Assembly: GCF_008831285.2 (NCBI RefSeq)
Contig: NC_045140.1
Location: 9,980,505-10,044,504, forward strand
DNA: 64,000 nt
From: Nymphaea colorata
Lineage: Eukaryota > Streptophyta > Magnoliopsida > Nymphaeales > Nymphaeaceae
Direction: 5' to 3'
Part shown: piece by piece, positions 1-64,000 of the stretch
How the letters are laid out: every line of letters begins with the position of its first letter
How positions within the stretch are numbered: position 1 is the stretch's first letter
The notes under the pieces: model-generated
Told to the model about the DNA's origin: nothing
What the model saw: the letters and a program-made list of their open reading frames with translations, nothing else
The model's database searches: none
Translations under genes and position numbers: made by a program

Positions 1-2521
1 CAATTCCATAGCCCAACGCCCCATGCATTTTGAGCTTCACTCTCAACTCCTTTGGCCCTAGCTTGGTCCACCTTACATGCTGCAGGCGTGTAAGAATAAC
101 AGCTCCACCTTAAGATCAAAAGAGACACACAGGAAGAGACATAAGGACACAAACAGAAAGTGAAGAAAAACAAAAAGCCAAAAAAATAAAGAAAAGAGGA
201 AAAAAAACAACGCAGAAAAGGAGAAAAAGGATAACTTGTGAACAATGATGTACATGGCTAGAGGAAGGGAAAAACATCAAAAGATCTTCCCTGTGGAGCA
301 ATCTTCGTCTCTTTCTTCCCTTCTTTCTCTGCTGCTCATCGCCACCTCTTTCTGTAATGACCTCACATTTTTTCTATAAATAAGAAATTTTAATTCAAAA
401 TTTATTATGTTTTGAAATGTTTGAATTTAAAATGTCATATTAATGATATTTGAAATGAAAGAAACGAGAGCTTTAGAAAGTATAGTGGTAAAAATTTAAT
501 TTTTGAATTTTTGCATACCCTACACTTGTGGTAAAAGTCTATTTTAGTAGACTATGACATTCATATATTGGAGAATATTAGATCTCCTTGAAATTTTGGG
601 TGAATTTGCTAAACAATAAGAATTATTCCATTCAGGACTCCATTACTTATAAGTGGTGAGAAATAATTAGCATAATTTATTTATCCAAACAATTAGTTAT
701 AAATTGCACTTGATGTACACAGAGAATGAGCTTAGAGCGCAAAAATTTGACATGTAATTGAATTACAGCTTAGTGCTAGTTTGTTACCCTCAAAAACTAG
801 AGTAGTGCGCTTAGATAACTCTTATTTCACTAACACTTATCTTAGCCAAAGCATACAAAAAGATATATAAGGAGGCATTCTAAATAAAGAATTTTCATTT
901 GGCCCTTGACATATAACGGATGTTATAATAAATTTGTCTTTCTAAAGTTCATCTAAACTTAGTGTATAAGCACATGCTTTAGAAGAGTTAGAACCAATTT
1001 ATTTACACACCCTAATATTTTGAATATGAGAACCAAAAGTGGTTCACCAGCCCACCTGGAGTGCAGGTGATAGGGAGAGTCAGAGACTATTGCTATATAT
1101 TCTGGAGCGTGAGACATCTCCTTTTGGTTCACCCAACCTGAATTCCTAGGCAGACCAAACATACCTTGAGTCCTAGGTGGTATGGTCTTAAACTTTTTGA
1201 GTAAATTGTGAAATCTCACAATATCGTAAAGCAAGTTAATGAGATATTCGCCGATCAAATGGATCGCCCCAAACATGAAAAGAAAGTTTAAAACTTGTAT
1301 ACTCACAATTATCAATTATTTGCATTTAATGAATGTATTTGTAATGTTTTCCATAAGCAAATTTTGGCACCCTATGATGGGCGAGCATTCTTATAAATTT
1401 TATATTTTTGTTACTTTGCTTTACTACCTTATTGATGGTTGTAAATCGAGGTGTTATGTTTTCCCTCCCAGCTTTTGGGAGCCAGACACCCAGAATTGGA
1501 GCCAAGGGGGGTTAGTAGGAACCATGGCCACCATTAAGATTTTGAAAAAAAAAAAAAAAATTAAATTCTAATGTATATTCTAACAAATGTTGATTTGCCT
1601 CGTGAAGACTTTTAAAAAATATAATAAATCCTTATGAAAAATTTTCTTGGCCCCCTGAAAGAAAAGATGCTGGCTCTGAGAGAAACCTCATTGTTCTTGC
1701 CTGTTGCATGCCCTTCCCAGGCTTGACTGATGAGCCACCAATCAAACCATGATAGAGTTAACTGGGGATTTCTGAATGAAGGCTATGGTTGCTGTGAGTT
1801 TCCATCTTTAGTTGGGTAGACAAAGTCATCACATGTTTAACCACCTTTTCCTTTTTAATTGTGTTAAACGGAAGAAAAGGATCTCTGTTTGGTTGCCGTA
1901 GAGGTCATTGCCAAGGTGATCCAGTGTCCCTTATGTTACCTATCATGGTTATGGAAAGATAACAGGTTCTCTTGCAAGTATTTTAGGATAGAATTTGGCA
2001 AGGTTGACCATCGGCCGTTTGTCTAGGTCTTCCTTTTCACTTTTGCCAGAATGGGATACGCTGCCACAGAATATCTCACAAAATTGAAAAAATAAAAGAA
2101 GCAGGCTCTTAAACTATACACGAAAGCTATGCTTGATCAAGCTTATGTATTGATAAATACATCTGACTTCTACGTAGTGGCATATGGGAAGATTTATCTT
2201 TAAGGAGATATATATAGAGGAGAATTGCCACCTTCACTTGCTCAGTTGGTATTCAACGTGGATAGTTGTGGAAGAGGATGGTGCAATTTCCTGCGTGTTG
2301 CTTCACGTATGCTATACGGCCTGGTTAACGTTGGACTATTTTGGCAAAGGATTTAACCAAAAGCACCGATATAAATTTTTGATATTGAATAAACATGAAT
2401 TTTATGTGAACGTTGACATGATTTCACCGGAAGCTTAATGCTAATAGAGAGTACTATTGTTTACGCAATCTTAGTTTAAATGACAAGGAAGTTGATGTAA
2501 ATAGAAGACTAATATTTTTTA

Positions 2522-2525
<4 letters not shown>
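1..2525. other. No gene recognised
   Basis: AT-rich sequence with only short ORFs in all frames. A poly-A tract near 1546-1560, downstream of a GC-richer piece (about 1440-1540), looks like the edge of an old retroposed or transposon-derived fragment, but no protein domain can be read. Confidence 0.5.
2298..2324 (+). repeat. 27-bp dispersed repeat, copy 1
   Basis: This 27-base stretch recurs at 2815-2841 with one mismatch. In both places it is open in the same frame and encodes a similar peptide (LLHVCYTAWL here, LLHVRYTAWL in the second copy). The flanking sequence does not match. Confidence 0.6.

Positions 2526-2577
<52 letters not shown>
2526..2577. repeat. (AT)26 microsatellite
   Basis: Uninterrupted dinucleotide AT tract. 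Confidence 0.97.
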
Positions 2578-2579
<2 letters not shown>

Positions 2580-2790
2580 CAATTCAATCCTATTGAATGT
2601 GGAATATTTTCTCAGATGACTAAACTTTTCAAAAAAATAACAGAAACAAAGGTGTCATTATATTGACGCTGCGGATAGTTTATGATGCAATGGCGGTCTA
2701 TATAGGGTGGCTGTAGGAGCGATGCTTGTTTTTTATTTGTCTTAATATATTTTCATTTAGTCAGATAGCTTTCTCTCTCTCTCTCCCTCT

Positions 2791-2952
2791 AAGAAGTTGA
2801 ACATGTCCGCTTTGTTGCTTCACGTACGCTATACGGCCTGGCTGTATGTGCCTTGTGTTTGCGTCAAAGCAGGGGCAGTCTTAGAAGATCGATGCGAAAC
2901 AAGGGCGCAAGTGCTAACCAAACTCAGGTCTTTGAAGCTCAGATATTTGAAG
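2791..2952 (+). CDS. Candidate exon, unknown product
   Basis: An open stretch preceded by a pyrimidine tract ending in AG (a splice-acceptor look) and followed immediately by GTATGT, a strong donor. An ATG lies inside at 2803, giving 50 codons to the donor. The peptide ends in a basic, leucine-rich segment (LRSLKLRYLK) that vaguely recalls a leucine-rich repeat, but no family is assigned. It contains the second copy of the 27-bp repeat. No neighbouring exon was identified, so this could be a chance ORF between splice-like signals. Confidence 0.25.
2815..2841 (+). repeat. 27-bp dispersed repeat, copy 2
   Basis: Matches 2298-2324 with one mismatch and lies inside the candidate exon at 2791-2952. 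Confidence 0.6.
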
Positions 2953-3383
2953 GTATGTATGCTTCCCAGCAACTTATTTATGCACACGATTGCTTTCCCA
3001 TATATGCATGAATCGGCAATCTGAGACTCCTTCCCCTCCATTAATTTTACCCCAAGTAACAAGAAGTTTGCCTGTTGCTACTAGCTAGATCTCCTACTTT
3101 GCTTCTTGAAATTAGGAAACAATTCTTTGTAGCCTGAAAATTAGTCTGCACCATAGAGGCAGAGAAATCGTGACATAAGGCGTTCCCATGGCAAACACCG
3201 CAAGGCCAAGATGGCCCCTCAAAAAGGGAAAGGAAAAAACGTAAAAGGTCGATTGTCTTCAGGGTCCGTATCTAAATGTTCATGTCCTGAGTTTCATTTT
3301 CAGTCGTTCCCTGTCATGCAGCTAGTGGAATCTTCTTTTCATGCCAATTTGACTGCTGGCCACCAAGTGGTCTTTCCCCAAAG

Positions 3384-3392
3384 ATATATATA
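3384..3392 (+). promoter_or_regulatory. Candidate TATA box
   Basis: TATATATAG lies about 60 bases upstream of the ATG at 3449, in a GC-richer local context. The spacing fits a short 5' UTR, but there is no transcript evidence. Confidence 0.3.
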
Positions 3393-3448
3393 GGGCTGCG
3401 ATATCTGATCGTGTGACGGGCATGTAGACAAAAGGAGATGGTTAATCC

Positions 3449-3500
3449 ATGGACGACATTGCTGATGATCATCAAAATCAAAAGGAAAAGGAAGAGCCAG
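3449..3500 (+). CDS. Candidate first exon, unknown product
   Basis: ATG followed by 17 codons of a very hydrophilic, acidic then lysine-rich peptide (MDDIADDHQNQKEKEEP), ending exactly at GTAAAT, a good plant 5' splice site (phase 1). A TATA-like box precedes it by about 60 bases. No following exon was recognised in the next 3 kb, so function and reality of the gene are open. Confidence 0.3.
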
Positions 3501-6057
3501 GTAAATTTCCATTTAAATTAACTCTGCGTTTCTTTGGTACTTGAGTCAACTCGAGCTCCACTCAAGCTCTCAAGTTTAAATTTATGCTCGACTCTAGCTA
3601 GGTACCCCATATAGTTTTTTCATGTAATATTACCCCGTATAGCTTCATGTATTTCTTGCATCCAAATAGGCACCTCTTGACGAAAATAGCCAAAATATAC
3701 ATTACATCCTAAGCTTTCATGAAAAATGTCTAAGGTGACATGCAAGCAATGGCTTGGCATGTTCAAATTAAAATTGATATTAGGAAACTAATTAAGCCAT
3801 GCGCAGTTATAATTATATTCCAAGTGAAAAACAGAATTAAATATGTTAATTAGTCACTCCGAGATGAAGGAGAAATATGCACCACTCGAGCAAATTTATC
3901 TTTCATTTGTTTTTTAGAATCGAGTTGTTGACTTCCTCTTAGCTGTTTCCGTCCTTCCTTTCAGTCCAAACTTATCAACCAGAGTTGCGTACGGTGGTTT
4001 CAATTCATAAACTAAGATTGTTTAACGCAATATATTTCCTGCCATGTGCAGGCGCCTACAGTACTAGTCTTTAAAGAACAAACACATATACAAACAAATT
4101 ATCTCTGCACAATTCGGTGCAGTTGATCAGAATAAATGTTGAATGGGCACTTATCGCCACCTAACCACCTATTAAAAAGTAAGTATGATGTTTGCATCAA
4201 TATATAAATTTGATTTCTTAAATTTCTAAGTCAGCTGATGCTTTCAATTGGCCCAATAAAAGGTCAATGTTTGGCACCAAATGTCTTTTTTGGTCTTTTT
4301 ATACGCTCAAAAGTATGGGCCAACCGTGTTAAAGGTCATATTTGACCTATTTGGTCCGGCTAATCCATCCTTGGCTAGCCAAAATGGCAGAAAGATCCAT
4401 CCTTACTGAGCTAGGCATGGCCTAGCTGACCTGGGTGGCCAGGATGGCCATCCAGGGCCAGCCATGCACTGTTCTAGCTACGCGTGGCCACGGCTGGCCT
4501 AGCCTGTCCAGCAGCGTTAAGGATGACGTCCGGTCCATGGCGCCTCCCCACCTTCTAACCCATATCACAGCCTCAGCACTTTAATGGTTCCAATAAAAAA
4601 AAAAAAACTTTTTGAAATCTGCGGTTCAAAATTTCCATCACTATCGAAAATAAAAGGGGAGAAAGGGGATCCCGCTGCCACAATCCACATCACTATACAT
4701 GAAATCTTCCTCTCATCCACTTAACAACATAGAACAAGAACCATTACAAAAACACACCATAATCGTCTCAATGCAAACAGTACTAAAATGACGTTGCTGC
4801 AGCAAGAAAATCTCAATTAACTTGTTCATTTGGTTTTTAACATTGAATATATCATTTTATGGGTCAACAAAGACAATAGCAAATGCTTCTATTCGTAAGC
4901 AAAGCCTCCTGATTATTCATAATTATTCCTGAAAATTTCAATCATTCTCAACTTCGTGGCATTAATTGGAATGAACTTAAGATGTTCCCTAAAGATATTC
5001 TATATTCATTGACGTGCATACGCACATGCACACACACGCGTATAATCTAGGTGGCAGGAGGATTATATATATATATATATATATACCAATTGGTATAAAC
5101 TAGGCCAATAGGTCCAAGAGAAAAACTAGATCTTTTAAATATGATATTTAAAATGTTTTTTTTTTAAATCTAGCCTCACCAATTTGATCTAATTAGGTAA
5201 GTTGACGCAAAATATATATTAAGTTGTATTTTCTTAATCAGGGAAAATGAATGGGTCACATAGCATCAACATTTTGATAATAGAAAAATCAACATTGTTT
5301 CATAAAAACAACATGATTCAAAGCACGTTTTTTTTCAAAATAGTTTTTATAAATATATTAGGTATTTATATTTTATTTAAAATAATTTTTTAACAAAAAA
5401 ATAAAGGGCCTGTTTTTTTATCCCTAACCTAAGTTATGTATTCCAACAACTACGAACCCAACAATCTTAAATGCCTTTTTTTAATCATTTCTTCCTTGAA
5501 TATTTACTATTGAACTTGGATTGGATAAGCTCTTGCATGGATCAAAATTTTTGTGAGCTTGATCTTGGCTTGACAGTTTTGTGACTTTGTTTGCGGTTAA
5601 ACTTAGAAAATGGGCATTTGATTAAATTATGTACTTTTATTGGTAGCATTCAAATACGTTAAATGAAAAACAGGATAAGTTTCAAGCGCATATGGTGTCC
5701 CTCTTATTCCATGATGGTGGACCCCATCTCTACAATATATACGAAAAAGCACGAGGCCAAAAGCCTACCATTGCCAATAACTCTGGACCACAATAAATAG
5801 CAGTCAGTTTTTCGGAATTGTTTGGTTCAAATAGCATATCTGAACACTTCATACTTCATAGAACAAAAACAAGTTTGTTTTCCTTCCACAAATTGGCTAA
5901 GAAAATAGTTTCATTGAGAACCATGCATGGGATAAATATGCAAAAATTTAGACATATGAAACCATCGGTCTAGTGGCCTACTTTGAGCAATATTTATTTC
6001 AAACAATTAACAAATAAAAGTTTTCAAAGTTATTAAAGTTTTTGACATATCCTGTAC
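3501..6057. other. No gene recognised
   Basis: AT-rich sequence. Around 4360-4510 lies an isolated GC-rich patch dense in short TGGCC/GGCCA palindromic motifs. A (TA)n tract lies at 5064-5085. No protein domain is readable. Confidence 0.5.
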
Positions 6058-6127
6058 CAAGTTGGGCATCATCAAACCATCTCAGCAATCTAGCAGCTGC
6101 ATTGCCAACTATTATATTTTCAATCAC
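6058..6127 (-). CDS. Candidate 70-nt exon, unknown product
   Basis: On the minus strand a pyrimidine-rich acceptor (TTTTCAG) leads into 70 open bases that end at GTACAGG, a possible donor. The peptide contains GNAAARLLRW. A plus-strand segment starting at 19314 has a near-identical acceptor and resembles it (it starts with V-I-x-N and later has LL-[RK]-W), suggesting two relics of one exon. No family recognised. Confidence 0.2.
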
Positions 6128-6760
6128 CTGAAAAGGGAAAATGGAGGTAAGAATTCAAGAAAGTTATCTGTACAATGTCTAGATTTGCTTTATTCTACCT
6201 TATACGAAGCAATTCCAAAGTCATCTTACAACACTACTACACAAAGTGAAGTAACTCAAAATGCACAGTTTCAATATCAACTATACATATATTTATTGCA
6301 ACAATATTTGTAAACATCTGTGCATATCCATGCAATAGTTATTATCTGTTGGCATGCCTATAACCACATTATACTTTTACTTACCAATCAATTGCAGGCA
6401 CACAAAAATAATGAATTGAACAACTCTTGTAATTCCATATGACATTTATTTAGTCCCCAATAATAAAACCAACAACAACAATATCTCAAGTTATATTCTT
6501 TCACTAGACGTATGAGTCTATAATGATTCATCAATTGCTATAGGAACAACCTTGTATTTGCCAACGTGCTTTACTTGACCACTGTTTTGTTGTTTGCTTG
6601 TCTTCCATGAGATATTCTTATGCAGATCGGTGAGGTATCCTTCGGTACATCTTTAGATGTCCTGGGCAATTTACTTCACATGTAAGTTAAGATTATGTAT
6701 TTTTGAAATATGTCCTCAATTATCTTGAGCGAAATTTCCTATGAACAAACAAGTTTTATT

Positions 6761-7028
6761 ATTGAATCCAGCTTGGTGAACAAAATGCATTGTAAACATC
6801 CAATGGTACTCTTGCATAAAGTAGCATCTTTAAACTTGAATGAAGCTCTAACCAATACCCAGGGACGGATGACCAAAGGTCTCCCCCTTTGTTAATTGAA
6901 TCCAGCTTGGTGAACAAAATGCATTGTAAACATCCAATGGTACTCTTGCATAAAGTAGCATCTTTAAACTTGAATGAAGCTCTAACCAATACCCAGGGAC
7001 GGATGACCAAAGGTCTCCCCCTTTGTTA
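6761..7028. repeat. Exact 134-bp tandem duplication
   Basis: Two head-to-tail copies (6761-6894 and 6895-7028) appear identical base for base. The lack of divergence implies a very recent event or an assembly duplication. The unit carries no recognised function. Confidence 0.93.
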
Positions 7029-7059
7029 CTTGGGACTGCTCTAATTCATGGGCAATTTC

Positions 7060-8830
7060 AATGAGGAGTAATGTCAGACTTTCCTTAAAAAACTTGAATA
7101 CAACTTAAGTGGGTGGAAAGGGAAACTGATCTCATATATGTAGGCAGAATTTGTTTGGTATAGTCAGTGATATACCACCGTTCCACTGTTAGACGAAAGC
7201 TTTCAATAATACTATATGGACACTACAAGAAGATTAAATCCTTGATAGCTAATTTCATATGATATGACACCAAAGCAGTGAGAGAATTGTGTTTAAAAAA
7301 GTTGAACTCCTTGTGCTATCCTATTAAGGAGAGAGGCACTAACCTAAAGGACATTAATAATGAGGCATTCATCATCCAGGATGTATTAATGCATGTAATA
7401 GGAGTCGGTTGGGTTACTCTTGCATCTCATATCTTGTTATAACTAGTTTGTAGATGAATCACTATCTAACCAAATGCTCCTCCTCGTGGAAAGCAATGTA
7501 CTTGGGGTGGAATGAAGCAGCATTCCTCATCGGGTGACAAAGGGAACAATGCACCATTTAGATTGAACCATGGAGATGGGGTAGTTTAAGTTCCATGATT
7601 TCTAGAAAAGACAATGGTTAGTAGGAGAGATTTATTGGGTTTCCTGTATAACATGCAGCCACTCATAGGCATATTATCTTAGAGTAGGTGCCCTCATCGT
7701 GGGTGAAGCACATCTTAAGCAATATGATCATGTCAAATAGTGAGGATGTTCGAATTTGAGATAACATAGAGCAAGCATTGACATTGAGTAGTAATGATGT
7801 ATATAAACATTGATAATATATAATTTGAGGAAGACTAAGGGAAATACATTTGAAAATCACACAGACTCCTTGTTTTAGCTAGTTTACATACCTGGCATGA
7901 GAAGTAAGCTACTAACACTTGATATATTGAAGATATTTGGTTTCTTCATAGCCAATTAACATGTTATATGTGGTAAAGAAGAAGAAACTACTACCCATCT
8001 CTTCTATATCCCTGGGTATTCTAGAAAGCTAACATGCTAGTCCAATAAGAAGTTTGATAGATATGTAAATATTTTTCAACTGCCTAGAGATATCATTACA
8101 AACTAAACAGTATTAACTTCAAAGAAGGATGGATATCTAATATTTGGCAAATGACCCTCCCAATGATCATTGGTAATTTGTGGAAGCTCAAAAATAAGAT
8201 TTCACATGGTGAGCACCTTTCATGGGACAAGCTTCTGCATCTGTATTTGTAATGATGTTCATCTCCTTTGGGAGAAAAATAATAGGAAAAAAGCACTTCT
8301 TAAAGAATTTAGAGTTTGGCTTACTACATCTGTTTGTCATGATCATTGGCTTACTTCTTCAAAACTGATAATATAAGTTTAGCTTTGCATCTCATTAGTT
8401 AACAAGATTTTGGAATGTGTCTACATTATATCTTAATGGAATGGTCAACTGTTGAAAGTGGGTCTTTTTTTTTTATTTTTTTGAATGATCTTACTAACTC
8501 TTTTAAATTTCCACAAGCCATCATTCTTTTGGTGTATGGTCTTCAAAAAGGTCTCCATCTAACTCTTAGCTCTAGAGAGTGGAGAAACCATACCATAAGA
8601 TGCTTTTGACACCGTAAAGAAGCACACTCCAAAAATTTTTTGTTATACTCTTTGAAGAATTAAATACATTTTTTCACTAGAACCTTCCTATTGAAGTTAT
8701 CTGTCTATTGATTCATACCTACTAATGGGCTGAGGTATATTCTAGGACACACTCCTAGAGAGCTAGAGTGCCTTCTTACCCATTGATGCACATTTTTAAA
8801 TTTCATTTCTTTTAATAAATGAAGAGGGCA
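7060..8830 (+). mobile_element. Decayed LINE, 3' part of ORF2
   Basis: Conceptual translation, with many stops and frame changes, reads like the end of a plant L1-type ORF2. Near 7090 there is an L-N-T-x-L-S-G-W-K-G-K-L-I-S-Y-A-G-R-like block, the conserved segment after the reverse-transcriptase core. Further on come a zf-RVT-like tryptophan-rich stretch and, near 8520-8800, remnants resembling the C-terminal RNase H region. No poly-A or target-site duplication was located. It is certainly non-functional. Confidence 0.55.
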
Positions 8831-9479
8831 ATTGGAACAGGTTTGTAGTGAAAGATGCAAATAAGAACTATATATAGCATATGGCTGATCAATTATATTA
8901 CATGATCTCGAAATAAACTAAATAGGCTATTATAAACTTGCATGCGTTCACTGAATACTTCAAGCAAATATAAGGCTTCAAATGCATAACGTAACAATGT
9001 CAATTATTGTCATTATGAATAAATGAAGTCATGGATAAGCTCTTGAAATACATTGGGCTCACTTTTTTTCAACTATCTTTTTTTCATCCAGCAATTGTGT
9101 CCCACCTGAAAAATTTACTAGGAAAAGCATTGAAAAACGAACAATTCTCAATACGTGGTCACACCACTTGATTCAAGATGTTCTTCATACTAAAATTTAA
9201 AATAAAGAAGTGTACAATTTTTATAAGCAATATTAATTAATTGTATACATGAATAAACAAGCAACTTTAGAAGTAACCAAAGCATAAAGTCTTCTACCTC
9301 AAGACAACATTGGTAAATACATAAATGCATGTGCACAAAATAAATATTTTTTTCAACCATTTCTATCTTTTAAATGCATATGTCAACGTTTTATTTAATT
9401 TTAGATTTTATAGGCCTCACCTGCAAAACACAACAACAATATAAAAGGGAGGTAACTAATTATGGGCCTTGTTTATATG
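8831..9479. other. No gene recognised
   Basis: AT-rich sequence without a readable domain. Confidence 0.5.
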
Positions 9480-9900
9480 GTAAATAATGGGATCCAGACA
9501 TGGAAATTGATGAGGAACTGTTTTTAATTGATAGGAGAGGTCTTTGGCTTCCTAAAAAGTCTTAACAGGGCTCATGTGTGTGAAAGATCTTTAGTTGGGC
9601 TTGAAGAGCAATTATATATGGAGTTTATTGGAAAATTGGTGATGGTTACGTTAAAAAGTTTTGGGTAGATAAATGAAGGGAATTAATTTTTGTGCATGAA
9701 CTGTAGGGTGAGGAGATGGCCACATTGTTGGTGAACTGAGTGTTAATCTAGGGAAGGAGAAAAATAAATATATGGAGCTATAAATGCTAAGTCAAAGGTC
9801 AAACGAGGAACTACAAACAATCACTTTTCAAGACACAAAGGATAAACTATGCTGGCAGAATTGAGAATTTAGAAAATTAAAAGTTGAGAAAACCTTGTTC
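9480..9900 (+). mobile_element. LINE ORF2 fragment
   Basis: The translation near 9600-9690 gives W-K-I-G-D-G-Y-V-K-K-F-W-V-D-K, matching the W-x-I-G-x-G-x-x-I-x-F-W-x-D-x-W motif that follows the reverse transcriptase of plant LINEs. Only a short, frame-broken piece can be read. It may belong to the same or another LINE copy as the piece upstream. Confidence 0.4.
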
Positions 9901-12900
9901 GTAATGAGCATAAAAGGAACTAATGAGTTGTGGGGGGCAAGGTGTGGGATTGCTTAGTGTAGGCAAGGGCTTGCTGCTGGTTTCTTCATTTGGCTTGTGA
10001 GAATGAGGTTCCTAATCTTGATATGGTGAAGAGGTTGGATGTTAATATTGTGAATTAGTGAAAACTTTATAATAAAGTAGAGAATGTTGATCTATTGTCT
10101 CACTGTGAGAAAGTGGTGGTGATGAGAAATATTGTGGTGCACTGATTTAAAAGAAGGAGGATTCCTTGGTTGAGGATTAATTAAAGAAAACATTTTATAA
10201 TGTAACAAGGATAATTTTCAGTAAAAATGGTTGGTTCAATACTGAAAATCAGAGTCCATGATAAATACGAGGAGTCAAATTGTGGTTGTAGGAGAGTGGT
10301 TCAATTTATTTGGAGTTGCTGCAAATAATTTTACCTTCTTACAAAGTAGTAGGAGGAAGAAAAAGAGGTGGTGAGGATTTCAGTTTCTTTTGGTTTAGTT
10401 ATTTTTTTGGACTGAGAGATATGTGAGCTAGATGGATGAGTGCTCTCATGCATGGGGTGCTACAAATATTGTATTTTTCAAGAGTGTGCACACTGAATGG
10501 TGAAAGTAAAGGAGAGTGAGAACTTTGTTAACTTTAGTTTACTTGAGTGGAACCTTACTGTTACCCAAAGAAGAAAATCTTTAATAGTAAGATCTAATAA
10601 TGTAGAGGGGAAAATGACGATGATAAAGTATAAGGAAATAATTAATAGGTCTGAGTTTGGCTGATCATTACAGCTGATGCTAGTGTTCTTTGGTGGGGTT
10701 GTTTAGGTTAAGGGTATCTATGTGAAAATAAAATGTTTTGTATAGTTGATGCGCAAACATCTCATTTTCGCTTGTAATTGTTTTCAATTTTAAAGCTCTT
10801 ATGTGCATATGATTTGTTCTGAACAAAAGGAAGGAAGCCTATCTCCCTACAATCCAATCATTGGGAAGAAAAAAAATACATTATGCGCTTAGCATTTCAA
10901 CATTCAAATTAAAGTGAGTTACCTAAGGGTTCAACAAGCTACCTACACTGTATAGTACTAGCTATCATACAAACATCACTGTTTTCTTCTATTCTACCAC
11001 ATCCTAAAGATTAGTTGGATAGTATTCCTCAAATTATCATTGGAGAATAATTGTGTGCAATTTCATAAAAAGTTAAGGAGCTATATATGCGCAGCACAAC
11101 TTATTTGAAAGGAATACTAGTGGCATTATTTCTAGTGACTTGTTTTGGGAATGATCCACATGCCACTTTTGAGATTACTTTCTAACTATATATATATATA
11201 TATATAGACACACACACACACACAAACTAACCAAGACACTTGCATATATGGGTCAATTATGTCATATGCAAATAGTTGCTAGATGACTAAAATTTAGAAA
11301 TTCATCACTAAATAACATCCATCAATATCTAGCACACAGCATCATTGAACTACCCGACACATACACACACACACATTGAAATCATTCAAACCAATTTTTC
11401 AGTTTGCGCATGCAAATTCGAAAAAAGAAGTATGAATGCTTAATTTATACTAATTATGCCTATTTTTCATAGAGAATATACATCCTAATAACAAAATTTC
11501 CATATGTTATTGGTTATCATCATGAAAATTCTTAAAACTTGCTCATATATAAGCACTTTGCTATATTTTAGTACTTTATATTTTGACTAGTGAAACTTAA
11601 ACCATGCTTAATTATTCAAGGCAAACATGCATAACAAATGAAAAGCTGAATTCCATATCATTTCATGATCATGACTATGGATATTTGTCCCTCTATGACT
11701 CAATTTTACTAAAAATAGTAATTTTTCATACATAAAAGTTCCAGCATATAGTGATGCACACAATTATCCTGTTTATAGACTACAAAATTCAGTGGCCAAC
11801 CAAAACCTGGTTTCTTGTCCACATGTGCCCATTTGAATTTCGCATAAAAGAAATGCCTCTAAAAGGGTTGGTTGGGTCTCTGTCATTCTTTAGAGATATT
11901 TTCCTCCAACCATGGAATGTGGTGGGGCCAACTATGCACCACTATATATCTCCAAAATAATAAAATACTAAATAAACATTCAAAATATTTAAACTTAAAT
12001 TTTATTTACATTAGTTTTTTTTAAATAATATTTCAAGTTTCTTGGTTTTTTATGCTTAGAGTAACTAACAAAGAGATTAAATAATAATTAATAGCTTCTA
12101 GAATCATCTCCAAAAAGTGCGGCCCACCATGAAGGCACTATTTAAGAGAATGCCTCTCTAGGTGCCTCATAAAATGAAAATCTCATAAATACCTCAACAA
12201 AAAGAACAAATTCAGATAAGCTTATAGACCTTAATCATATTGTACTTAGATTTGCGGGGAAATCTCATAATTCATGACTTCCAATGAATGTTAACAATTT
12301 CACAAATCAACACATACAAAATCATGACATTTCAGAAAACAAGAAATTAGACGGGTTGTTTGCACTCTAAAACTTATTCGAGAACTTCAGTACTAAAAAT
12401 GCACAATTTAACAGTACTAACTAGGAATTTCACAATATTCTACTGCTACTATCAGGCTCACATCTAACCTACGAAAGCACACCACACCAGAGGTGGAGCC
12501 GCATATGGGCCCGTCAAAATTTTTTATTTTCAAAACGATATCTTTAAATATTTGTTGTGTTATGTCTATGAGCGTCTTCTCAGACATGAAAATCTATGAA
12601 GAATGCCCCCTCTTGAAATTTTTTCTGACTCTGTCACTGCACGACACCCACATTATAAGATTCATAGTAACTTATTCAAATCTTGAACTCGACCTATTTG
12701 AAAAATGTGAAAGAATCATTAGAAAAATGTTGTGATTTACAATCTTTGGCGTCATGGTAAGTGGATGAACAACATTTAGATTAATAGAGTTAATGAAAAC
12801 CCAATGAAAGATCATGTCAAAACATACACATTCACACATTATAGCAACTCCAAAAAAAAACTTACTAATTATGAATAATTTGTCTTAGATGCCATCAATA

Positions 12901-13849
12901 GCTTATGGTTTCCATTGTTAAGACACTTTTTCGTGGAATCAAGTTCCTTCTATTTGTGTACTTGTCGCAATATTGGATGATGAACTACCATCAACATCAA
13001 ACCTTTAATGAGTTGGGGATTGTGAACTACAATAAAATTGTGCAAAAAAGAAGCTCTTGACTTGTATAGGTTAACACAGTGCTCAAAATGATAGTTCTAG
13101 TTCAATTTTCAATACAGGAGATCAATTTTTGAGTAATTCTACTAGTATTCATTCTGATGTATGAGAATGATACCATGATTTGGAGTTGAAAGTTATATAG
13201 TATTTAGATCACTTTTATTAGCAAGAGATAACATTTTCTTAAAATACCATGTATTCTAATAAATAGTAAATATACTTTGATTTGCAAATGTAATGCCCAA
13301 AAACCAAATTCAATCAATTGTCTACCTTGTGCCACTCGGAATAGTTAATTTTCATAATCAAGTGCACCATACAATGGAATCATATACCCAATCTAACCAT
13401 AATCACAATTCTCCATGAAATAATTTCTTTTTTATCTATTTCTAGATCATTCATGAGCAAAAGTGAAATCCTAAAAAATCCTATACATATAATCATATAA
13501 TAATATTTATTATTATTTTTAGAACATACACACACAAAGACACATAGGAATGTGTGAACTTTGTAGAAAACAATAGAAGTTAAATGGTTAGCTTGAAATA
13601 TAAGCATGGATAGATGAGAATGTACGTCAACTCCAATTTAAACAAGTACATCGTTTGGTTGAAAAAGGTAATTTTTCTCTCAATCAATATAACTTAAAAA
13701 CAACACTTGGTTTACTGGAAAAATCAACTGGTAGAAACTCTCACGACGGCTAAGACCTTGGGTTGACCATCAGGGAGAGAGAGAGAGAAGCCTAATGCTA
13801 AACAAAGACATGAGAGACGAAGGGTGTCTCGATTGGTTACCCTACTGAT
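9901..13849. other. No gene recognised
   Basis: Anonymous AT-rich DNA. It includes a compound (TA)n-(AC)n microsatellite and many short ORFs with no recognisable family. Confidence 0.5.
11187..11224. repeat. (TA)n-(AC)n compound microsatellite
   Basis: A TA tract runs directly into an AC tract. Confidence 0.9.
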
Positions 13850-13878
13850 TAGGGCTGAACAACGAGTCGAGTTACTCG

Positions 13879-13934
13879 AACTCGACTCGTTTAACTCGAC
13901 TCGTTTAACTCGACTCGTTTAACTCGACTCGTTT
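13879..13934. repeat. Four 14-bp subterminal repeats
   Basis: Four exact tandem copies of AACTCGACTCGTTT, within a wider field of CTCGA/TCGAG motifs in both orientations. Clusters of this kind near a hAT end are plausible transposase-binding sites. Confidence 0.85.
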
Positions 13935-14887
13935 GGTTAATTGAGTTGCTTATTTGGTTAAACGAGTCGAGCTCGAGTTGACGAGCCGACTCGATTAGTT
14001 AATCGAGTCGAGTTCGAGTTCACTTCAGTGAACTCGTGTAAACTCGTCTCGGCTCGATTAATAGTTAATGAACCGGTTTTAAAAAAACCGGTTCAGACTC
14101 ACTTCAGCCGCTCGATTAGTTCTCAAGCAGGAAAAAAATATTAGGGTTTTGAAGGCTTGAAGCTGCACTAGCCTCTTTTCATTCTCCCTCTCAGCCTCTC
14201 TTCGTCGACTGCAACTTCTTCTCTTCTCCGCGGCTCCGCCTGTGCTCTGCGCTCCTGCCACCCTGCGTGTGCTCTCCGCTTTTCCAGTGAGTTGGATCCA
14301 ACTCAAAGAGGGAGTTCCAGGTATGGCTCCGCCATCCATCTCTCCATCTCTCTTTGTCTCTGTCTCTTTCTCCTCCTTCAAAACTCATCTTTCTCTCTGT
14401 TGCTCTTTAGCATTGGTGCCAAGGAAAATAGAGAGTTCTCTCATCTAGGCGGACGATTCCTTGCGTTTGTCAAGATCTGGGAAGTTGGCGGTGGTAGGCT
14501 GTTCACAATGTCATTATGTAATTTTTTGTTCTCCTCTGTTCGGTGCTTCTTTGTATTTCCTTCTTCAATGCCTTGGTAGTTGGTAGCCTTCTTTTTCTTC
14601 CCCTTATACACTGGTATGGTGCCGATGCCCCTTATTGAAGGCTTAAGGAAAAAAAAAAATCCCAAGATTGGACTATGCAGGGAAGTTGGTAGTTGGTAGC
14701 CTTCTTTTTCTACCCTCTGTACTACACTGACTCTGGTGCCTGGACCAAGTCCTCATCTCATTTGGAACCATTTATATGTTTATGAAACATCAGAGCCTTG
14801 TTTCAACCATAAACAAACTTAAAACTATTCTTCGATTGCACATGAATAGCACCAAACATATGTAAGGACAAAAAAAAAGCCACTTAC

Positions 14888-15314
14888 ATCTGGCCACGTC
14901 TCAGTTATGAACTCAACAATATCATAGGAAATATCTCCTTGGACGTCAATTTGGTCCTTTTCAGTTGGCCCCTGAAATGGGTAACACAGAGAGCATGAGA
15001 ATTCCTAGGTCAAGCTTTTATTAGAATTTATGCAATGAAATAATTCACTATACCTTTACAACAGAGGCTCCAGTAGCAAACTTTTTACCAAGTTTCTTTG
15101 AAGCTTCACTCAGTTTGACACCTAATCATCCATCAATTTATTCTATAAATACAAGAAAGCAACAAAACTAACAAAGTGTAGAGAGGGTTATTCAAGGAGC
15201 AGGGGAAAAGTAATGAAGATTAAATCACCTACCAAAGAGCTCAAGGTCTTTCACAATCGTCACACATTTCCGTTTGTTACGAACCACTTTCTCAATGATG
15301 ATTTCTTGCTTCTC
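14888..15314 (-). pseudogene. Partial DENR (SUI1-domain) gene, three internal exons
   Basis: Three minus-strand exons at 15233-15314, 15054-15121 and 14888-14971 join in frame into 78 codons with no stop. Each is bounded by AG and GT splice dinucleotides, and phases match at both junctions. The protein (IEKVVRNKRKCVTIV, KKLGKKFATGASVV, IDVQGDISYDIVEF) matches the SUI1/eIF1-like domain of density-regulated protein DENR, which works with MCT-1 in translation re-initiation and ribosome recycling. The N-terminal zinc-binding exons and the C-terminal exon were not found nearby. Its antisense position within a hAT 5' region suggests a captured or transposon-broken copy, although unseen distant exons remain possible. 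The frame shows no decay, so the event is recent or the exons are still used. Confidence 0.8.
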
Positions 15315-15996
15315 CTGCAAAGGAACAGTTTTAATATATAAGTGCTTGATGAATGATTTTAGCACTCCAATGATACTAAGTATAAATAATCAGCAAACAG
15401 GGTCGGTCATGAATACAAATGCATAAAAATTTCCAGAATAGTGAGAACCTTGAGATAACCAAGTTACCAGTGGGCAAAATTTTAGTTTTAGTTCATAGTG
15501 GAAGTAATCATGGATAACACAGTTGCTAGAAGCCATGGCACAATAAAGTGAAAAGTGACAACAGAAAGAATATAATGATTTGTGGAAAGGTTCTTAAAAC
15601 AGACAATATTTAAAAAAGAAAAAGAAAAAAAGAAAAGATGCATATCCAACCAGCTGCCCAAAAATAAGTTAACAATTCATCATTTTACCTAGTTACAGAT
15701 TCTCATATCAACAAACGAATGGACAGAGAAATGCCACACTAAACAAGTCATTCTGGAGAACTCTCCTCCAAAAATGTTATTATCTCCCATCTTGCATCAC
15801 ATTTTCATGTATATCTGTCCACGAACCAAAAATGAAGACAGTCATTCTAGTATGATCCACTTTTAGTATGTGCTGCACTGCTGCTTACATGGCTCTTTAT
15901 TATTTGTATGTCAAGCACCGATGCCGACTTACTATTTTCATTTTTTCTTATTTCTAGTTGGCCAATTTGCGATTGCTTAATTGCTTTCTACTCTAG

Positions 15997-16041
15997 CGGA
16001 TATCCTCTAAAGAAGGCAGAAGCATATGCTGCATTACGGAA
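15997..16041 (+). CDS. Candidate 45-nt micro-exon
   Basis: A 45-base open segment sits between a pyrimidine-tract AG and GTGAGT, a near-consensus donor. It encodes [14 protein letters not shown]. It could be a leader exon of the hAT gene or a captured host exon; no family is recognised. Confidence 0.25.
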
Positions 16042-16380
16042 GTGAGTTTGTTAGCAATTAATTGACATTTTTATTGCTGTTTCCCTCCATATACACTTGA
16101 TGTTTGTATTTGTGCTTTTTCGCATACATGCACTGTCATTTATGTCTTTTTTTTCTTTTGCATTTTCTTTAATTATAAGCTGTACAATTTGATCATTTAT
16201 ATGCACAAATGCACAGTTGCTTTTGGTATAGACTTGACATCACGTTGTTATGGAAATTGTCCAGCCTTTGTTTTCTTTGTACTTATTGTTCCCTTACCTT
16301 GCCCAGCCTTTGTTTTTTCATGCACCTGGGTCTGACTCAGCCACTGACAGATCAGGTAAATTGTTCCCATAAAGTGAAGA

Positions 16381-16764
16381 ATGACAAATTTAGGAAGCTC
16401 GAGCATTAATAAGGGCAAACAAGTATGTGATTCGAGACCGAGTTCAGATGATGTCCAAATCGGAGTACATTCCTCTAATGAAACTCCTATAGATTCGCAA
16501 GAACCTGACTATGAAGGGGTTTCAATAGATGCTCATGAAGTACGTATAAGTGGTGCAAAAAGGTCAAGGTCAAAGACTTCTACAATATGGAATGATTTTG
16601 ACGAGATTGTTATAAATGGTATCAAAAAAGGAAAATGTAAGTACTGCAGTGCACTATTTTTGATAAGTGGAGGAGGCTCTACATCATCAATGAGAAGACA
16701 CAAATGTTTGACACGTTTTGCTAACATGCTTTGGTCCCTACAAATCAAATTGAAATACTTGTGA
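16381..16764 (+). CDS. hAT transposase N-terminus with BED zinc finger
   Basis: 127 codons starting at the ATG at 16381. Residues 1-60 are low-complexity and serine/acid-rich. Residues about 65-107 form a BED-type zinc finger: an S-K-T-S-T-I-W-x-D-F stretch, a C-K-Y-C pair, then S-M-R-R-H with a further cysteine. BED fingers sit at the N-terminus of plant hAT transposases and bind transposon DNA. The ORF ends about 20 residues after the finger, far short of the roughly 600-800 residues of an active enzyme, and no catalytic block follows. It is a truncated remnant unless spliced to exons beyond recognition. Confidence 0.7.
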   Translation: MTNLGSSSINKGKQVCDSRPSSDDVQIGVHSSNETPIDSQEPDYEGVSIDAHEVRISGAKRSRSKTSTIWNDFDEIVINGIKKGKCKYCSALFLISGGGSTSSMRRHKCLTRFANMLWSLQIKLKYL

Positions 16765-17689
16765 TGTTCGTTCAATTGCTAATAAAACCAGATTACCTTT
16801 CACTTCTAGTTGCATATCAATGAAAACTGCATTTCAACTCTTACATATTTATCTATGGGGAGTTAACTCCTTGTCATCTATAACTAACTTACATTATTTC
16901 ATTAGTATTGTGGATGATCACTTGTGCATTGTTGATACTTTCTATAAAGCATAAATATGAAAACAAATCAACAGGTAAATTTTTTTCAAGTTTTTTATTA
17001 GAAAATACAATGGTAACATCTTAAAAGTCAAGTATGATAGTGGCACAAAATTATTAAACCAAGAACATAAGGATTTTTTTTGTTGAAAAAAGGTGTAATC
17101 CATGAACTTAGTTGTCCCTATACACCCCAATAGAATAGTGTTGTGAAGAGGAAGCAACAATACATTTTAGATATAGCTCATTCATTAAGATTTGAATTCA
17201 ATTTATCTATGACATTTTGTGCAAAATGCATTCAAACAACAATTTGTCTTATACACCAACTCCACTATTGAAACGAAAAATACCATGTGAAATGCTATTT
17301 TTAAGAAAACATGTTTTTACATAATGTGACTTTTTGGTTTTCTCTACAATGCAACTATCATCAAACCTAAACAAAATTTGATCAAAGATCAAGAAGATGC
17401 ATGATTTTGGTGGTATGCTTAAACAAAAAATACAATGTATATGATTTTGATACTCATAGAAGTTTTATCGGTCAAGATTTTAATTTTTTTTAAATATTCT
17501 TTTTCAATCAATCTAATCAACCTAAAATTCTTTTTCTTCCGCGGCCCATTATTGATCAAGCTATAAAGAAAAATATGTGACAAAAATAAAGTGTTGATGA
17601 CATTAGCAATAATAAGCAAAGTCATCCGACTACGTCTTCTAATTGCTCACAACAATGATCAAGCAAATAGTTATTGAGAAGAGGTCATT
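16765..17689. other. No gene recognised
   Basis: AT-rich sequence between the hAT remnant and the Copia remnant; no readable domain. Confidence 0.5.
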
Positions 17690-18790
17690 CATCTTGTTTT
17701 CCAATTCTATATCCTTTCAAAGGCTTTCTCTTACTCATGAATCATCTTGGCTTATTGTTTCACATTTGTCTTAACCTCTATCATATTTTGAAGTAGTAAA
17801 GCACAAGTTCTAGCATTAATCTATGGGAGCTTAAGCTAAAGCATTAGAAGACAAGAGAACATGGGCTCTTACTCATTGTCCACCTAGTGTTGGATCAATT
17901 GGTTGCAAGTGGGTATATAGGATGAAACATATATCAGATGGAACTATTGAAAGGTTCAAGGCACGCTTGGTACTAAAATGATATGGGCAAATAGAGGGGC
18001 TGAACTATAATGAAACTTACGTACTAGTTACCAAATTAGTGTCTGTGAGATGCTTACCATTGCCACAAAATTGACTTGGAGCCCATATCAGATGAATGTC
18101 TACAATACATTTTTACATGGTGGCTTGCTTGAAGTTGTTCTACCTAAAGGATATGGCTTACAAGGGAAAAAATAGAATTTGTAAATCGAACAAATCATCC
18201 TATAGACTCTAATAGGCTTCACAAAACTGGTTTATCAAGTTCTCTATTGTGCTTAGAAGCTATGGGTTAGTTACTTGCTATTCACACTCTCTGAAGGTGG
18301 GAGTTTTATTATTGTCTTGGTCTATGTAGATGACCTTATCATTATAAGAAATAAGGATGAAGAGATCAACAAGTTCAAGAATTACTTAGATTTTGCATAT
18401 GAAAGATTTCGAAAAACTGAAATTTTTCTTAGGTCTTGAACTTGCAAGAAACAAATAGGGAATTCATGTAGCATAAAGGAAGTATGCTGTCGATAATATT
18501 GAAAAACCTGGTCATATAGATGCAAAGTCTGTTGATAAACCAATGGAAGAACACATACATCTGCCTAAAAATGTTTGAGAATGCATCATAGGTGATACAA
18601 AGTATATGAGATTAGTAGAGAAACTAAACTACCTAACAATTACATGGTCTGACATGCTTATTTCAGTGAATGTATAAAGCAGTTGTATGGAAAAACTTTG
18701 CAATACTAATTGGGAAGCTGCTTTAAAAGTGGTTATACATGTAAAAAATAGTGCCGGTTAAGGAGTTTTCATGCCAAGCATAAATGAATT
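17690..18790 (+). pseudogene. Decayed Copia reverse transcriptase/RNase H
   Basis: With stops and shifts, the translation follows a Copia pol: G-C-K-W-V-Y-R-M-K, D-G-T-I-E-R-F-K-A-R-L, a VLVYVDDLII-like active-site block around 18320-18345, and a Y-M-R-L-V-x-K-L-N-Y-L-T-I-T block near 18605. Gag, integrase and LTRs are absent. The lineage clearly differs from the two large elements of the window. Confidence 0.8.
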
Positions 18791-18828
18791 CTAGACAAGC
18801 ATTGGAAAGGCATTATCAATCTACATTC

Positions 18829-18957
18829 ATACATCCATCTGTTATCTCATTATCTCATAAATCTTTAGTTATCTCATAAACAATTAGTGTTATCCCATAC
18901 ATCCATTTGTCTGTTCGTTATCTCATTATCTCATAAATGTTTTATTGTCTCATAAAC
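18829..18957. repeat. Degenerate tandem repeat rich in TTATCTCAT
   Basis: Two imperfect units (about 18829-18882 and 18898-18957) share ACATCCAT followed by repeated TTATCTCATTATCTCATAA blocks, with more scattered TATCTCAT motifs up to about 19005. Confidence 0.7.
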
Positions 18958-20733
18958 ATTATATCATACTTCTTTGTTATTTTGTACCTATTTGTTATCT
19001 CATGCACATGCATATGTAATGTTTGGGCATGAAAGAAAATGTGCATATTGGTAGTATGGTCCACATCTGGCGCACACTCGTTACATACACGGAGTGGCAT
19101 ACAAAACTCTCTCTCATATTCATGAATGTTGTATTTGTCACTGTTAAATGTCTTTGTGTGCATATTTGTTCTTGAAACCATATATTAAGTCTCTCAGTTT
19201 CGTGCAGGAGTGAGACAAGACTTTCAAATTACTTAACATAATTTGGAATAAGTCAATAGTATCCATTGTATGGAAAAATTTCCCAATTTCTCATCCCCAT
19301 CTTCCCTTTTCAGGTGATTGCAAATAAAAGGGCTGGCGATGTGGCTGGAACATTACTGAAATGGCCTTGTTATGCCAAAACCATTCCAAGATCTACCAGA
19401 ATTTTTAGGACTAGAATAATTAGAACTTTTATTCTAAGATTTGACTGGGTTGCTTGTTCAGTTTATCTTCTAAATAATAGTGCTTTGTTGTCAGTATCTA
19501 TTGTAATGATGCTTAATAGTATAAAAATTAGGATGTTTGAAAAATTATTTCCATGTGCTATGTCTTCAATAAAAAATTTGCTTTCAATAAAACAAATTGG
19601 TCACAGAAGTTTAGGTTCGCAACATCTTTAAGTTTTTTTTTCTAACAATATTGTACATTCATTTATGCAATAGTGTTTTTGAAATAAATATTACTCAAAA
19701 CAGACCACTCGACAGATGGTTCCGCATGACTTTTTCTTGCTTGATGTAAATTTTTTGTTTTTTCATGATTCCATGCTATCCTTCTCATTGCGACTTTCAA
19801 GTAGTTTTGTGAAAAAATAAATAAAACCATGTTCCAATAATAGCCTTTGAAAGTATGAAATGATCTTTAAATGCAGCAATCAAATATAGACATAAATACG
19901 CCATGCATTACTGCAACGAGAACCTGGTGTTCATATAGAACATGTATCCAAGAATGCAACGTTTTGCAATTAAATGACTTCGAAAAAATCAATAAAATTA
20001 AAGGATGAAATATGAGATGTTTTAAATGAGAATAGTGCATTAGAAAACGATTGAATTACCTGTAAAATGTGGATCTGAGTGGTTCAAATGATGAAGCAGT
20101 ACTAAAAGGTAATACTAAGTGGGTAGGGATGGAGGAAATCAATTAAGTTTACAAAGTGGGTCTCAAAATTTTGAACTCTCTATGTGTTGGTTACTTATTT
20201 TGTGGTTTATCATAGACATGTCATTTACTCGGACCATCTAATGTATGGAGTAGTTTGCGGTGCAATAATGCGTGAATTAATTTAAGTTCTTCTTCTTAGA
20301 CATTATATTAAAATATATTAAAATAGTGCATATATAACAAGTCCCAATTAGTGCCTCCCTTTGGGATCTGGTTGCAGTAACAGCTTGCTGGGGGTACGCC
20401 CCTACCATTATCATTTCGGGAGCCTCCATTTGTTTCCCCATGTTTTATAGTGGAAGAGAGTAACGCCCAAAGCGCCTCCATTTCATGTGAATTTTATTCT
20501 TAATGCAGCAAATAATTGCAAATATTGCTGAATTTATTTCTATTGAGACAAACAGTTGTAAATTTTTTTGTTAATATGTTGCTATATGTCTTATTGTTTA
20601 TCCTTGTGAAAAGCACATAATCTGTTACGTAAGAACCTATAAATCACTTAGCTCGTTTCAACCTGGCTAGATCGATCAGTTTAGGGTCAAATAGGAACAA
20701 CTATCATCTGCAACCTCTAGGAAGCACCTACAC
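18958..20733. other. No gene recognised
   Basis: Mostly anonymous. At 19314 a strong acceptor (CTTCCCTTTTCAG) begins an open segment running to 19631 that resembles the candidate exon at 6058-6127. The product is unknown. Confidence 0.4.
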
Positions 20734-20958
20734 TCAACGGCTTAAGCAGCTATTCCCAAAAGGTATGCCGTTAGAGTGAGTGTGCCCCGCCGGGTCTAAT
20801 CTCCTCTCCTTCGACTGATTGTTTGCGTCGGATGTCAGGTTCTCTGTTACACTAACCTCCCCACTCACCAAAGTGAGGCTGTGCAGCTGAGCTGACCCTT
20901 CAAGACTCACTGATCGGGCTGACAAGTTCTCGAAAGTGTTCTTCAATCTGATTTCCAT
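20734..20958 (-). CDS. Small ORF, unknown product
   Basis: 74 codons from an ATG. The composition is balanced and GC is higher than in the flanks, giving a soluble, serine-rich peptide (it begins MEIRLKNTFENLSARSVSLE). About 20 bases upstream on the same strand lies TTTGCAG, a possible acceptor, so it may be the last exon of a broken gene. No domain recognised and no homologue in the window. Confidence 0.3.
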   Translation of the reverse strand: MEIRLKNTFENLSARSVSLEGSAQLHSLTLVSGEVSVTENLTSDANNQSKERRLDPAGHTHSNGIPFGNSCLSR

Positions 20959-22344
20959 GAAAACTACTAAAGCTGCAAAGGATTACACTCTAATTGACAA
21001 GGTATAGCGCTCAAGTGTTGGAGAAAGTCCTAATTCCTAAAGAGGAAAAGGTAAAGCCTGGACTCCATGGGTATTGTCTACCAAGTATTGAATTTGTCGT
21101 GGCACTGAATGGGCCAATGGAAAATCAGCGACTTATGTATTAATGGGTTTAAGAAGCTGTGGCGGCAGCAGCCATTAAAATAAAGGGATAATTTACAAAT
21201 TACTCATCTCAATCTAAATGATCTGCAAAGGAAGAGAAAAATAAACTGGATAATTTTCAATAGAAGGGCAACTGTGTAAATTATTCCATATAATTTTAGT
21301 GACTTCCATGCCGAAGCAACTCATTGAGATTTTCCACAAAAGTTGAGTGCACGTTTCTTGATTTTTAAGAGTTGACTTGTGATTTACTATTTTCCCAAGA
21401 ATCGAGCCACTTTGTATAATTTTGTGAAAGATAGCGGAAATATTTCAGTACGTTCAGTCTAAGGTGTGCTAGCGTTTTAATGGCACACTACAATTACGAA
21501 AAATAGTTTTTTAAAAATTATTTTTTAAAATTAGTTTTGCAAAATAGATTTGTATGTTTGGATATAGAATTTAAAAAGTTTTTTGTTTTTAATTAATTTG
21601 GGTGAAATATTTTCTTCCAAAATTATTTTTTCGTAAAACTTGCACTTCTTATCATCCAAACTCTTACAAAACAGTGTCTTAGAAGGAAGAATCGTTTTTT
21701 ACCTCAAAAATGAGTTTTGCCACCCAAACAACCTAAGAGTGCGCTCTCGTGCATTTGAAATATTAATCCTCTGAGGGACACTCTTGGAAAACGATCCAAA
21801 CACAAAAAATTATATGTTAAAGGTTTTTGACTTGGTATGCGGGAGAAAAGTCGACGGATGGAATATGGCATGGGACAAGAAAAAAGTTCAACCAATAGAT
21901 ATACAAAACCATCTGATCAAAACCAGTGGTTTTGAGCAATTATTTCTAAAACCTGACTAATTAAATGCATGCGCAATGCCGAGAAAGCTAAACAATCAAA
22001 ATTAAATTACATATATATGCCGAAAGAAAATATATAAAATGGTTGGCAGATGTCATCAGTGATAACCATTAGAAAATGCATGAAGAACCACTAAAAAATG
22101 CAGGGTGGCTTCGATGTGAGTGCAGGTTTATAGTCATACTTTCAGATATAGGTTTATTTTTAGAAAGACTTGACTCTCTCCCCCTGTCATATATCTCTCT
22201 CTCAGAGAACGTTGAAGTAGCGGAGACATTTAGATCTACATCTTTTCTTCCACTTTAAAGAAAACAAAGTGGGTGATCAGTGAACAACAATTTAAAAATG
22301 TGTATTGTAGAGTTTATTCGGCTATCCAACCTAAGGGCCGGAAT

Positions 22345-22346
<2 letters not shown>
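20959..22346. other. No gene recognised
   Basis: AT-rich spacer without a readable domain. Confidence 0.5.

Positions 22347-22375
<29 letters not shown>
22347..22375. repeat. Poly-T tract, 29 bases
   Basis: Homopolymer T run. Read on the minus strand it is a poly-A tail-like tract, so a retroposon end is possible. Confidence 0.95.
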
Positions 22376-22380
<5 letters not shown>

Positions 22381-22474
22381 AAGAAACTGGGCAGGTTGGG
22401 CAGGCCCAGGCTGGGCATTAGGGTCCGACTTAACTCAATATATACATCTTCAAACCTTATATATATCTCTCTCT

Positions 22475-22477
<3 letters not shown>

Positions 22478-22534
<57 letters not shown>
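22478..22534. repeat. (AT)n microsatellite
   Basis: AT tract preceded by a short CT tract; six-frame ORFs through it are artefacts. Confidence 0.95.
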
Positions 22535-22536
<2 letters not shown>

Positions 22537-24152
22537 GTGAGCATCCTCTTCCTTAGTGAGATGTTGATGGACTACCCACCATCGGCAAGAATGAGTTTTC
22601 TTGTGGTGACCATCACCTATGGCGACAAGCACATATTTTCTTTTCTAATGTCTTCACAAACCCCCAATGATTGGTGAGGGCTTGCCAATGTCAATGGATT
22701 TTTTTTTTTTTTTAGATGGTCTGAATTAGGCCAAATATGCCTTAAACTGTGAAGCTGACGATCAGACCTGGCTCAATTACTTACTAATAGATGTGGCTGA
22801 GGGTTTCAGGTTTATTCAAGTCCAACTAGAGCTGTTCACGAGCCTGCTCGAACTTGGCTCGATTTCTAAAAACTTGAATATGGCTCAAGCAGTTCGTCGA
22901 GGATTGGCTTGAGCTTATTTGGAAAGAAAAAGACAGCATGGATTCATATATTTTCAATTACGAGGATTAGGCAAAGATAATTTTATTGTTACTTCTTTAA
23001 GAGAATAGAGTACCGAAACAAAGCAATTACCAAAACAAGCAAGAACGAACATTTTAGAACGAAAATACAACATGACATTAACAACTTTAACAATTGAAAT
23101 ACCGTGATTATGTGGTCGTTTGTACAATTGGACTGAAAGAAAGGAGAGAATTAGTTTAAAAAAATGACAACAACGATAAAAAATTAAAAGATTAATTAGA
23201 AGGAAGCTATATACATTTCTATTTCATTTGTCATACTGTGACTGCACTGGCTTATTTTTCTTTTGTGAATGACATAACCGTGCCCAATATGATTAATGGT
23301 TGACATTTTGAGTAATTTGATTCAATTTCCTTAGCGTATTGTGGTGCTCCATTATTGCCCTTCTTTGATATTTAATTAATTGAAATAAAAGGAATGGCTA
23401 CCCTAACGATGAATGTCGTCATTTTGTGGTGAAGAATTCAACATCAGGAGCCAAACCGATAATTGCGCTTAATAAGCACTTAGTTAAATGTTCATAATTT
23501 TCTCCTACTGAAAGCAACACAATCGATGAAAAACTACTCATTTTAAAGGGAAGAAAAGAACCGTTCAACAGCCGTGAACCCAGGGATGGGGGAAAGGGTG
23601 TGAGGTTTCAACCTCTTATCCAATTACCAAAAGAGAAGAAAAGAAAAACGAAAGCTTGTGTGAGAAGTTAAATGATGAGAATTTTACCTTGTTGGCCCCT
23701 CTTTGATGATGACTAAGCTTCTCCATAGATTTACCTCCGCCTCCATGGATACGTCTAAGAAGATGCAGTCTTATTATCTTTTATGAAAAGCCGCTAAATG
23801 GTGGCGAGCAGTCGAACTGGGGCGCCCAAAGAATTCTTTTGCTACGAACAACGGAAAATGAAACTCAGGAGATGTACACATACATAATGAACTGAGAAGA
23901 TGTTTCCTTTTTTTCCTTTTCGACTGTTTAGCAAAGCCATTGCTGCGTCTACCATTTTGAATGCCTTTTGTTAGGATTTGCAAAACTGTTGGGTTGTAAG
24001 AACTTTTTTCTTTAATTTCCAAAATTTTCTTCGCTGAAAGCAGTAATACTTTAACTTTTGAACCAAACAAAACACTATGTAATTATTCCATAAATATAAA
24101 TATGCACTAAACAGTCCTACACCTGCTTCTGCCCCTGCCTTCAGATCATAAG
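22535..24152. other. No gene recognised
   Basis: Around 22826-22920 is a patch of GAGCC/GGCTCGA motifs resembling a transposon end. The rest is anonymous. Confidence 0.45.
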
Positions 24153-24263
24153 ATGGAGAAACAGCTAAAAGAAGCTGGCCGCCTTAGGAACAAGGCCTTA
24201 GAGGTGCAGACAGCCACGGCTTTCTTCCTTCCGTTGCCTCCAAGGTTCAGGACTGCATTTTAA
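24153..24263 (+). CDS. Small ORF behind an acceptor-like site
   Basis: 36 codons (begins MEKQLKEAGRLRNKALEVQ) just after CTGCCCCTGCCTTCAG, a convincing splice-acceptor context. The first half is an amphipathic, charged helix-like sequence. No family recognised. It could be the terminal exon of an old gene or chance. Confidence 0.22.
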   Translation: MEKQLKEAGRLRNKALEVQTATAFFLPLPPRFRTAF

Positions 24264-25479
24264 GAAGGGATTGACACATACTCATGACCGCGTACTTCTC
24301 ACTTGGTCCATAATATATGTATAGGTATGAGAAACAGGGTTGCGAACATGACATATGAGGTAATTTGCATGCAGCATACCTTCAAAGATGTGAGCTATAT
24401 CACACTTGCCGCCCTTGTTTCTTTCCTTCTGCGTACATGTCATCTAGAAGTTCATGCTTCCCGGCAGCGGCAAAAACGGAACCCCAACGACCATCATATT
24501 GCGTCAATGTGTTCTTCATTGGCGGCAGGTTTAATAACGCTAATAGAAGGCCCCCCCCAGCACGTTTATTGATGGTGGGTACAGCAAACTATTTGAGTAT
24601 TAATATTCCAAACGAAGACGTTGGATAATACAAAATTCGCTGCGTTGACCACCAAACAAAGGCTTCTGGAATACGGTGGAAGGGAATCTTTTTTCTACCT
24701 ATTCCAATTTCATGTCGTGTTTGATGCATGGTACACAAATAAAACATAACTACTACTTTCTTAGGTGTTTCATGGGGCTGAAAACAAATCTTATACGACC
24801 ATTTCCATAAACCTTCTCCCTCCTAGCCATTGATGAGTCCTTCACCTCTAAATACAGATTATGCATTCAGCCCTTTTGTTTCGCAACCACTTTTTACTCA
24901 ATGACTCATCGACTCAACAGCAAAAGGCAGCAAAAAACTACCGATCGATCTAAATACAACATTGTTTTCATTGATAAACTGATTCACGGTGGCAGAACAT
25001 CATTTTCATTTGACAAGGAAAAGCCCCTCGTTTGCAAAACCCCTTTTTTGTCTCTTAAATTTATCCGACTGATTTGCACAGGTTTGGTGCATCCTTGCAG
25101 CAACAGACGGCGATAAATGGAAGGCGTCACTGGAAACTCCCTTTTTGTCAGATGAATCCGGCCGATGGTTTGAGGAAACCCCTTTACCATCTGTTAAGTC
25201 CGGCTGGACGACCGCAGCACATTGGCAACGGTACGTCGGTGTCAGATCAACTTGAATACATGGCGGGTGGGAGAAGAAGAAACCTCTTTTTCAGCGTTAG
25301 GTGGGTGGGAATTAAGACACATATGCCGACCAAAAAAAGTTTTTAACTGTTTTCAACAAAGTTTTTCCATCATCGAGCTAGTATAGATTCAAGAAGTTTT
25401 TATTCTTTTCTGAAACAAGCAGAAAAAAAGAAAAATAAAAACATAAAAACATGAATTGAGATGAAAGGCGGCATAGATT
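24264..25479. other. No gene recognised
   Basis: Includes a run of eight or nine C residues near 24551 and GC-richer DNA around 25130-25290. Short ORFs only. Confidence 0.45.
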
Positions 25480-25890
25480 TGAATAAGATATCCGATCAAA
25501 CTCTTCTAAAAAAATAAATATTTAAAAAATATTTGATTAAAAATTGTGATCAATTTAAATTTAAGAAATGACATTTGATCGTATTCAAATTAGATTCAGT
25601 TTGAAATAAATATCCTATATTCAATGCTCTTATATTTTCAAAATGATTGGGGCTGAATTGGATTAAAAATTTGGATTCGAATATCAATGCAAAATTGGAA
25701 ATGCAAAATTGGAAATTGGATTCGATCAGATTGCGAAATCTCATTTTGGATCTGCATTTTGATTGTAAATCCAGACATCAAATCCAGATTTAAATATATT
25801 TTTTATCTATTCATATTCAAATCTGAATCTGAATATATGAATCTCCAAAACAAAAAGTGTATGTCGGATTCAAATCCTGTCGGATGACAT
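25480..25890. repeat. AT-rich element with GGATTCGAAT/GGATCTGAAT motifs
   Basis: Dense direct and inverted variants of ATTCGAATCC and AAATCTGAATC. Similar motif fields appear at about 60175-60300 and 63390-63460, so this is probably a dispersed non-coding element such as a MITE. Ends and target duplication were not resolved. Confidence 0.4.
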
Positions 25891-25893
25891 CCT

Positions 25894-25895
<2 letters not shown>

Positions 25896-25937
<42 letters not shown>
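25896..25937. repeat. (AT)n microsatellite
   Basis: Uninterrupted AT tract. Confidence 0.95.
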
Positions 25938-25938
<1 letters not shown>

Positions 25939-26681
25939 CCTGAACAGCTTTCCAGCATCTGTGGGAACAGTCTCCGTGTCTCTTTCTTTTCCTCTTTTTG
26001 TCTTCCAGATCTTCAGGCGGTAGGCCAATTTTGGACAGTCGGGTGCTAAAAGCAACTAGGCAAAGGGTCATTAAATGGAGGGAGCACGGCTTATATACTC
26101 AGTTACAGATTTCATCGGAAGAGTAACCGAAAATTTTGATTCTTTGCTATCCTGAGCCAACGGGGCTTCCAGGCCCTCATTTCTTCGCTTGCCTATTTTT
26201 CTTTTTCTTTTTTTCACATGTCATTGATTTTTTCCTTCTTTAGCTATAAATATTTAATCTGGTTATTCATTCCATCATTCCCAATCTTTTCTTTTTCCTT
26301 TTCATTTGGGTTGATTTTGTGCATAAGCATATCGAATAAATCACGTAAAAACAAAAAAACTAAATTATCTAACAGGATCATAAATTGTTGTTTTTTGTTT
26401 GTACAAGTGCCACGGCGGTGGTGTTGCTTAACAAAAAAAAGAAAAAAAAAAGCGTCAAAGCATTCAGTTGCCAGCCAAAATGATGTAGTCAGATATCAAA
26501 ATACTGTGCTTGCTTAAACAAGCTTGAGTCTGTCCGTTTTATAGTTAAAAGGTGAGACATAGTCACTTTCATAAATTTTTGGAGATTGTTTCTTTCTGAA
26601 CTAGTTTAGCGTCTCCCCTTGGCTTTCTACATTTTTTAGGGTAAGCAAGAGGTTAACAACCCTCTTGCCCGAAAATGAGGC
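25938..26681. other. No gene recognised
   Basis: Anonymous; contains pyrimidine-rich stretches and an A-rich tract near 26430. Confidence 0.45.
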
Positions 26682-26792
26682 ATGAAGGTCCTCTTATTCC
26701 CCTTCTTCCTGGGCTTCATTGGCGCTTGGGTGAGCAGTGGTTTGCCTTCAGCTCGACGGAGCATCCTCATTTTTAGCGGCCCAGCAAAATAA
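26682..26792 (+). CDS. Short ORF with signal-peptide-like N-terminus
   Basis: 36 codons beginning MKVLLFPFFLGFIGAWVSSG: one basic residue, a hydrophobic core of about 14 residues, then small residues suited to signal-peptidase cleavage. GTGAGC inside it (after codon 16) is a good donor, so it may instead be the first coding exon of a secreted-protein gene. No downstream exon was identified. Confidence 0.3.
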   Translation: MKVLLFPFFLGFIGAWVSSGLPSARRSILIFSGPAK

Positions 26793-27239
26793 TACTCAAG
26801 AAAATCGAAGCTATGCCACGCTGTTCACACATACTCCACCCCGACCAGCTATTCACCGTCCTTGAGGCTTTGTTTTCTACATCTTTATTTTTTGTTATGG
26901 AAATATTGAATTTCCTCTTCTCTCCAATTCATCGAATGGGAAGAGTTAGGAACTTAGGAGTGATTATTGTATTCGTCACAGCGTTACTAATTAACTCCTG
27001 TGAATTTGCACAGCAATGGAACCATGACAACGAAAAGATAGAGCATATGGAGAGAAATAGGAAAAGTGACTATGTCTCACCTTTTAAGTAAAAGGAAAAG
27101 TGTCGAGCACAAGCTAGGTCTTGGATTATTGAGTGGAGTTTGAACTGACCCTTTAAAGCACAATTTGCGCTTGAGCAGAGCTCGAGCATGACAAGATATG
27201 AGCAGAGTTGGGCTCTAGCCCACTTATGTATAACCACAA
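26793..27239. other. No gene recognised
   Basis: Short ORFs only. Confidence 0.45.
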
Positions 27240-27490
27240 CTAGATTATATGCTATTGGCAACGGCTTTTACCATAGCCAAGAGTCATAATACTGTTGCCA
27301 ATAAACTTACTGGCAACTACTCTTGCCCAAGCGAATAGCTCAGGTTGCCCTTGCCCTTTACAGCATGGGGAAAAGTCATTTTTTAGGCCAAGGGTCATTG
27401 CCAATAACATCATTGGTAACAACTCCTTGAGTTTTTGACAATGGTAGAAGTCATTGCTAAAAGTTCTTTCAGCAGTGATTCCTTCACCGC
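27240..27490. repeat. CACTA-like subterminal repeat field
   Basis: Repeated TTGGCAACGG-, TTGCCAATAA- and GTCATTGCCAA-type motifs in both orientations resemble the subterminal repeats of plant CACTA transposons. No CACTA terminus or transposase was found. Confidence 0.35.
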
Positions 27491-28689
27491 TATAGGTCTG
27501 TTTTTTCGTTTGAAGACAAAACAGTGCTGCTTATATAGCTGGTAAGCCAGTTTTTTCTAATTTGAAAGTAGGATGGTTTCAAATATATAATCTAGATCGA
27601 TACCAACAAAACAGAAACATAGACTACTGAACACTCTATGCATCAGATTTTGGATTAACAAAAATACAGAAGGCAAAACGAACAAAAAAAAAAATCAGAT
27701 TTTTAGGCAATATGCCAGTTAAATTACATGTCATTTCTTGTGAGGGTTGTATTAAAATGTTATCAGAAAATTATTTACAACTTACAACTGTTGCTGTGAA
27801 GATTAAAACATCTCAAAAACATCCACCATCAAGTTATAAATAGTGTATGAGCATCTCTAAGAAAATGACACCTGTCAGTACTCCGTAAAGTTGCTGATCC
27901 CTTTGACAATCGATCGTTTATTAATTGATGCCATTGTCATCACAACTCAGCTCAAGAAAGTATGCCTTCCTAGAAAGAAGACGGTTCTACATTTGTACAC
28001 CACCCATCTTAATTTTCTCAATATGTTCTGTCCCATTTATTCCTCCTAAAATGCATTTTGGATAGAGTGCGATAAGAACATTCCTCTCCGTTTTTAGGCA
28101 ACTTTACTGGCTGTAACTTGATCCTCTGACCTACAGCATCTCACATATAAAATGTAAAATTAATGCATAAGTGAAAAGGAAGCAATGCTCTTGCCATTTC
28201 TGGATACAACATATAAAAGCTACAAAAGCCACAAAGAAAAAAATATACACTAGAAACTCCCCTCTTCACATGAACACTTTGTGGATCAAAGAAAAAAATC
28301 CACTCAAAATCTCAAGCGCATGCATGTTACAGATTGAAAAAAGTAAAATACACAAAAAGCAATAGTGGTTTTTGACACAGAATGCAACTGTAGATATAGG
28401 AGACCCAAATTGGAGACCAACACTCATTAATCATTAACTTGGAATAAATAAACACACTAAAGATCTTGATGAAGGTAAAGAGTTCAATACTAGTGTATGT
28501 GATGCAAGATGGTAGAGATTTGCCTCAGTAGTCATATTTAAAAAACATCGAATACAATTTACAAGACTAACAAAGTGGTAACTGAAAAAAAATGTGGAAA
28601 GGCTAAGATTGGAAATATGAGAACATCCACAATATATTTTTTTTCATGGACAGTGAAATGGAAGAAAGCTCAGCAGAAAAATGTATGAG
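27491..28689. other. No gene recognised
   Basis: AT-rich; no readable domain on either strand. Confidence 0.45.
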
Positions 28690-28830
28690 CATCATAACAA
28701 CAAATTAGAGCTGTCCATTTTCTGATCATTGTCGACCTTGTGGCGTCGAGCTTCTTCAAGCAAATGGTGCATGAATTCTAATGTGTATTTTCCATCACCG
28801 GGAACACATAAATATTTATACTTCCAAAAA
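28690..28830 (-). CDS. Coding-like exon, unknown product
   Basis: On the minus strand an open frame of about 43 codons ends at a TGA and includes PGDGKYTLEFMHHLLEEARR followed by a charged tail. Codon use and composition look genuinely protein-coding, unlike the flanking DNA. It lies about 500 bases downstream, on the same strand, of the ClpP/ClpR pseudogene, but the sequence does not look like a Clp protein. The family was not identified. Confidence 0.35.
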
Positions 28831-29323
28831 CAGAGCTTCTTTAATTGCTACATAAATAAGTAATAACGCTCAAATTAGGCCATCATGCTAATAACTGCAC
28901 AACTTGGAAGCAAGTACAAATCAAGACCGTTAGATATTACTGTACTAAATAACAATGAGTAACTGATATTATTGTACTAAATAACAATGATAATGGTCTA
29001 TGACTAATTTTCAACTGAGACCATACTATGTTATTAAACTACAAAGTCAAAATGATTACAATTAATAAAGAGAATTCAACTTTGACATTTCTTAGCAAGA
29101 ATGGAAAGATTTCTATCATAACATGCCATCCATTTATTAGTTAAAAGCGATTACGGTTAATTAAGAAAATTCAACTTCTTCTTATAAGTTGGGTTTTCTT
29201 AGATTAGCAACAACACTGCGATCCTCTCTCCCTCTTTCATTGCAGAGTACCCATACGAAATTGAATAAGAGTTTTCCTTTCAGCTGGTATTTCTCTACAA
29301 GAAATAAAGTCATCAACTCATAC

Positions 29324-29960
29324 CATGCCTATGATTCCATATTCAACTGCCTCGTTGGGCTGAAATACTTTCGATGCCTTATATCCTCCTCAATCTTCTC
29401 TCGAGATTTACCTATATGTCTTCCATAAAGAGTGACCTTGCAACAAAATTTCAAGGTTTCTTGTGAGTATTTCAAGACTCTCCTATATAAAAAGTTAAAC
29501 TAGCTTATGTAATTAAAAGTTGAACCTTAGTGTAGGCTCATAACTTAAAGTGGGTTCACTAGATTACCACTTTGACCATGAAAGTAGTTAAATTTTTGGA
29601 GTTTTTTACTCAACAATTATAAAATTTTCCCCTATTTAGTGAAACTAGATCAAGTACAAAAAAAAAATCCACTATAAGGATTCAAAAATTAGATAGAAGA
29701 GGAGGGACATAAAGAAGTGGTTATGCACTACTATATAATACATAACAAAGACAGAACAGAAGAAAGGGAAAACAGACATCATAAAAGGGTTTTATACCTC
29801 TTCACCTATGATATGTCCATTATAAAATAAAGAATTCCATCTTCTTACCAATTCATCCTTCACATCTTTAATTTCTTTCATGGAAAGATCAATATCAGTA
29901 GCTTGACCTTAAAACCTTGCAATAGGCTGACAGAGATGAACCAGTACAAGTTCATGTTTC
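29324..29960 (-). pseudogene. ClpP/ClpR-family Clp protease subunit pseudogene
   Basis: Two minus-strand exons are recognisable. The first, about 29849-29960, ends at GTAAG and reads V-H-L-C-Q-P-I-A-R-F-(stop)-G-Q-A-T-D-I-D-L-S. The second, 29324-29436, starts after TTGCAAG and reads LYGRHIGKSREKIEEDI and then K-Y-F-S-P-T, and after a one-base loss A-V-E-Y-G-I-I. This is the C-terminal half of the ClpP fold, most like the plastid-targeted nuclear ClpP/ClpR subunits of the stromal Clp protease. A CAA-to-TAA stop in exon 1 and a frameshift at the S-P-T-E-A position show it is dead. The catalytic region was not found. Confidence 0.72.
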
Positions 29961-30549
29961 ACAATCAAGAGCAAGTTGCATGCGAGGCATTTACATGGAT
30001 GGAACTGGAGAGCTCACAAGAGAAAGGGCCTTAACTAGATTACCTACTTTATAATGTATTGAAAAAGAATCACATACAAATAGGACAAACCTGGTTCTCA
30101 ACATTCAGGTAATTCATGAAAAAGAGAAAAACTTGAAAGGCACATGTAATTTTAATTCCATTTTAATTTTTCTTCTATAATTATTGACTCTATATTGTAT
30201 TGCAATAAAATATTCAAAAGAAAATTAGTGTTGCTAGACTCAATGCCTCTTGAGTCTTCTCAACTCTTTCACGCGAATCGGTGATGACTCTTCAAATATC
30301 ATGTTAAGAACAAAGTTTCCTGCTATTAGTAATACAACTATGTTCAGGAATCCATATCCCCGATAGATTCAGCCTCCTCCCTTACTTAAGGTGATTTATT
30401 CAATTAAAAACAATTTATTTATTCGATAAATAATTTAAGCATGTAGACATAATAAGCCAACTTATTCTTCTACCTTCCATTATCTTCAAGTTGATTTATC
30501 ATTTCCCTGTAGTAATCATCTTCCTTCCTCCACAAGACTGCCCTGTAAG
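29961..30549. other. No gene recognised
   Basis: AT-rich; may include further ClpP-like remnants, but none can be read with confidence. Confidence 0.4.
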
Positions 30550-31030
30550 GGTCCTTTGTGAATATGTCATCCTACCAATCCCATTGGTTAATGGTGCACG
30601 TAAGTATGTATTAACATTGTAGATGTTTCTAGACCTCCCACTATGCTGATCGTGTGAGTAGTGGTGGCCGGCTAATCGTGTGAGAAAGACATGCCATATG
30701 GTGATCGTGTGAGAAAGAAGAACCACCCACTATGCGTGTGAGAAAGAAGCGATGGCTGAACCACCCACCATGCTGATCCACTATGCTGAGTGTGTGAGGA
30801 AGAAGTTTCTAGAAACTGCTGATCATGCAGACGTGAGAAAAGAAGTGCTGATCAGTTCAAGAACCACCCAGTGAGAAGTGTTGTGAGAAAAAGATGCTGA
30901 TCCTGGGATCTCCTTTATCATGTAACGTGTAACTGTAAAATCCCTGCTTGGTGTATCAAAGGACATGCACATAACAATGAAAAATCATGAAAAACAAGAA
31001 GTTTTCTTCCAATCTTCAATTTTCTCTTTA
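30550..31030 (+). repeat. Probable 5' LTR of truncated Copia
   Basis: Lies directly before the tRNA primer site at 31031. It contains several short direct repeats of GTGTGAGAAAGAAG and CCACTATGCTGATC between 30650 and 30900. The 5' boundary is unclear and no matching 3' LTR was found. Confidence 0.4.
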
Positions 31031-31042
31031 TGGTATCAAAGC
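31031..31042 (+). other. Primer binding site, tRNA-iMet type
   Basis: TGGTATCAAAGC differs by one base from the usual plant Copia site complementary to the 3' end of initiator tRNA-Met. It is 23 bases before the gag ATG. Confidence 0.8.
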
Positions 31043-31065
31043 ATTTGTAAAGAAAGGTCCCACCC

Positions 31066-32280
31066 ATGGCTTCTCCCATTGCTCACATCACCTCAAACCA
31101 GAAGTTTCCTTACCCATCTACATTGAATGTAGCTAATTTCATTTCCATTAAGCTTTCTTAGACAAACTTCGTCCTATGGAAAACACTAGTACTTTGCCTT
31201 ATTGAAAGTCAAGACTTGCAAGGGTTCATCAGCAGAGAAATCGCTGCACCAGATCAATTCATTATTACTAGTAGCAATCAACAAATCAATCTAGACTACC
31301 TGCAATGGAAGAATTCAGATCGACTCCTACGTGGATGGATCAGAGGTACGCTCTCAGAGGATGTTCTAGGCTTGGTCGTTCGATTGGAAACAACACAACA
31401 AGTGTGGAAAACACTTGAAGAAGCTTATGCACTGGATTCCCAAGAAAGGGAATGTTGCTTGCTGCAAAAGTTGTAGATGCATAAAAAAAAATGAATATGG
31501 CGGATTACATCTGAATCTTCAAAAGCACATGTGATGAACTTCAGGCGATTGGAAAACCGGTAAATGATCACACCAAGGTTTTCCTTCTTTTGAATGGATT
31601 GGGACCAGAATATGAATCCTTCATCACATCCATGTTGAAGCCCCCAATTCCATCTTATAAGGAGGTCGTCCCACTACTCCAAAGTGACGAAACAATGAAG
31701 CAACTCAATGGACAAGAAGAAAACGCTCAGCATCAATCTGTTTTCTACACTCAAAGATCTGGATTCAATAGCAATCATAGAGGAAGAGGAAAACCAACAT
31801 TCTCTTCTCACGTAAGGGGGTTTTACCCGTACAACCGAGGGCAACAAGAAAAACTTGGGAACCTGAACCAGGCATCATCAAACCAAATAGGTGCTCAACA
31901 AAAATCTTAGGACAATAAAGGCAAAGCTACAACAAACAAAGAAAAAGGTATTACTTGTCAGATCTGCTTTAAACCCAATCACTCTGCCCTCAGAAGTTGA
32001 TTCAGGTATAACGATGCCTATAAGGCATAAAATGCTATTGAGGCATTGGCAGTAGTAACTATGGCTGATAACCAAGATTAGGCTTGGTTTCCAGACTCTG
32101 GAGCAACATCGCACGTTACCTCAAACCCAGGCATGCTTGATAACTTATCTAGATACAAAGGAAAAGATAGTGTACTCGTTGGTAATGGAAATGCTCTTAA
32201 GATCACTCATGTTGGCGATACTAAAATTAGTTCAAAGAACAATGAATTAGAGTTAATAAATGTGTTAGTTGCTCCTATAT
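31066..32280 (+). pseudogene. Truncated Copia: gag and start of protease
   Basis: From the ATG at 31066 the frame reads as a UBN2-type Copia gag, interrupted by a TAG near 31156 and another stop at about 31474. It resumes at 31590 (M-N-G-L-G-P-E-Y-E-S-F), passes a basic linker, a zinc-knuckle relic (C-Q-I-C-F-K-P-N-H) near 31957 and a protease block (DSGATSHVTSNPGMLDNLS) near 32095. Similarity stops at about 32280, in a short (TA)n, so integrase, RT and the 3' LTR are missing. Confidence 0.85.
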
Positions 32281-32529
32281 ATATATATAGAAGCTTCCGG
32301 CCATGCAGAGCTCCAGACGTGAATAAACAAACTGCTGGATGCAACCGGATCCAATGCATAGAGCAGTTTGCTGTGAGAAAGGCAAGTGGATTTTGGATGG
32401 AGACTCCAAGGATCCTTCTAATGATGTTAAGTTGGATATGTTCTAAGTATGAATTTGGCCCTACACAAGATCTGATCAAACTGCAGCATCTACAACAAGC
32501 ACACCCATATGTACGTACATACATACACA

Positions 32530-33469
32530 TTTACATATAGGTTCAGAAGTACCTCACAATAAGTCTAATGTGATAATGTCAATCTACCTTTTTGTAGATT
32601 CTAAATTTGATTGGATCAGATATTGAATATGTATAGAACTGCTTATTATGGACTGTATTTGACACGACAACTAATACTATGTATAAATTATAGAATTTTG
32701 ATCTTGTCTGATATTCTTTAGAGAGAGAGAGAGAGAGAGAGAGATCAATGTTAGGTTTAAAGTCCGTCATCTTTCAAATGCTTGAACACATAAATATTGG
32801 CTTTAATTTTATTGCCATCTCAAAACGCATGCCAATTAACTGATTAACAGGGAACTGGCCATGCAACTTCAAGGAAATTAGTATCAATGCAAGTTAATCA
32901 ACCCATGCACCAAATGCCTATACTAATTTCCCAAGACCCTCATCATCTTCCCATTTCAACTGCAGGCATGCGTGAAATGACAACTCCAGTTTCCAGGAAA
33001 GGGTTACGGATTTGTCTCAGCAATAATCTATATCCACATTAAGGCCGGAACATGTTAACTAATTTCGCAGGGCCGTCGACTTCCAACTTCTCCATTCATG
33101 AAATGACAACCACATTTTTCCTGAAAATGCTAGGAAGTTACCATGTCCACAAAATGCAGTTTAGAGATTATCATCTGTAGTTTCATGCACGAAACACCGA
33201 AGAAACTTCGAAAACACGTGAGCTGATTTTCACAGAAAGTGGTTGTGGAATATTACGATCATCATCTCCAATGTCTCTGATCGGTCGTCATTTTTCAATT
33301 TCCATGATCGGCATTTCCACGTGCTTTCCTGTCGTAGCATTCATGCAAGCAAGTGAAGGTTTGACCTGAAATCCTTCTCCACACTTTCCCTACTCTCCCT
33401 CTCTCTCTCTCTCTCTTTTCATACACACACACACAATGTTGCAAGAGGTATGTGGCTTGATTTATTTTA
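32530..33469 (+). repeat. Duplicated segment, copy 1, left part
   Basis: Collinear with 46983-47943 over its whole length, apart from substitutions, small indels and a private (GA)n tract; a partial third copy lies at about 59045-59330. Its continuation is at 40349, on the far side of a Copia insertion. The segment carries CT-rich leader-like sequence near 33395-33420 and may be a promoter/5' UTR region of the gene family seen at 51-63 kb. Confidence 0.85.
32721..32744. repeat. (GA)12 microsatellite
   Basis: Present in copy 1 of the duplicated segment; the same place in copy 2 (about 47195-47208) is only a short purine-rich stretch. Confidence 0.9.
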
Positions 33470-33624
33470 TGTAAAGTTCATTTAGTGGGCCGGCATATGT
33501 CAATGAGAAATTTCAGACATTATGGCAGTCTTAATGTACATATCCGATCAAGTGCTTGCATTTTGGGATATCACGTCATTTAATATGGTATGGGGTATTT
33601 TTATAATATATGGATACCCGTATG

Positions 33625-33661
33625 CAATTACGGATTCTTTGACGAGTTGAATCCGTAATTG
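33625..33661. promoter_or_regulatory. U3 palindrome next to TATA box
   Basis: CAATTACGGATTC, an 11-base loop, then GAATCCGTAATTG: a perfect 13-bp inverted repeat ending 7 bases before the TATA box. The same pair of arms, less perfect, occurs in the 3' LTR and in both LTRs of the second element. Confidence 0.8.
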
Positions 33662-33668
33662 CTCATAA

Positions 33669-33676
33669 TATAAAAG
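33669..33676 (+). promoter_or_regulatory. LTR TATA box
   Basis: TATAAAAG in the 5' LTR; the 3' LTR has the same box at 40081-40088. Confidence 0.7.
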
Positions 33677-33920
33677 CGTAGTGGTCCTTGGGGTCGTGCA
33701 GTAAAGAGAGTTGAAACATCACTTTCTAAAGTTGTCTCTTCCCCATCTGAGAGAAACCGCACGTGCTCCGCACAGACTCTGGAAGATCCTACTGCGATCT
33801 CACCATCCGGTTGTTCAGATAGATTCAGGTACGCTTCTGCTTTAGCGATTGAGCATGAACGAGATCCTTCTTTAGGGCATATTCTTTTGTTTGTATATGC
33901 ATTAGGAAATCTCCATCAAT

Positions 33921-33932
33921 TGGCATCAGAGC
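33921..33932 (+). other. Primer binding site, tRNA-iMet type
   Basis: TGGCATCAGAGC, two bases after the 5' LTR; one mismatch to the usual TGGTATCAGAGC. Confidence 0.9.
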
Positions 33933-33933
33933 C

Positions 33934-35415
33934 TATGTTTATTCTTAAATCATTGGTTTTTTGGGTTAGTTGTTGGTGCATCCGCACAATTTTTTGGATG
34001 AATTTGTGTGTTTGCTCTCTGATCGGATCGGCGGTGGCTATCATTGGACAGAAGAAAGGCTTTTGGGCCTTCTTTCTCTCTGTCGAACGACAGCCACAAC
34101 AATCAATCGTAGTCCCTTTCCCATTCTCTGTTGCACGCCTTGGAAGGCTAGAGAGGAAGGCGGGGAAGGAGCAATGGGCAGTGTAACTTCTCCCCTGCCC
34201 CTTTCCTTGCCCCTCTAAGGAAAAGCACTGCCTCTTCCTCCTCCAATGACAGTCGTGGCAGAGTCACAAACTGGTGGGATCGGAGAGGGATGGACGATAG
34301 GAGGAGGTTGGCAACGACTTAAGGGAGAGCGGCACCATCGGTCCTCTCCATGGAGACGTTGGGCGATGGAAGCCATTAGGCTTCCATTGCAGCCACAAAA
34401 GGGGAAGGGGACGGTCGGATTCCGCCTATTTTGGCGGGCGACGGCTGGCTTCCGGCCGTCCTGGCGCGACCCGCCAATAGCCACCCACGTTGTTGCGTGG
34501 CCTGCCAATGGAGTTCCACCATTCGCCTACCGTTCGGCAGGCAAGCGGTGGAGCCACTGCCTGAAACCGCTTGCGTGGTAGGCGGACGGACCCGGGTCGG
34601 GTCAGACATGTTCATTGGGTTCTGAAACTGATTCAGTCTATTTTTTATCGGTTCGTCCAATTTTTAATCTGGTTCAGTCCTATTTAGGGCCATGTGGGTG
34701 TTTTAGTTGCGGTTTAAGAACGATACGGGCCATTTTAAGGTCGATTCAATAGTTCTTGACCCACTTAAGAACAATTTTGGTACCGGTTTATAAAATTTTG
34801 GACTCTTTTGGGTCTATTCATTAAACCATTTGGTTTTGGATTCAATGTAAGGCAAATTTGTATGTAATTTTTTTTCTTTAATATATGTATCATGTTTTGC
34901 ATGTTATTAAAATTGTAAGTGTACCTTAGATGAATATTTGGACTATGAATTTGATCTTTGGTCATGTCTATTGTTTGAAATGAGTAATGTAATACTTTAT
35001 GTCGCCAAAGTGATCTCTGTTGTATGAATTTGCTTGTTTTAAACATTAGATGATAGTATACTTAATCCATGTGAGTAATGATCAACCCAAAAGAGGATTG
35101 TTGCTTGGTCAGGTTTAAGTATACAGGGTAATAAATATGTGGTAATTTTCAGGTTTCTATATGAATAGTGAGTCAATCCAAAGATGGGCTCGTTATTTGA
35201 CAAGGGTAATTATCTATATTCATTATTGACCAAGAATATCACTTGCAGTTAATATTTCAATCCAAAGATTGGATATTAATGTTGCACTAGTACTTTGTGA
35301 TGAGATTTGGACCATTGTATTTAAATTCATTTACATTTGTTATTTTACCTATGTACATGTATTGGTTGTGAGCATGTTTGGTATTTTTGTTCTTTGTACA
35401 GCGAGTTCTACTTCC
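33934..35415 (+). other. Long untranslated leader of element 1
   Basis: About 1.5 kb between the primer site and gag. It includes a GC-rich island (about 34080-34600) that is alien to the AT-rich rest of the element and is shared with the second element. Short ORFs over it (for example 34246-34581) are not conserved as proteins. The leader ends with TTGTTCTTTGTACAG at about 35387-35401, an acceptor-like site kept in both elements, so the leader may be spliced. Confidence 0.6.
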
Positions 35416-36250
35416 ATGATATCTGCAAACTTGAGTACTATTCCTGAGTTAAATTGTTCAAATTTTAAGGATTGGAAAGAAACTGTTATGATTGTCCTGG
35501 GTTGCATGGATTTATACCTTGCATTTAGGGAGTCATCCCCACCTCAGTTAACAGATGAAAGTTCTCATGAAAATAAGCAGAACTTTGAATGGCGGGAGTG
35601 CTCAAATCGTATGTGTCTAATGATAATAAAGAAATCAATCCCAAAAAACTTTAGGGGCTCAATTACTGAAAAGGCTAGTGTCAAGGCGTTCCTCGAAAAA
35701 ATTGAAAAGCGTTTTGCTAAAAACGAAAAGGCTGAAACAAGTACTATTTTGAGTAAACTTGTGATGCTGAAATATAAAGGCAATGAGAACATACAGGAGC
35801 ACATTATGAAAATGTCTCATCTTCCTTCAAAACTACAGGCACTAGATCTGAAGTTACCTGAAGACTTCATAGTGCATATGGTTCTCCTTTCTCTTCCACC
35901 ATAATATGGACAGTTTAAAATTAGTTATAACTGTTAGAAGGAGAAATGGACTCTTAATGAGCTCATTTGGCACTGTGTTGACGAAGAGGAGAGAATGAAA
36001 CATGATAAGATAGAAAGTGTTCATTTGGCAACTATGTCTAACAGTAAGAAAAGAAAGACTATTATGGAAGTTGCAGTTGATCATTCATCCATTAAAAAAT
36101 AAAAGAAGCATAAGGAAGGCAAATCAGACTGTTTCTTTTGCAAGGGTGAATGTCATATGAAGAAGGATTGTACCAAGTATCACGTATGACATGAAAGGAA
36201 ATGTACGCTTTTCACTTTGGTTTGTTCTGAGGTTAATTTAATTTTAGTAC
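35416..36250 (+). pseudogene. Copia gag of element 1
   Basis: From the ATG at 35416 the frame reads S-T-I-P-E-L-N-x-S-N-F-K-D-W-K-E-T, the gag N-terminus, and stays open to a TAA at 35902-35904. The same frame then continues through further stops. A CCHC zinc knuckle (CFFCKGECHMKKDC) lies near 36130. Gag would form the virus-like particle and bind element RNA. At least three in-frame stops make it non-functional. Confidence 0.9.
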
Positions 36251-39240
36251 CCAGACACACTTGATGGGTAGATTCGAGTGCTACTACTCACATAAGTGTT
36301 TCTATACAGGGCTGCCTAAATTGTCGGATGCCAAATGATGCTGAAAGATTCATCTATTTGGGCGATGACAAGAAAGCGAACGTTGAAGCCATAATAGATT
36401 TTCTGTTATTGTTAAAGAGTGGTTGTTATTTAAATTTGACAGAAACTTATGTAGTACCGTCTTTTATACAAAATTTGATTTCTATTTTCTTACTGGACAA
36501 ATTTGGTTATTATTATTCATTTGGAGGAAGTAAATTTAAGTTGTTTCTGCATTCAAATTTGATTGCCACTGGTTCTTTGTCTGGTAGCGATAACTTCTAT
36601 TTGCTTGATATAGTTGTTTCATATCATGAAACCTTGCATGTTACGTATAGTGGTACTAAAAAAAAATTAGCCAATGAGAATTCTGCTATGTTGTGACATA
36701 GGTGCTTAGGACATATCTTTGAAAAGATGATCAAAAGGCTTATGTCAAATGAAATTCTTAAATCTCTTGATTTTATAGACTTTAATGTTTGCATTGAATG
36801 CATAAAGGAAAAACGAACGAACATTAAGAAAATATGTGCAAATAGAGTTTCAGACGTCTTAGAACTGATTCATATAGATGTTTGTGGTTCATTCCTTACG
36901 GCTTGTTGGAATGGACAACAATATTTTATTATGTTCATAGACGATTATTCTCGTTATGGTTAACTGTATTTGTTTCATGAGAAGTCTCAATCCTTAGAAG
37001 TTTTCAAATCATTTAAAGCCGAAGTTGAGAATCAATTAGGTAAAATGATTAAAGCCGATAGATCTGACCGTGGTGGTGAATACTATGGTAGATTTGATGG
37101 ATCAGGTGAACAATGTTCAGGCCCTTTCGCTAAGTACCTAGAGGAATGCGGTATAGTCCCTCAATACACCATGCCGGGTTCTCCCAGAATGAATAGTGTA
37201 GTTGAGAGACGAAATCAGACTCTTATGATATGGTGAGGAGTATGATAAATCATTCTACCTTACCGAAGTCCCTCTGGTGAGAGGCATTAAAGACTACAAC
37301 TTATATTATCAATAGAGTGTCATCAAAAGCAGTACCGAAAACCCCATATGAATTATGGACAGACAAAACGCGTAGTATGAAGCACTTTCATGTTTGGAGA
37401 TGTCCAGCTGAAGCGAAGCCATATAGGCCAAACGAAAGGAAATTGTACTCTAAGACGGTTAGCTATCATTCCTGCCATTGTTCCATCAACATATTTAGGA
37501 GAAAGCAACGATGATGGTATCCCTATTCAAACCACTGAAAAACAAACTCAACAACCTTAAGAAAATCAAGTAGAGGTGTCACTGATGAGATCCACTAGAA
37601 AGAGGAGAAGCACAATTTCAAATGATTTTGTCTATCTCCAAGAGCATGATGTTGATATGGGCTTAATGGAGGATGATCCTATTAACCTCTAGCAAGCGAT
37701 AAAGAGTTTTAAATCTCATAAGTGGATAGATGCCATGAATGAGGAAATAAAGTCCATGATGGATAATGACGTATGGGATGTTGTTCCCTTACCTGAAGGT
37801 GTGAAACTCATTTGTTGTAAATGGATATTTAAAACCAAAAGAGATTTATTAAGAAACATCAAAAAGTATAAGGCATGTCTTGTTACAAAGGGCTATACTC
37901 AAAATGAAAGCATTGATTATAGAGAGACTTTCTCTCTAGTTTCGATGAAGGACTCTTTCAGGACCATAATGGCACTTGTGGCTCATTTTGACTTAGAGTT
38001 GCATCAGATGGATGTAAAGACAACCTTTCTAAATGGAGACATTGATGAAACGATATATAGTGCAACCAGAAAACTTTGTTTTAGGGGATGCAAAGAAAAT
38101 GGTCTGCAAACTCAAGAAATTCATCTATGGGCTAAAGCAAGCTTCCCGTCAATGATATTACAAATTTCATCAAGTTATAGTTTCATTTGGTTTTGAGACT
38201 AATATGGTTGCTGAATGTGTATACCAAAAGTTCAGTGGAGGTAAATTTATTTTTCTGGTTTTATATGTCGATGATATATTGTTGGCAAGTAATGGTGTAG
38301 GTATATTGCATGAAACTAAGAAATTTTTATCAATAAAGTTTGACATGAAGGTTCTTGGTGATGCATCTTTTGTATTTAGGATCCAGATATTTCGATATCA
38401 CTCTCGGGATATTCTTAGATTATCACAAAAGGCCTACATTGATAAGGTGCTTTAGTGATATGGCATGAAAAATTACAAACCAGGAGATACTCTAGTTGCT
38501 AAATGAGACAAGTTTAGACTCAAACAACGCCCTAAAAGTGAACTTAAATTTAAAGAAATGGAAAGGATTCCTAATCATCTGTTGTGGGAAGCCTAATGTA
38601 TGCTTAGGTTTGTACCCATTTGGACGTTGCATTTATCGTTGGAATGTTAGGCAGATACTTAAGTAATCCTGGTATGGATCATTGAAAAACAGCCAAAAGA
38701 GTATTGAGGTACTTATAAAGAACAAAACATTTTATGTTCACATACAAGAAGTCAGACCAGTTAGAGAACATTGGGTATTCAGATTCTGACTTTGCAGGTT
38801 ACCAAGACAATAAGAAGTCTACTTCAGGTTATGTATTTCTATTGGCTGGAGGAGCTATATCTTGAAAAAGTATCAAACAGACACTAGTAGCTACTTCAAC
38901 CATGGCAGCAGAATTCATAGCATGTTACAAGGCATCCAATCATGCTTTGTAGTTGCGGAATTTTGTCACGGGGCTACACATTATGAATGGTGTAGAAAGA
39001 CCACTAAAGTTATTTTGTGATAATAATTCAGCAGCCATGTACTCTAATAACAACCGCAGTTTGTCAAAGTCAAAGCATATCGACATTAAGTTTTTGGCTG
39101 TTAAAGAGAAGATACAAAATGGTCAGGTGTCTTTAGAGCATATTGGGACAAACTCTATGATTGCAGATCCGCTTACTAAAGGTTTAACACTCAAGGTCAT
39201 TCACGGACATGTTGTTCGTATGGGGGTTTTATCCTTGAAT
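36251..39240 (+). pseudogene. Copia pol of element 1
   Basis: Protease relic WVDSSATTHIS at about 36265 has Ser where the catalytic D-S/T-G triad needs Gly. A pre-integrase H-R-C-L-G-H follows near 36700. The integrase core (HIDVCG, FIDDYSRYG, SDRGGEYYG, V-V-E-R-R-N) spans about 36860-37230. RT starts near 37735 (MNEEIKSMMDNDVWDVVPLP), has Q-M-D-V-K-T-T-F-L-N-G and the catalytic YVDD at 38264-38275. RNase H (Y-S-D-S-D-F-A-G near 38770) ends with H-I-G-T-N-S-M-I-A-D-P-L-T-K-G near 39140. Several stops and frameshifts separate the pieces. Confidence 0.95.
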
Positions 39241-39278
39241 GATGTGTTGGTTAAGTGGGAGTTTGTATTTTATTTTAG

Positions 39279-39725
39279 TATAGACACATATTCAGTTTTC
39301 TATAGAATATAATTTAAAGTTCTTTGATTTCATTCTGTGTTTGTGTTTTTTGATCTCCATAAGGTTTTAAAGTAGGACCAGTTGAGAATAGACATGTTGT
39401 AATCACATTACATGTAATTTTCATGCTACACATCCATACTAGATCTATGTCATTGATTGTATCAATATTTGTGATAATTGAAGGGTTTAAAGTTTGAAAC
39501 CAAAGGTCTTATGTATAGACACATATTCAATTTTCTATAGAATATAATTTAAAGTTCTTTGGTTTCATTCTGTGTTTGTGTTTTTTGATCTCCATAAGGT
39601 TTTAAAGTAGGACCAGTTGAGAATAGACACGTTGTAATCACATTACATGTAATTCTCATGCTATACATCCATACTAGATCTATGTCATTGATTGTATCAA
39701 TATTTGTGATAGTTGAAGGTTTAAC
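39279..39725 (+). repeat. About 235-bp tandem duplication in the 3' UTR of element 1
   Basis: The segment from 39279 to 39513 is repeated from 39514 with few differences. The second element has only one copy of this region (about 52440-52620), so the duplication arose in this lineage or after insertion. Confidence 0.85.
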
Positions 39726-39870
39726 TAATGTTAATATAGTGAAAGCCGCTTTGGTTCTGTGTTGATATAATCATGAATGAGATTGGTGAAAAATGACGTT
39801 TAATAAGACAACAGTTATGAGCTCCTAAGGTTTTATATAATGTCTGAATGTATAAAGATATATTTGGCCC

Positions 39871-39881
39871 AAGTGGGAGAT
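39871..39881 (+). other. Polypurine tract of element 1
   Basis: AAGTGGGAGAT immediately before the 3' LTR; the second element has the same tract next to its 3' LTR. Confidence 0.85.
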
Positions 39882-40348
39882 TGTAAGGATCATTTGGTAG
39901 GCCGACATATGTCAATGAGGAATTTCAAACATTATGGCTATCTTAATGTACATATCCGATTAAGTGATTTCGTTTTGGGATATCACGTCATTTAATATGG
40001 TATGAGATATTTTTATAATGTATAGATGTCTATACGCAATTACAGATTCATTGAAGGGTTGAATCCATAATTGCTCATAATATAAAAGGGTAGTGGTCCC
40101 TGGAGTCGTGCAGCAAAAGAGAGTTGAAATATCGCTTTCTAGGGGTGCCTCTTCCCCATCTGAGAGAAACAGCATGTGCTCCACACAGGCCCTGGAAGAT
40201 CCTACTGCGATCTCACCGTCTGGTTGTCCAGATGGATTCAGGTACACTTCCGCTACAGGTAAAGTTTTGATTCAGTGATTTAACATGAACGTGATCCTGC
40301 TTTAGAGCATATTCTTTTGTTTGTATATGCATTAGGAAATCTCCATCA
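39882..40348 (+). repeat. 3' LTR of element 1
   Basis: Starts TGTAAGG and ends CCATCA; partner of 33470-33918. It contains TATAAAAG at 40081-40088 and a decayed version of the U3 palindrome just upstream. Confidence 0.95.
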
Positions 40349-40760
40349 TTCTATGTTTATGGGCCAGCAAAGTTTTGTTTCTCAGTTTCATTCCTTCAAT
40401 GTTTTGCCCTCAAGACCAGAGGTTCCAGTTCCGTTAATTCATTTTCGTGCACATGATGTGGTTTTTACTAGTGCTTAGAGAAAAACGTGGCACTTCCTAA
40501 CTGACACCACGTGGCAAGCATCGCTCAAAAAAGGGGCTTTTCTTGAATGTTGACAATATTGATTATTTGTTCTTTTATGTGTCCATTATCTTTTTTTTCA
40601 AGTAATATTTAATGATGTTATGACATGGTATTCTGTTTTCTTCTTATTCCTTGGAAAGTCATAAAATGCATTGTTTTTCAGGGCTTTTTCAAACTGATCC
40701 CCAGGGAGCCCTTGCTGGATGTGGTAATGCGAATTTCTATGCTTCAGATTAACTTGTAAT
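40349..40760 (+). repeat. Duplicated segment, copy 1, right part
   Basis: Continues collinearly with copy 2 from 47944 to about 48360 after removal of the Copia element and one target-site copy. It contains the conserved short ORF at 40666-40752. Confidence 0.85.
40666..40752 (+). CDS. Conserved short ORF (28 codons), copy 1
   Basis: MHCFSGLFQTDPQGALAGCG plus eight residues. The same ORF, with the same start and no indels across the shared part, is at 48271-48345 in copy 2. It overlaps a TTTTTCAG acceptor-like site and ends near GTAATG, so a 42-nt exon in another frame is equally possible. Differences between the copies include both silent and replacement changes. Function unknown. Confidence 0.3.
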   Translation: MHCFSGLFQTDPQGALAGCGNANFYASD

Positions 40761-41039
40761 GGATTTATTATAACATGCATCTCTTCTGGTTTGGAGTTTC
40801 AACCTGTGCTGGTTTCTCACTGGAGCTCTTGATGGGCATGCTCACGAATCCTTAAACGCATCAGGCGAGTCTAGATCTAACAGGTCCCTTTGGTTCTGCT
40901 ATGCATCAACTCTCTTCTAAACAATGTTAATCTCTCCGAGCAGAATGATAAGCTGAAATGGAAATTAACTTCAAGAAAAAATCTACAGGTCAAGGAATTT
41001 TATTAAGTATGGAGCACCATGGCTCCAGCATGATCATGC
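40761..41039. other. No gene recognised
   Basis: Spacer between the duplicated segment and the LINE remnant. Confidence 0.4.
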
Positions 41040-42498
41040 TGGTTTGTATTTCTAGCCTGTGAGAATAGACTCCCACAGCTGGATCGCCTCGAAAGATGTG
41101 GGGTCAGTCTAGGCTGCTGGTGCAGTTCCTGTCACAAAGAAAAGGAAAGTGGCTGCCACCAATTTTTCAGATGTAAAGAAGCTGTGAGAGTTTGGTTGGC
41201 GATTCTTGAGAAACATGATTCAAAATAAGTTGTCCTCCTATGTTAAGGCCAAATTAATCAAAGATAGTGAACACATGACACCTTCTTGAATTAAACTTAA
41301 AGTAGTTCAAGTCCCATCCCCTTCGATGTCTATTGGAAAAGTAAACAGTTGAGACTCCGGTTACATCAAGGCTTTACTAAGTTTGGGCGGATCACATCTC
41401 ATCTAAGAGGGCGTCACTCTTTTGTTGGGACTCAAACCTGAATGTTTGAAGCCACTTCCAAATCTTACCAGCGTAGATCTAATACTAACATTGCATGTGT
41501 TAGGTTGGATCAGCTTTGTCTCACTCTAGATTGAAATTCATCCTTGGCATGTTGGCATCCAAATTTGATTAATTAATATCTCATTTTCTTTGCCAAAGCC
41601 AATCGAATAGATCTGCATTAGAAATTTGTAATCTGGTAAATGTCAGCTACTAATTACCAAAAGGAAAATTGCAAAGAGAGACCTCTCTAAGTTTCAATAT
41701 TTTTAAATATATGGATTAGTTTCTACACCATTCGACAGATGCTGATTTCCATAAATATAACGGAAATGGCGGTTATATTTAGGAAAAACCGCTAACGTGC
41801 CAGATTCACGAATTAATTTTTTGCTTTATCTACGCTGGTTTCTCCCGTTATTTAATTTCTTCATCGCTCCAATCTCTTGTGGCCTTCAGTAATTCAAAGA
41901 ATGGTGGCAGTGGGAAGAAAGATGGACTTCTTCTCGCGATGATTGGGTTGGTTGGAGGCCGGAGATTTTTAAGAATCTATCCCGATTTTTTGAATCACAG
42001 TCTAACCTAGGTAGTGACATAACTGATGCAAGACCGCGTATAAGAGAAGGAGGGCATATGCCCCCCAAGCATAGGTTGACCATAAAGGAAGAGTTTATAG
42101 CACGAACGGCAGTCAAGTTTAAGCAAGGTTGGCTAAATAAGTGCTGGCTCATCTCGTTCCATATTATTATATGGAAAATTTGGTGGATCAGAAACAAGAC
42201 TATCTATGAAGGTGAGGCAGCCTATGGAAGAACCAACATCATCAACATAGTGTGGAATTGGTGTAAGGACTAATTCAAATCAGTAAGGTGGAAGGAAGCG
42301 GAGGCTGAGTTGGTGGACTTGTGGCTAGGAACGGGCTTGATATGCAGCCAGCAAAGGCAAGGAGAGTGAAGTCGGCTGTCTGTGGTTGTTTTTCAAGGGA
42401 GTAAGAAAGTTTTTGGCATTCTGGAGTGCACTATATTCTGTTGGTGGAGGCTGAGTAGGTTTTATGGAGGGGTGTCAAACATAAGCATAATATCTAAC
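41040..42498 (+). mobile_element. LINE ORF2 3' part, left half
   Basis: At about 41118-41230 a zf-RVT motif reads C-W-C-S-S-C-H-K-E-K-E-S-G-C-H-Q-F-F-R-C. After roughly 650 bases of unrelated DNA, an open frame from about 41891 to 42273 (FKEWWQWEERW, then FHIIIWKIWWIRNKTIYEG) continues the tryptophan-rich region before the C-terminal RNase H domain of plant LINEs. A further frame to about 42498 is the start of that domain. Copia element 3 interrupts it here; the rest resumes at 45220. Confidence 0.75.
42494..42498. repeat. Target-site duplication of element 3, left
   Basis: CTAAC, repeated at 45220-45224. The LINE reading frame resumes across the pair, supporting the insertion point. Confidence 0.6.
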
Positions 42499-42803
42499 AG
42501 TCAAAAGAAGAGACACAGAAGAGCACAAGAAAGAACACAACGGAACAAGGATTGCCTACGTTCACGGTAAGATCACTCTTTTTCTCTGTTTTTCTCAATC
42601 ACCATGAGAGGGATCAGTTTCCATTATATTATCATTGACTACAATGAGGCTCCACTAATTGTAGATCTAGATTACAACAATAAGATTTTATGCAATTTTT
42701 TTTTCTATTTGATAGAGATTGCGTAGATAAGGCAGGCTGAACAGATCCTCTATTCTTGGTAGCTTCGTGTTTTTCAGTAGATTTGTGTTCATCACAATTC
42801 ACA
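42499..42803 (-). repeat. 3' LTR of element 3
   Basis: Matches 44897-45219 except for scattered changes and the loss of about 21 bases located between two CAAGGAT direct repeats, consistent with slippage deletion. Confidence 0.85.
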
Positions 42804-44883
42804 TGGCCCCTCAAGCTGATCTTGGTGTTAAGAAGATTAAGCTTGCTTTCGAGATAGTGAAACATGGTCCACTCAAGGGTTTGGTCAATATATCTGTGAA
42901 TTTTTTATTCGCATTCTTCTCACTAACATAAAAGACATGATTTGCTGTAAGATAAGTAGCCCCCAGGTTATCACATCGTAGTGGTAGTGTATCTGTAACA
43001 ACAACTTGAGAAGGGGTTTTAGCCAAACTAATTCCAAAACAGCTCCTGCCATGGCTTTATATTCAGCCTTTGTGCTAGAATGGACAAACATGTGTTGCTT
43101 GTTGGATCGCCATGAGATAATATTCCTACCTAGCATTGTCGCAAACCCATTGGTTGACTGTTGGTCACCTGGACACCCGACCTAGTCAGCATCTGAATGG
43201 GCCTCTAGTAGCAACTTAGAGCTCTTATGAAACTTGGGACCATATGATAGAGTTCCTTGCAAGTAACACAATATTCTATTCACATGCACCTAGTGGACAT
43301 TGGTCAGTTCATGCATAAACTAGCATGCGTTATTGATAGCAAATGATATGTCAGGTCGAGTCAAAGTAACATATTGTAAGGCTCCAACAATACTCATGTA
43401 TGTTGTAGCAACAGACAATTTTTCTCCTTGAAACCAAGAAAGGGATGTGTATGGATTTGTGGGAGTGACAACAGGTGTGCAATTTGTCATGTGGGTCCTG
43501 CTTAGAATGTCAGAGATGTATTTCTTTGAGACATTATCAAATCATCATCTCTAAACTCAACCTCAACACCAAGAAAATAATTAATGCATTCAAGAGCCTT
43601 GATAGAAAAATGTTGGCCAATTTCTGTGATAAAGGCCTATATTTTCTGAGTAAAATTCTTTGTTAGACCAATATCATCAACATATATTAAAAGACAAATA
43701 ACAGATTAAGAGGACAATGGATAAAATAGAGAGTTGTCAGACTCCAACTCTCTGAAGCCAGTGGAAAATAAGAATATTTTTAAGTTGTCAAACCAAGCCC
43801 TAGGTGCTTGTTTGAGGCCATACAGAAACTTATTTTAACATGCAAACATAGTCAAGAGTGCATGAATTTTCAAACCCTGGGGGTTGACTCATATAGACCT
43901 CTTCTTTTAGGGTGCCATGCAAAAAATCATTATTAACATCCATTTATTGAATTGTCATCGTTTACTGAGTTCAATGGTAAAAATCAACCAAATGGTGGTC
44001 AGACTGAACATGTCAAAGTAGTTGATTCCCTCTCTTTGCTTGAACCCTTTTTGCCACAAGTCTTGCCTTATATCTAGAAATAGTTCCATCAGCATACCTC
44101 TTAATTTCATAAATGCACTTGCAGCCCACTACATTGTTACGAGGCTTTTTAGGCACCAAGTCACATGTGTCATTTTTGTACAGGTCATCATCTTACTTTG
44201 CATGGCTTCAACCCAATTTGGGTTATCTTGAGCCTCATCGTGGTTAGTAGGGATGGGGGCTAACATACTCAGTCTTTCCTCTTGAGAAACTATGAGATCA
44301 TAGAGTTCGGCCCAAGAAGGGAGCTGCTTAACTGTAGTAACAGTCCGTTTAAGGTATAGATAACTAGATCTTGGTCCGGAACATGCTGATCAAGAGCTCC
44401 AAGAGAATCAGCAACAAACTGCATGTGGTTGAGGTATTCGACAATGGCCTTGTCTCCTTTCTTCACATTTTGAAGATCCCGTTTCAGTGCAATGATGCGA
44501 AGATTTGATTGAGAGGCGTGTCCTGCTCAAGAGTTTGACAGGCCTTATGAGCTGTAGTGATGCGAATTAGTTGAGGAAGAACAGAATTAGAAACGGTGGG
44601 CTTAATCTAGCTTAAAGCAAGCTGGTCGGCCAGATCCCAGGTAACAAAAGGCAGGGTTAAGCTGAGTTTTGGCTTCATAGAGAAATTCAGGCGGGGCTTT
44701 AATGGAGCCATTAACATAGCCACATTGGCTTCTCATGACACTTTCTATCTACATGCACCATAGCAGATAATTGGTGTGATCAAGCTTAACGGAGACAAGG
44801 CTTGAGAAGGCTTTCCACTGCATGACAGCTTGAGCAGATGAATAAAAAACAGCAGCACCAGAAGATAAAGCGGCGGCCATGAT
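42804..44883 (-). pseudogene. Gag-RT-RNase H remnant of element 3
   Basis: Read on the minus strand from an ATG at about 44882, inside the primer-site context: gag (MAAALSSGAAVFYSSAQAVM, then W-K-A-F-S-S-L-V), then RT pieces (Y-G-L-K-Q-A-P-R-A-W-F near 43800, I-Y-V-D-D) and RNase H/C-terminus (SSTKAEYKAMAGAVLELVWL near 43060). Multiple stops and frame changes; inactive. Confidence 0.88.
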
Positions 44884-44896
44884 GGCTCTGATACCA
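44884..44896 (-). other. Primer binding site of element 3
   Basis: Reverse complement of GGCTCTGATACCA is the exact tRNA-iMet primer site TGGTATCAGAGCC. Confidence 0.92.
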
Positions 44897-45219
44897 AAAG
44901 ACGAGAGATAGAAAAGCAAAGAAAGAAGAACACAACGGAACAAGGATTTAACGTGGTCCAGCAAGGATTGCCTATGCCCACGGTAAGATCACCCTCTCTC
45001 TCTTTTTTTCTCAATCATCATGAGAGATAGCTGTTTCCATTATATTGTCGTTGATTACAATGAGACTCCACTCATTGTGGATCTAGATTACAACAATAAG
45101 ATTTCATTCAATTTCCTTCTCCATTTGATAGAAATTGTGCAGATAAGGCAGGTTGAACCGATCCTCTATTCTTGGCAGCTTCGTGTTTTTCAGTAGATTT
45201 GTTTTCATCACAATTCACA
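44897..45219 (-). repeat. 5' LTR of element 3
   Basis: On the minus strand it starts TGTGAATTGTG. Right flank CTAAC matches the left flank of the other LTR. The 3' end of the LTR at the primer site does not show a clean CA, so that boundary is approximate. Confidence 0.85.
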
Positions 45220-45385
45220 CTAACAACAGGTCATGGCTTAGGTTATTAATTCAAGGAAGACATCAGTGGCCTCAAAGGTGGAAGGACATAGCTCTGAAGT
45301 GCAGTCTTATGCAGGTTTCCAAGGAGCTGGTGCCATACACAGCTGGATGGAAGGTTCTACATAGATACGAAGAGGGCTAAAATCC
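45220..45385 (+). mobile_element. LINE ORF2 C-terminus, right half
   Basis: Resumes the frame broken at 42498 and runs to a stop at about 45380 with R-H-Q-W-P-Q-R-W-K-D, as in the C-terminal RNase H-like domain of plant LINEs. An AT-rich 3' UTR probably follows; no poly-A or target duplication was identified. Confidence 0.6.
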
Positions 45386-46711
45386 CCTAGTTAAGGTTAT
45401 CTATTGTTTAGGGGAATCTAGGTGGACATTCCTGCGCTCTGTATGCCAATTTTTATAGCTCAGATGCTAAGCATCGTTTCCCATTTTTCCTGTGCATATA
45501 GTTTAAAATAAAGATGGGACCACGTCCCCGCATGGTTTCATTGGAACGTAGTTATTCGTGTCATTGTCATAATAAAGTTTACATTGTGATAAATTGGAAT
45601 TAAGAGGGGGATGTCATAACCTTTTGCTAGGAGCAGGGCTGCTATGAACTTTTCTTATTCCTCTCTCCCTCATTTGTTTCATTGTTTGATCGTTCTTTGT
45701 ATTCCTGGTTCTACTCTCATAAGTGGTCTACTTCCGAGTGGAGGGAAGGAGTAAAGAGGGCTTAGTGCTTGTTGAATGATTGAGGTTGGATAGAAGGACT
45801 GACACGACTGCCCTTTATTCTTTTCAATGTTAACCAACCTGCTTAAAGAGCTGAGAATGGCTGCACTTTCCATTTTCAGTGTCCTATTAGGTGGTTCAGT
45901 CATTGTTGAAAGGAGTGGAGAGGCACTCTGGAGGATCAACAACTCAGGGGTATGACATTCACATATTCTCTTTTTTCATTCTTTGCCAGTTCAAAGATCC
46001 ATGCATAATTAGAGCTTTTTGAAATCCATTCCTGAATTGCCATGAAGGAGATGTGTCATTCTTGAGTTACCAGGAACAGTACTTCAGGCCATAGACTAGC
46101 CTCTATCTGTGTTTGAAGGCAGCAAATTGCACACCTCCTTTTCGCAAAGGAGATGTACATTGTTTTCTATTTCACATCCACCATTTTGGCAGAATGCAGA
46201 ATCTTCATGCTGTGCAGAACACTGATTTCCTCTTTCTTTGCTTGCATGGAGTGTCGGCCTCACACGCTGCATGGAATGCCAATATTCCTAGAATGAGTGT
46301 CCCATGTCATTGAAAAGCCTTTTAGGCCTTATTTTTTTGTTGTGAATTAAAAAAAAAAGAAAGGAATCCTTATATTCCGCATACTTGTCACTTTGTAGTG
46401 AAGCACCCAGCTTGGTGGAAAGAAATAATCTTGTTTGTGGATCTTCGTTTGGTTCAGTATGATTTGAAAATGCTTTTCCTTGATTCAACTAATATAAATT
46501 ACTCATGGTGGTACACTTTGTTAGATTTAACTTTATAACCTGAGCATGACCATAGTTGGTGTGGTATAGAAAATGGTAACTATGTCAAAGATTACGCATA
46601 TGCGCAGTGATGTTATGATACAAATTCATTCACTTTGTATTATCAGTCATGTCTATATAGAATTTGTAGCTTTGATCCAATTCTGAAGTTTGATTCGGTT
46701 AATTTATGCAG
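45386..46711. other. No gene recognised
   Basis: Anonymous DNA, part of which may be LINE 3' UTR. Confidence 0.4.
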
Positions 46712-46777
46712 AAATCATTTGAAGAAATGATTGAGGCGATTGAAAAAGTAAAGACTCACAAAGATCATGGGTCGTGA
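46712..46777 (+). CDS. Candidate last exon, unknown product
   Basis: After the acceptor-like TTAATTTATGCAG comes a 21-codon frame ending in TGA: KSFEEMIEAIEKVKTHKDHG then S. The composition (acidic/lysine amphipathic helix) resembles the C-terminus of a soluble protein. No upstream exon was identified. It lies just before copy 2 of the duplicated segment. Confidence 0.3.
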   Translation, partial: KSFEEMIEAIEKVKTHKDHGS

Positions 46778-46982
46778 GGAATTGTCAATTGAATAGCCTT
46801 GTGTATGCAGTCTAAATTTTGCATGCCTTTTTTTTTTTTATGTGTTTCAAATCATGCATATTAATTGAAGTGTTCTTTGACCGTCAACACATTGTACATT
46901 TCTCAGCTATGTGGCAGGGACACTTACATGAGTGTTGGTAATGTGTCGGTCACAGGAAAGTCTAAAATGGACATGGTTATAC

Positions 46983-48370
46983 AGGTCCAAAAGTACATCA
47001 CAATATTTTAGCAATGCACGCATGTGAGTCAAATGTTATAATGTGAATGTACCTTTTGTAGATTCTATGTTTTTTGGGATCAGACATAACTGCTTATTAT
47101 GGCCTGTATTTGACCCGACAACTAATACTATGTATAAATTAGATAATTTTGATCTCGTCAGCTATACTTTGATTTTTTGAACATGGAAATTAAAAGAGGA
47201 AGAGAGATCAACGTTAGCTTTCAAGTCCGTCATCTTCCAAACGCATGAACACAGAAATATTGGTTTTGATTTGATCGCCATCTCAAAACGTTTGTAGATT
47301 AACTGATTTAACAGGGAACTGGCCATGCAATTTCAAGGAAATTAATGTCAATGCAAGTTCATCAACCCGCGTAGCAGACGCGTATACTAATTTTCCAAAA
47401 CCGTCATCTATCTTCCAATTTGAACTGCAGGCACGGGTGAAACGACAACTCCAGTTTCCAGGAAAAGGTTACGAATTTGTCTCTGGAATATTTTATATCT
47501 CGCATTAAGGCTGCAACGCGTTAACAAATTTCGGAAGTCCGTCGACTTCCAACTTCTCCCCCATTCATGAAATGACAACCACAATACCACATTTTTCCTG
47601 AAAATGTTAGGAAATTTTTTGAACCGTCATTTCCATGTCCAAACAATGCAGTTTAGCGATTATCATCTGTAGTTTCCTTTACAAAACGCCGAAGAAGCTT
47701 CGAAAACGCGTGATCTTATTTCACAGAAGGTGGTGCAATATTACGATCATCATCTCCAATTTCTCTGTTCGGTTGCCATTTTTCAATTTCCATGATCAGC
47801 AATTCCACGCGCTTCCCTGCCGTGCCATTCACGCAAACAAGTGAAGGTTTGACCCGAGATTTTTCTCCACGCTTTCCCTGCTTAATCTCGCTCTTTCTCT
47901 CTCTCTCTCTCACAATGTTGCAAGAGATATGTGGCTTGGATTAATCTACGTCCACGGGCCGGCCAAGTCTTCTATATCAGTTTCGTTCCTTCAATTTTTT
48001 CCCTCGAGACCAGAGGTTCCAGTGCTATTCATTTTCGAGCACAGGATGAGGTTTTTACTGGTGCTTAGAAAAAATGTTGTACACCTTAACTGACACCATC
48101 TGCCAAAGCGTCGTTCAAAAAACGGGGTTTTTCTTGAATGTTAATTAAAAACAATATTGATGATTTGCTCTTTTATGTGTCGCATTATATATCTTCTTTT
48201 TCTAATAATCTTTAATGCTGTTATCACATGGTATTCTGTTTTCTCCTTACTCCTTAGAGAGAATCGTAAAATGCACTGTTTTTCAGGCTTTTTTGAAACT
48301 GATCCCGTGGGAGCCCTTTCTGGAAGCGGTAATGCAGATTTCTAAAGCAGACCGGTATCACAGATTTCTA
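46983..48370 (+). repeat. Duplicated segment, copy 2 (unoccupied by Copia)
   Basis: Uninterrupted homologue of 32530-33469 plus 40349-40760. At 47944-47948 the sequence ATCTA stands where copy 1 carries the Copia element and its duplicated target. A CT-rich tract (about 47891-47912) and a following ATG-poor leader suggest promoter/5' UTR sequence; gene A lies about 3 kb downstream. Confidence 0.88.
48271..48345 (+). CDS. Conserved short ORF (24 codons), copy 2
   Basis: MHCFSGFFETDPVGALSGSG plus four residues; aligned without gaps to 40666-40752. It ends four codons earlier through a new TAA. It may be a real exon or a short peptide; see copy 1. Confidence 0.3.
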   Translation: MHCFSGFFETDPVGALSGSGNADF

Positions 48371-49059
48371 TTCTTCCAATTAATTCCTAGTCGATTTATT
48401 ATTTCATCCTATGACTGATTTTCATGTAATAGAATCTAAAGTATCGAATGCAATAGAAATTCCACAAAATAATCTAAGTGGTAATAATATTTAGTTATAT
48501 ATTTTGTGGGTTGTTCCTTGTGTGATTCTCTTTTTCTCATGCATCGTCCCTACTAATCACTTGTTTGTTTTCTAACGTTGTGACCTACTTCAAGTATTCT
48601 ATGTTTGGAATTCCATTTGGAACCATTTCCATCAATAAAATGATGCTATACTTTATCAAGCAAATTACTGTTGCCTAGGTTGAATTATGTAACTTATCAT
48701 TTGTCATCATAGCTAATTAACTGTTAGGTCTCTTTTTAAATCGCTACACGTCTAGTAGTTAGTTACTACTTACTGCCTTCAAAATTCATCAAAAGATGTT
48801 TGCCAACTGCTGTTTGCTTGTTCTAGACCTTCATTAAAGTATAAAATAGAGAAAAAAGGAAATAAGTACATCAGCCAATTATGGTGACTTAATTGTCTTT
48901 TTTGTTCTGGAGAGCTTTCTTCTGCAATATTTCATCTATGTGCATGTTCATGCTAGTGCAATGTATATTGGAATGTGGAGTCCGATCTGTATCTAATATT
49001 CTCTCCTAATTTCCATGGATCCAACTGGACCATGGGGAGTCCAACCCTTATGGTGAGCT
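48371..49059. other. No gene recognised
   Basis: AT-rich spacer. Confidence 0.4.
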
Positions 49060-49330
49060 GATGGTGTCTAGGGCTACTGCTGAAGATATGTAGGGGAGTT
49101 GGAACAAGTGTTGTTGTTTATCCAGCTAGTGAACATGCCAAACATCCTATGGAACGGTTACACCTTGAAAGGAGTTCGAAAGGCCCTGGGGGTAGAGCTA
49201 GTGAAAATTGGCAAAATGCACGAAGAATTGGGGAAGATAGGGTTTGGATGGTTTGCAGTGGAGTTCCCACTCTGCTTTAAGCTGGTTTCGAAGATTGTTA
49301 CCAGTTTCTGTAACAGCATTGGCTTATGAA
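49060..49330 (+). mobile_element. LINE ORF1-like (DUF4283) fragment
   Basis: The frame around 49099-49329 reads W-N-G-Y-T-L-K-G-V-R-K-A-L-G then F-G-W-F-A-V-E-F-P-L-C-F. This resembles the DUF4283 domain plus the approach to the zinc knuckle in plant LINE ORF1 proteins, but the knuckle cysteines are lost. It is isolated, with no ORF2 next to it. Confidence 0.4.
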
Positions 49331-50419
49331 AGCACAAAATATGCATTTTGATTAGGGAAAAAAGTTACAGCATAAGATGTTTGCATGTAGCTTGTATTGT
49401 TCCTGTAATTTGGGTTGGTGAATCAGAGTCCATTGACATGGGAACATTGCAGTGCCAATAGAATACAAAAAACATGAGAGCGAAGCAAAAGAGGTCTTAG
49501 AATGATAACTACTGACATATGATGCCTAGCTACAAAACCGGCTTGGAAGAGTAACAATGTACTTCTTTATTTTGATGGTGCAATAGATGAAGTTTTTCCA
49601 AATTGAAGTTGGTTTGAAGGGAAAATCTTATTCTGGATGTAGTGGTCAACTGTTATGAAGGTTGTTTATTGTTTAGAATGTCATTCTAGGGAGGAGAAGA
49701 GACTAAAAGGAGGCTAATTGAGATTTGGCATTAGGGAGAGAGATATTTGCTTTTAGAGGAGCTATGTTGGTGAACCTTTTTTGTTTCCAGTCAGTAAGTG
49801 TAGATAATTATTTAATTTTTCAGTTTTCACTATATCTACTTGTAAAGATAGATGGTTCTCCTTGGATTATTATAACTGTAATGTAAACTTGAATGTCATA
49901 ATTTGTTTAACGAGGATGTCAATTAGTAAAATTTTCAGTTTTTTAATAGAGGGCCATCAAACGGTAGAGAAGATTTTCTAGAATAATCATTCAACAAATC
50001 TAAACACACCATGAATTTGAAGAAGGGATGATTTTCAGAATAGTGATTCTAGAATTATTATTTATAATAATTATTTTGTTGCCATTAATTGGGTAAGAGA
50101 TTTGAGAATTGTCCATTTCAAACTGCTGGGTTTCGTAAGATTCATCAAACGTGTTTATTAATAATTTTAATATTTTATTTCTGAAATTTATTTTTAACTA
50201 GGAAGCATGAGAGAGGAAGGTGGAGATGGAGATGGACCTACATCATAAGATGATAATTTTTTTTCTATATTTTGATCAATGTTTTTATTTATTCATAAAA
50301 ATGTTTATTGTTGCGTGGTTTGTATCTAACAAATTGAAAACTTACTTTTTATGTTTTTATGTTGTTTGTAATTAAATGATGTTTTCTTTATAATATATGG
50401 ATTCTAGGTCGTCTATTGT
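49331..50419. other. No gene recognised
   Basis: AT-rich spacer. Confidence 0.4.
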
Positions 50420-50432
50420 ACAGAGAGAGGGA

Positions 50433-50466
<34 letters not shown>
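50420..50466. repeat. (GA)n microsatellite
   Basis: Nearly uninterrupted GA tract; further short GA tracts follow at 50474-50480 and 50647-50664. Confidence 0.9.
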
Positions 50467-50469
<3 letters not shown>

Positions 50470-50666
50470 CAAGAGAGAGAAAAGATAAAGAAAGTATTTT
50501 TTGGGCTGGTATATTTTAGGTTGCTTGTATTCATAGAGATAGAAAGAGCAAGAAAAAGAATAATTTTTGTTGGCTTATATGTTTCTTTACATATTTTATT
50601 AGATATTTTTTTTCATTATATGTGGATTTTAAGTTTCTCATGTATGGAGAGAGAGAGAGAGAGAAA

Positions 50667-51286
50667 AGAGAGTGTGAATACTTTTATTTACTTGTATTTT
50701 TAATATTATGCTTTGGGAAATATTTTCTTGTGTCTATGTGATTTTTTTTATTGAGAGAAAAGAAGATATTTTTATTAGTTCATATGTATTTCATTTGTTT
50801 TATCGTGTGTTTTAGAAAGAGTGAAAGACAAAAATAGAATAATGCATAACGTGTCCGTTTAGTTATTTAAACAAACAGTAACATAATGAAAATTTTGTTT
50901 AGAAAACAAACATACAACTTTATACAAACAGTGACAAAGAGTTCTTAAGACACTTGTTCGCTTTAGGAACAACTGTTCCTGCAGTTTCTATGAGGTTTTA
51001 TGGTTGTTAATTTCCTTTGAGGTTTCAAGGTGTGAAAATTGCCGAGTCTAGAGAAGAAGAAAAGTTGGTTTACTTAGCCATGAAGCTTTCAGTGGAACGT
51101 GTGGGGAATAAGGAGGACTTATTCCGGTCGGGAAATTTACGCGGAGAAGGAAATTTCCTCTGAAATTCGTCCAGGCTTCTATTTGTATGTATCACCAGAG
51201 GGGCTGCTTCCATAGCTTCAGAGTTTTGCAGTTTCCTTTTTTGTTTGTTGGATTGACTTGAAGAATCAGGAAGGAGAGAAGAGGAC
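50667..51286. other. Region upstream of gene A, no clear exon
   Basis: A plus-strand ATG at 51079 opens 27 codons, and a minus-strand frame covers 51078-51342. Neither has a recognisable domain, and they cannot both be real. Any first exon of gene A may lie here. Confidence 0.3.
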
Positions 51287-51290
51287 ATGA

Positions 51291-51684
51291 TACTTTTACC
51301 AACCTTTTTCTCGAGTCTCATCCAGGGCTCCATCAAGAGCAACGCTCATTGAGGGCGAACATCGCCCATCCCCACCGGACAGTACACCCACGGAGCTGCC
51401 ACCAACAGAATCTACACGGGAGGCGGCCTCAGAGGCAAATCTCAGAGATGCACCTGCTGCCGCTGGCACTTCATCTTCGCAGGACGAGGTACGGATCGAA
51501 TTAGGAGAAGGCGACGTAGCTTCCACCGCGGACGGTACACCCACAGACCTATCATCACCGGAGTCTAAACCGGAGGCCGCTTCAGAGGCGTATTACGATG
51601 ATGCACCTCCCACTGGTACTTCAGCTTCGCCGGACGATGTACGGATCGAGTTAGGAGAAGGCGAGGTAGCTTCCACCACAGAGG
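51291..51684 (+). CDS. Gene A exon with two 51-residue acidic repeats
   Basis: Open frame from about 51291 to GTACGAG at 51685 (donor, phase 1). It contains two tandem 51-codon units (51378-51530 and 51531-51683), each ending V-R-I-E-L-G-E-G-[DE]-V-A-S-T; the region is rich in Ser, Thr, Pro and Glu and probably disordered and soluble. There is no ATG in this frame: the only nearby ATG (51287) is one frame off and stops after 22 codons, so an unseen upstream exon or a frameshift must be assumed. It joins in phase to exon 57629-57799 across the Copia-filled intron. Homologous in position and junction phase to the repeat exon of gene B. Family not recognised. Confidence 0.6.
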
Positions 51685-51777
51685 GTACGAGTTCACTAAC
51701 TAAAGCAGGCGCATGTCTTTTTCCTAGTTGTGTTTCCTCCTTCGTTTCTCTCCCTTTATTTTGTTACTCTGAAAGCG

Positions 51778-51782
51778 CGTAC
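51778..51782. repeat. Target-site duplication of element 2, left
   Basis: CGTAC, identical to 57615-57619. Confidence 0.93.
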
Positions 51783-52257
51783 TGTTGGGATTTCTCCCTA
51801 TAACGCATATACGAAACCAAACGTATATACCCTAAAACAGGATCATGCTCATGCTAAATCATTGAAATAAACGAAACCTTAAACTGAAGCGGAAGCGTAC
51901 CTGAATCCATCTGATCTGGTACACGGGAAGATCGCAGTAGGGTCTTCCAGGGTACGTGTGGCGCGCTTGAGGTCTCTCTCAGATGAGGAAGAGAAAAACC
52001 CTAAAAACCAATGTTTCAGGCAACCATTGCACGACCCCAGGGACCACTACCATTTTATAATAAGGACAATTACGGATTCCACCCATCAAAGAGTCCGTAA
52101 TTCCGTACTGGTATCTATACATTTCAAAATTACCCCATACCATCTAAAATGACGTAATATCCCAAAATGCAATCACTTAAGCGGATATTTACGTTAAGAC
52201 AGCCATAATGTCTGAAATTCCTTATAAACATATGTCGGCCCACCAAATGATCTTACA
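51783..52257 (-). repeat. 3' LTR of element 2
   Basis: Plus-strand ends TGTTGGG...TCTTACA; 475 bases. TATA box on the minus strand at 52052-52059, and U3 palindrome arms at 52067-52079 and 52091-52102. Confidence 0.96.
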
Positions 52258-52272
52258 ATCTCCCACTTGGGC
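52258..52272 (-). other. Polypurine tract of element 2
   Basis: The minus strand reads GCCCAAGTGGGAGAT directly before the 3' LTR. Confidence 0.85.
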
Positions 52273-52639
52273 CAAATATGTCTTAATACATTCAAACATT
52301 ACATAAAACCTTAGGAGCTCATAACTGCTATCTTATTAAACATCATTTCACCAATCTCGTCCATGATCATATCAACACAGAACCAAAGCAGCTTTCGCTA
52401 TATCAAAAGTTAGTTAAACCTTCAATGATCACAAATGTTAACATAACCAATGACATAGATCTGATATGGATGTATAGCATGAGAATTATATGCAATGTGA
52501 TTACAACATGTCTATTCTCAACTGGTCCAACTTTAAAACCTTATGGAAATCAAAACATAAACACATAATGGAACCAAAGAACTTTAAACTTTATTCTGCA
52601 GAAAACTGAATATGTGTCCATACATAAGAGCAAACAAAA

Positions 52640-54345
52640 TACAAACTCCCACTAAACCAGCACATCATCCAAGGATAACACCCCATATAAACAACATGTT
52701 CGTGAAAGACCTTATGTGTTAAACCCTTGGTAAGCGGATCCGCAATCATAGAGTTTGTCCCAATATGCTCTAAAGACACCTGACCATTCTGTATCCCCTC
52801 TTTAACAGCCCAAAAACTTAATGTCGATGTGCTTCGACTTTGACAAGTTGTGGCTGTTATAAGAGTACATGACTGCTGAATTATTGTCACACAACAACCT
52901 TAGTGGTATTTCTATACCATACATAATGCGCAGCCTCGTGACAAAATTCTGCAATCACAAAACCTGATTGAATGTCATTATCTTGGCACCCAGCAAAGTC
53001 AGAATCTGAATACCTAATGATCTCCCACTGGTCTGACTTTCTGTATGTGAGCATAAAATCTTATGTTCTTTTTAAGTACCTCAAAACTCTTTTGACTGCT
53101 TTCCAATGACCCATACCAGAATCACTTAAGTATCTGCCTAACATTCCAATGATAAATGCAATATCCAAACGAGTACAAACCTGAACATACATAAGGCTTC
53201 CCACAATAGACAAATAGGGAATCATTTTCATTACTTTAGATTCGATTTTACTTTTAGGGCACTGTTTGAGACTAAACTTGTCTCCTTTAGCAACTGGAGT
53301 CTTTCATGGTTTACAATCCTTTATGTCATATCGCTGAAGCACCTTATCAATGTAGGCCTTTTGTGATGATCCAAGAATACCCCGAGAACGATCTCGAAAT
53401 ATTTGGATCCCCAATACAAAAGATGCACAACCAAGATCCTTCATGTCAAACGTTGTTGACAAAAATTTCTTAATTTCATGCAATATACCCACATCATTAC
53501 TTGCCAACAATATATCATCGACATATAAAACCAGAAAGATAAATTTGCCCTCACTGAACTTTTGGTATACACATTCATCAACCATATTAAATTCGAAACC
53601 AAATGAAACTATAACCTGATGAAGTTTGTAATACCATTGACTGGAAAACTTGCTTTAGCCCATAGATGGATTTCTTGAGTTTGCAGACCATTTTCTTTGC
53701 ATCACCTAAAGCAAAGTTTTTTTGTTGCACCATATATATCATTTCATCAATGTTTCCATTTAGAAACGTTGTTTTAACATCCATCTAATGCAGCTCTAAG
53801 TCAAAATGAGCTACAAGTGCCATTATAGTCCTGAAAGAGTCTTTCAACGAAACTTGAGAGAAAGTCTCTGTATAATCAATGCCTTCCTTTTGAGTAAAGC
53901 CCTTAACGACAAGACGTGTCTTATACCTTTCGATGTTACCTAATGAATCCCTCTTGGTTTTAAATATCCATTTACAACCAATGAGTTTCACACCTTCAGG
54001 CAAAGGAACAACTTCCCATACATCATTGTTCATCATGGACTTGATTTCCTCATTCATGGCATCTATCCACTTAAGAGATTTAGAACTCTTTATTGCTTGC
54101 TGGAGGTTGACAGGATTATCCTCCATTAAGCCCATATCAACATCATGTTCTTGGAGATAGACAAAATCATTTGAAATTGTATTTCTCCTCTCTTTAGTGG
54201 ATCTTCTCATTGGCACCTCTGCTTGATTTTCTTGAGGTTGTTGAGTTTGTTCTCCAGTAGGAAGATCGACATCATTGCCTTCTTCTGAATAGAGTGGACT
54301 CAGGTCCCTCTTTAAAGGCAATATGTTTAACCTAATCACCTCTCC
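52640..54345 (-). pseudogene. RT-RNase H of element 2
   Basis: On the minus strand a 184-codon frame (54339-53785) runs from the pre-RT linker through AMNEEIKSMMNNDVWEVVPL to F-D-L-E-L-H and ends in a TAG that replaces the Gln codon of H-Q-M-D-V-K. The next frame continues to about 53587. The catalytic YVDD is at 53514-53525. An RNase H C-terminus with H-I-G-T-N-S-M-I-A-D-P-L-T-K-G lies near 52735-52780, but the central RNase H stretch (52900-53300) is frame-broken. Confidence 0.9.
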
Positions 54346-54530
54346 AAACTCAATATCCTCAAAGAAATGGGCATTTTCCTTTTCAAAGAAAGACTTACTG
54401 AATGGATTATAAAACTTATAACCCCTTAATGTTTGTTCATTTTCCCTTTATACATACAATGCAAACATTAAAGTCTGCGAAATCAAGGGACACAAGAATT
54501 CCTTTTGACATAAGCCTTTATATTCTCTTT

Positions 54531-55260
54531 TCAGAGATATGTCCTAAGCGCCAATGCCACAACATAATAGAATTCTAATTTGCTAATTTTACTTTTAGTA
54601 CCACTAGATGTAACATGCAAGATTTCATTATATGAAGCAACCATATCAAGCAAATAAAGGTTATCGCTACTAGACAAAGAACTAGTGACAATCAAATTTG
54701 AGTGCAGAAACAACTTAAATTTACTTCTTCCAAATGAACAATAATAACCAAACTTGTTCAATGAGGAAATAGGAACCAAATTCCATCTAAAAGACGGTAC
54801 CACATAAGTTTCTGTCAAATTCAAATAGCAACCAGTCTTTAACAATAACCAACAATCTGCTATGGCTTCAACCTTCGCCTTCTTGTCATCGCCCTCATAG
54901 ATGAATCTTTCAGCATCAATTGGCGTCCGACAATTTAGGCAGCCTTGCATAGATACTATGTGAGTAGTAACACCGAATCTACCCACGAAGTGTTTCTGGG
55001 TACTGAAGTTAAATTAACCTCAAAACAAACCAAAGTGAAAAGTGTACCCTCCATTTCACGCCATGCGTGATACTCAGTACAATCCTCCTTCATATGACCT
55101 TCACCCTTGTAAAAGAAGCAGCCTGATAGGCCTTCCTTATGCTTCTTCTGTTTCTTAACGGATGATTGGTCAACTGCAACTTCATTAACAGTCTTTCTTT
55201 TCTTACTCGAAAAAATCGAATCATTTAACTCAGGAATAGTACTCAAAATTTGCAAATATC
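54531..55260 (-). pseudogene. Gag remnant, protease and pre-integrase region of element 2
   Basis: Minus strand: the gag start fuses by deletion to its lysine-rich tail. The zinc knuckle reads C-F-F-Y-K-G-E-G-H-M-K-E-D-C, with the second Cys changed to Tyr. The protease block (S-W-V-D-S) shifts frame, and a 150-codon frame (54986-54531) carries Q-G-C-L-N-C-R-T-P to the pre-integrase region. The integrase catalytic core is absent. Confidence 0.85.
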
Positions 55261-55999
55261 ATATAAGCAGAACTCACTGTACAAAGAATAAACCAAAGCA
55301 TGCTCACAATCAATACATTTACAAAGATGAAACAACAAATATAAATGAATTTAAACACAATGGCCCAAAACCCATCACAAGGTACCGGTGCAACATTAAT
55401 ATCCAATCTTTGGATTGAAATATTAACTGCAAGTGGCATTCTTGGTCAACAATGAATATAGATAATTAACCCTGTCAAACAACGAGCCTATCTTTGAATT
55501 GACTCGCTATTCACATGGAAACTTGAAAAATTATCATATATTCATTGCCCTGTATACTTAAACCTGACCAAACAACAATCCTCCTTTGGGCTGATCATTG
55601 TCCGCATGGATCAAGTATACTATCATCTAATGTTTAAAACAAGCAAATTCGTACAACAGATGTCACTTTGGCGACATAAAGTACAAACGTACTCATTTCA
55701 AACAACAGACATGGTCAAAGATCAAAATTCATAATCCAAACATTCATCTAAAGTACACCCATAAATTTAAAAAACATGCAAAACATGATACATGAATTAA
55801 AATTTACATATAAAATTGTCATTCATTGAATCTAAACCAAAATGTTCCAATAAAAGAGGCCCAAAAGTGTCCAAAATTTTATAAACCGATACCATAATTG
55901 TGCTTAAGTGAGTCAAGAACCACTGAATCGCCTTAAAGTGGCCCGTATTGTTCTTAAACTACAACAAAAAACACCCACATGCCCCTAAATAGGGCTGAA

Positions 56000-56320
56000 C
56001 CGGTCAAAAATAGACCGTATCGATTCCAAAACCCAATGAACCGGTTAAAAAAATGGCAAAAATAGGTTCAAAAACTGAATGAACCGGTCCTGAAAGCCCT
56101 GAATCGGTTCAAAAACTGAATGAACCGGTCTGAAAATGCCCGAATCGGTTCGAAAATCAACTTAATCGGTTCTGAAATGCTAGAATCGGTTCCAAAACTG
56201 AATGAACCGGTCCCAAAATGGTCCGAATCGGATCTGAAAAGTCCGAACCGGTTCAGAATCGATTTGAATCGGTCTGAAACTGAATGAACCGGTTCGATTC
56301 TTTTCAAAACCGGTGCGCGG
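56000..56320 (-). repeat. Minisatellite in the leader of element 2
   Basis: Roughly ten degenerate copies of a unit with GAACCGGTTCAAAAACTGAAT or its AATCGG variants, spaced about 18 or 36 bases apart. The matching leader of element 1 (about 34600-34800) has only a few such motifs, so the array expanded in this copy. Confidence 0.75.
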
Positions 56321-56329
56321 GCGAGCGCG

Positions 56330-57010
56330 GCAAAATGTTGTTTTTTTTTAAAAAAAAATCTGATGGATCCGGATCGGGTCTGCAAGACCCGACCCGGTCC
56401 GACCCGCTGCCTACCGCGCGTGGTTCGCACACCGCTGCTCAACCGTTGGCCTGCCCAACGGCAGGCGAACGGTGGAACTCCACCGACAGGCCTCCGGAGA
56501 GCTTGGGTCGGCGCCGGCAGGTGCCGCACGGCACCGTCCGGCGACGGCTAAGTCGCCGGCAGGTCTATGACCGGCCGTCGCCCTCTGGCAGTGCCCTAAT
56601 TTCTCAGTTTTTGCGCCTTTTCTGATTTCCGCCCCTATCGACTGGAATGGGCGGCCGAAACGGCAGCGGGCAGGCCGCGGGTGGGCACCGGTGGGTCGCA
56701 CGGCTCCGTCCGGCGACGGCGAACCCGCCGGTGGCCTCCCTCCCCAGTCGTCGCCCATCAACGGAAGGCCAACGCCTTCCATCGTCTCCCTGCCTTCGCC
56801 TTTTCCCTTCCTCTTGTTTTCTTCTTTCATGGCTGCGAAGGAGACACCGACGGCACCGACAGGCCACCCACGGCATGGGTGGCCGCAGGCAGCGACGCGC
56901 CCCAACGGCCGGAGGCCCGCCATCGCCCAACGGCGACAGACGCCCCCGATCCTGTCGTCCCCTTCTACGCTGCAACGGAAGCCCGACGGCTTCCGTCGCA
57001 TGCCCTCAAC
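56330..57010 (-). other. GC-rich leader island of element 2
   Basis: High-GC segment of the leader, with CCGGC/GCCGG motifs and long open frames on both strands (for example 56411-57067 minus, 56681-57160 plus). Frames on both strands and poor agreement with the homologous island of element 1 (34080-34600) argue against a conserved protein. The short V-P-P-F-A-[CY]-R-x-A-G segment is the best-kept part. Confidence 0.6.
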
Positions 57011-57124
57011 ACAATTTTTTTTTTTTTTTTTGAAAAACTTGCAGCCGAAGAACCAAACGAGGAACATCCGAACGGGAAACGACGCACAAAATCATCAACA
57101 ATCAACGATTTAACGAAGAACATA

Positions 57125-57137
57125 GGCTCTGATACCA
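57125..57137 (-). other. Primer binding site of element 2
   Basis: The minus strand reads TGGTATCAGAGCC, the exact tRNA-iMet site, two bases inside the right LTR. Confidence 0.95.
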
Positions 57138-57139
57138 AA

Positions 57140-57614
57140 TGTTGGGATTTCTCCCCATAACGCATATACGAAACCAAACGTATATACCCTAAAAAAGGAT
57201 CATGCTCATGCTAAATCATAGAAATAAACGAAACCTTAAACTGAAGCGGAAGCGTACCTAAATCCATCTGATCTGGTACACGGGAAGATCGCAGCAGGGT
57301 CTTCCAGGGTACGTGCGGCGCGCTTGAGGTCTCTCTCAGATGGGGAAGAGGAAAACCCTAGAAACCAATGTTTCAGGCAACCATTGCACGACCCCAGGGA
57401 TCACTACCATTTTATAATAAGGACAATTACGGATTCCACCCATCAAAGAGTCCGTAATTCCGTACTGGTATCTATACATTTCAAAATTACCCCATACCAT
57501 CTAAAATGACGTAATATCCCAAAATGCAATCACTTAAGCGGATATTTACGTTAAGACAGCCATAATGTCTGAAATTCCTTATAGACATATGTCAGCCCAC
57601 CAAATGATCTTACA
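57140..57614 (-). repeat. 5' LTR of element 2
   Basis: 475 bases, same length as the left LTR with no indels seen. TATA box on the minus strand at 57409-57416. It drives transcription away from gene A's sense direction. Confidence 0.96.
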
Positions 57615-57619
57615 CGTAC
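57615..57619. repeat. Target-site duplication of element 2, right
   Basis: CGTAC, identical to 51778-51782; part of the intron of gene A. Confidence 0.93.
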
Positions 57620-57628
57620 ACCCTTCAG

Positions 57629-57799
57629 TCAATGTAGCAAGTGAACAGGAAGGAGGTGAGAAGAATTTGTTGCTCGGCGTTGCTCTCCTCTGCCTTGATG
57701 CTCGCTCCAGCCTTTTCAAAGCCGCGTCTCCCTCACACCGCTGCTACGTGTCCCTCACCGTTCTGGGCATAGCTTTTGCCTTGTACGTTTGGCATGCAG
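57629..57799 (+). CDS. Gene A exon 2, membrane segments
   Basis: 171 nt between CCCTTCAG and GTGCGTT, phase 1 in and phase 1 out, no stop. It encodes a short linker, N-L-L-L-G-V-A-L-L-C-L, a loop with S-S-L-F-K-A-A-S-P-S-H, and a hydrophobic helix (VSLTVLGIAFALYVW). The paralogous exon of gene B (62658-62826) keeps N-L-L-[LI]-G-x-A-L, S-L-F-[KR]-A-x-S-P-S-H and L-G-I-A at the same positions. The likely role is an integral membrane anchor; biochemical function is not recognised. Confidence 0.68.
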
Positions 57800-57982
57800 G
57801 TGCGTTTCTAAAGAGTACCTATATGAACCCTGGGTTTTCACTTACGATTCACGAAAGTAAAGCTCTTTTAATTTCCTTGGTTATGTGATGATCCCACGGC
57901 TGGTTAATGCCTCCACTGAATTCCATCTTTCTTGCCTGTAACAACCCGAGAAAGAATAACTAAATTAAGTAATATTTTGCAG

Positions 57983-58092
57983 GTACCGACATGTCAAAGA
58001 CCAAACAGCAATGGTTTCTAAGGGTCTCTACGATTTCCCTGAATGGAGCTCTGATGACATTGGTGGCCGTTTCTCTGCGTGGATTTTTTTAA
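57983..58092 (+). CDS. Gene A exon 3, C-terminus
   Basis: Starts after TATTTTGCAG, completes a Gly codon, and ends in TAA at 58090-58092. It contains a further hydrophobic segment (VSTISLNGALMTLVAVSL). Gene B exon 3 aligns over G-x-x-M and S-T-I-x-L-x-G-A-L. Together exons 2 and 3 give about 93 residues with two or three membrane-spanning segments. Confidence 0.65.
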
Positions 58093-59044
58093 TCTTCTTG
58101 ACGAAGAAAAAAAGAGCCTACTCAGTTCAGCTTTAAAGGAGATTGCTAATAGTGGTGGTACACCTTTCATCTTTCCCCCATCCCCCATGGTTAGGCTCGT
58201 AGAGATGGGGAGGGGCTCGGTGGCTCCACAAATATGGAGAGATTCTCAAGTTTTCGTATCAAACAAGTGGGAGCAATCAGCAGATTCGGCAGAAGTTCTT
58301 CTTCACCCTCGTTTGCATTCTCTCTGTTGCTTCGTTCATGCATTATTTTAAAAGTTCCTTCGTTGGACTTTTATTATCTCATTTGTTCCACGCGGTACAT
58401 GAATAAACGTTCTGTGAGCATAAGGAGAAAATGTGTTCCATGTGGTATGTGTTCCATGTGGTGTCTCGTTACTCATATATATGTATTTTATAAAGTACTT
58501 ATTTGTGTGGTCTCAAGTAAAGCTATTGAACTACCCCGAGTAAATGCTCACTTCGTATTTTGGTAAAAGAGTGAAAAAATTTCTCCCTCATGAAAATATA
58601 AATTTTATTTATTTTTTTTTATCTAAAAACAAGTAAGAAAAACAAATATGTTGGAAATTTTCTCCTTCTAAAATTTTTCCGCTCTTAAATGTATGCTTAA
58701 AAATATTACTGTTTTTTATTCTGTTTCTTCTCCAACAACTGTGCAAGCACCCCTACTGTTGCAAAGGATGAATTGGCTGTCAATCAATAATTAATTGTCA
58801 CTAAAAAATAATCGTAGTTTAGACATTATCAATAGGGATGTTGGCAGTTTGCTGCGGGAAGGCACTACATGATTGATCTCTGGCTTTTCATAATTACGTT
58901 ATTAGTTATAGGGTTATCTATAACAGTACTGTATGGGCTCATCTAAACATTCAAGATCCTGTCTTAATTTGTACTCGTGGTAATTAAGCTTGAAGAAATG
59001 ACTAGCTGGTTATTGTCCGAAGCCCGGCTGCTCGATTTCTGCTA
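58093..59044. other. Probable 3' UTR of gene A, then spacer
   Basis: AT-rich with no further exon. Polyadenylation signals cannot be chosen with confidence. Confidence 0.4.
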
Positions 59045-59330
59045 GTTCGTCATCTTCCGAACGCAACGTGTGAACACACAAACATTGGCATTAATTTGAT
59101 TGCCATTTCAGAACGCGTACGCGTTGTAGAATAACAGGGAAATGGCCGCGCAATTTCATGGAAATGTCAATGCAATTCACAATCAGCATTTCGGCAAGTT
59201 TGTCAAACCTGCGTAGGAAACGCATAATTTTCCAAAACGTCATCGTCTTTCAATTTCACCTGCAACCATGCATGAAATGGCAACTTCAGTTTCCAGGAAA
59301 AGACTAAGAAATTTGTCTGAAGTTACGTCT
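59045..59330 (+). repeat. Duplicated segment, partial copy 3
   Basis: Aligns with 47223-47482 and 32762-33010 (for example CGTCATCTTCC near the start and CAGTTTCCAGGAAA near the end), with more divergence and a small internal insertion. It precedes gene B by about 2.6 kb, as copy 2 precedes gene A. Confidence 0.75.
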
Positions 59331-60170
59331 CAATTTCCTCAACGACAAAAAATATTTCAGTTCCAGCATATATAAGCTAAAATTGACCATGCCTCTTGGG
59401 TATATCTATTCATTCGAGGACAGTTTTAGAATGATCTTTATATACCCACTCATTTGTGGCAGTTTGGCTCTGCCCTCTCGATCTTTCTTTATGTTTTTGG
59501 AATCTTATTCTTGCGTCTCACACAAAGCGAGAGAGAGAGAGAAAGAGAGAGAGTCGATAAAATGAAAATGTATAACAAAATTTAAGAACAAGAACTCTTC
59601 TAGATACAAGAACAAACTACAAAAACAAGAATAAAATATACAACATATGAGCACAATAAAACAAAATAAGAAGAGTAAAGAGAGAGTGGATAGATGGAAT
59701 GACAATCACCTAACAGCAAACGAAAGATGGTGCTGTAGCCTAATAGTAAAGTGGGCATTCCTACACAAGGTATGCCACAGAATCTGACGATGAGAATGTG
59801 CCCCTGAAGTCTCTGCTATCACGCTCCTCCCAAATGTGGGAAGAGAGAAAGTGTGTAGTGAATCAAGTGTCGAGTGGATACAGGAGTGAAAAGAGTTTTG
59901 ATGCTCAAGTTCATGATAAGGGCTGCCAAACACATGCGTGCTTAATTTTAAAATCGTTTAAAAAAAGTACATTTCTTTTGAAAATTTTGGGTTTGTATGG
60001 ATATCAACAAAGGGAGTAAATTAAATTTCAAGAAGAAACCATCCACTGGAATAAAGTTCTAAGTCTCCATCAGATGAGGATGCTATAAAATCCAATTTGG
60101 GTCCGTTGTCTGATTGAATAAACTCCAAAAAGAGAGAGAGAGAGAGATATTGAAATAAATTATAATATTA
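59331..60170. other. No gene recognised
   Basis: Includes a GA-rich tract at about 59528-59554 and AT-rich spacer. Confidence 0.4.
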
Positions 60171-60420
60171 GATTAAAAGATGAAATTGGATCTGGATTTA
60201 GAAAACACAACCGATTGGATCCGTATCTGAATTTGTATTAAGTTCGAATTTATTTTCCAATAAATATCTAATATCCAATGTCCACTCTTTTTGAAAGTCG
60301 ACTTATAACATATTACAGTGTGGTTAATTAGGATTCCATTTGAAAGCCCATTGATTTCTCTTCCATGTGTTTTCAAGTAAGAATTCAAACCTAAATATAT
60401 AAAGATCATTGATGTGGTTA
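60171..60420. repeat. AT-rich motif field related to 25480-25890
   Basis: GGATCTGGATTTAG and GGATCCGTATCTGAAT motifs in a non-coding AT-rich context resemble the element at 25.5 kb. Boundaries not resolved. Confidence 0.3.
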
Positions 60421-60505
60421 AGAGAAGATCCTGTTGGAATGGACTTCCCTACCCTCGGGACAAATGGGTAAAATTGACCTAATGATTTTTCACAATGGCG
60501 AATTA

Positions 60506-60508
<3 letters not shown>

Positions 60509-60541
<33 letters not shown>
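60509..60541. repeat. (TA)n microsatellite
   Basis: Uninterrupted TA tract. Confidence 0.93.
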
Positions 60542-60543
<2 letters not shown>

Positions 60544-61558
60544 GTCCATCAAATTGATAATGCTAGTCTGCCTGATTAGAGCAATTGTGTGAAAATATCA
60601 GAAGTATAGTCGAAAGTTGGGGGCACCTTGCTTTTTTCATCTAATGGAGAAGAAGCATGCACAAACTAATTCCGTTTAAGAAGAAAAAAAGCCTTTTTTA
60701 CGAGGATAAAAACTAAGTTATAAAAAAGGTTAAAAGTTTAAAATGTATATTTTTTTATAAAATTTCAAAAAAACTCACACCCCCTTCTTTTCCCTTGAGT
60801 GTATTTTTGAGCATGAAATGACTAAAATGCCCTCATTTGGAGATAAGAGACATTTTGTAAGGTAAAAAATGAAATGAAGATTAGAGCTTCTTTTTTACAA
60901 AAATAAAAAATAATCCTCAACACAAAAGTGTGCGAATGGAACGGAGGCCCACCTTGCCCGTGGAGGTTGTTGTTTCAGGATCTATGAGTGCTACTGTGTC
61001 ATTTCCAAAATTTTTACACGAACCAAATTAGATCACCTTTGTTAATGTTATATATCAAAAACATTTATATGCGAACGGCAGTATTATAAAAAAATAGGAT
61101 TTCAAGTGAATATGCCAGGGTGCGAAATTCAGCTGAACTTTTTACGAAAACGCAGATAACAATATTATCATATACACATTTTACAAAAAATTAAAAAACA
61201 CAAAAGAATATTAGCAAATAAAATAACCTTTAAAGAAAAAAAAGAGAAATATAAGGTGGTGTATAACTAATGCAGTACCCTTGGATACAGCAATTTATAG
61301 AAGCTTTCCATCAAATTTTCGATCCTTATAAAATGTCAATATTTAAACATGCAAATAAACAAAGACAATATTTATCCACTTCAATGTATTTTGAATAGGT
61401 AGTTTGAGGAATCACAGTTTAAAGTCTTCCTTCAATTGTTTTACCATTTTTAAAGTAAGGATCTGTTCTCGTTAAATCAATATTTTAATTGATTGTATGA
61501 ACGATCTTTTGTAAGAGAGGGAGAGAGTCGATCGGCTGTTCTGCTCGGTAAAGATGAA

Positions 61559-61560
<2 letters not shown>
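60542..61560. other. No gene recognised
   Basis: AT-rich. The last part, with GAGAGG motifs, is probably promoter or 5' UTR of gene B. Confidence 0.4.

Positions 61561-61592
<32 letters not shown>
61561..61592. repeat. (GA)n microsatellite in the gene B leader
   Basis: GA tract about 350 bases before the gene B ATG; GA/CT tracts in this position are common in plant 5' UTRs. Confidence 0.9.
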
Positions 61593-61595
<3 letters not shown>

Positions 61596-61943
61596 GCGAA
61601 ATTAGCAGGAAGCCAGAGAGAGGAAACCCGAAATTAACAGGAAGCTGTGCGACACCTTCCTGGCCCTTGTCCTCTCATTCTTTCCCGTCAGACCTCCTCG
61701 CCGTTGTGTCGCGGCGAGAGAGGGAGAGAGAGCGTGCGAAGACGAAGACGAAATGAACAGGAAGTGGGAGAGCCAGAAAGGAAAAATTAACGTAAATTGA
61801 GAGAGCAATGATGAAGAAGGAAACACGAAACTAAGACGAAGCACTGGGAGTCTTCTCCTCTTATTATCTTTTCCTCGCTGAGACCGTCGTTGTTGTCGTG
61901 TCGGAGAGGGAGACATCTGCAAGGAAGAAAAAGAAGGAAAGAC

Positions 61944-62505
61944 ATGACTTCCAAACGAGTTGCTCCATCTGCGCAGGTGGAGGTGCAGGTTCCTCTTCCA
62001 AACCCGGCGGTTGCTCCATCTGCGCAGGTGGAGGTGCAGGTTCTTCTTCCAAACACGCCGGTTGCTCCATCTGCGCAGGTGGAGGTGCAGGTTCCTCTTC
62101 CAAACCCGGCGGTTGCTCCATCTGCGCAGGTGGAGGTGCAGGTTCCTCTTCCAAACACGCCGGTTGCTCCATCTGCGCAGTTGGAGGTGCAGGTTCCTCT
62201 TCCAAACACGCCGGTTGCTCCATCTGCGCAGTTGGAGGTGCATGTTCCCCTTCCAAACTCCCCGATTAATCCATCTGCGCTGGTGGAGCTGCACGTTCCT
62301 CTTTCAAACCCGCCGATTGCTCCATCTGCGCAGGTGGAGCTGCACGTTCCTCTGCCAAACCTGCTGGTTGCTCCATCTGCGCAGGTGGAGGTACACGTTC
62401 CTCTTCCAACACCGGGTGCTCCAAGTTCTGCGGAGGTGGTGGCAGACCTTGAAGAAGGAAGAGTCGACGGGAGGATTAGTAGCCGAGAGGAGGCGTCCGA
62501 TGATG
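61944..62505 (+). CDS. Gene B exon 1, nine 17-residue repeats
   Basis: ATG at 61944 (first ATG in frame), then M-T-S-K-R followed by nine perfectly phased 17-residue units of the type VAPSAQVEVQVPLPNPA (61959-62417), then an acidic tail (EVVADLEEGR, SSREEASDD) resembling the end of gene A's repeat exon. It ends at GTGAGA, a strong donor, phase 1. The alternating Val/polar and Pro pattern suggests an extended, secreted- or wall-like or scaffold segment, but no signal peptide is present. Other frames are open only because the repeat unit is a multiple of three without stops. Confidence 0.6.
61959..62417 (+). repeat. 51-bp minisatellite, nine units
   Basis: Nine head-to-tail 51-base units, no indels, so reading frame is kept. 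Units 1-6 are near-identical; units 7-9 are more diverged. All six frames are open across most of it. Confidence 0.95.
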
Positions 62506-62657
62506 GTGAGACTTGTTACTAGACCATTTACAATTTCCGTGAGGCTGTAACCTTCTTGCTTCTCCATGTCTCTGTTTGTTGCCTGGGTCTGAAATTAGCG
62601 TGTGATTTTGTCAAAATTGAAGCGCAAAGTGGGCCGGAAGGAATTGTACCCTCTCAG

Positions 62658-62826
62658 AGCAGCACGATCTCTCGGAGGAGCAGTATTAAGTATAACCTGC
62701 TGATTGGATTTGCACTTATGAATCCTTCTTCCACCAGCCTTTTCAGGGCGGGTTCACCCTCGCATGCCTTGTACATGGGCTTAACTTCTCTTGGCATAGC
62801 GGGCTCCCTCTTACTTTCTTATGCAG
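62658..62826 (+). CDS. Gene B exon 2, membrane segments
   Basis: Follows CCCTCTCAG and ends at GTGGGT. The conserved frame reads N-L-L-I-G-F-A-L-M, SLFRAGSPSHALYMGL and L-G-I-A-G-S-L-L-L-S-Y-A-G, paralogous to gene A exon 2. It is 169 nt, two shorter than in gene A: entry phase would be 0, whereas exon 1 ends in phase 1. Either two bases were lost at the acceptor side (gene B broken), or an unrecognised splice choice is used. Confidence 0.6.
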
Positions 62827-63016
62827 GTGGGTAGTGCTTCTAAATTATTTGCTGTGTTCTTCGTTCTTGATTATGTATCATCAGTGTCAACTTAATTCCT
62901 TCATTGACCAGAAGCTCCGGCTGGCTACTTAACTGCCCGATCGACTGCATTCAATCTTTCTTCTCCTTTGTACAACCAGAGAAAAAATCACCAAACTAAT
63001 TGGTAACATGTTGCAG

Positions 63017-63135
63017 GTGACAGAATGCAAAGCAATGTTTTGCTGCTGAGCTCCACCATCCCCCTTCTTGGAGCCCTTTCGATGCTGGGTGTTGAGGCTT
63101 CAGTACAAGCTGAGTTTTTTCCATCTCGACATTGA
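63017..63135 (+). CDS. Gene B exon 3, C-terminus
   Basis: Starts after ATGTTGCAG, in phase with exon 2, ends in TGA at 63133-63135. It holds a hydrophobic segment (V-L-L-L-S-S-T-I-P-L-L-G-A-L-S-M-L-G-V) then a short polar tail with F-F-P-S-R-H. The tail is longer and more polar than in gene A. Confidence 0.6.
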
Positions 63136-63235
63136 GGTACTGCTGGAATGTTTTGGTGCCTATATGCTGGTCCTTTTTTTACGCAATTGGACGTTTTAAA
63201 CCATGCAGATCTGGCACTTATCATATACAAATTGG

Positions 63236-63271
<36 letters not shown>

Positions 63272-64000
63272 ACCTTTTTTGGTCATTTCTTGCAGATGAT
63301 CAGGCTACATAGGCTGGCCTCCTTCTGTATCCACACGCTTCAACATCGGAGCCCAAGCTTGATGAAAAAGATTCGACCCGCTTAGATATAGATGGAATTC
63401 TGTTTAAAAAGTAGAGTCTGAGTCTGAATCTAAACCTAGTAAAGGATGGATCTGAATCCATTAATTCAAACAATTTCTTTAATGTTAGTGTCTGTTTATT
63501 ATTTTCTCCTTTAGAAATGCATCTTTTCTTTGTTCTACCTTAAAATTATTGCAGGCTAGCTATTTTCTGAATGCCAAAGACCAATAGGCATCCTGCATGT
63601 GGGTACACTGAAAGTGGGTACTGAGAAGCTAGCTAGACATGAAGACCTGATTGCAGGTAGGAAATTAATCCCCATTGGCTTACAATATATGGAAAGCTAG
63701 CGTTTTATGGACATGGAAATTAATGATGATTTGGAAAATGTCCCAACTTTTCCCATGGAAACACTTAATATGCATAGGGGATAAATTGGAAGAGTATGAT
63801 GGTTTCTAGGATATTTAATTAGTGCAATTGTGATTATTCTATCATGTGCCACTGGAGAATACTCAGTGGGAGTGATCTATTTTCAATAATCCTGCTCAAA
63901 CGTGTGAAGTTTGACTAGACTCTCAGCCCAATGTAAAGCTCTGACTCATGAGGGTCTAGGTCCGAAGGGACTAGGCACGGTAAACGCCCTGTTTCTCCCC
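63136..64000. other. No gene recognised
   Basis: Downstream of gene B. Contains a (TA)n tract at about 63238-63269 and a small field of TCTGAATCT motifs at about 63400-63460, like those at 25.5 and 60.2 kb. Confidence 0.4.

Follow-up and report, generated by a model that had tools for sequence, protein, structure and literature searches.

A family of about 60 gene copies with hydrophobic C-terminal exons in Nymphaea colorata, one copy very probably broken and another apparently open

The window we analysed, a 64,000-nucleotide stretch of the Nymphaea colorata genome, contains two related gene copies, A and B. An earlier note on this DNA had described them as a two-member gene family in which variable N-terminal repeats are joined to conserved membrane segments. 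The features are as follows.

51287..51289, forward strand: out-of-frame ATG of A at the family's exon 1 start site, where A and the L038 start region align (71% over 56, E 8e-4)
51291..51684, forward strand: exon 1 of A, an open frame lacking an ATG, with two acidic units of 51 and 50 aa; donor GT at 51685
51376..51688, forward strand: tandem repeat of A, period 150 bp, 2.1 copies, 80% match
51783..57614, reverse strand: Copia LTR retrotransposon in intron 1 of A, with LTRs, target-site duplication and reverse transcriptase
57629..57799, forward strand: exon 2 of A (NLLLGVALL...ASPSH...LGIA)
57983..58092, forward strand: exon 3 of A (FLRVSTISLNGALMTL) with stop
61944..62505, forward strand: exon 1 of B, comprising in order the start, nine 17-aa units and the subfamily core EVVADLEEGRVDGRISSREEASDD; phase-1 donor GT at 62506
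61959..62409, forward strand: minisatellite of B, 51 bp, 8.8 copies, 91% match, private to the locus
62641..62826, forward strand: exon 2 of B, starting at 62599, 62623 or 62641 (in-phase acceptors)
63017..63135, forward strand: exon 3 of B (STIPLLGAL) with stop

The C-terminal exons of A and B are homologous, as the earlier note proposed. Aligned with each other, the two tails score 119, while the best of 2000 shuffles scored 57, and 38 residues are identical. Intron 2 falls in the same codon and the same phase in both copies (GCA G|GT), and at the DNA level the end of exon 2 together with intron 2 aligns at 62% across 290 positions. The idea of shared splice positions is correct for intron 2. 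The start of exon 2 in B is uncertain, and position 62658, which aligns to the acceptor of A, is out of phase with the donor of B. The membrane segments were checked by hydropathy. Segments above 1.6 number one in A, one in B and two each in L038 and L062, but there are none in L031.

The family is far larger than two members. Searching the source genome (407.8 Mb) yielded about 60 loci (62 match clusters, 51 of them with E<=0.01), and A and B are two members of one plant gene family of about 60 copies. They are not sisters: A stands alone in the grouping, and B falls together with four copies on C15 and C645 and with another at a distance of 92 kb. Intron 2 splice sites are discernible in all displayed rows of subfamilies 2, 3 and 4, and intron 1 is missing precisely at the expected junction in two of the seven displayed loci (L038 and L042).

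That no known domain family is involved, as the earlier note suspected, agrees with Pfam-A scans of A, B and three relatives, in which no match reached the curated cut-off (E 0.06–3.2, or none). One of the five members matched MptB in NCBIfam, a prokaryote library (E 0.0035), which we read as a chance match in the hydrophobic tail. No significant match came from a sequence search of the PDB (best E 0.98 and 2.8). In prokaryote and viral contigs the patterns matched 30 and 40 stretches, among which tblastn found no relative, and a tRNA scan of the window found none. The portions of the literature on lineage-specific plant families that were available to us held nothing to the point.

Copy A is very probably a pseudogene, because its exon 1 frame lacks an ATG and because a Copia element ends 14 bases ahead of exon 2. 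The ATG at 51287 reads in another frame than exon 1 and meets a stop after 21 codons. The insert itself is a Copia LTR retrotransposon: its LTRs (475 bp) differ at 12 positions, the target-site duplication CGTAC lies at 51778–51782 and 57615–57619, and the reverse transcriptase domain RVT_2 is present (E 5.5e-18). It makes up almost all of the 5.9 kb separating exons 1 and 2.

The repeats in the first exons are real, but those of A are peculiar to A and those of B to B, and neither is a hallmark of the family. The tandem repeat of A is present, although its acidic units measure 51 and 50 residues rather than 51 each; both contain a motif of the type DEVRIELGEG, and the open frame of exon 1 has no match elsewhere in the source genome. 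The nine 17-residue units of B are likewise as described (51 bp × 8.8, 91% match) and have no convincing match elsewhere in that genome. All four of the copies nearest to B that have a readable exon 1 lack the array. Among 42 aligned loci scanned around exons 1 and 2, a long tandem array in coding exon 1 occurs in B only, where the stretch scanned for A excluded its exon 1, the site of its own array. No repeats occur in the first exons that were read from subfamilies 2, 3 and 4. Nor does the relation 51 = 3 × 17 point to a common origin, since the alignment score of exon 1 of A against that of B was reached by 105 of 1000 shuffles. The two kinds of unit may have only a short pre-splice motif in common. 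For four family motifs, uncorrected shuffle p values were 0.015, 0.001, 0.000 and 0.173 for A, and 0.046, 0.012, 0.033 and 0.565 for B.

The array of B is also a warning that open frames in such arrays are not proof of coding. With a unit of 51 bp, several frames stay open on both strands, so that the open frames are weak coding evidence. Variable columns are spread evenly over the three codon positions (7, 6, 7), and pN/pS across the nine units is 1.5; in an eight-unit control the ratio was 2.22 in the reading frame and lower, 0.52, in another frame. We set aside the structure predicted for exon 1, with one strand per 17-aa unit, on account of its mean pLDDT of 53 and pTM of 0.50. The array probably grew by slippage or unequal crossing-over and would contribute 153 extra residues to the exon 1 product.

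All three exons of B are open, and in the three-exon structure put forward in the earlier note the start of exon 2 is uncertain. All three candidate acceptors are in the donor's phase. Among six subfamily 4 copies, the acceptor of the 62623 type is in phase in all six and that of the 62641 type only in B and L030. Because there are three in-phase acceptors, the length of the predicted product is a range: 288, 294 or 302 residues. Copy B is apparently an open gene copy, whose splicing and expression, and any present function, we infer from sequence.

Our results also show old constraint on exon 2 in some of the comparisons. In exon 2, dN/dS is 0.30 (bootstrap 0.10–0.73) between groups 4 and 3, 0.37 (0.13–0.87) between groups 4 and 2, and 0.40 (0.16–0.93) between A and group 4. 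Intervals include 1 for 3 versus 2 (0.61), A versus 3 (0.87), A versus 2 (0.61) and 2 versus 1 (1.17), and B against its own subfamily gives 0.47 (0.06–1.81). Exon 3, which was shortened for the comparisons between group sequences to leave out bases past the stop of some copies, has a dN/dS of about 1 in most comparisons, falls below 1 only for A versus 3 (0.33, 0.16–0.70) and reaches 3.5 (1.05–5.13) for B against its own subfamily. Of six comparisons between groups, three thus point to purifying selection on exon 2 in the past (0.30–0.40), whereas most of those for exon 3 do not. Inside subfamilies, pN/pS of exon 2 is 0.62–0.82, and exons and introns have diverged nearly equally, with exons lower in subfamily 3. 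Many copies carry stops or deletions. Exon 2 would have been constrained when at least some of the subfamilies split, and many recent copies would now be drifting or broken.

One could also argue that the family is wholly dead, that is, that a working ancestor has left only pseudogenes, B included. A stop lies just ahead of intron 2 in 15 of 17 aligned subfamily 3 copies, the start of exon 3 is missing in nine of ten subfamily 1 copies, A is broken, and the array of B shows no coding constraint. However, B, L031, L032 and L033 all retain the ATG, the donor of intron 1 and an acceptor in phase with it, and their exons 2 and 3 are open. The frame is also kept through the array of B, although any unit of a multiple of three would keep it. 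We regard this as a real possibility, but one that we lean against.

The copies appear to have spread as duplicated DNA blocks of several kilobases that took the introns along. A common flank extends about 1–2 kb downstream in 17 of the 18 subfamily 1 and 2 copies examined. It is unlikely that the exons instead travel with, or belong to, a large transposable element, so that its spread would account for the copy number and they would have no host function. Nine of ten subfamily 1 copies, on C11, C4 and C15, are indeed about 95–99% alike over the 2.4–4.4 kb compared (L065 is less alike, 87–95%), the flanks hold Copia remnants, and some flank segments also occur where no family copy is seen. Yet no common ends, terminal repeats or target-site duplications were seen in the stretches of 3–5 kb, and constraint is evident in some of the comparisons of exon 2. 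Across 18 kb on C11 (23803800–23821800) no long direct repeats surround the gene; the only direct repeats are one pair of 135 bp upstream of it and one of 97 bp downstream. Two candidate edges were rejected, one at L066:1855, where the upstream change is peculiar to L066, and one in L068 against L073, where L073 has a run of N. A family of just two genes whose diverged N-terminal repeats matter for function is scarcely credible: both exon 1 sequences do carry repeats, and the family's pre-splice motif may lie inside both kinds of unit, but the roughly 60 loci and the separate grouping of A and B contradict it on size and sisterhood, A is broken, and the other scanned loci have no long coding repeats.

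We are fairly confident in a multi-copy, three-exon family that spread by block duplication, with part of the gene under old constraint, A broken and B open. The ancestral gene would have had three exons. Its exon 1 was probably short, with a start, an acidic linker and an EVDVELGEG-like motif ahead of a phase-1 intron; exon 2 would have combined a short conserved segment with a hydrophobic helix, and exon 3 would have held a second hydrophobic helix. Judging from hydropathy, the product of about 110–170 residues may have been anchored in the membrane through its C-terminal helices. Copy A would then have been broken by the loss of its exon 1 frame and by Copia landing at the acceptor of intron 1. 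The family thus appears to be a set of plant genes caught expanding and decaying, in which the membrane exons stay recognisable and first exons have been altered in three ways: a doubled unit in A, the 51-bp array in B and the tandem duplication of whole units on C15 and C645.

The last of these deserves a comment. The relatives of B on C15 and C645 have 6, 6, 5 and 2 tandem units of about 1 kb, each with a first exon, before a single exon 2; locus B has only one such unit. Readable first-exon copies in these units keep the donor in eight of eight cases and are open to the donor in seven of eight, and further places of the subfamily core contain a stop in 4 of 20. These could be putative multi-first-exon genes, in which units with upstream sequence, start and donor feed shared membrane exons, while B grew internally through its 51-bp array, but we consider this quite improbable. 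Such clusters are described for UGT1 and the clustered protocadherins in the parts of the papers we consulted (PMC3325998, PMC1885805, PMC4835542). The likeness lies in tandem first-exon units upstream of one common exon set. Unlike the diverged first exons of those clusters, the first-exon segments on C15 and C645 are 91–98% alike in DNA to the query unit, so no isoform diversity is evident. Transcription of these first-exon arrays would make them an example of multi-first-exon genes in a plant; our literature search was narrow and says little about the record in print.

Three other known kinds invite comparison. Conserved hydrophobic C-terminal helices are a trait of plant PGG-domain ankyrin membrane proteins, and the family of A and B shares them, but the Pfam scans matched it to neither PGG nor ankyrin. 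Coding minisatellites, or tandem-repeat proteins, resemble B in its in-frame 51-bp array private to one locus; B differs in that its units bear no sign of selection and its array is known from one assembly. The last kind, taxon-restricted (orphan) multi-copy plant gene families, has several related copies in the genome, as do the 62 clusters found here. Exon order and tail are peculiar to the family of A and B, but like such orphan families it has no recognised domain and exists in many copies, clustered as well as dispersed and many of them broken.

The family to which A (51291-58092) and B (61944-63135) belong is real, although larger and more ordinary than the earlier note supposed; its core observation holds. 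The note had described two genes that share their exon order and a hydrophobic C-terminus and carry different N-terminal tandem repeats. The tails are indeed homologous, with a local alignment score of 119 (maximum 57 in 2000 shuffles of A) and 38 identical residues. Intron 2 lies at the same codon and in the same phase in both, and the DNA of A and B from the end of exon 2 through intron 2 is 62% alike over 290 positions. The repeats are also present, B having 8.8 copies of a 51-bp unit and A 2.1 copies of a 150-bp unit. B is arranged as follows:

61944-62505, exon 1
62599, 62623 or 62641 to 62826, exon 2, all three starts being in phase with the donor
63017-63135, exon 3

The B protein would have 302, 294 or 288 residues with the acceptor at 62599, 62623 or 62641, respectively. 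Position 62641 is where intron 1 ends in subfamily 3, and only the 62623 type of acceptor is in phase across all six copies of subfamily 4, to which B belongs. The intron model is supported by two loci, L038 and L042, that lack intron 1 exactly at the expected junction (GATG/GTAATT); the five other loci shown have a GTGAG donor and a GGAG/GTA acceptor. Since both intron ends have GGT, a microhomology deletion is a possible cause of the loss.

The claim of only two members fell when the genome that holds the window was searched with the A tail, the B tail and a whole relative (27, 65 and 99 matches). We clustered by hand the matches lying within 2.5 kb of one another, exon rows of already listed loci being partly omitted, and obtained 62 clusters among the matches listed, 51 of them with E<=0.01. 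They lie on contigs C15 (32), C11 (11), C4 (5), C3 (3, the contig of the window), C5 (3), C13 (3), C6 (2), C8 (1), C12 (1) and C645 (1); the places on C6, C8 and C12 are weak matches. In three pairs (C5:18906216/18911319, C15:7196551/7201041 and C15:4396401/4401379) the two members are probably the first and second exons of a single locus, and counting each pair once would give 59. On C15, 189-291 kb and 4.46-4.51 Mb hold inverted near-identical copies (e.g., 207144/4490434 and 232106/4460886). Such sets may be haplotypes, perhaps duplicated in the assembly, so that the locus count may be inflated; totals above 62 are also possible because only the best candidates were scored.

Exons 2 and 3 of 42 of the loci read (L076, L081 and L082 excluded) fall into four groups, subfamilies 1 to 4, with A by itself at a depth that is provisional owing to midpoint rooting. 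In the tree the nearest copy to B is at C3:9950900, 92 kb off, and the next four are on C15 and C645.

The repeats of A and of B are private additions. In subfamily 3 the first exon reads MNSITNLVRDFVG...PEQVEVDVELG...SDDG, followed by the donor. The first exon of the four subfamily 4 copies on C15 and C645 is MTFMKEVVADLDQGRVDGRISSREEASDDG only; B exon 1 ends in the same way, preceded by nine 17-aa units. Apart from this core (residues 163-187), a search with B exon 1 matched B's own opposite strand and, weakly, two places riddled with stops (E 0.10 and 5.7), and A's acidic units match only themselves in the genome. A scan of 42 loci showed a long tandem array within a coding first exon in B and in no other. 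L030, L036 and L039 have short arrays farther upstream, and L035, L041, L048 and L051 an unrelated 24-bp array 5' of exon 2; three of the latter four have a first-exon match (one weak) some 4.4-5.1 kb upstream, an arrangement that would fit an insertion between the exons. Differences between B units are spread evenly across codon positions with a pN/pS of 1.5, and hence there is no sign of selection on the array. By shuffle tests, the family motif is likely to be present in A exon 1 (uncorrected shuffle p for four motifs: 0.015, 0.001, 0.000 and 0.173), and its presence in the B units is uncertain (0.046, 0.012, 0.033 and 0.565, uncorrected).

Copy A is very probably a pseudogene. Its exon 1 open frame lacks an ATG. 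An ATG does occur at 51287, the family start position (71% over 56 to L038, E 8e-4); it is in another frame and meets a stop after 21 codons. Intron 1 contains an insertion:

51783-57614, Copia element, reverse transcriptase on the minus strand

The insert has 475-bp LTRs with 12 differing sites and a 5-bp target-site duplication. It stops 14 bases short of exon 2, five of them being the duplication, and A's former acceptor context is therefore lost. A Copia of the same family, 75-88% alike in pieces, lies on the opposite (plus) strand at about 33474-40334, with gag and reverse transcriptase matches; a remnant of a further Copia element, with gag and Pol_BBD matches, lies at about 31515-32540.

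Most copies have kept their introns, which indicates that the family spread by copying of DNA. Across the stretches compared, nine of the ten copies in subfamily 1 match one another at about 95-99%. Sequence from about 1-2 kb downstream occurs beside 17 of the 18 subfamily 1 and 2 copies examined, and sequence from about 7.5-9 kb 3' of L068 recurs at a comparable distance next to seven of the ten subfamily 1 copies (among the best 40 of 97 candidates). The window itself has 588 bp at 20070-20658 (G000:C3:10000574-10001162) that are 95% identical to the latter repeat. Because a search of 3-5 kb stretches around family copies, and of one 18-kb stretch, found no element ends, we prefer block duplication and keep a carrier element as its rival; the rival gains from both downstream flanks occurring also where no family copy was seen.

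In relatives of B on C15 and C645, a single exon 2 is preceded by units in tandem that each carry a first exon and measure about 0.92-1.05 kb (L033, L044, L031 and L032, within C15:5715000-5803000 and on C645):

exon 2 at C15:5797150, six units
exon 2 at C15:5740020, six units
C645, five units, spacing similar to the C15:5797150 array and perhaps its other haplotype
exon 2 at C15:5715091, two units

All eight readable first-exon copies retain the splice donor, and seven have an open frame. Similarity among the first-exon segments is 91-98%, and a stop occurs in four of 20 core places outside B, which favours plain tandem duplication as the reading.

The data are most simply explained by an old gene that was functional and is now mostly decaying in its recent copies. 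Exon 2 dN/dS between group sequences is 0.30 (4 v 3), 0.37 (4 v 2) and 0.40 (A v 4), and the bootstrap intervals of these three stay below 1; the intervals span 1 for 3 v 2 (0.61), A v 3 (0.87), A v 2 (0.61), 2 v 1 (1.17) and B v 4 (0.47). In exon 3 they span 1 except for A v 3 (0.33, 0.16-0.70) and B v 4 (3.5, 1.05-5.13). Inside subfamilies, exon 2 pN/pS is 0.62-0.82. A stop precedes intron 2 in 15 of 17 subfamily 3 copies, and in subfamily 1 the beginning of exon 3 is missing from nine of ten copies. B, L031, L032 and L033 are open; exon 2 of L044 is frameshifted.

That the family was unrecognised, as the note had it, agrees with a Pfam scan that gave no match at the curated cut-off. PDB and NCBIfam searches yielded nothing usable, the lone NCBIfam match being MptB (E 0.0035) in one of five members. 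C-terminal segments with hydropathy above 1.6 number one in A and in B, two in L038 and in L062, and none in L031. The best-supported proposal for the product is a small protein anchored in a membrane and acidic in its N-terminal part.
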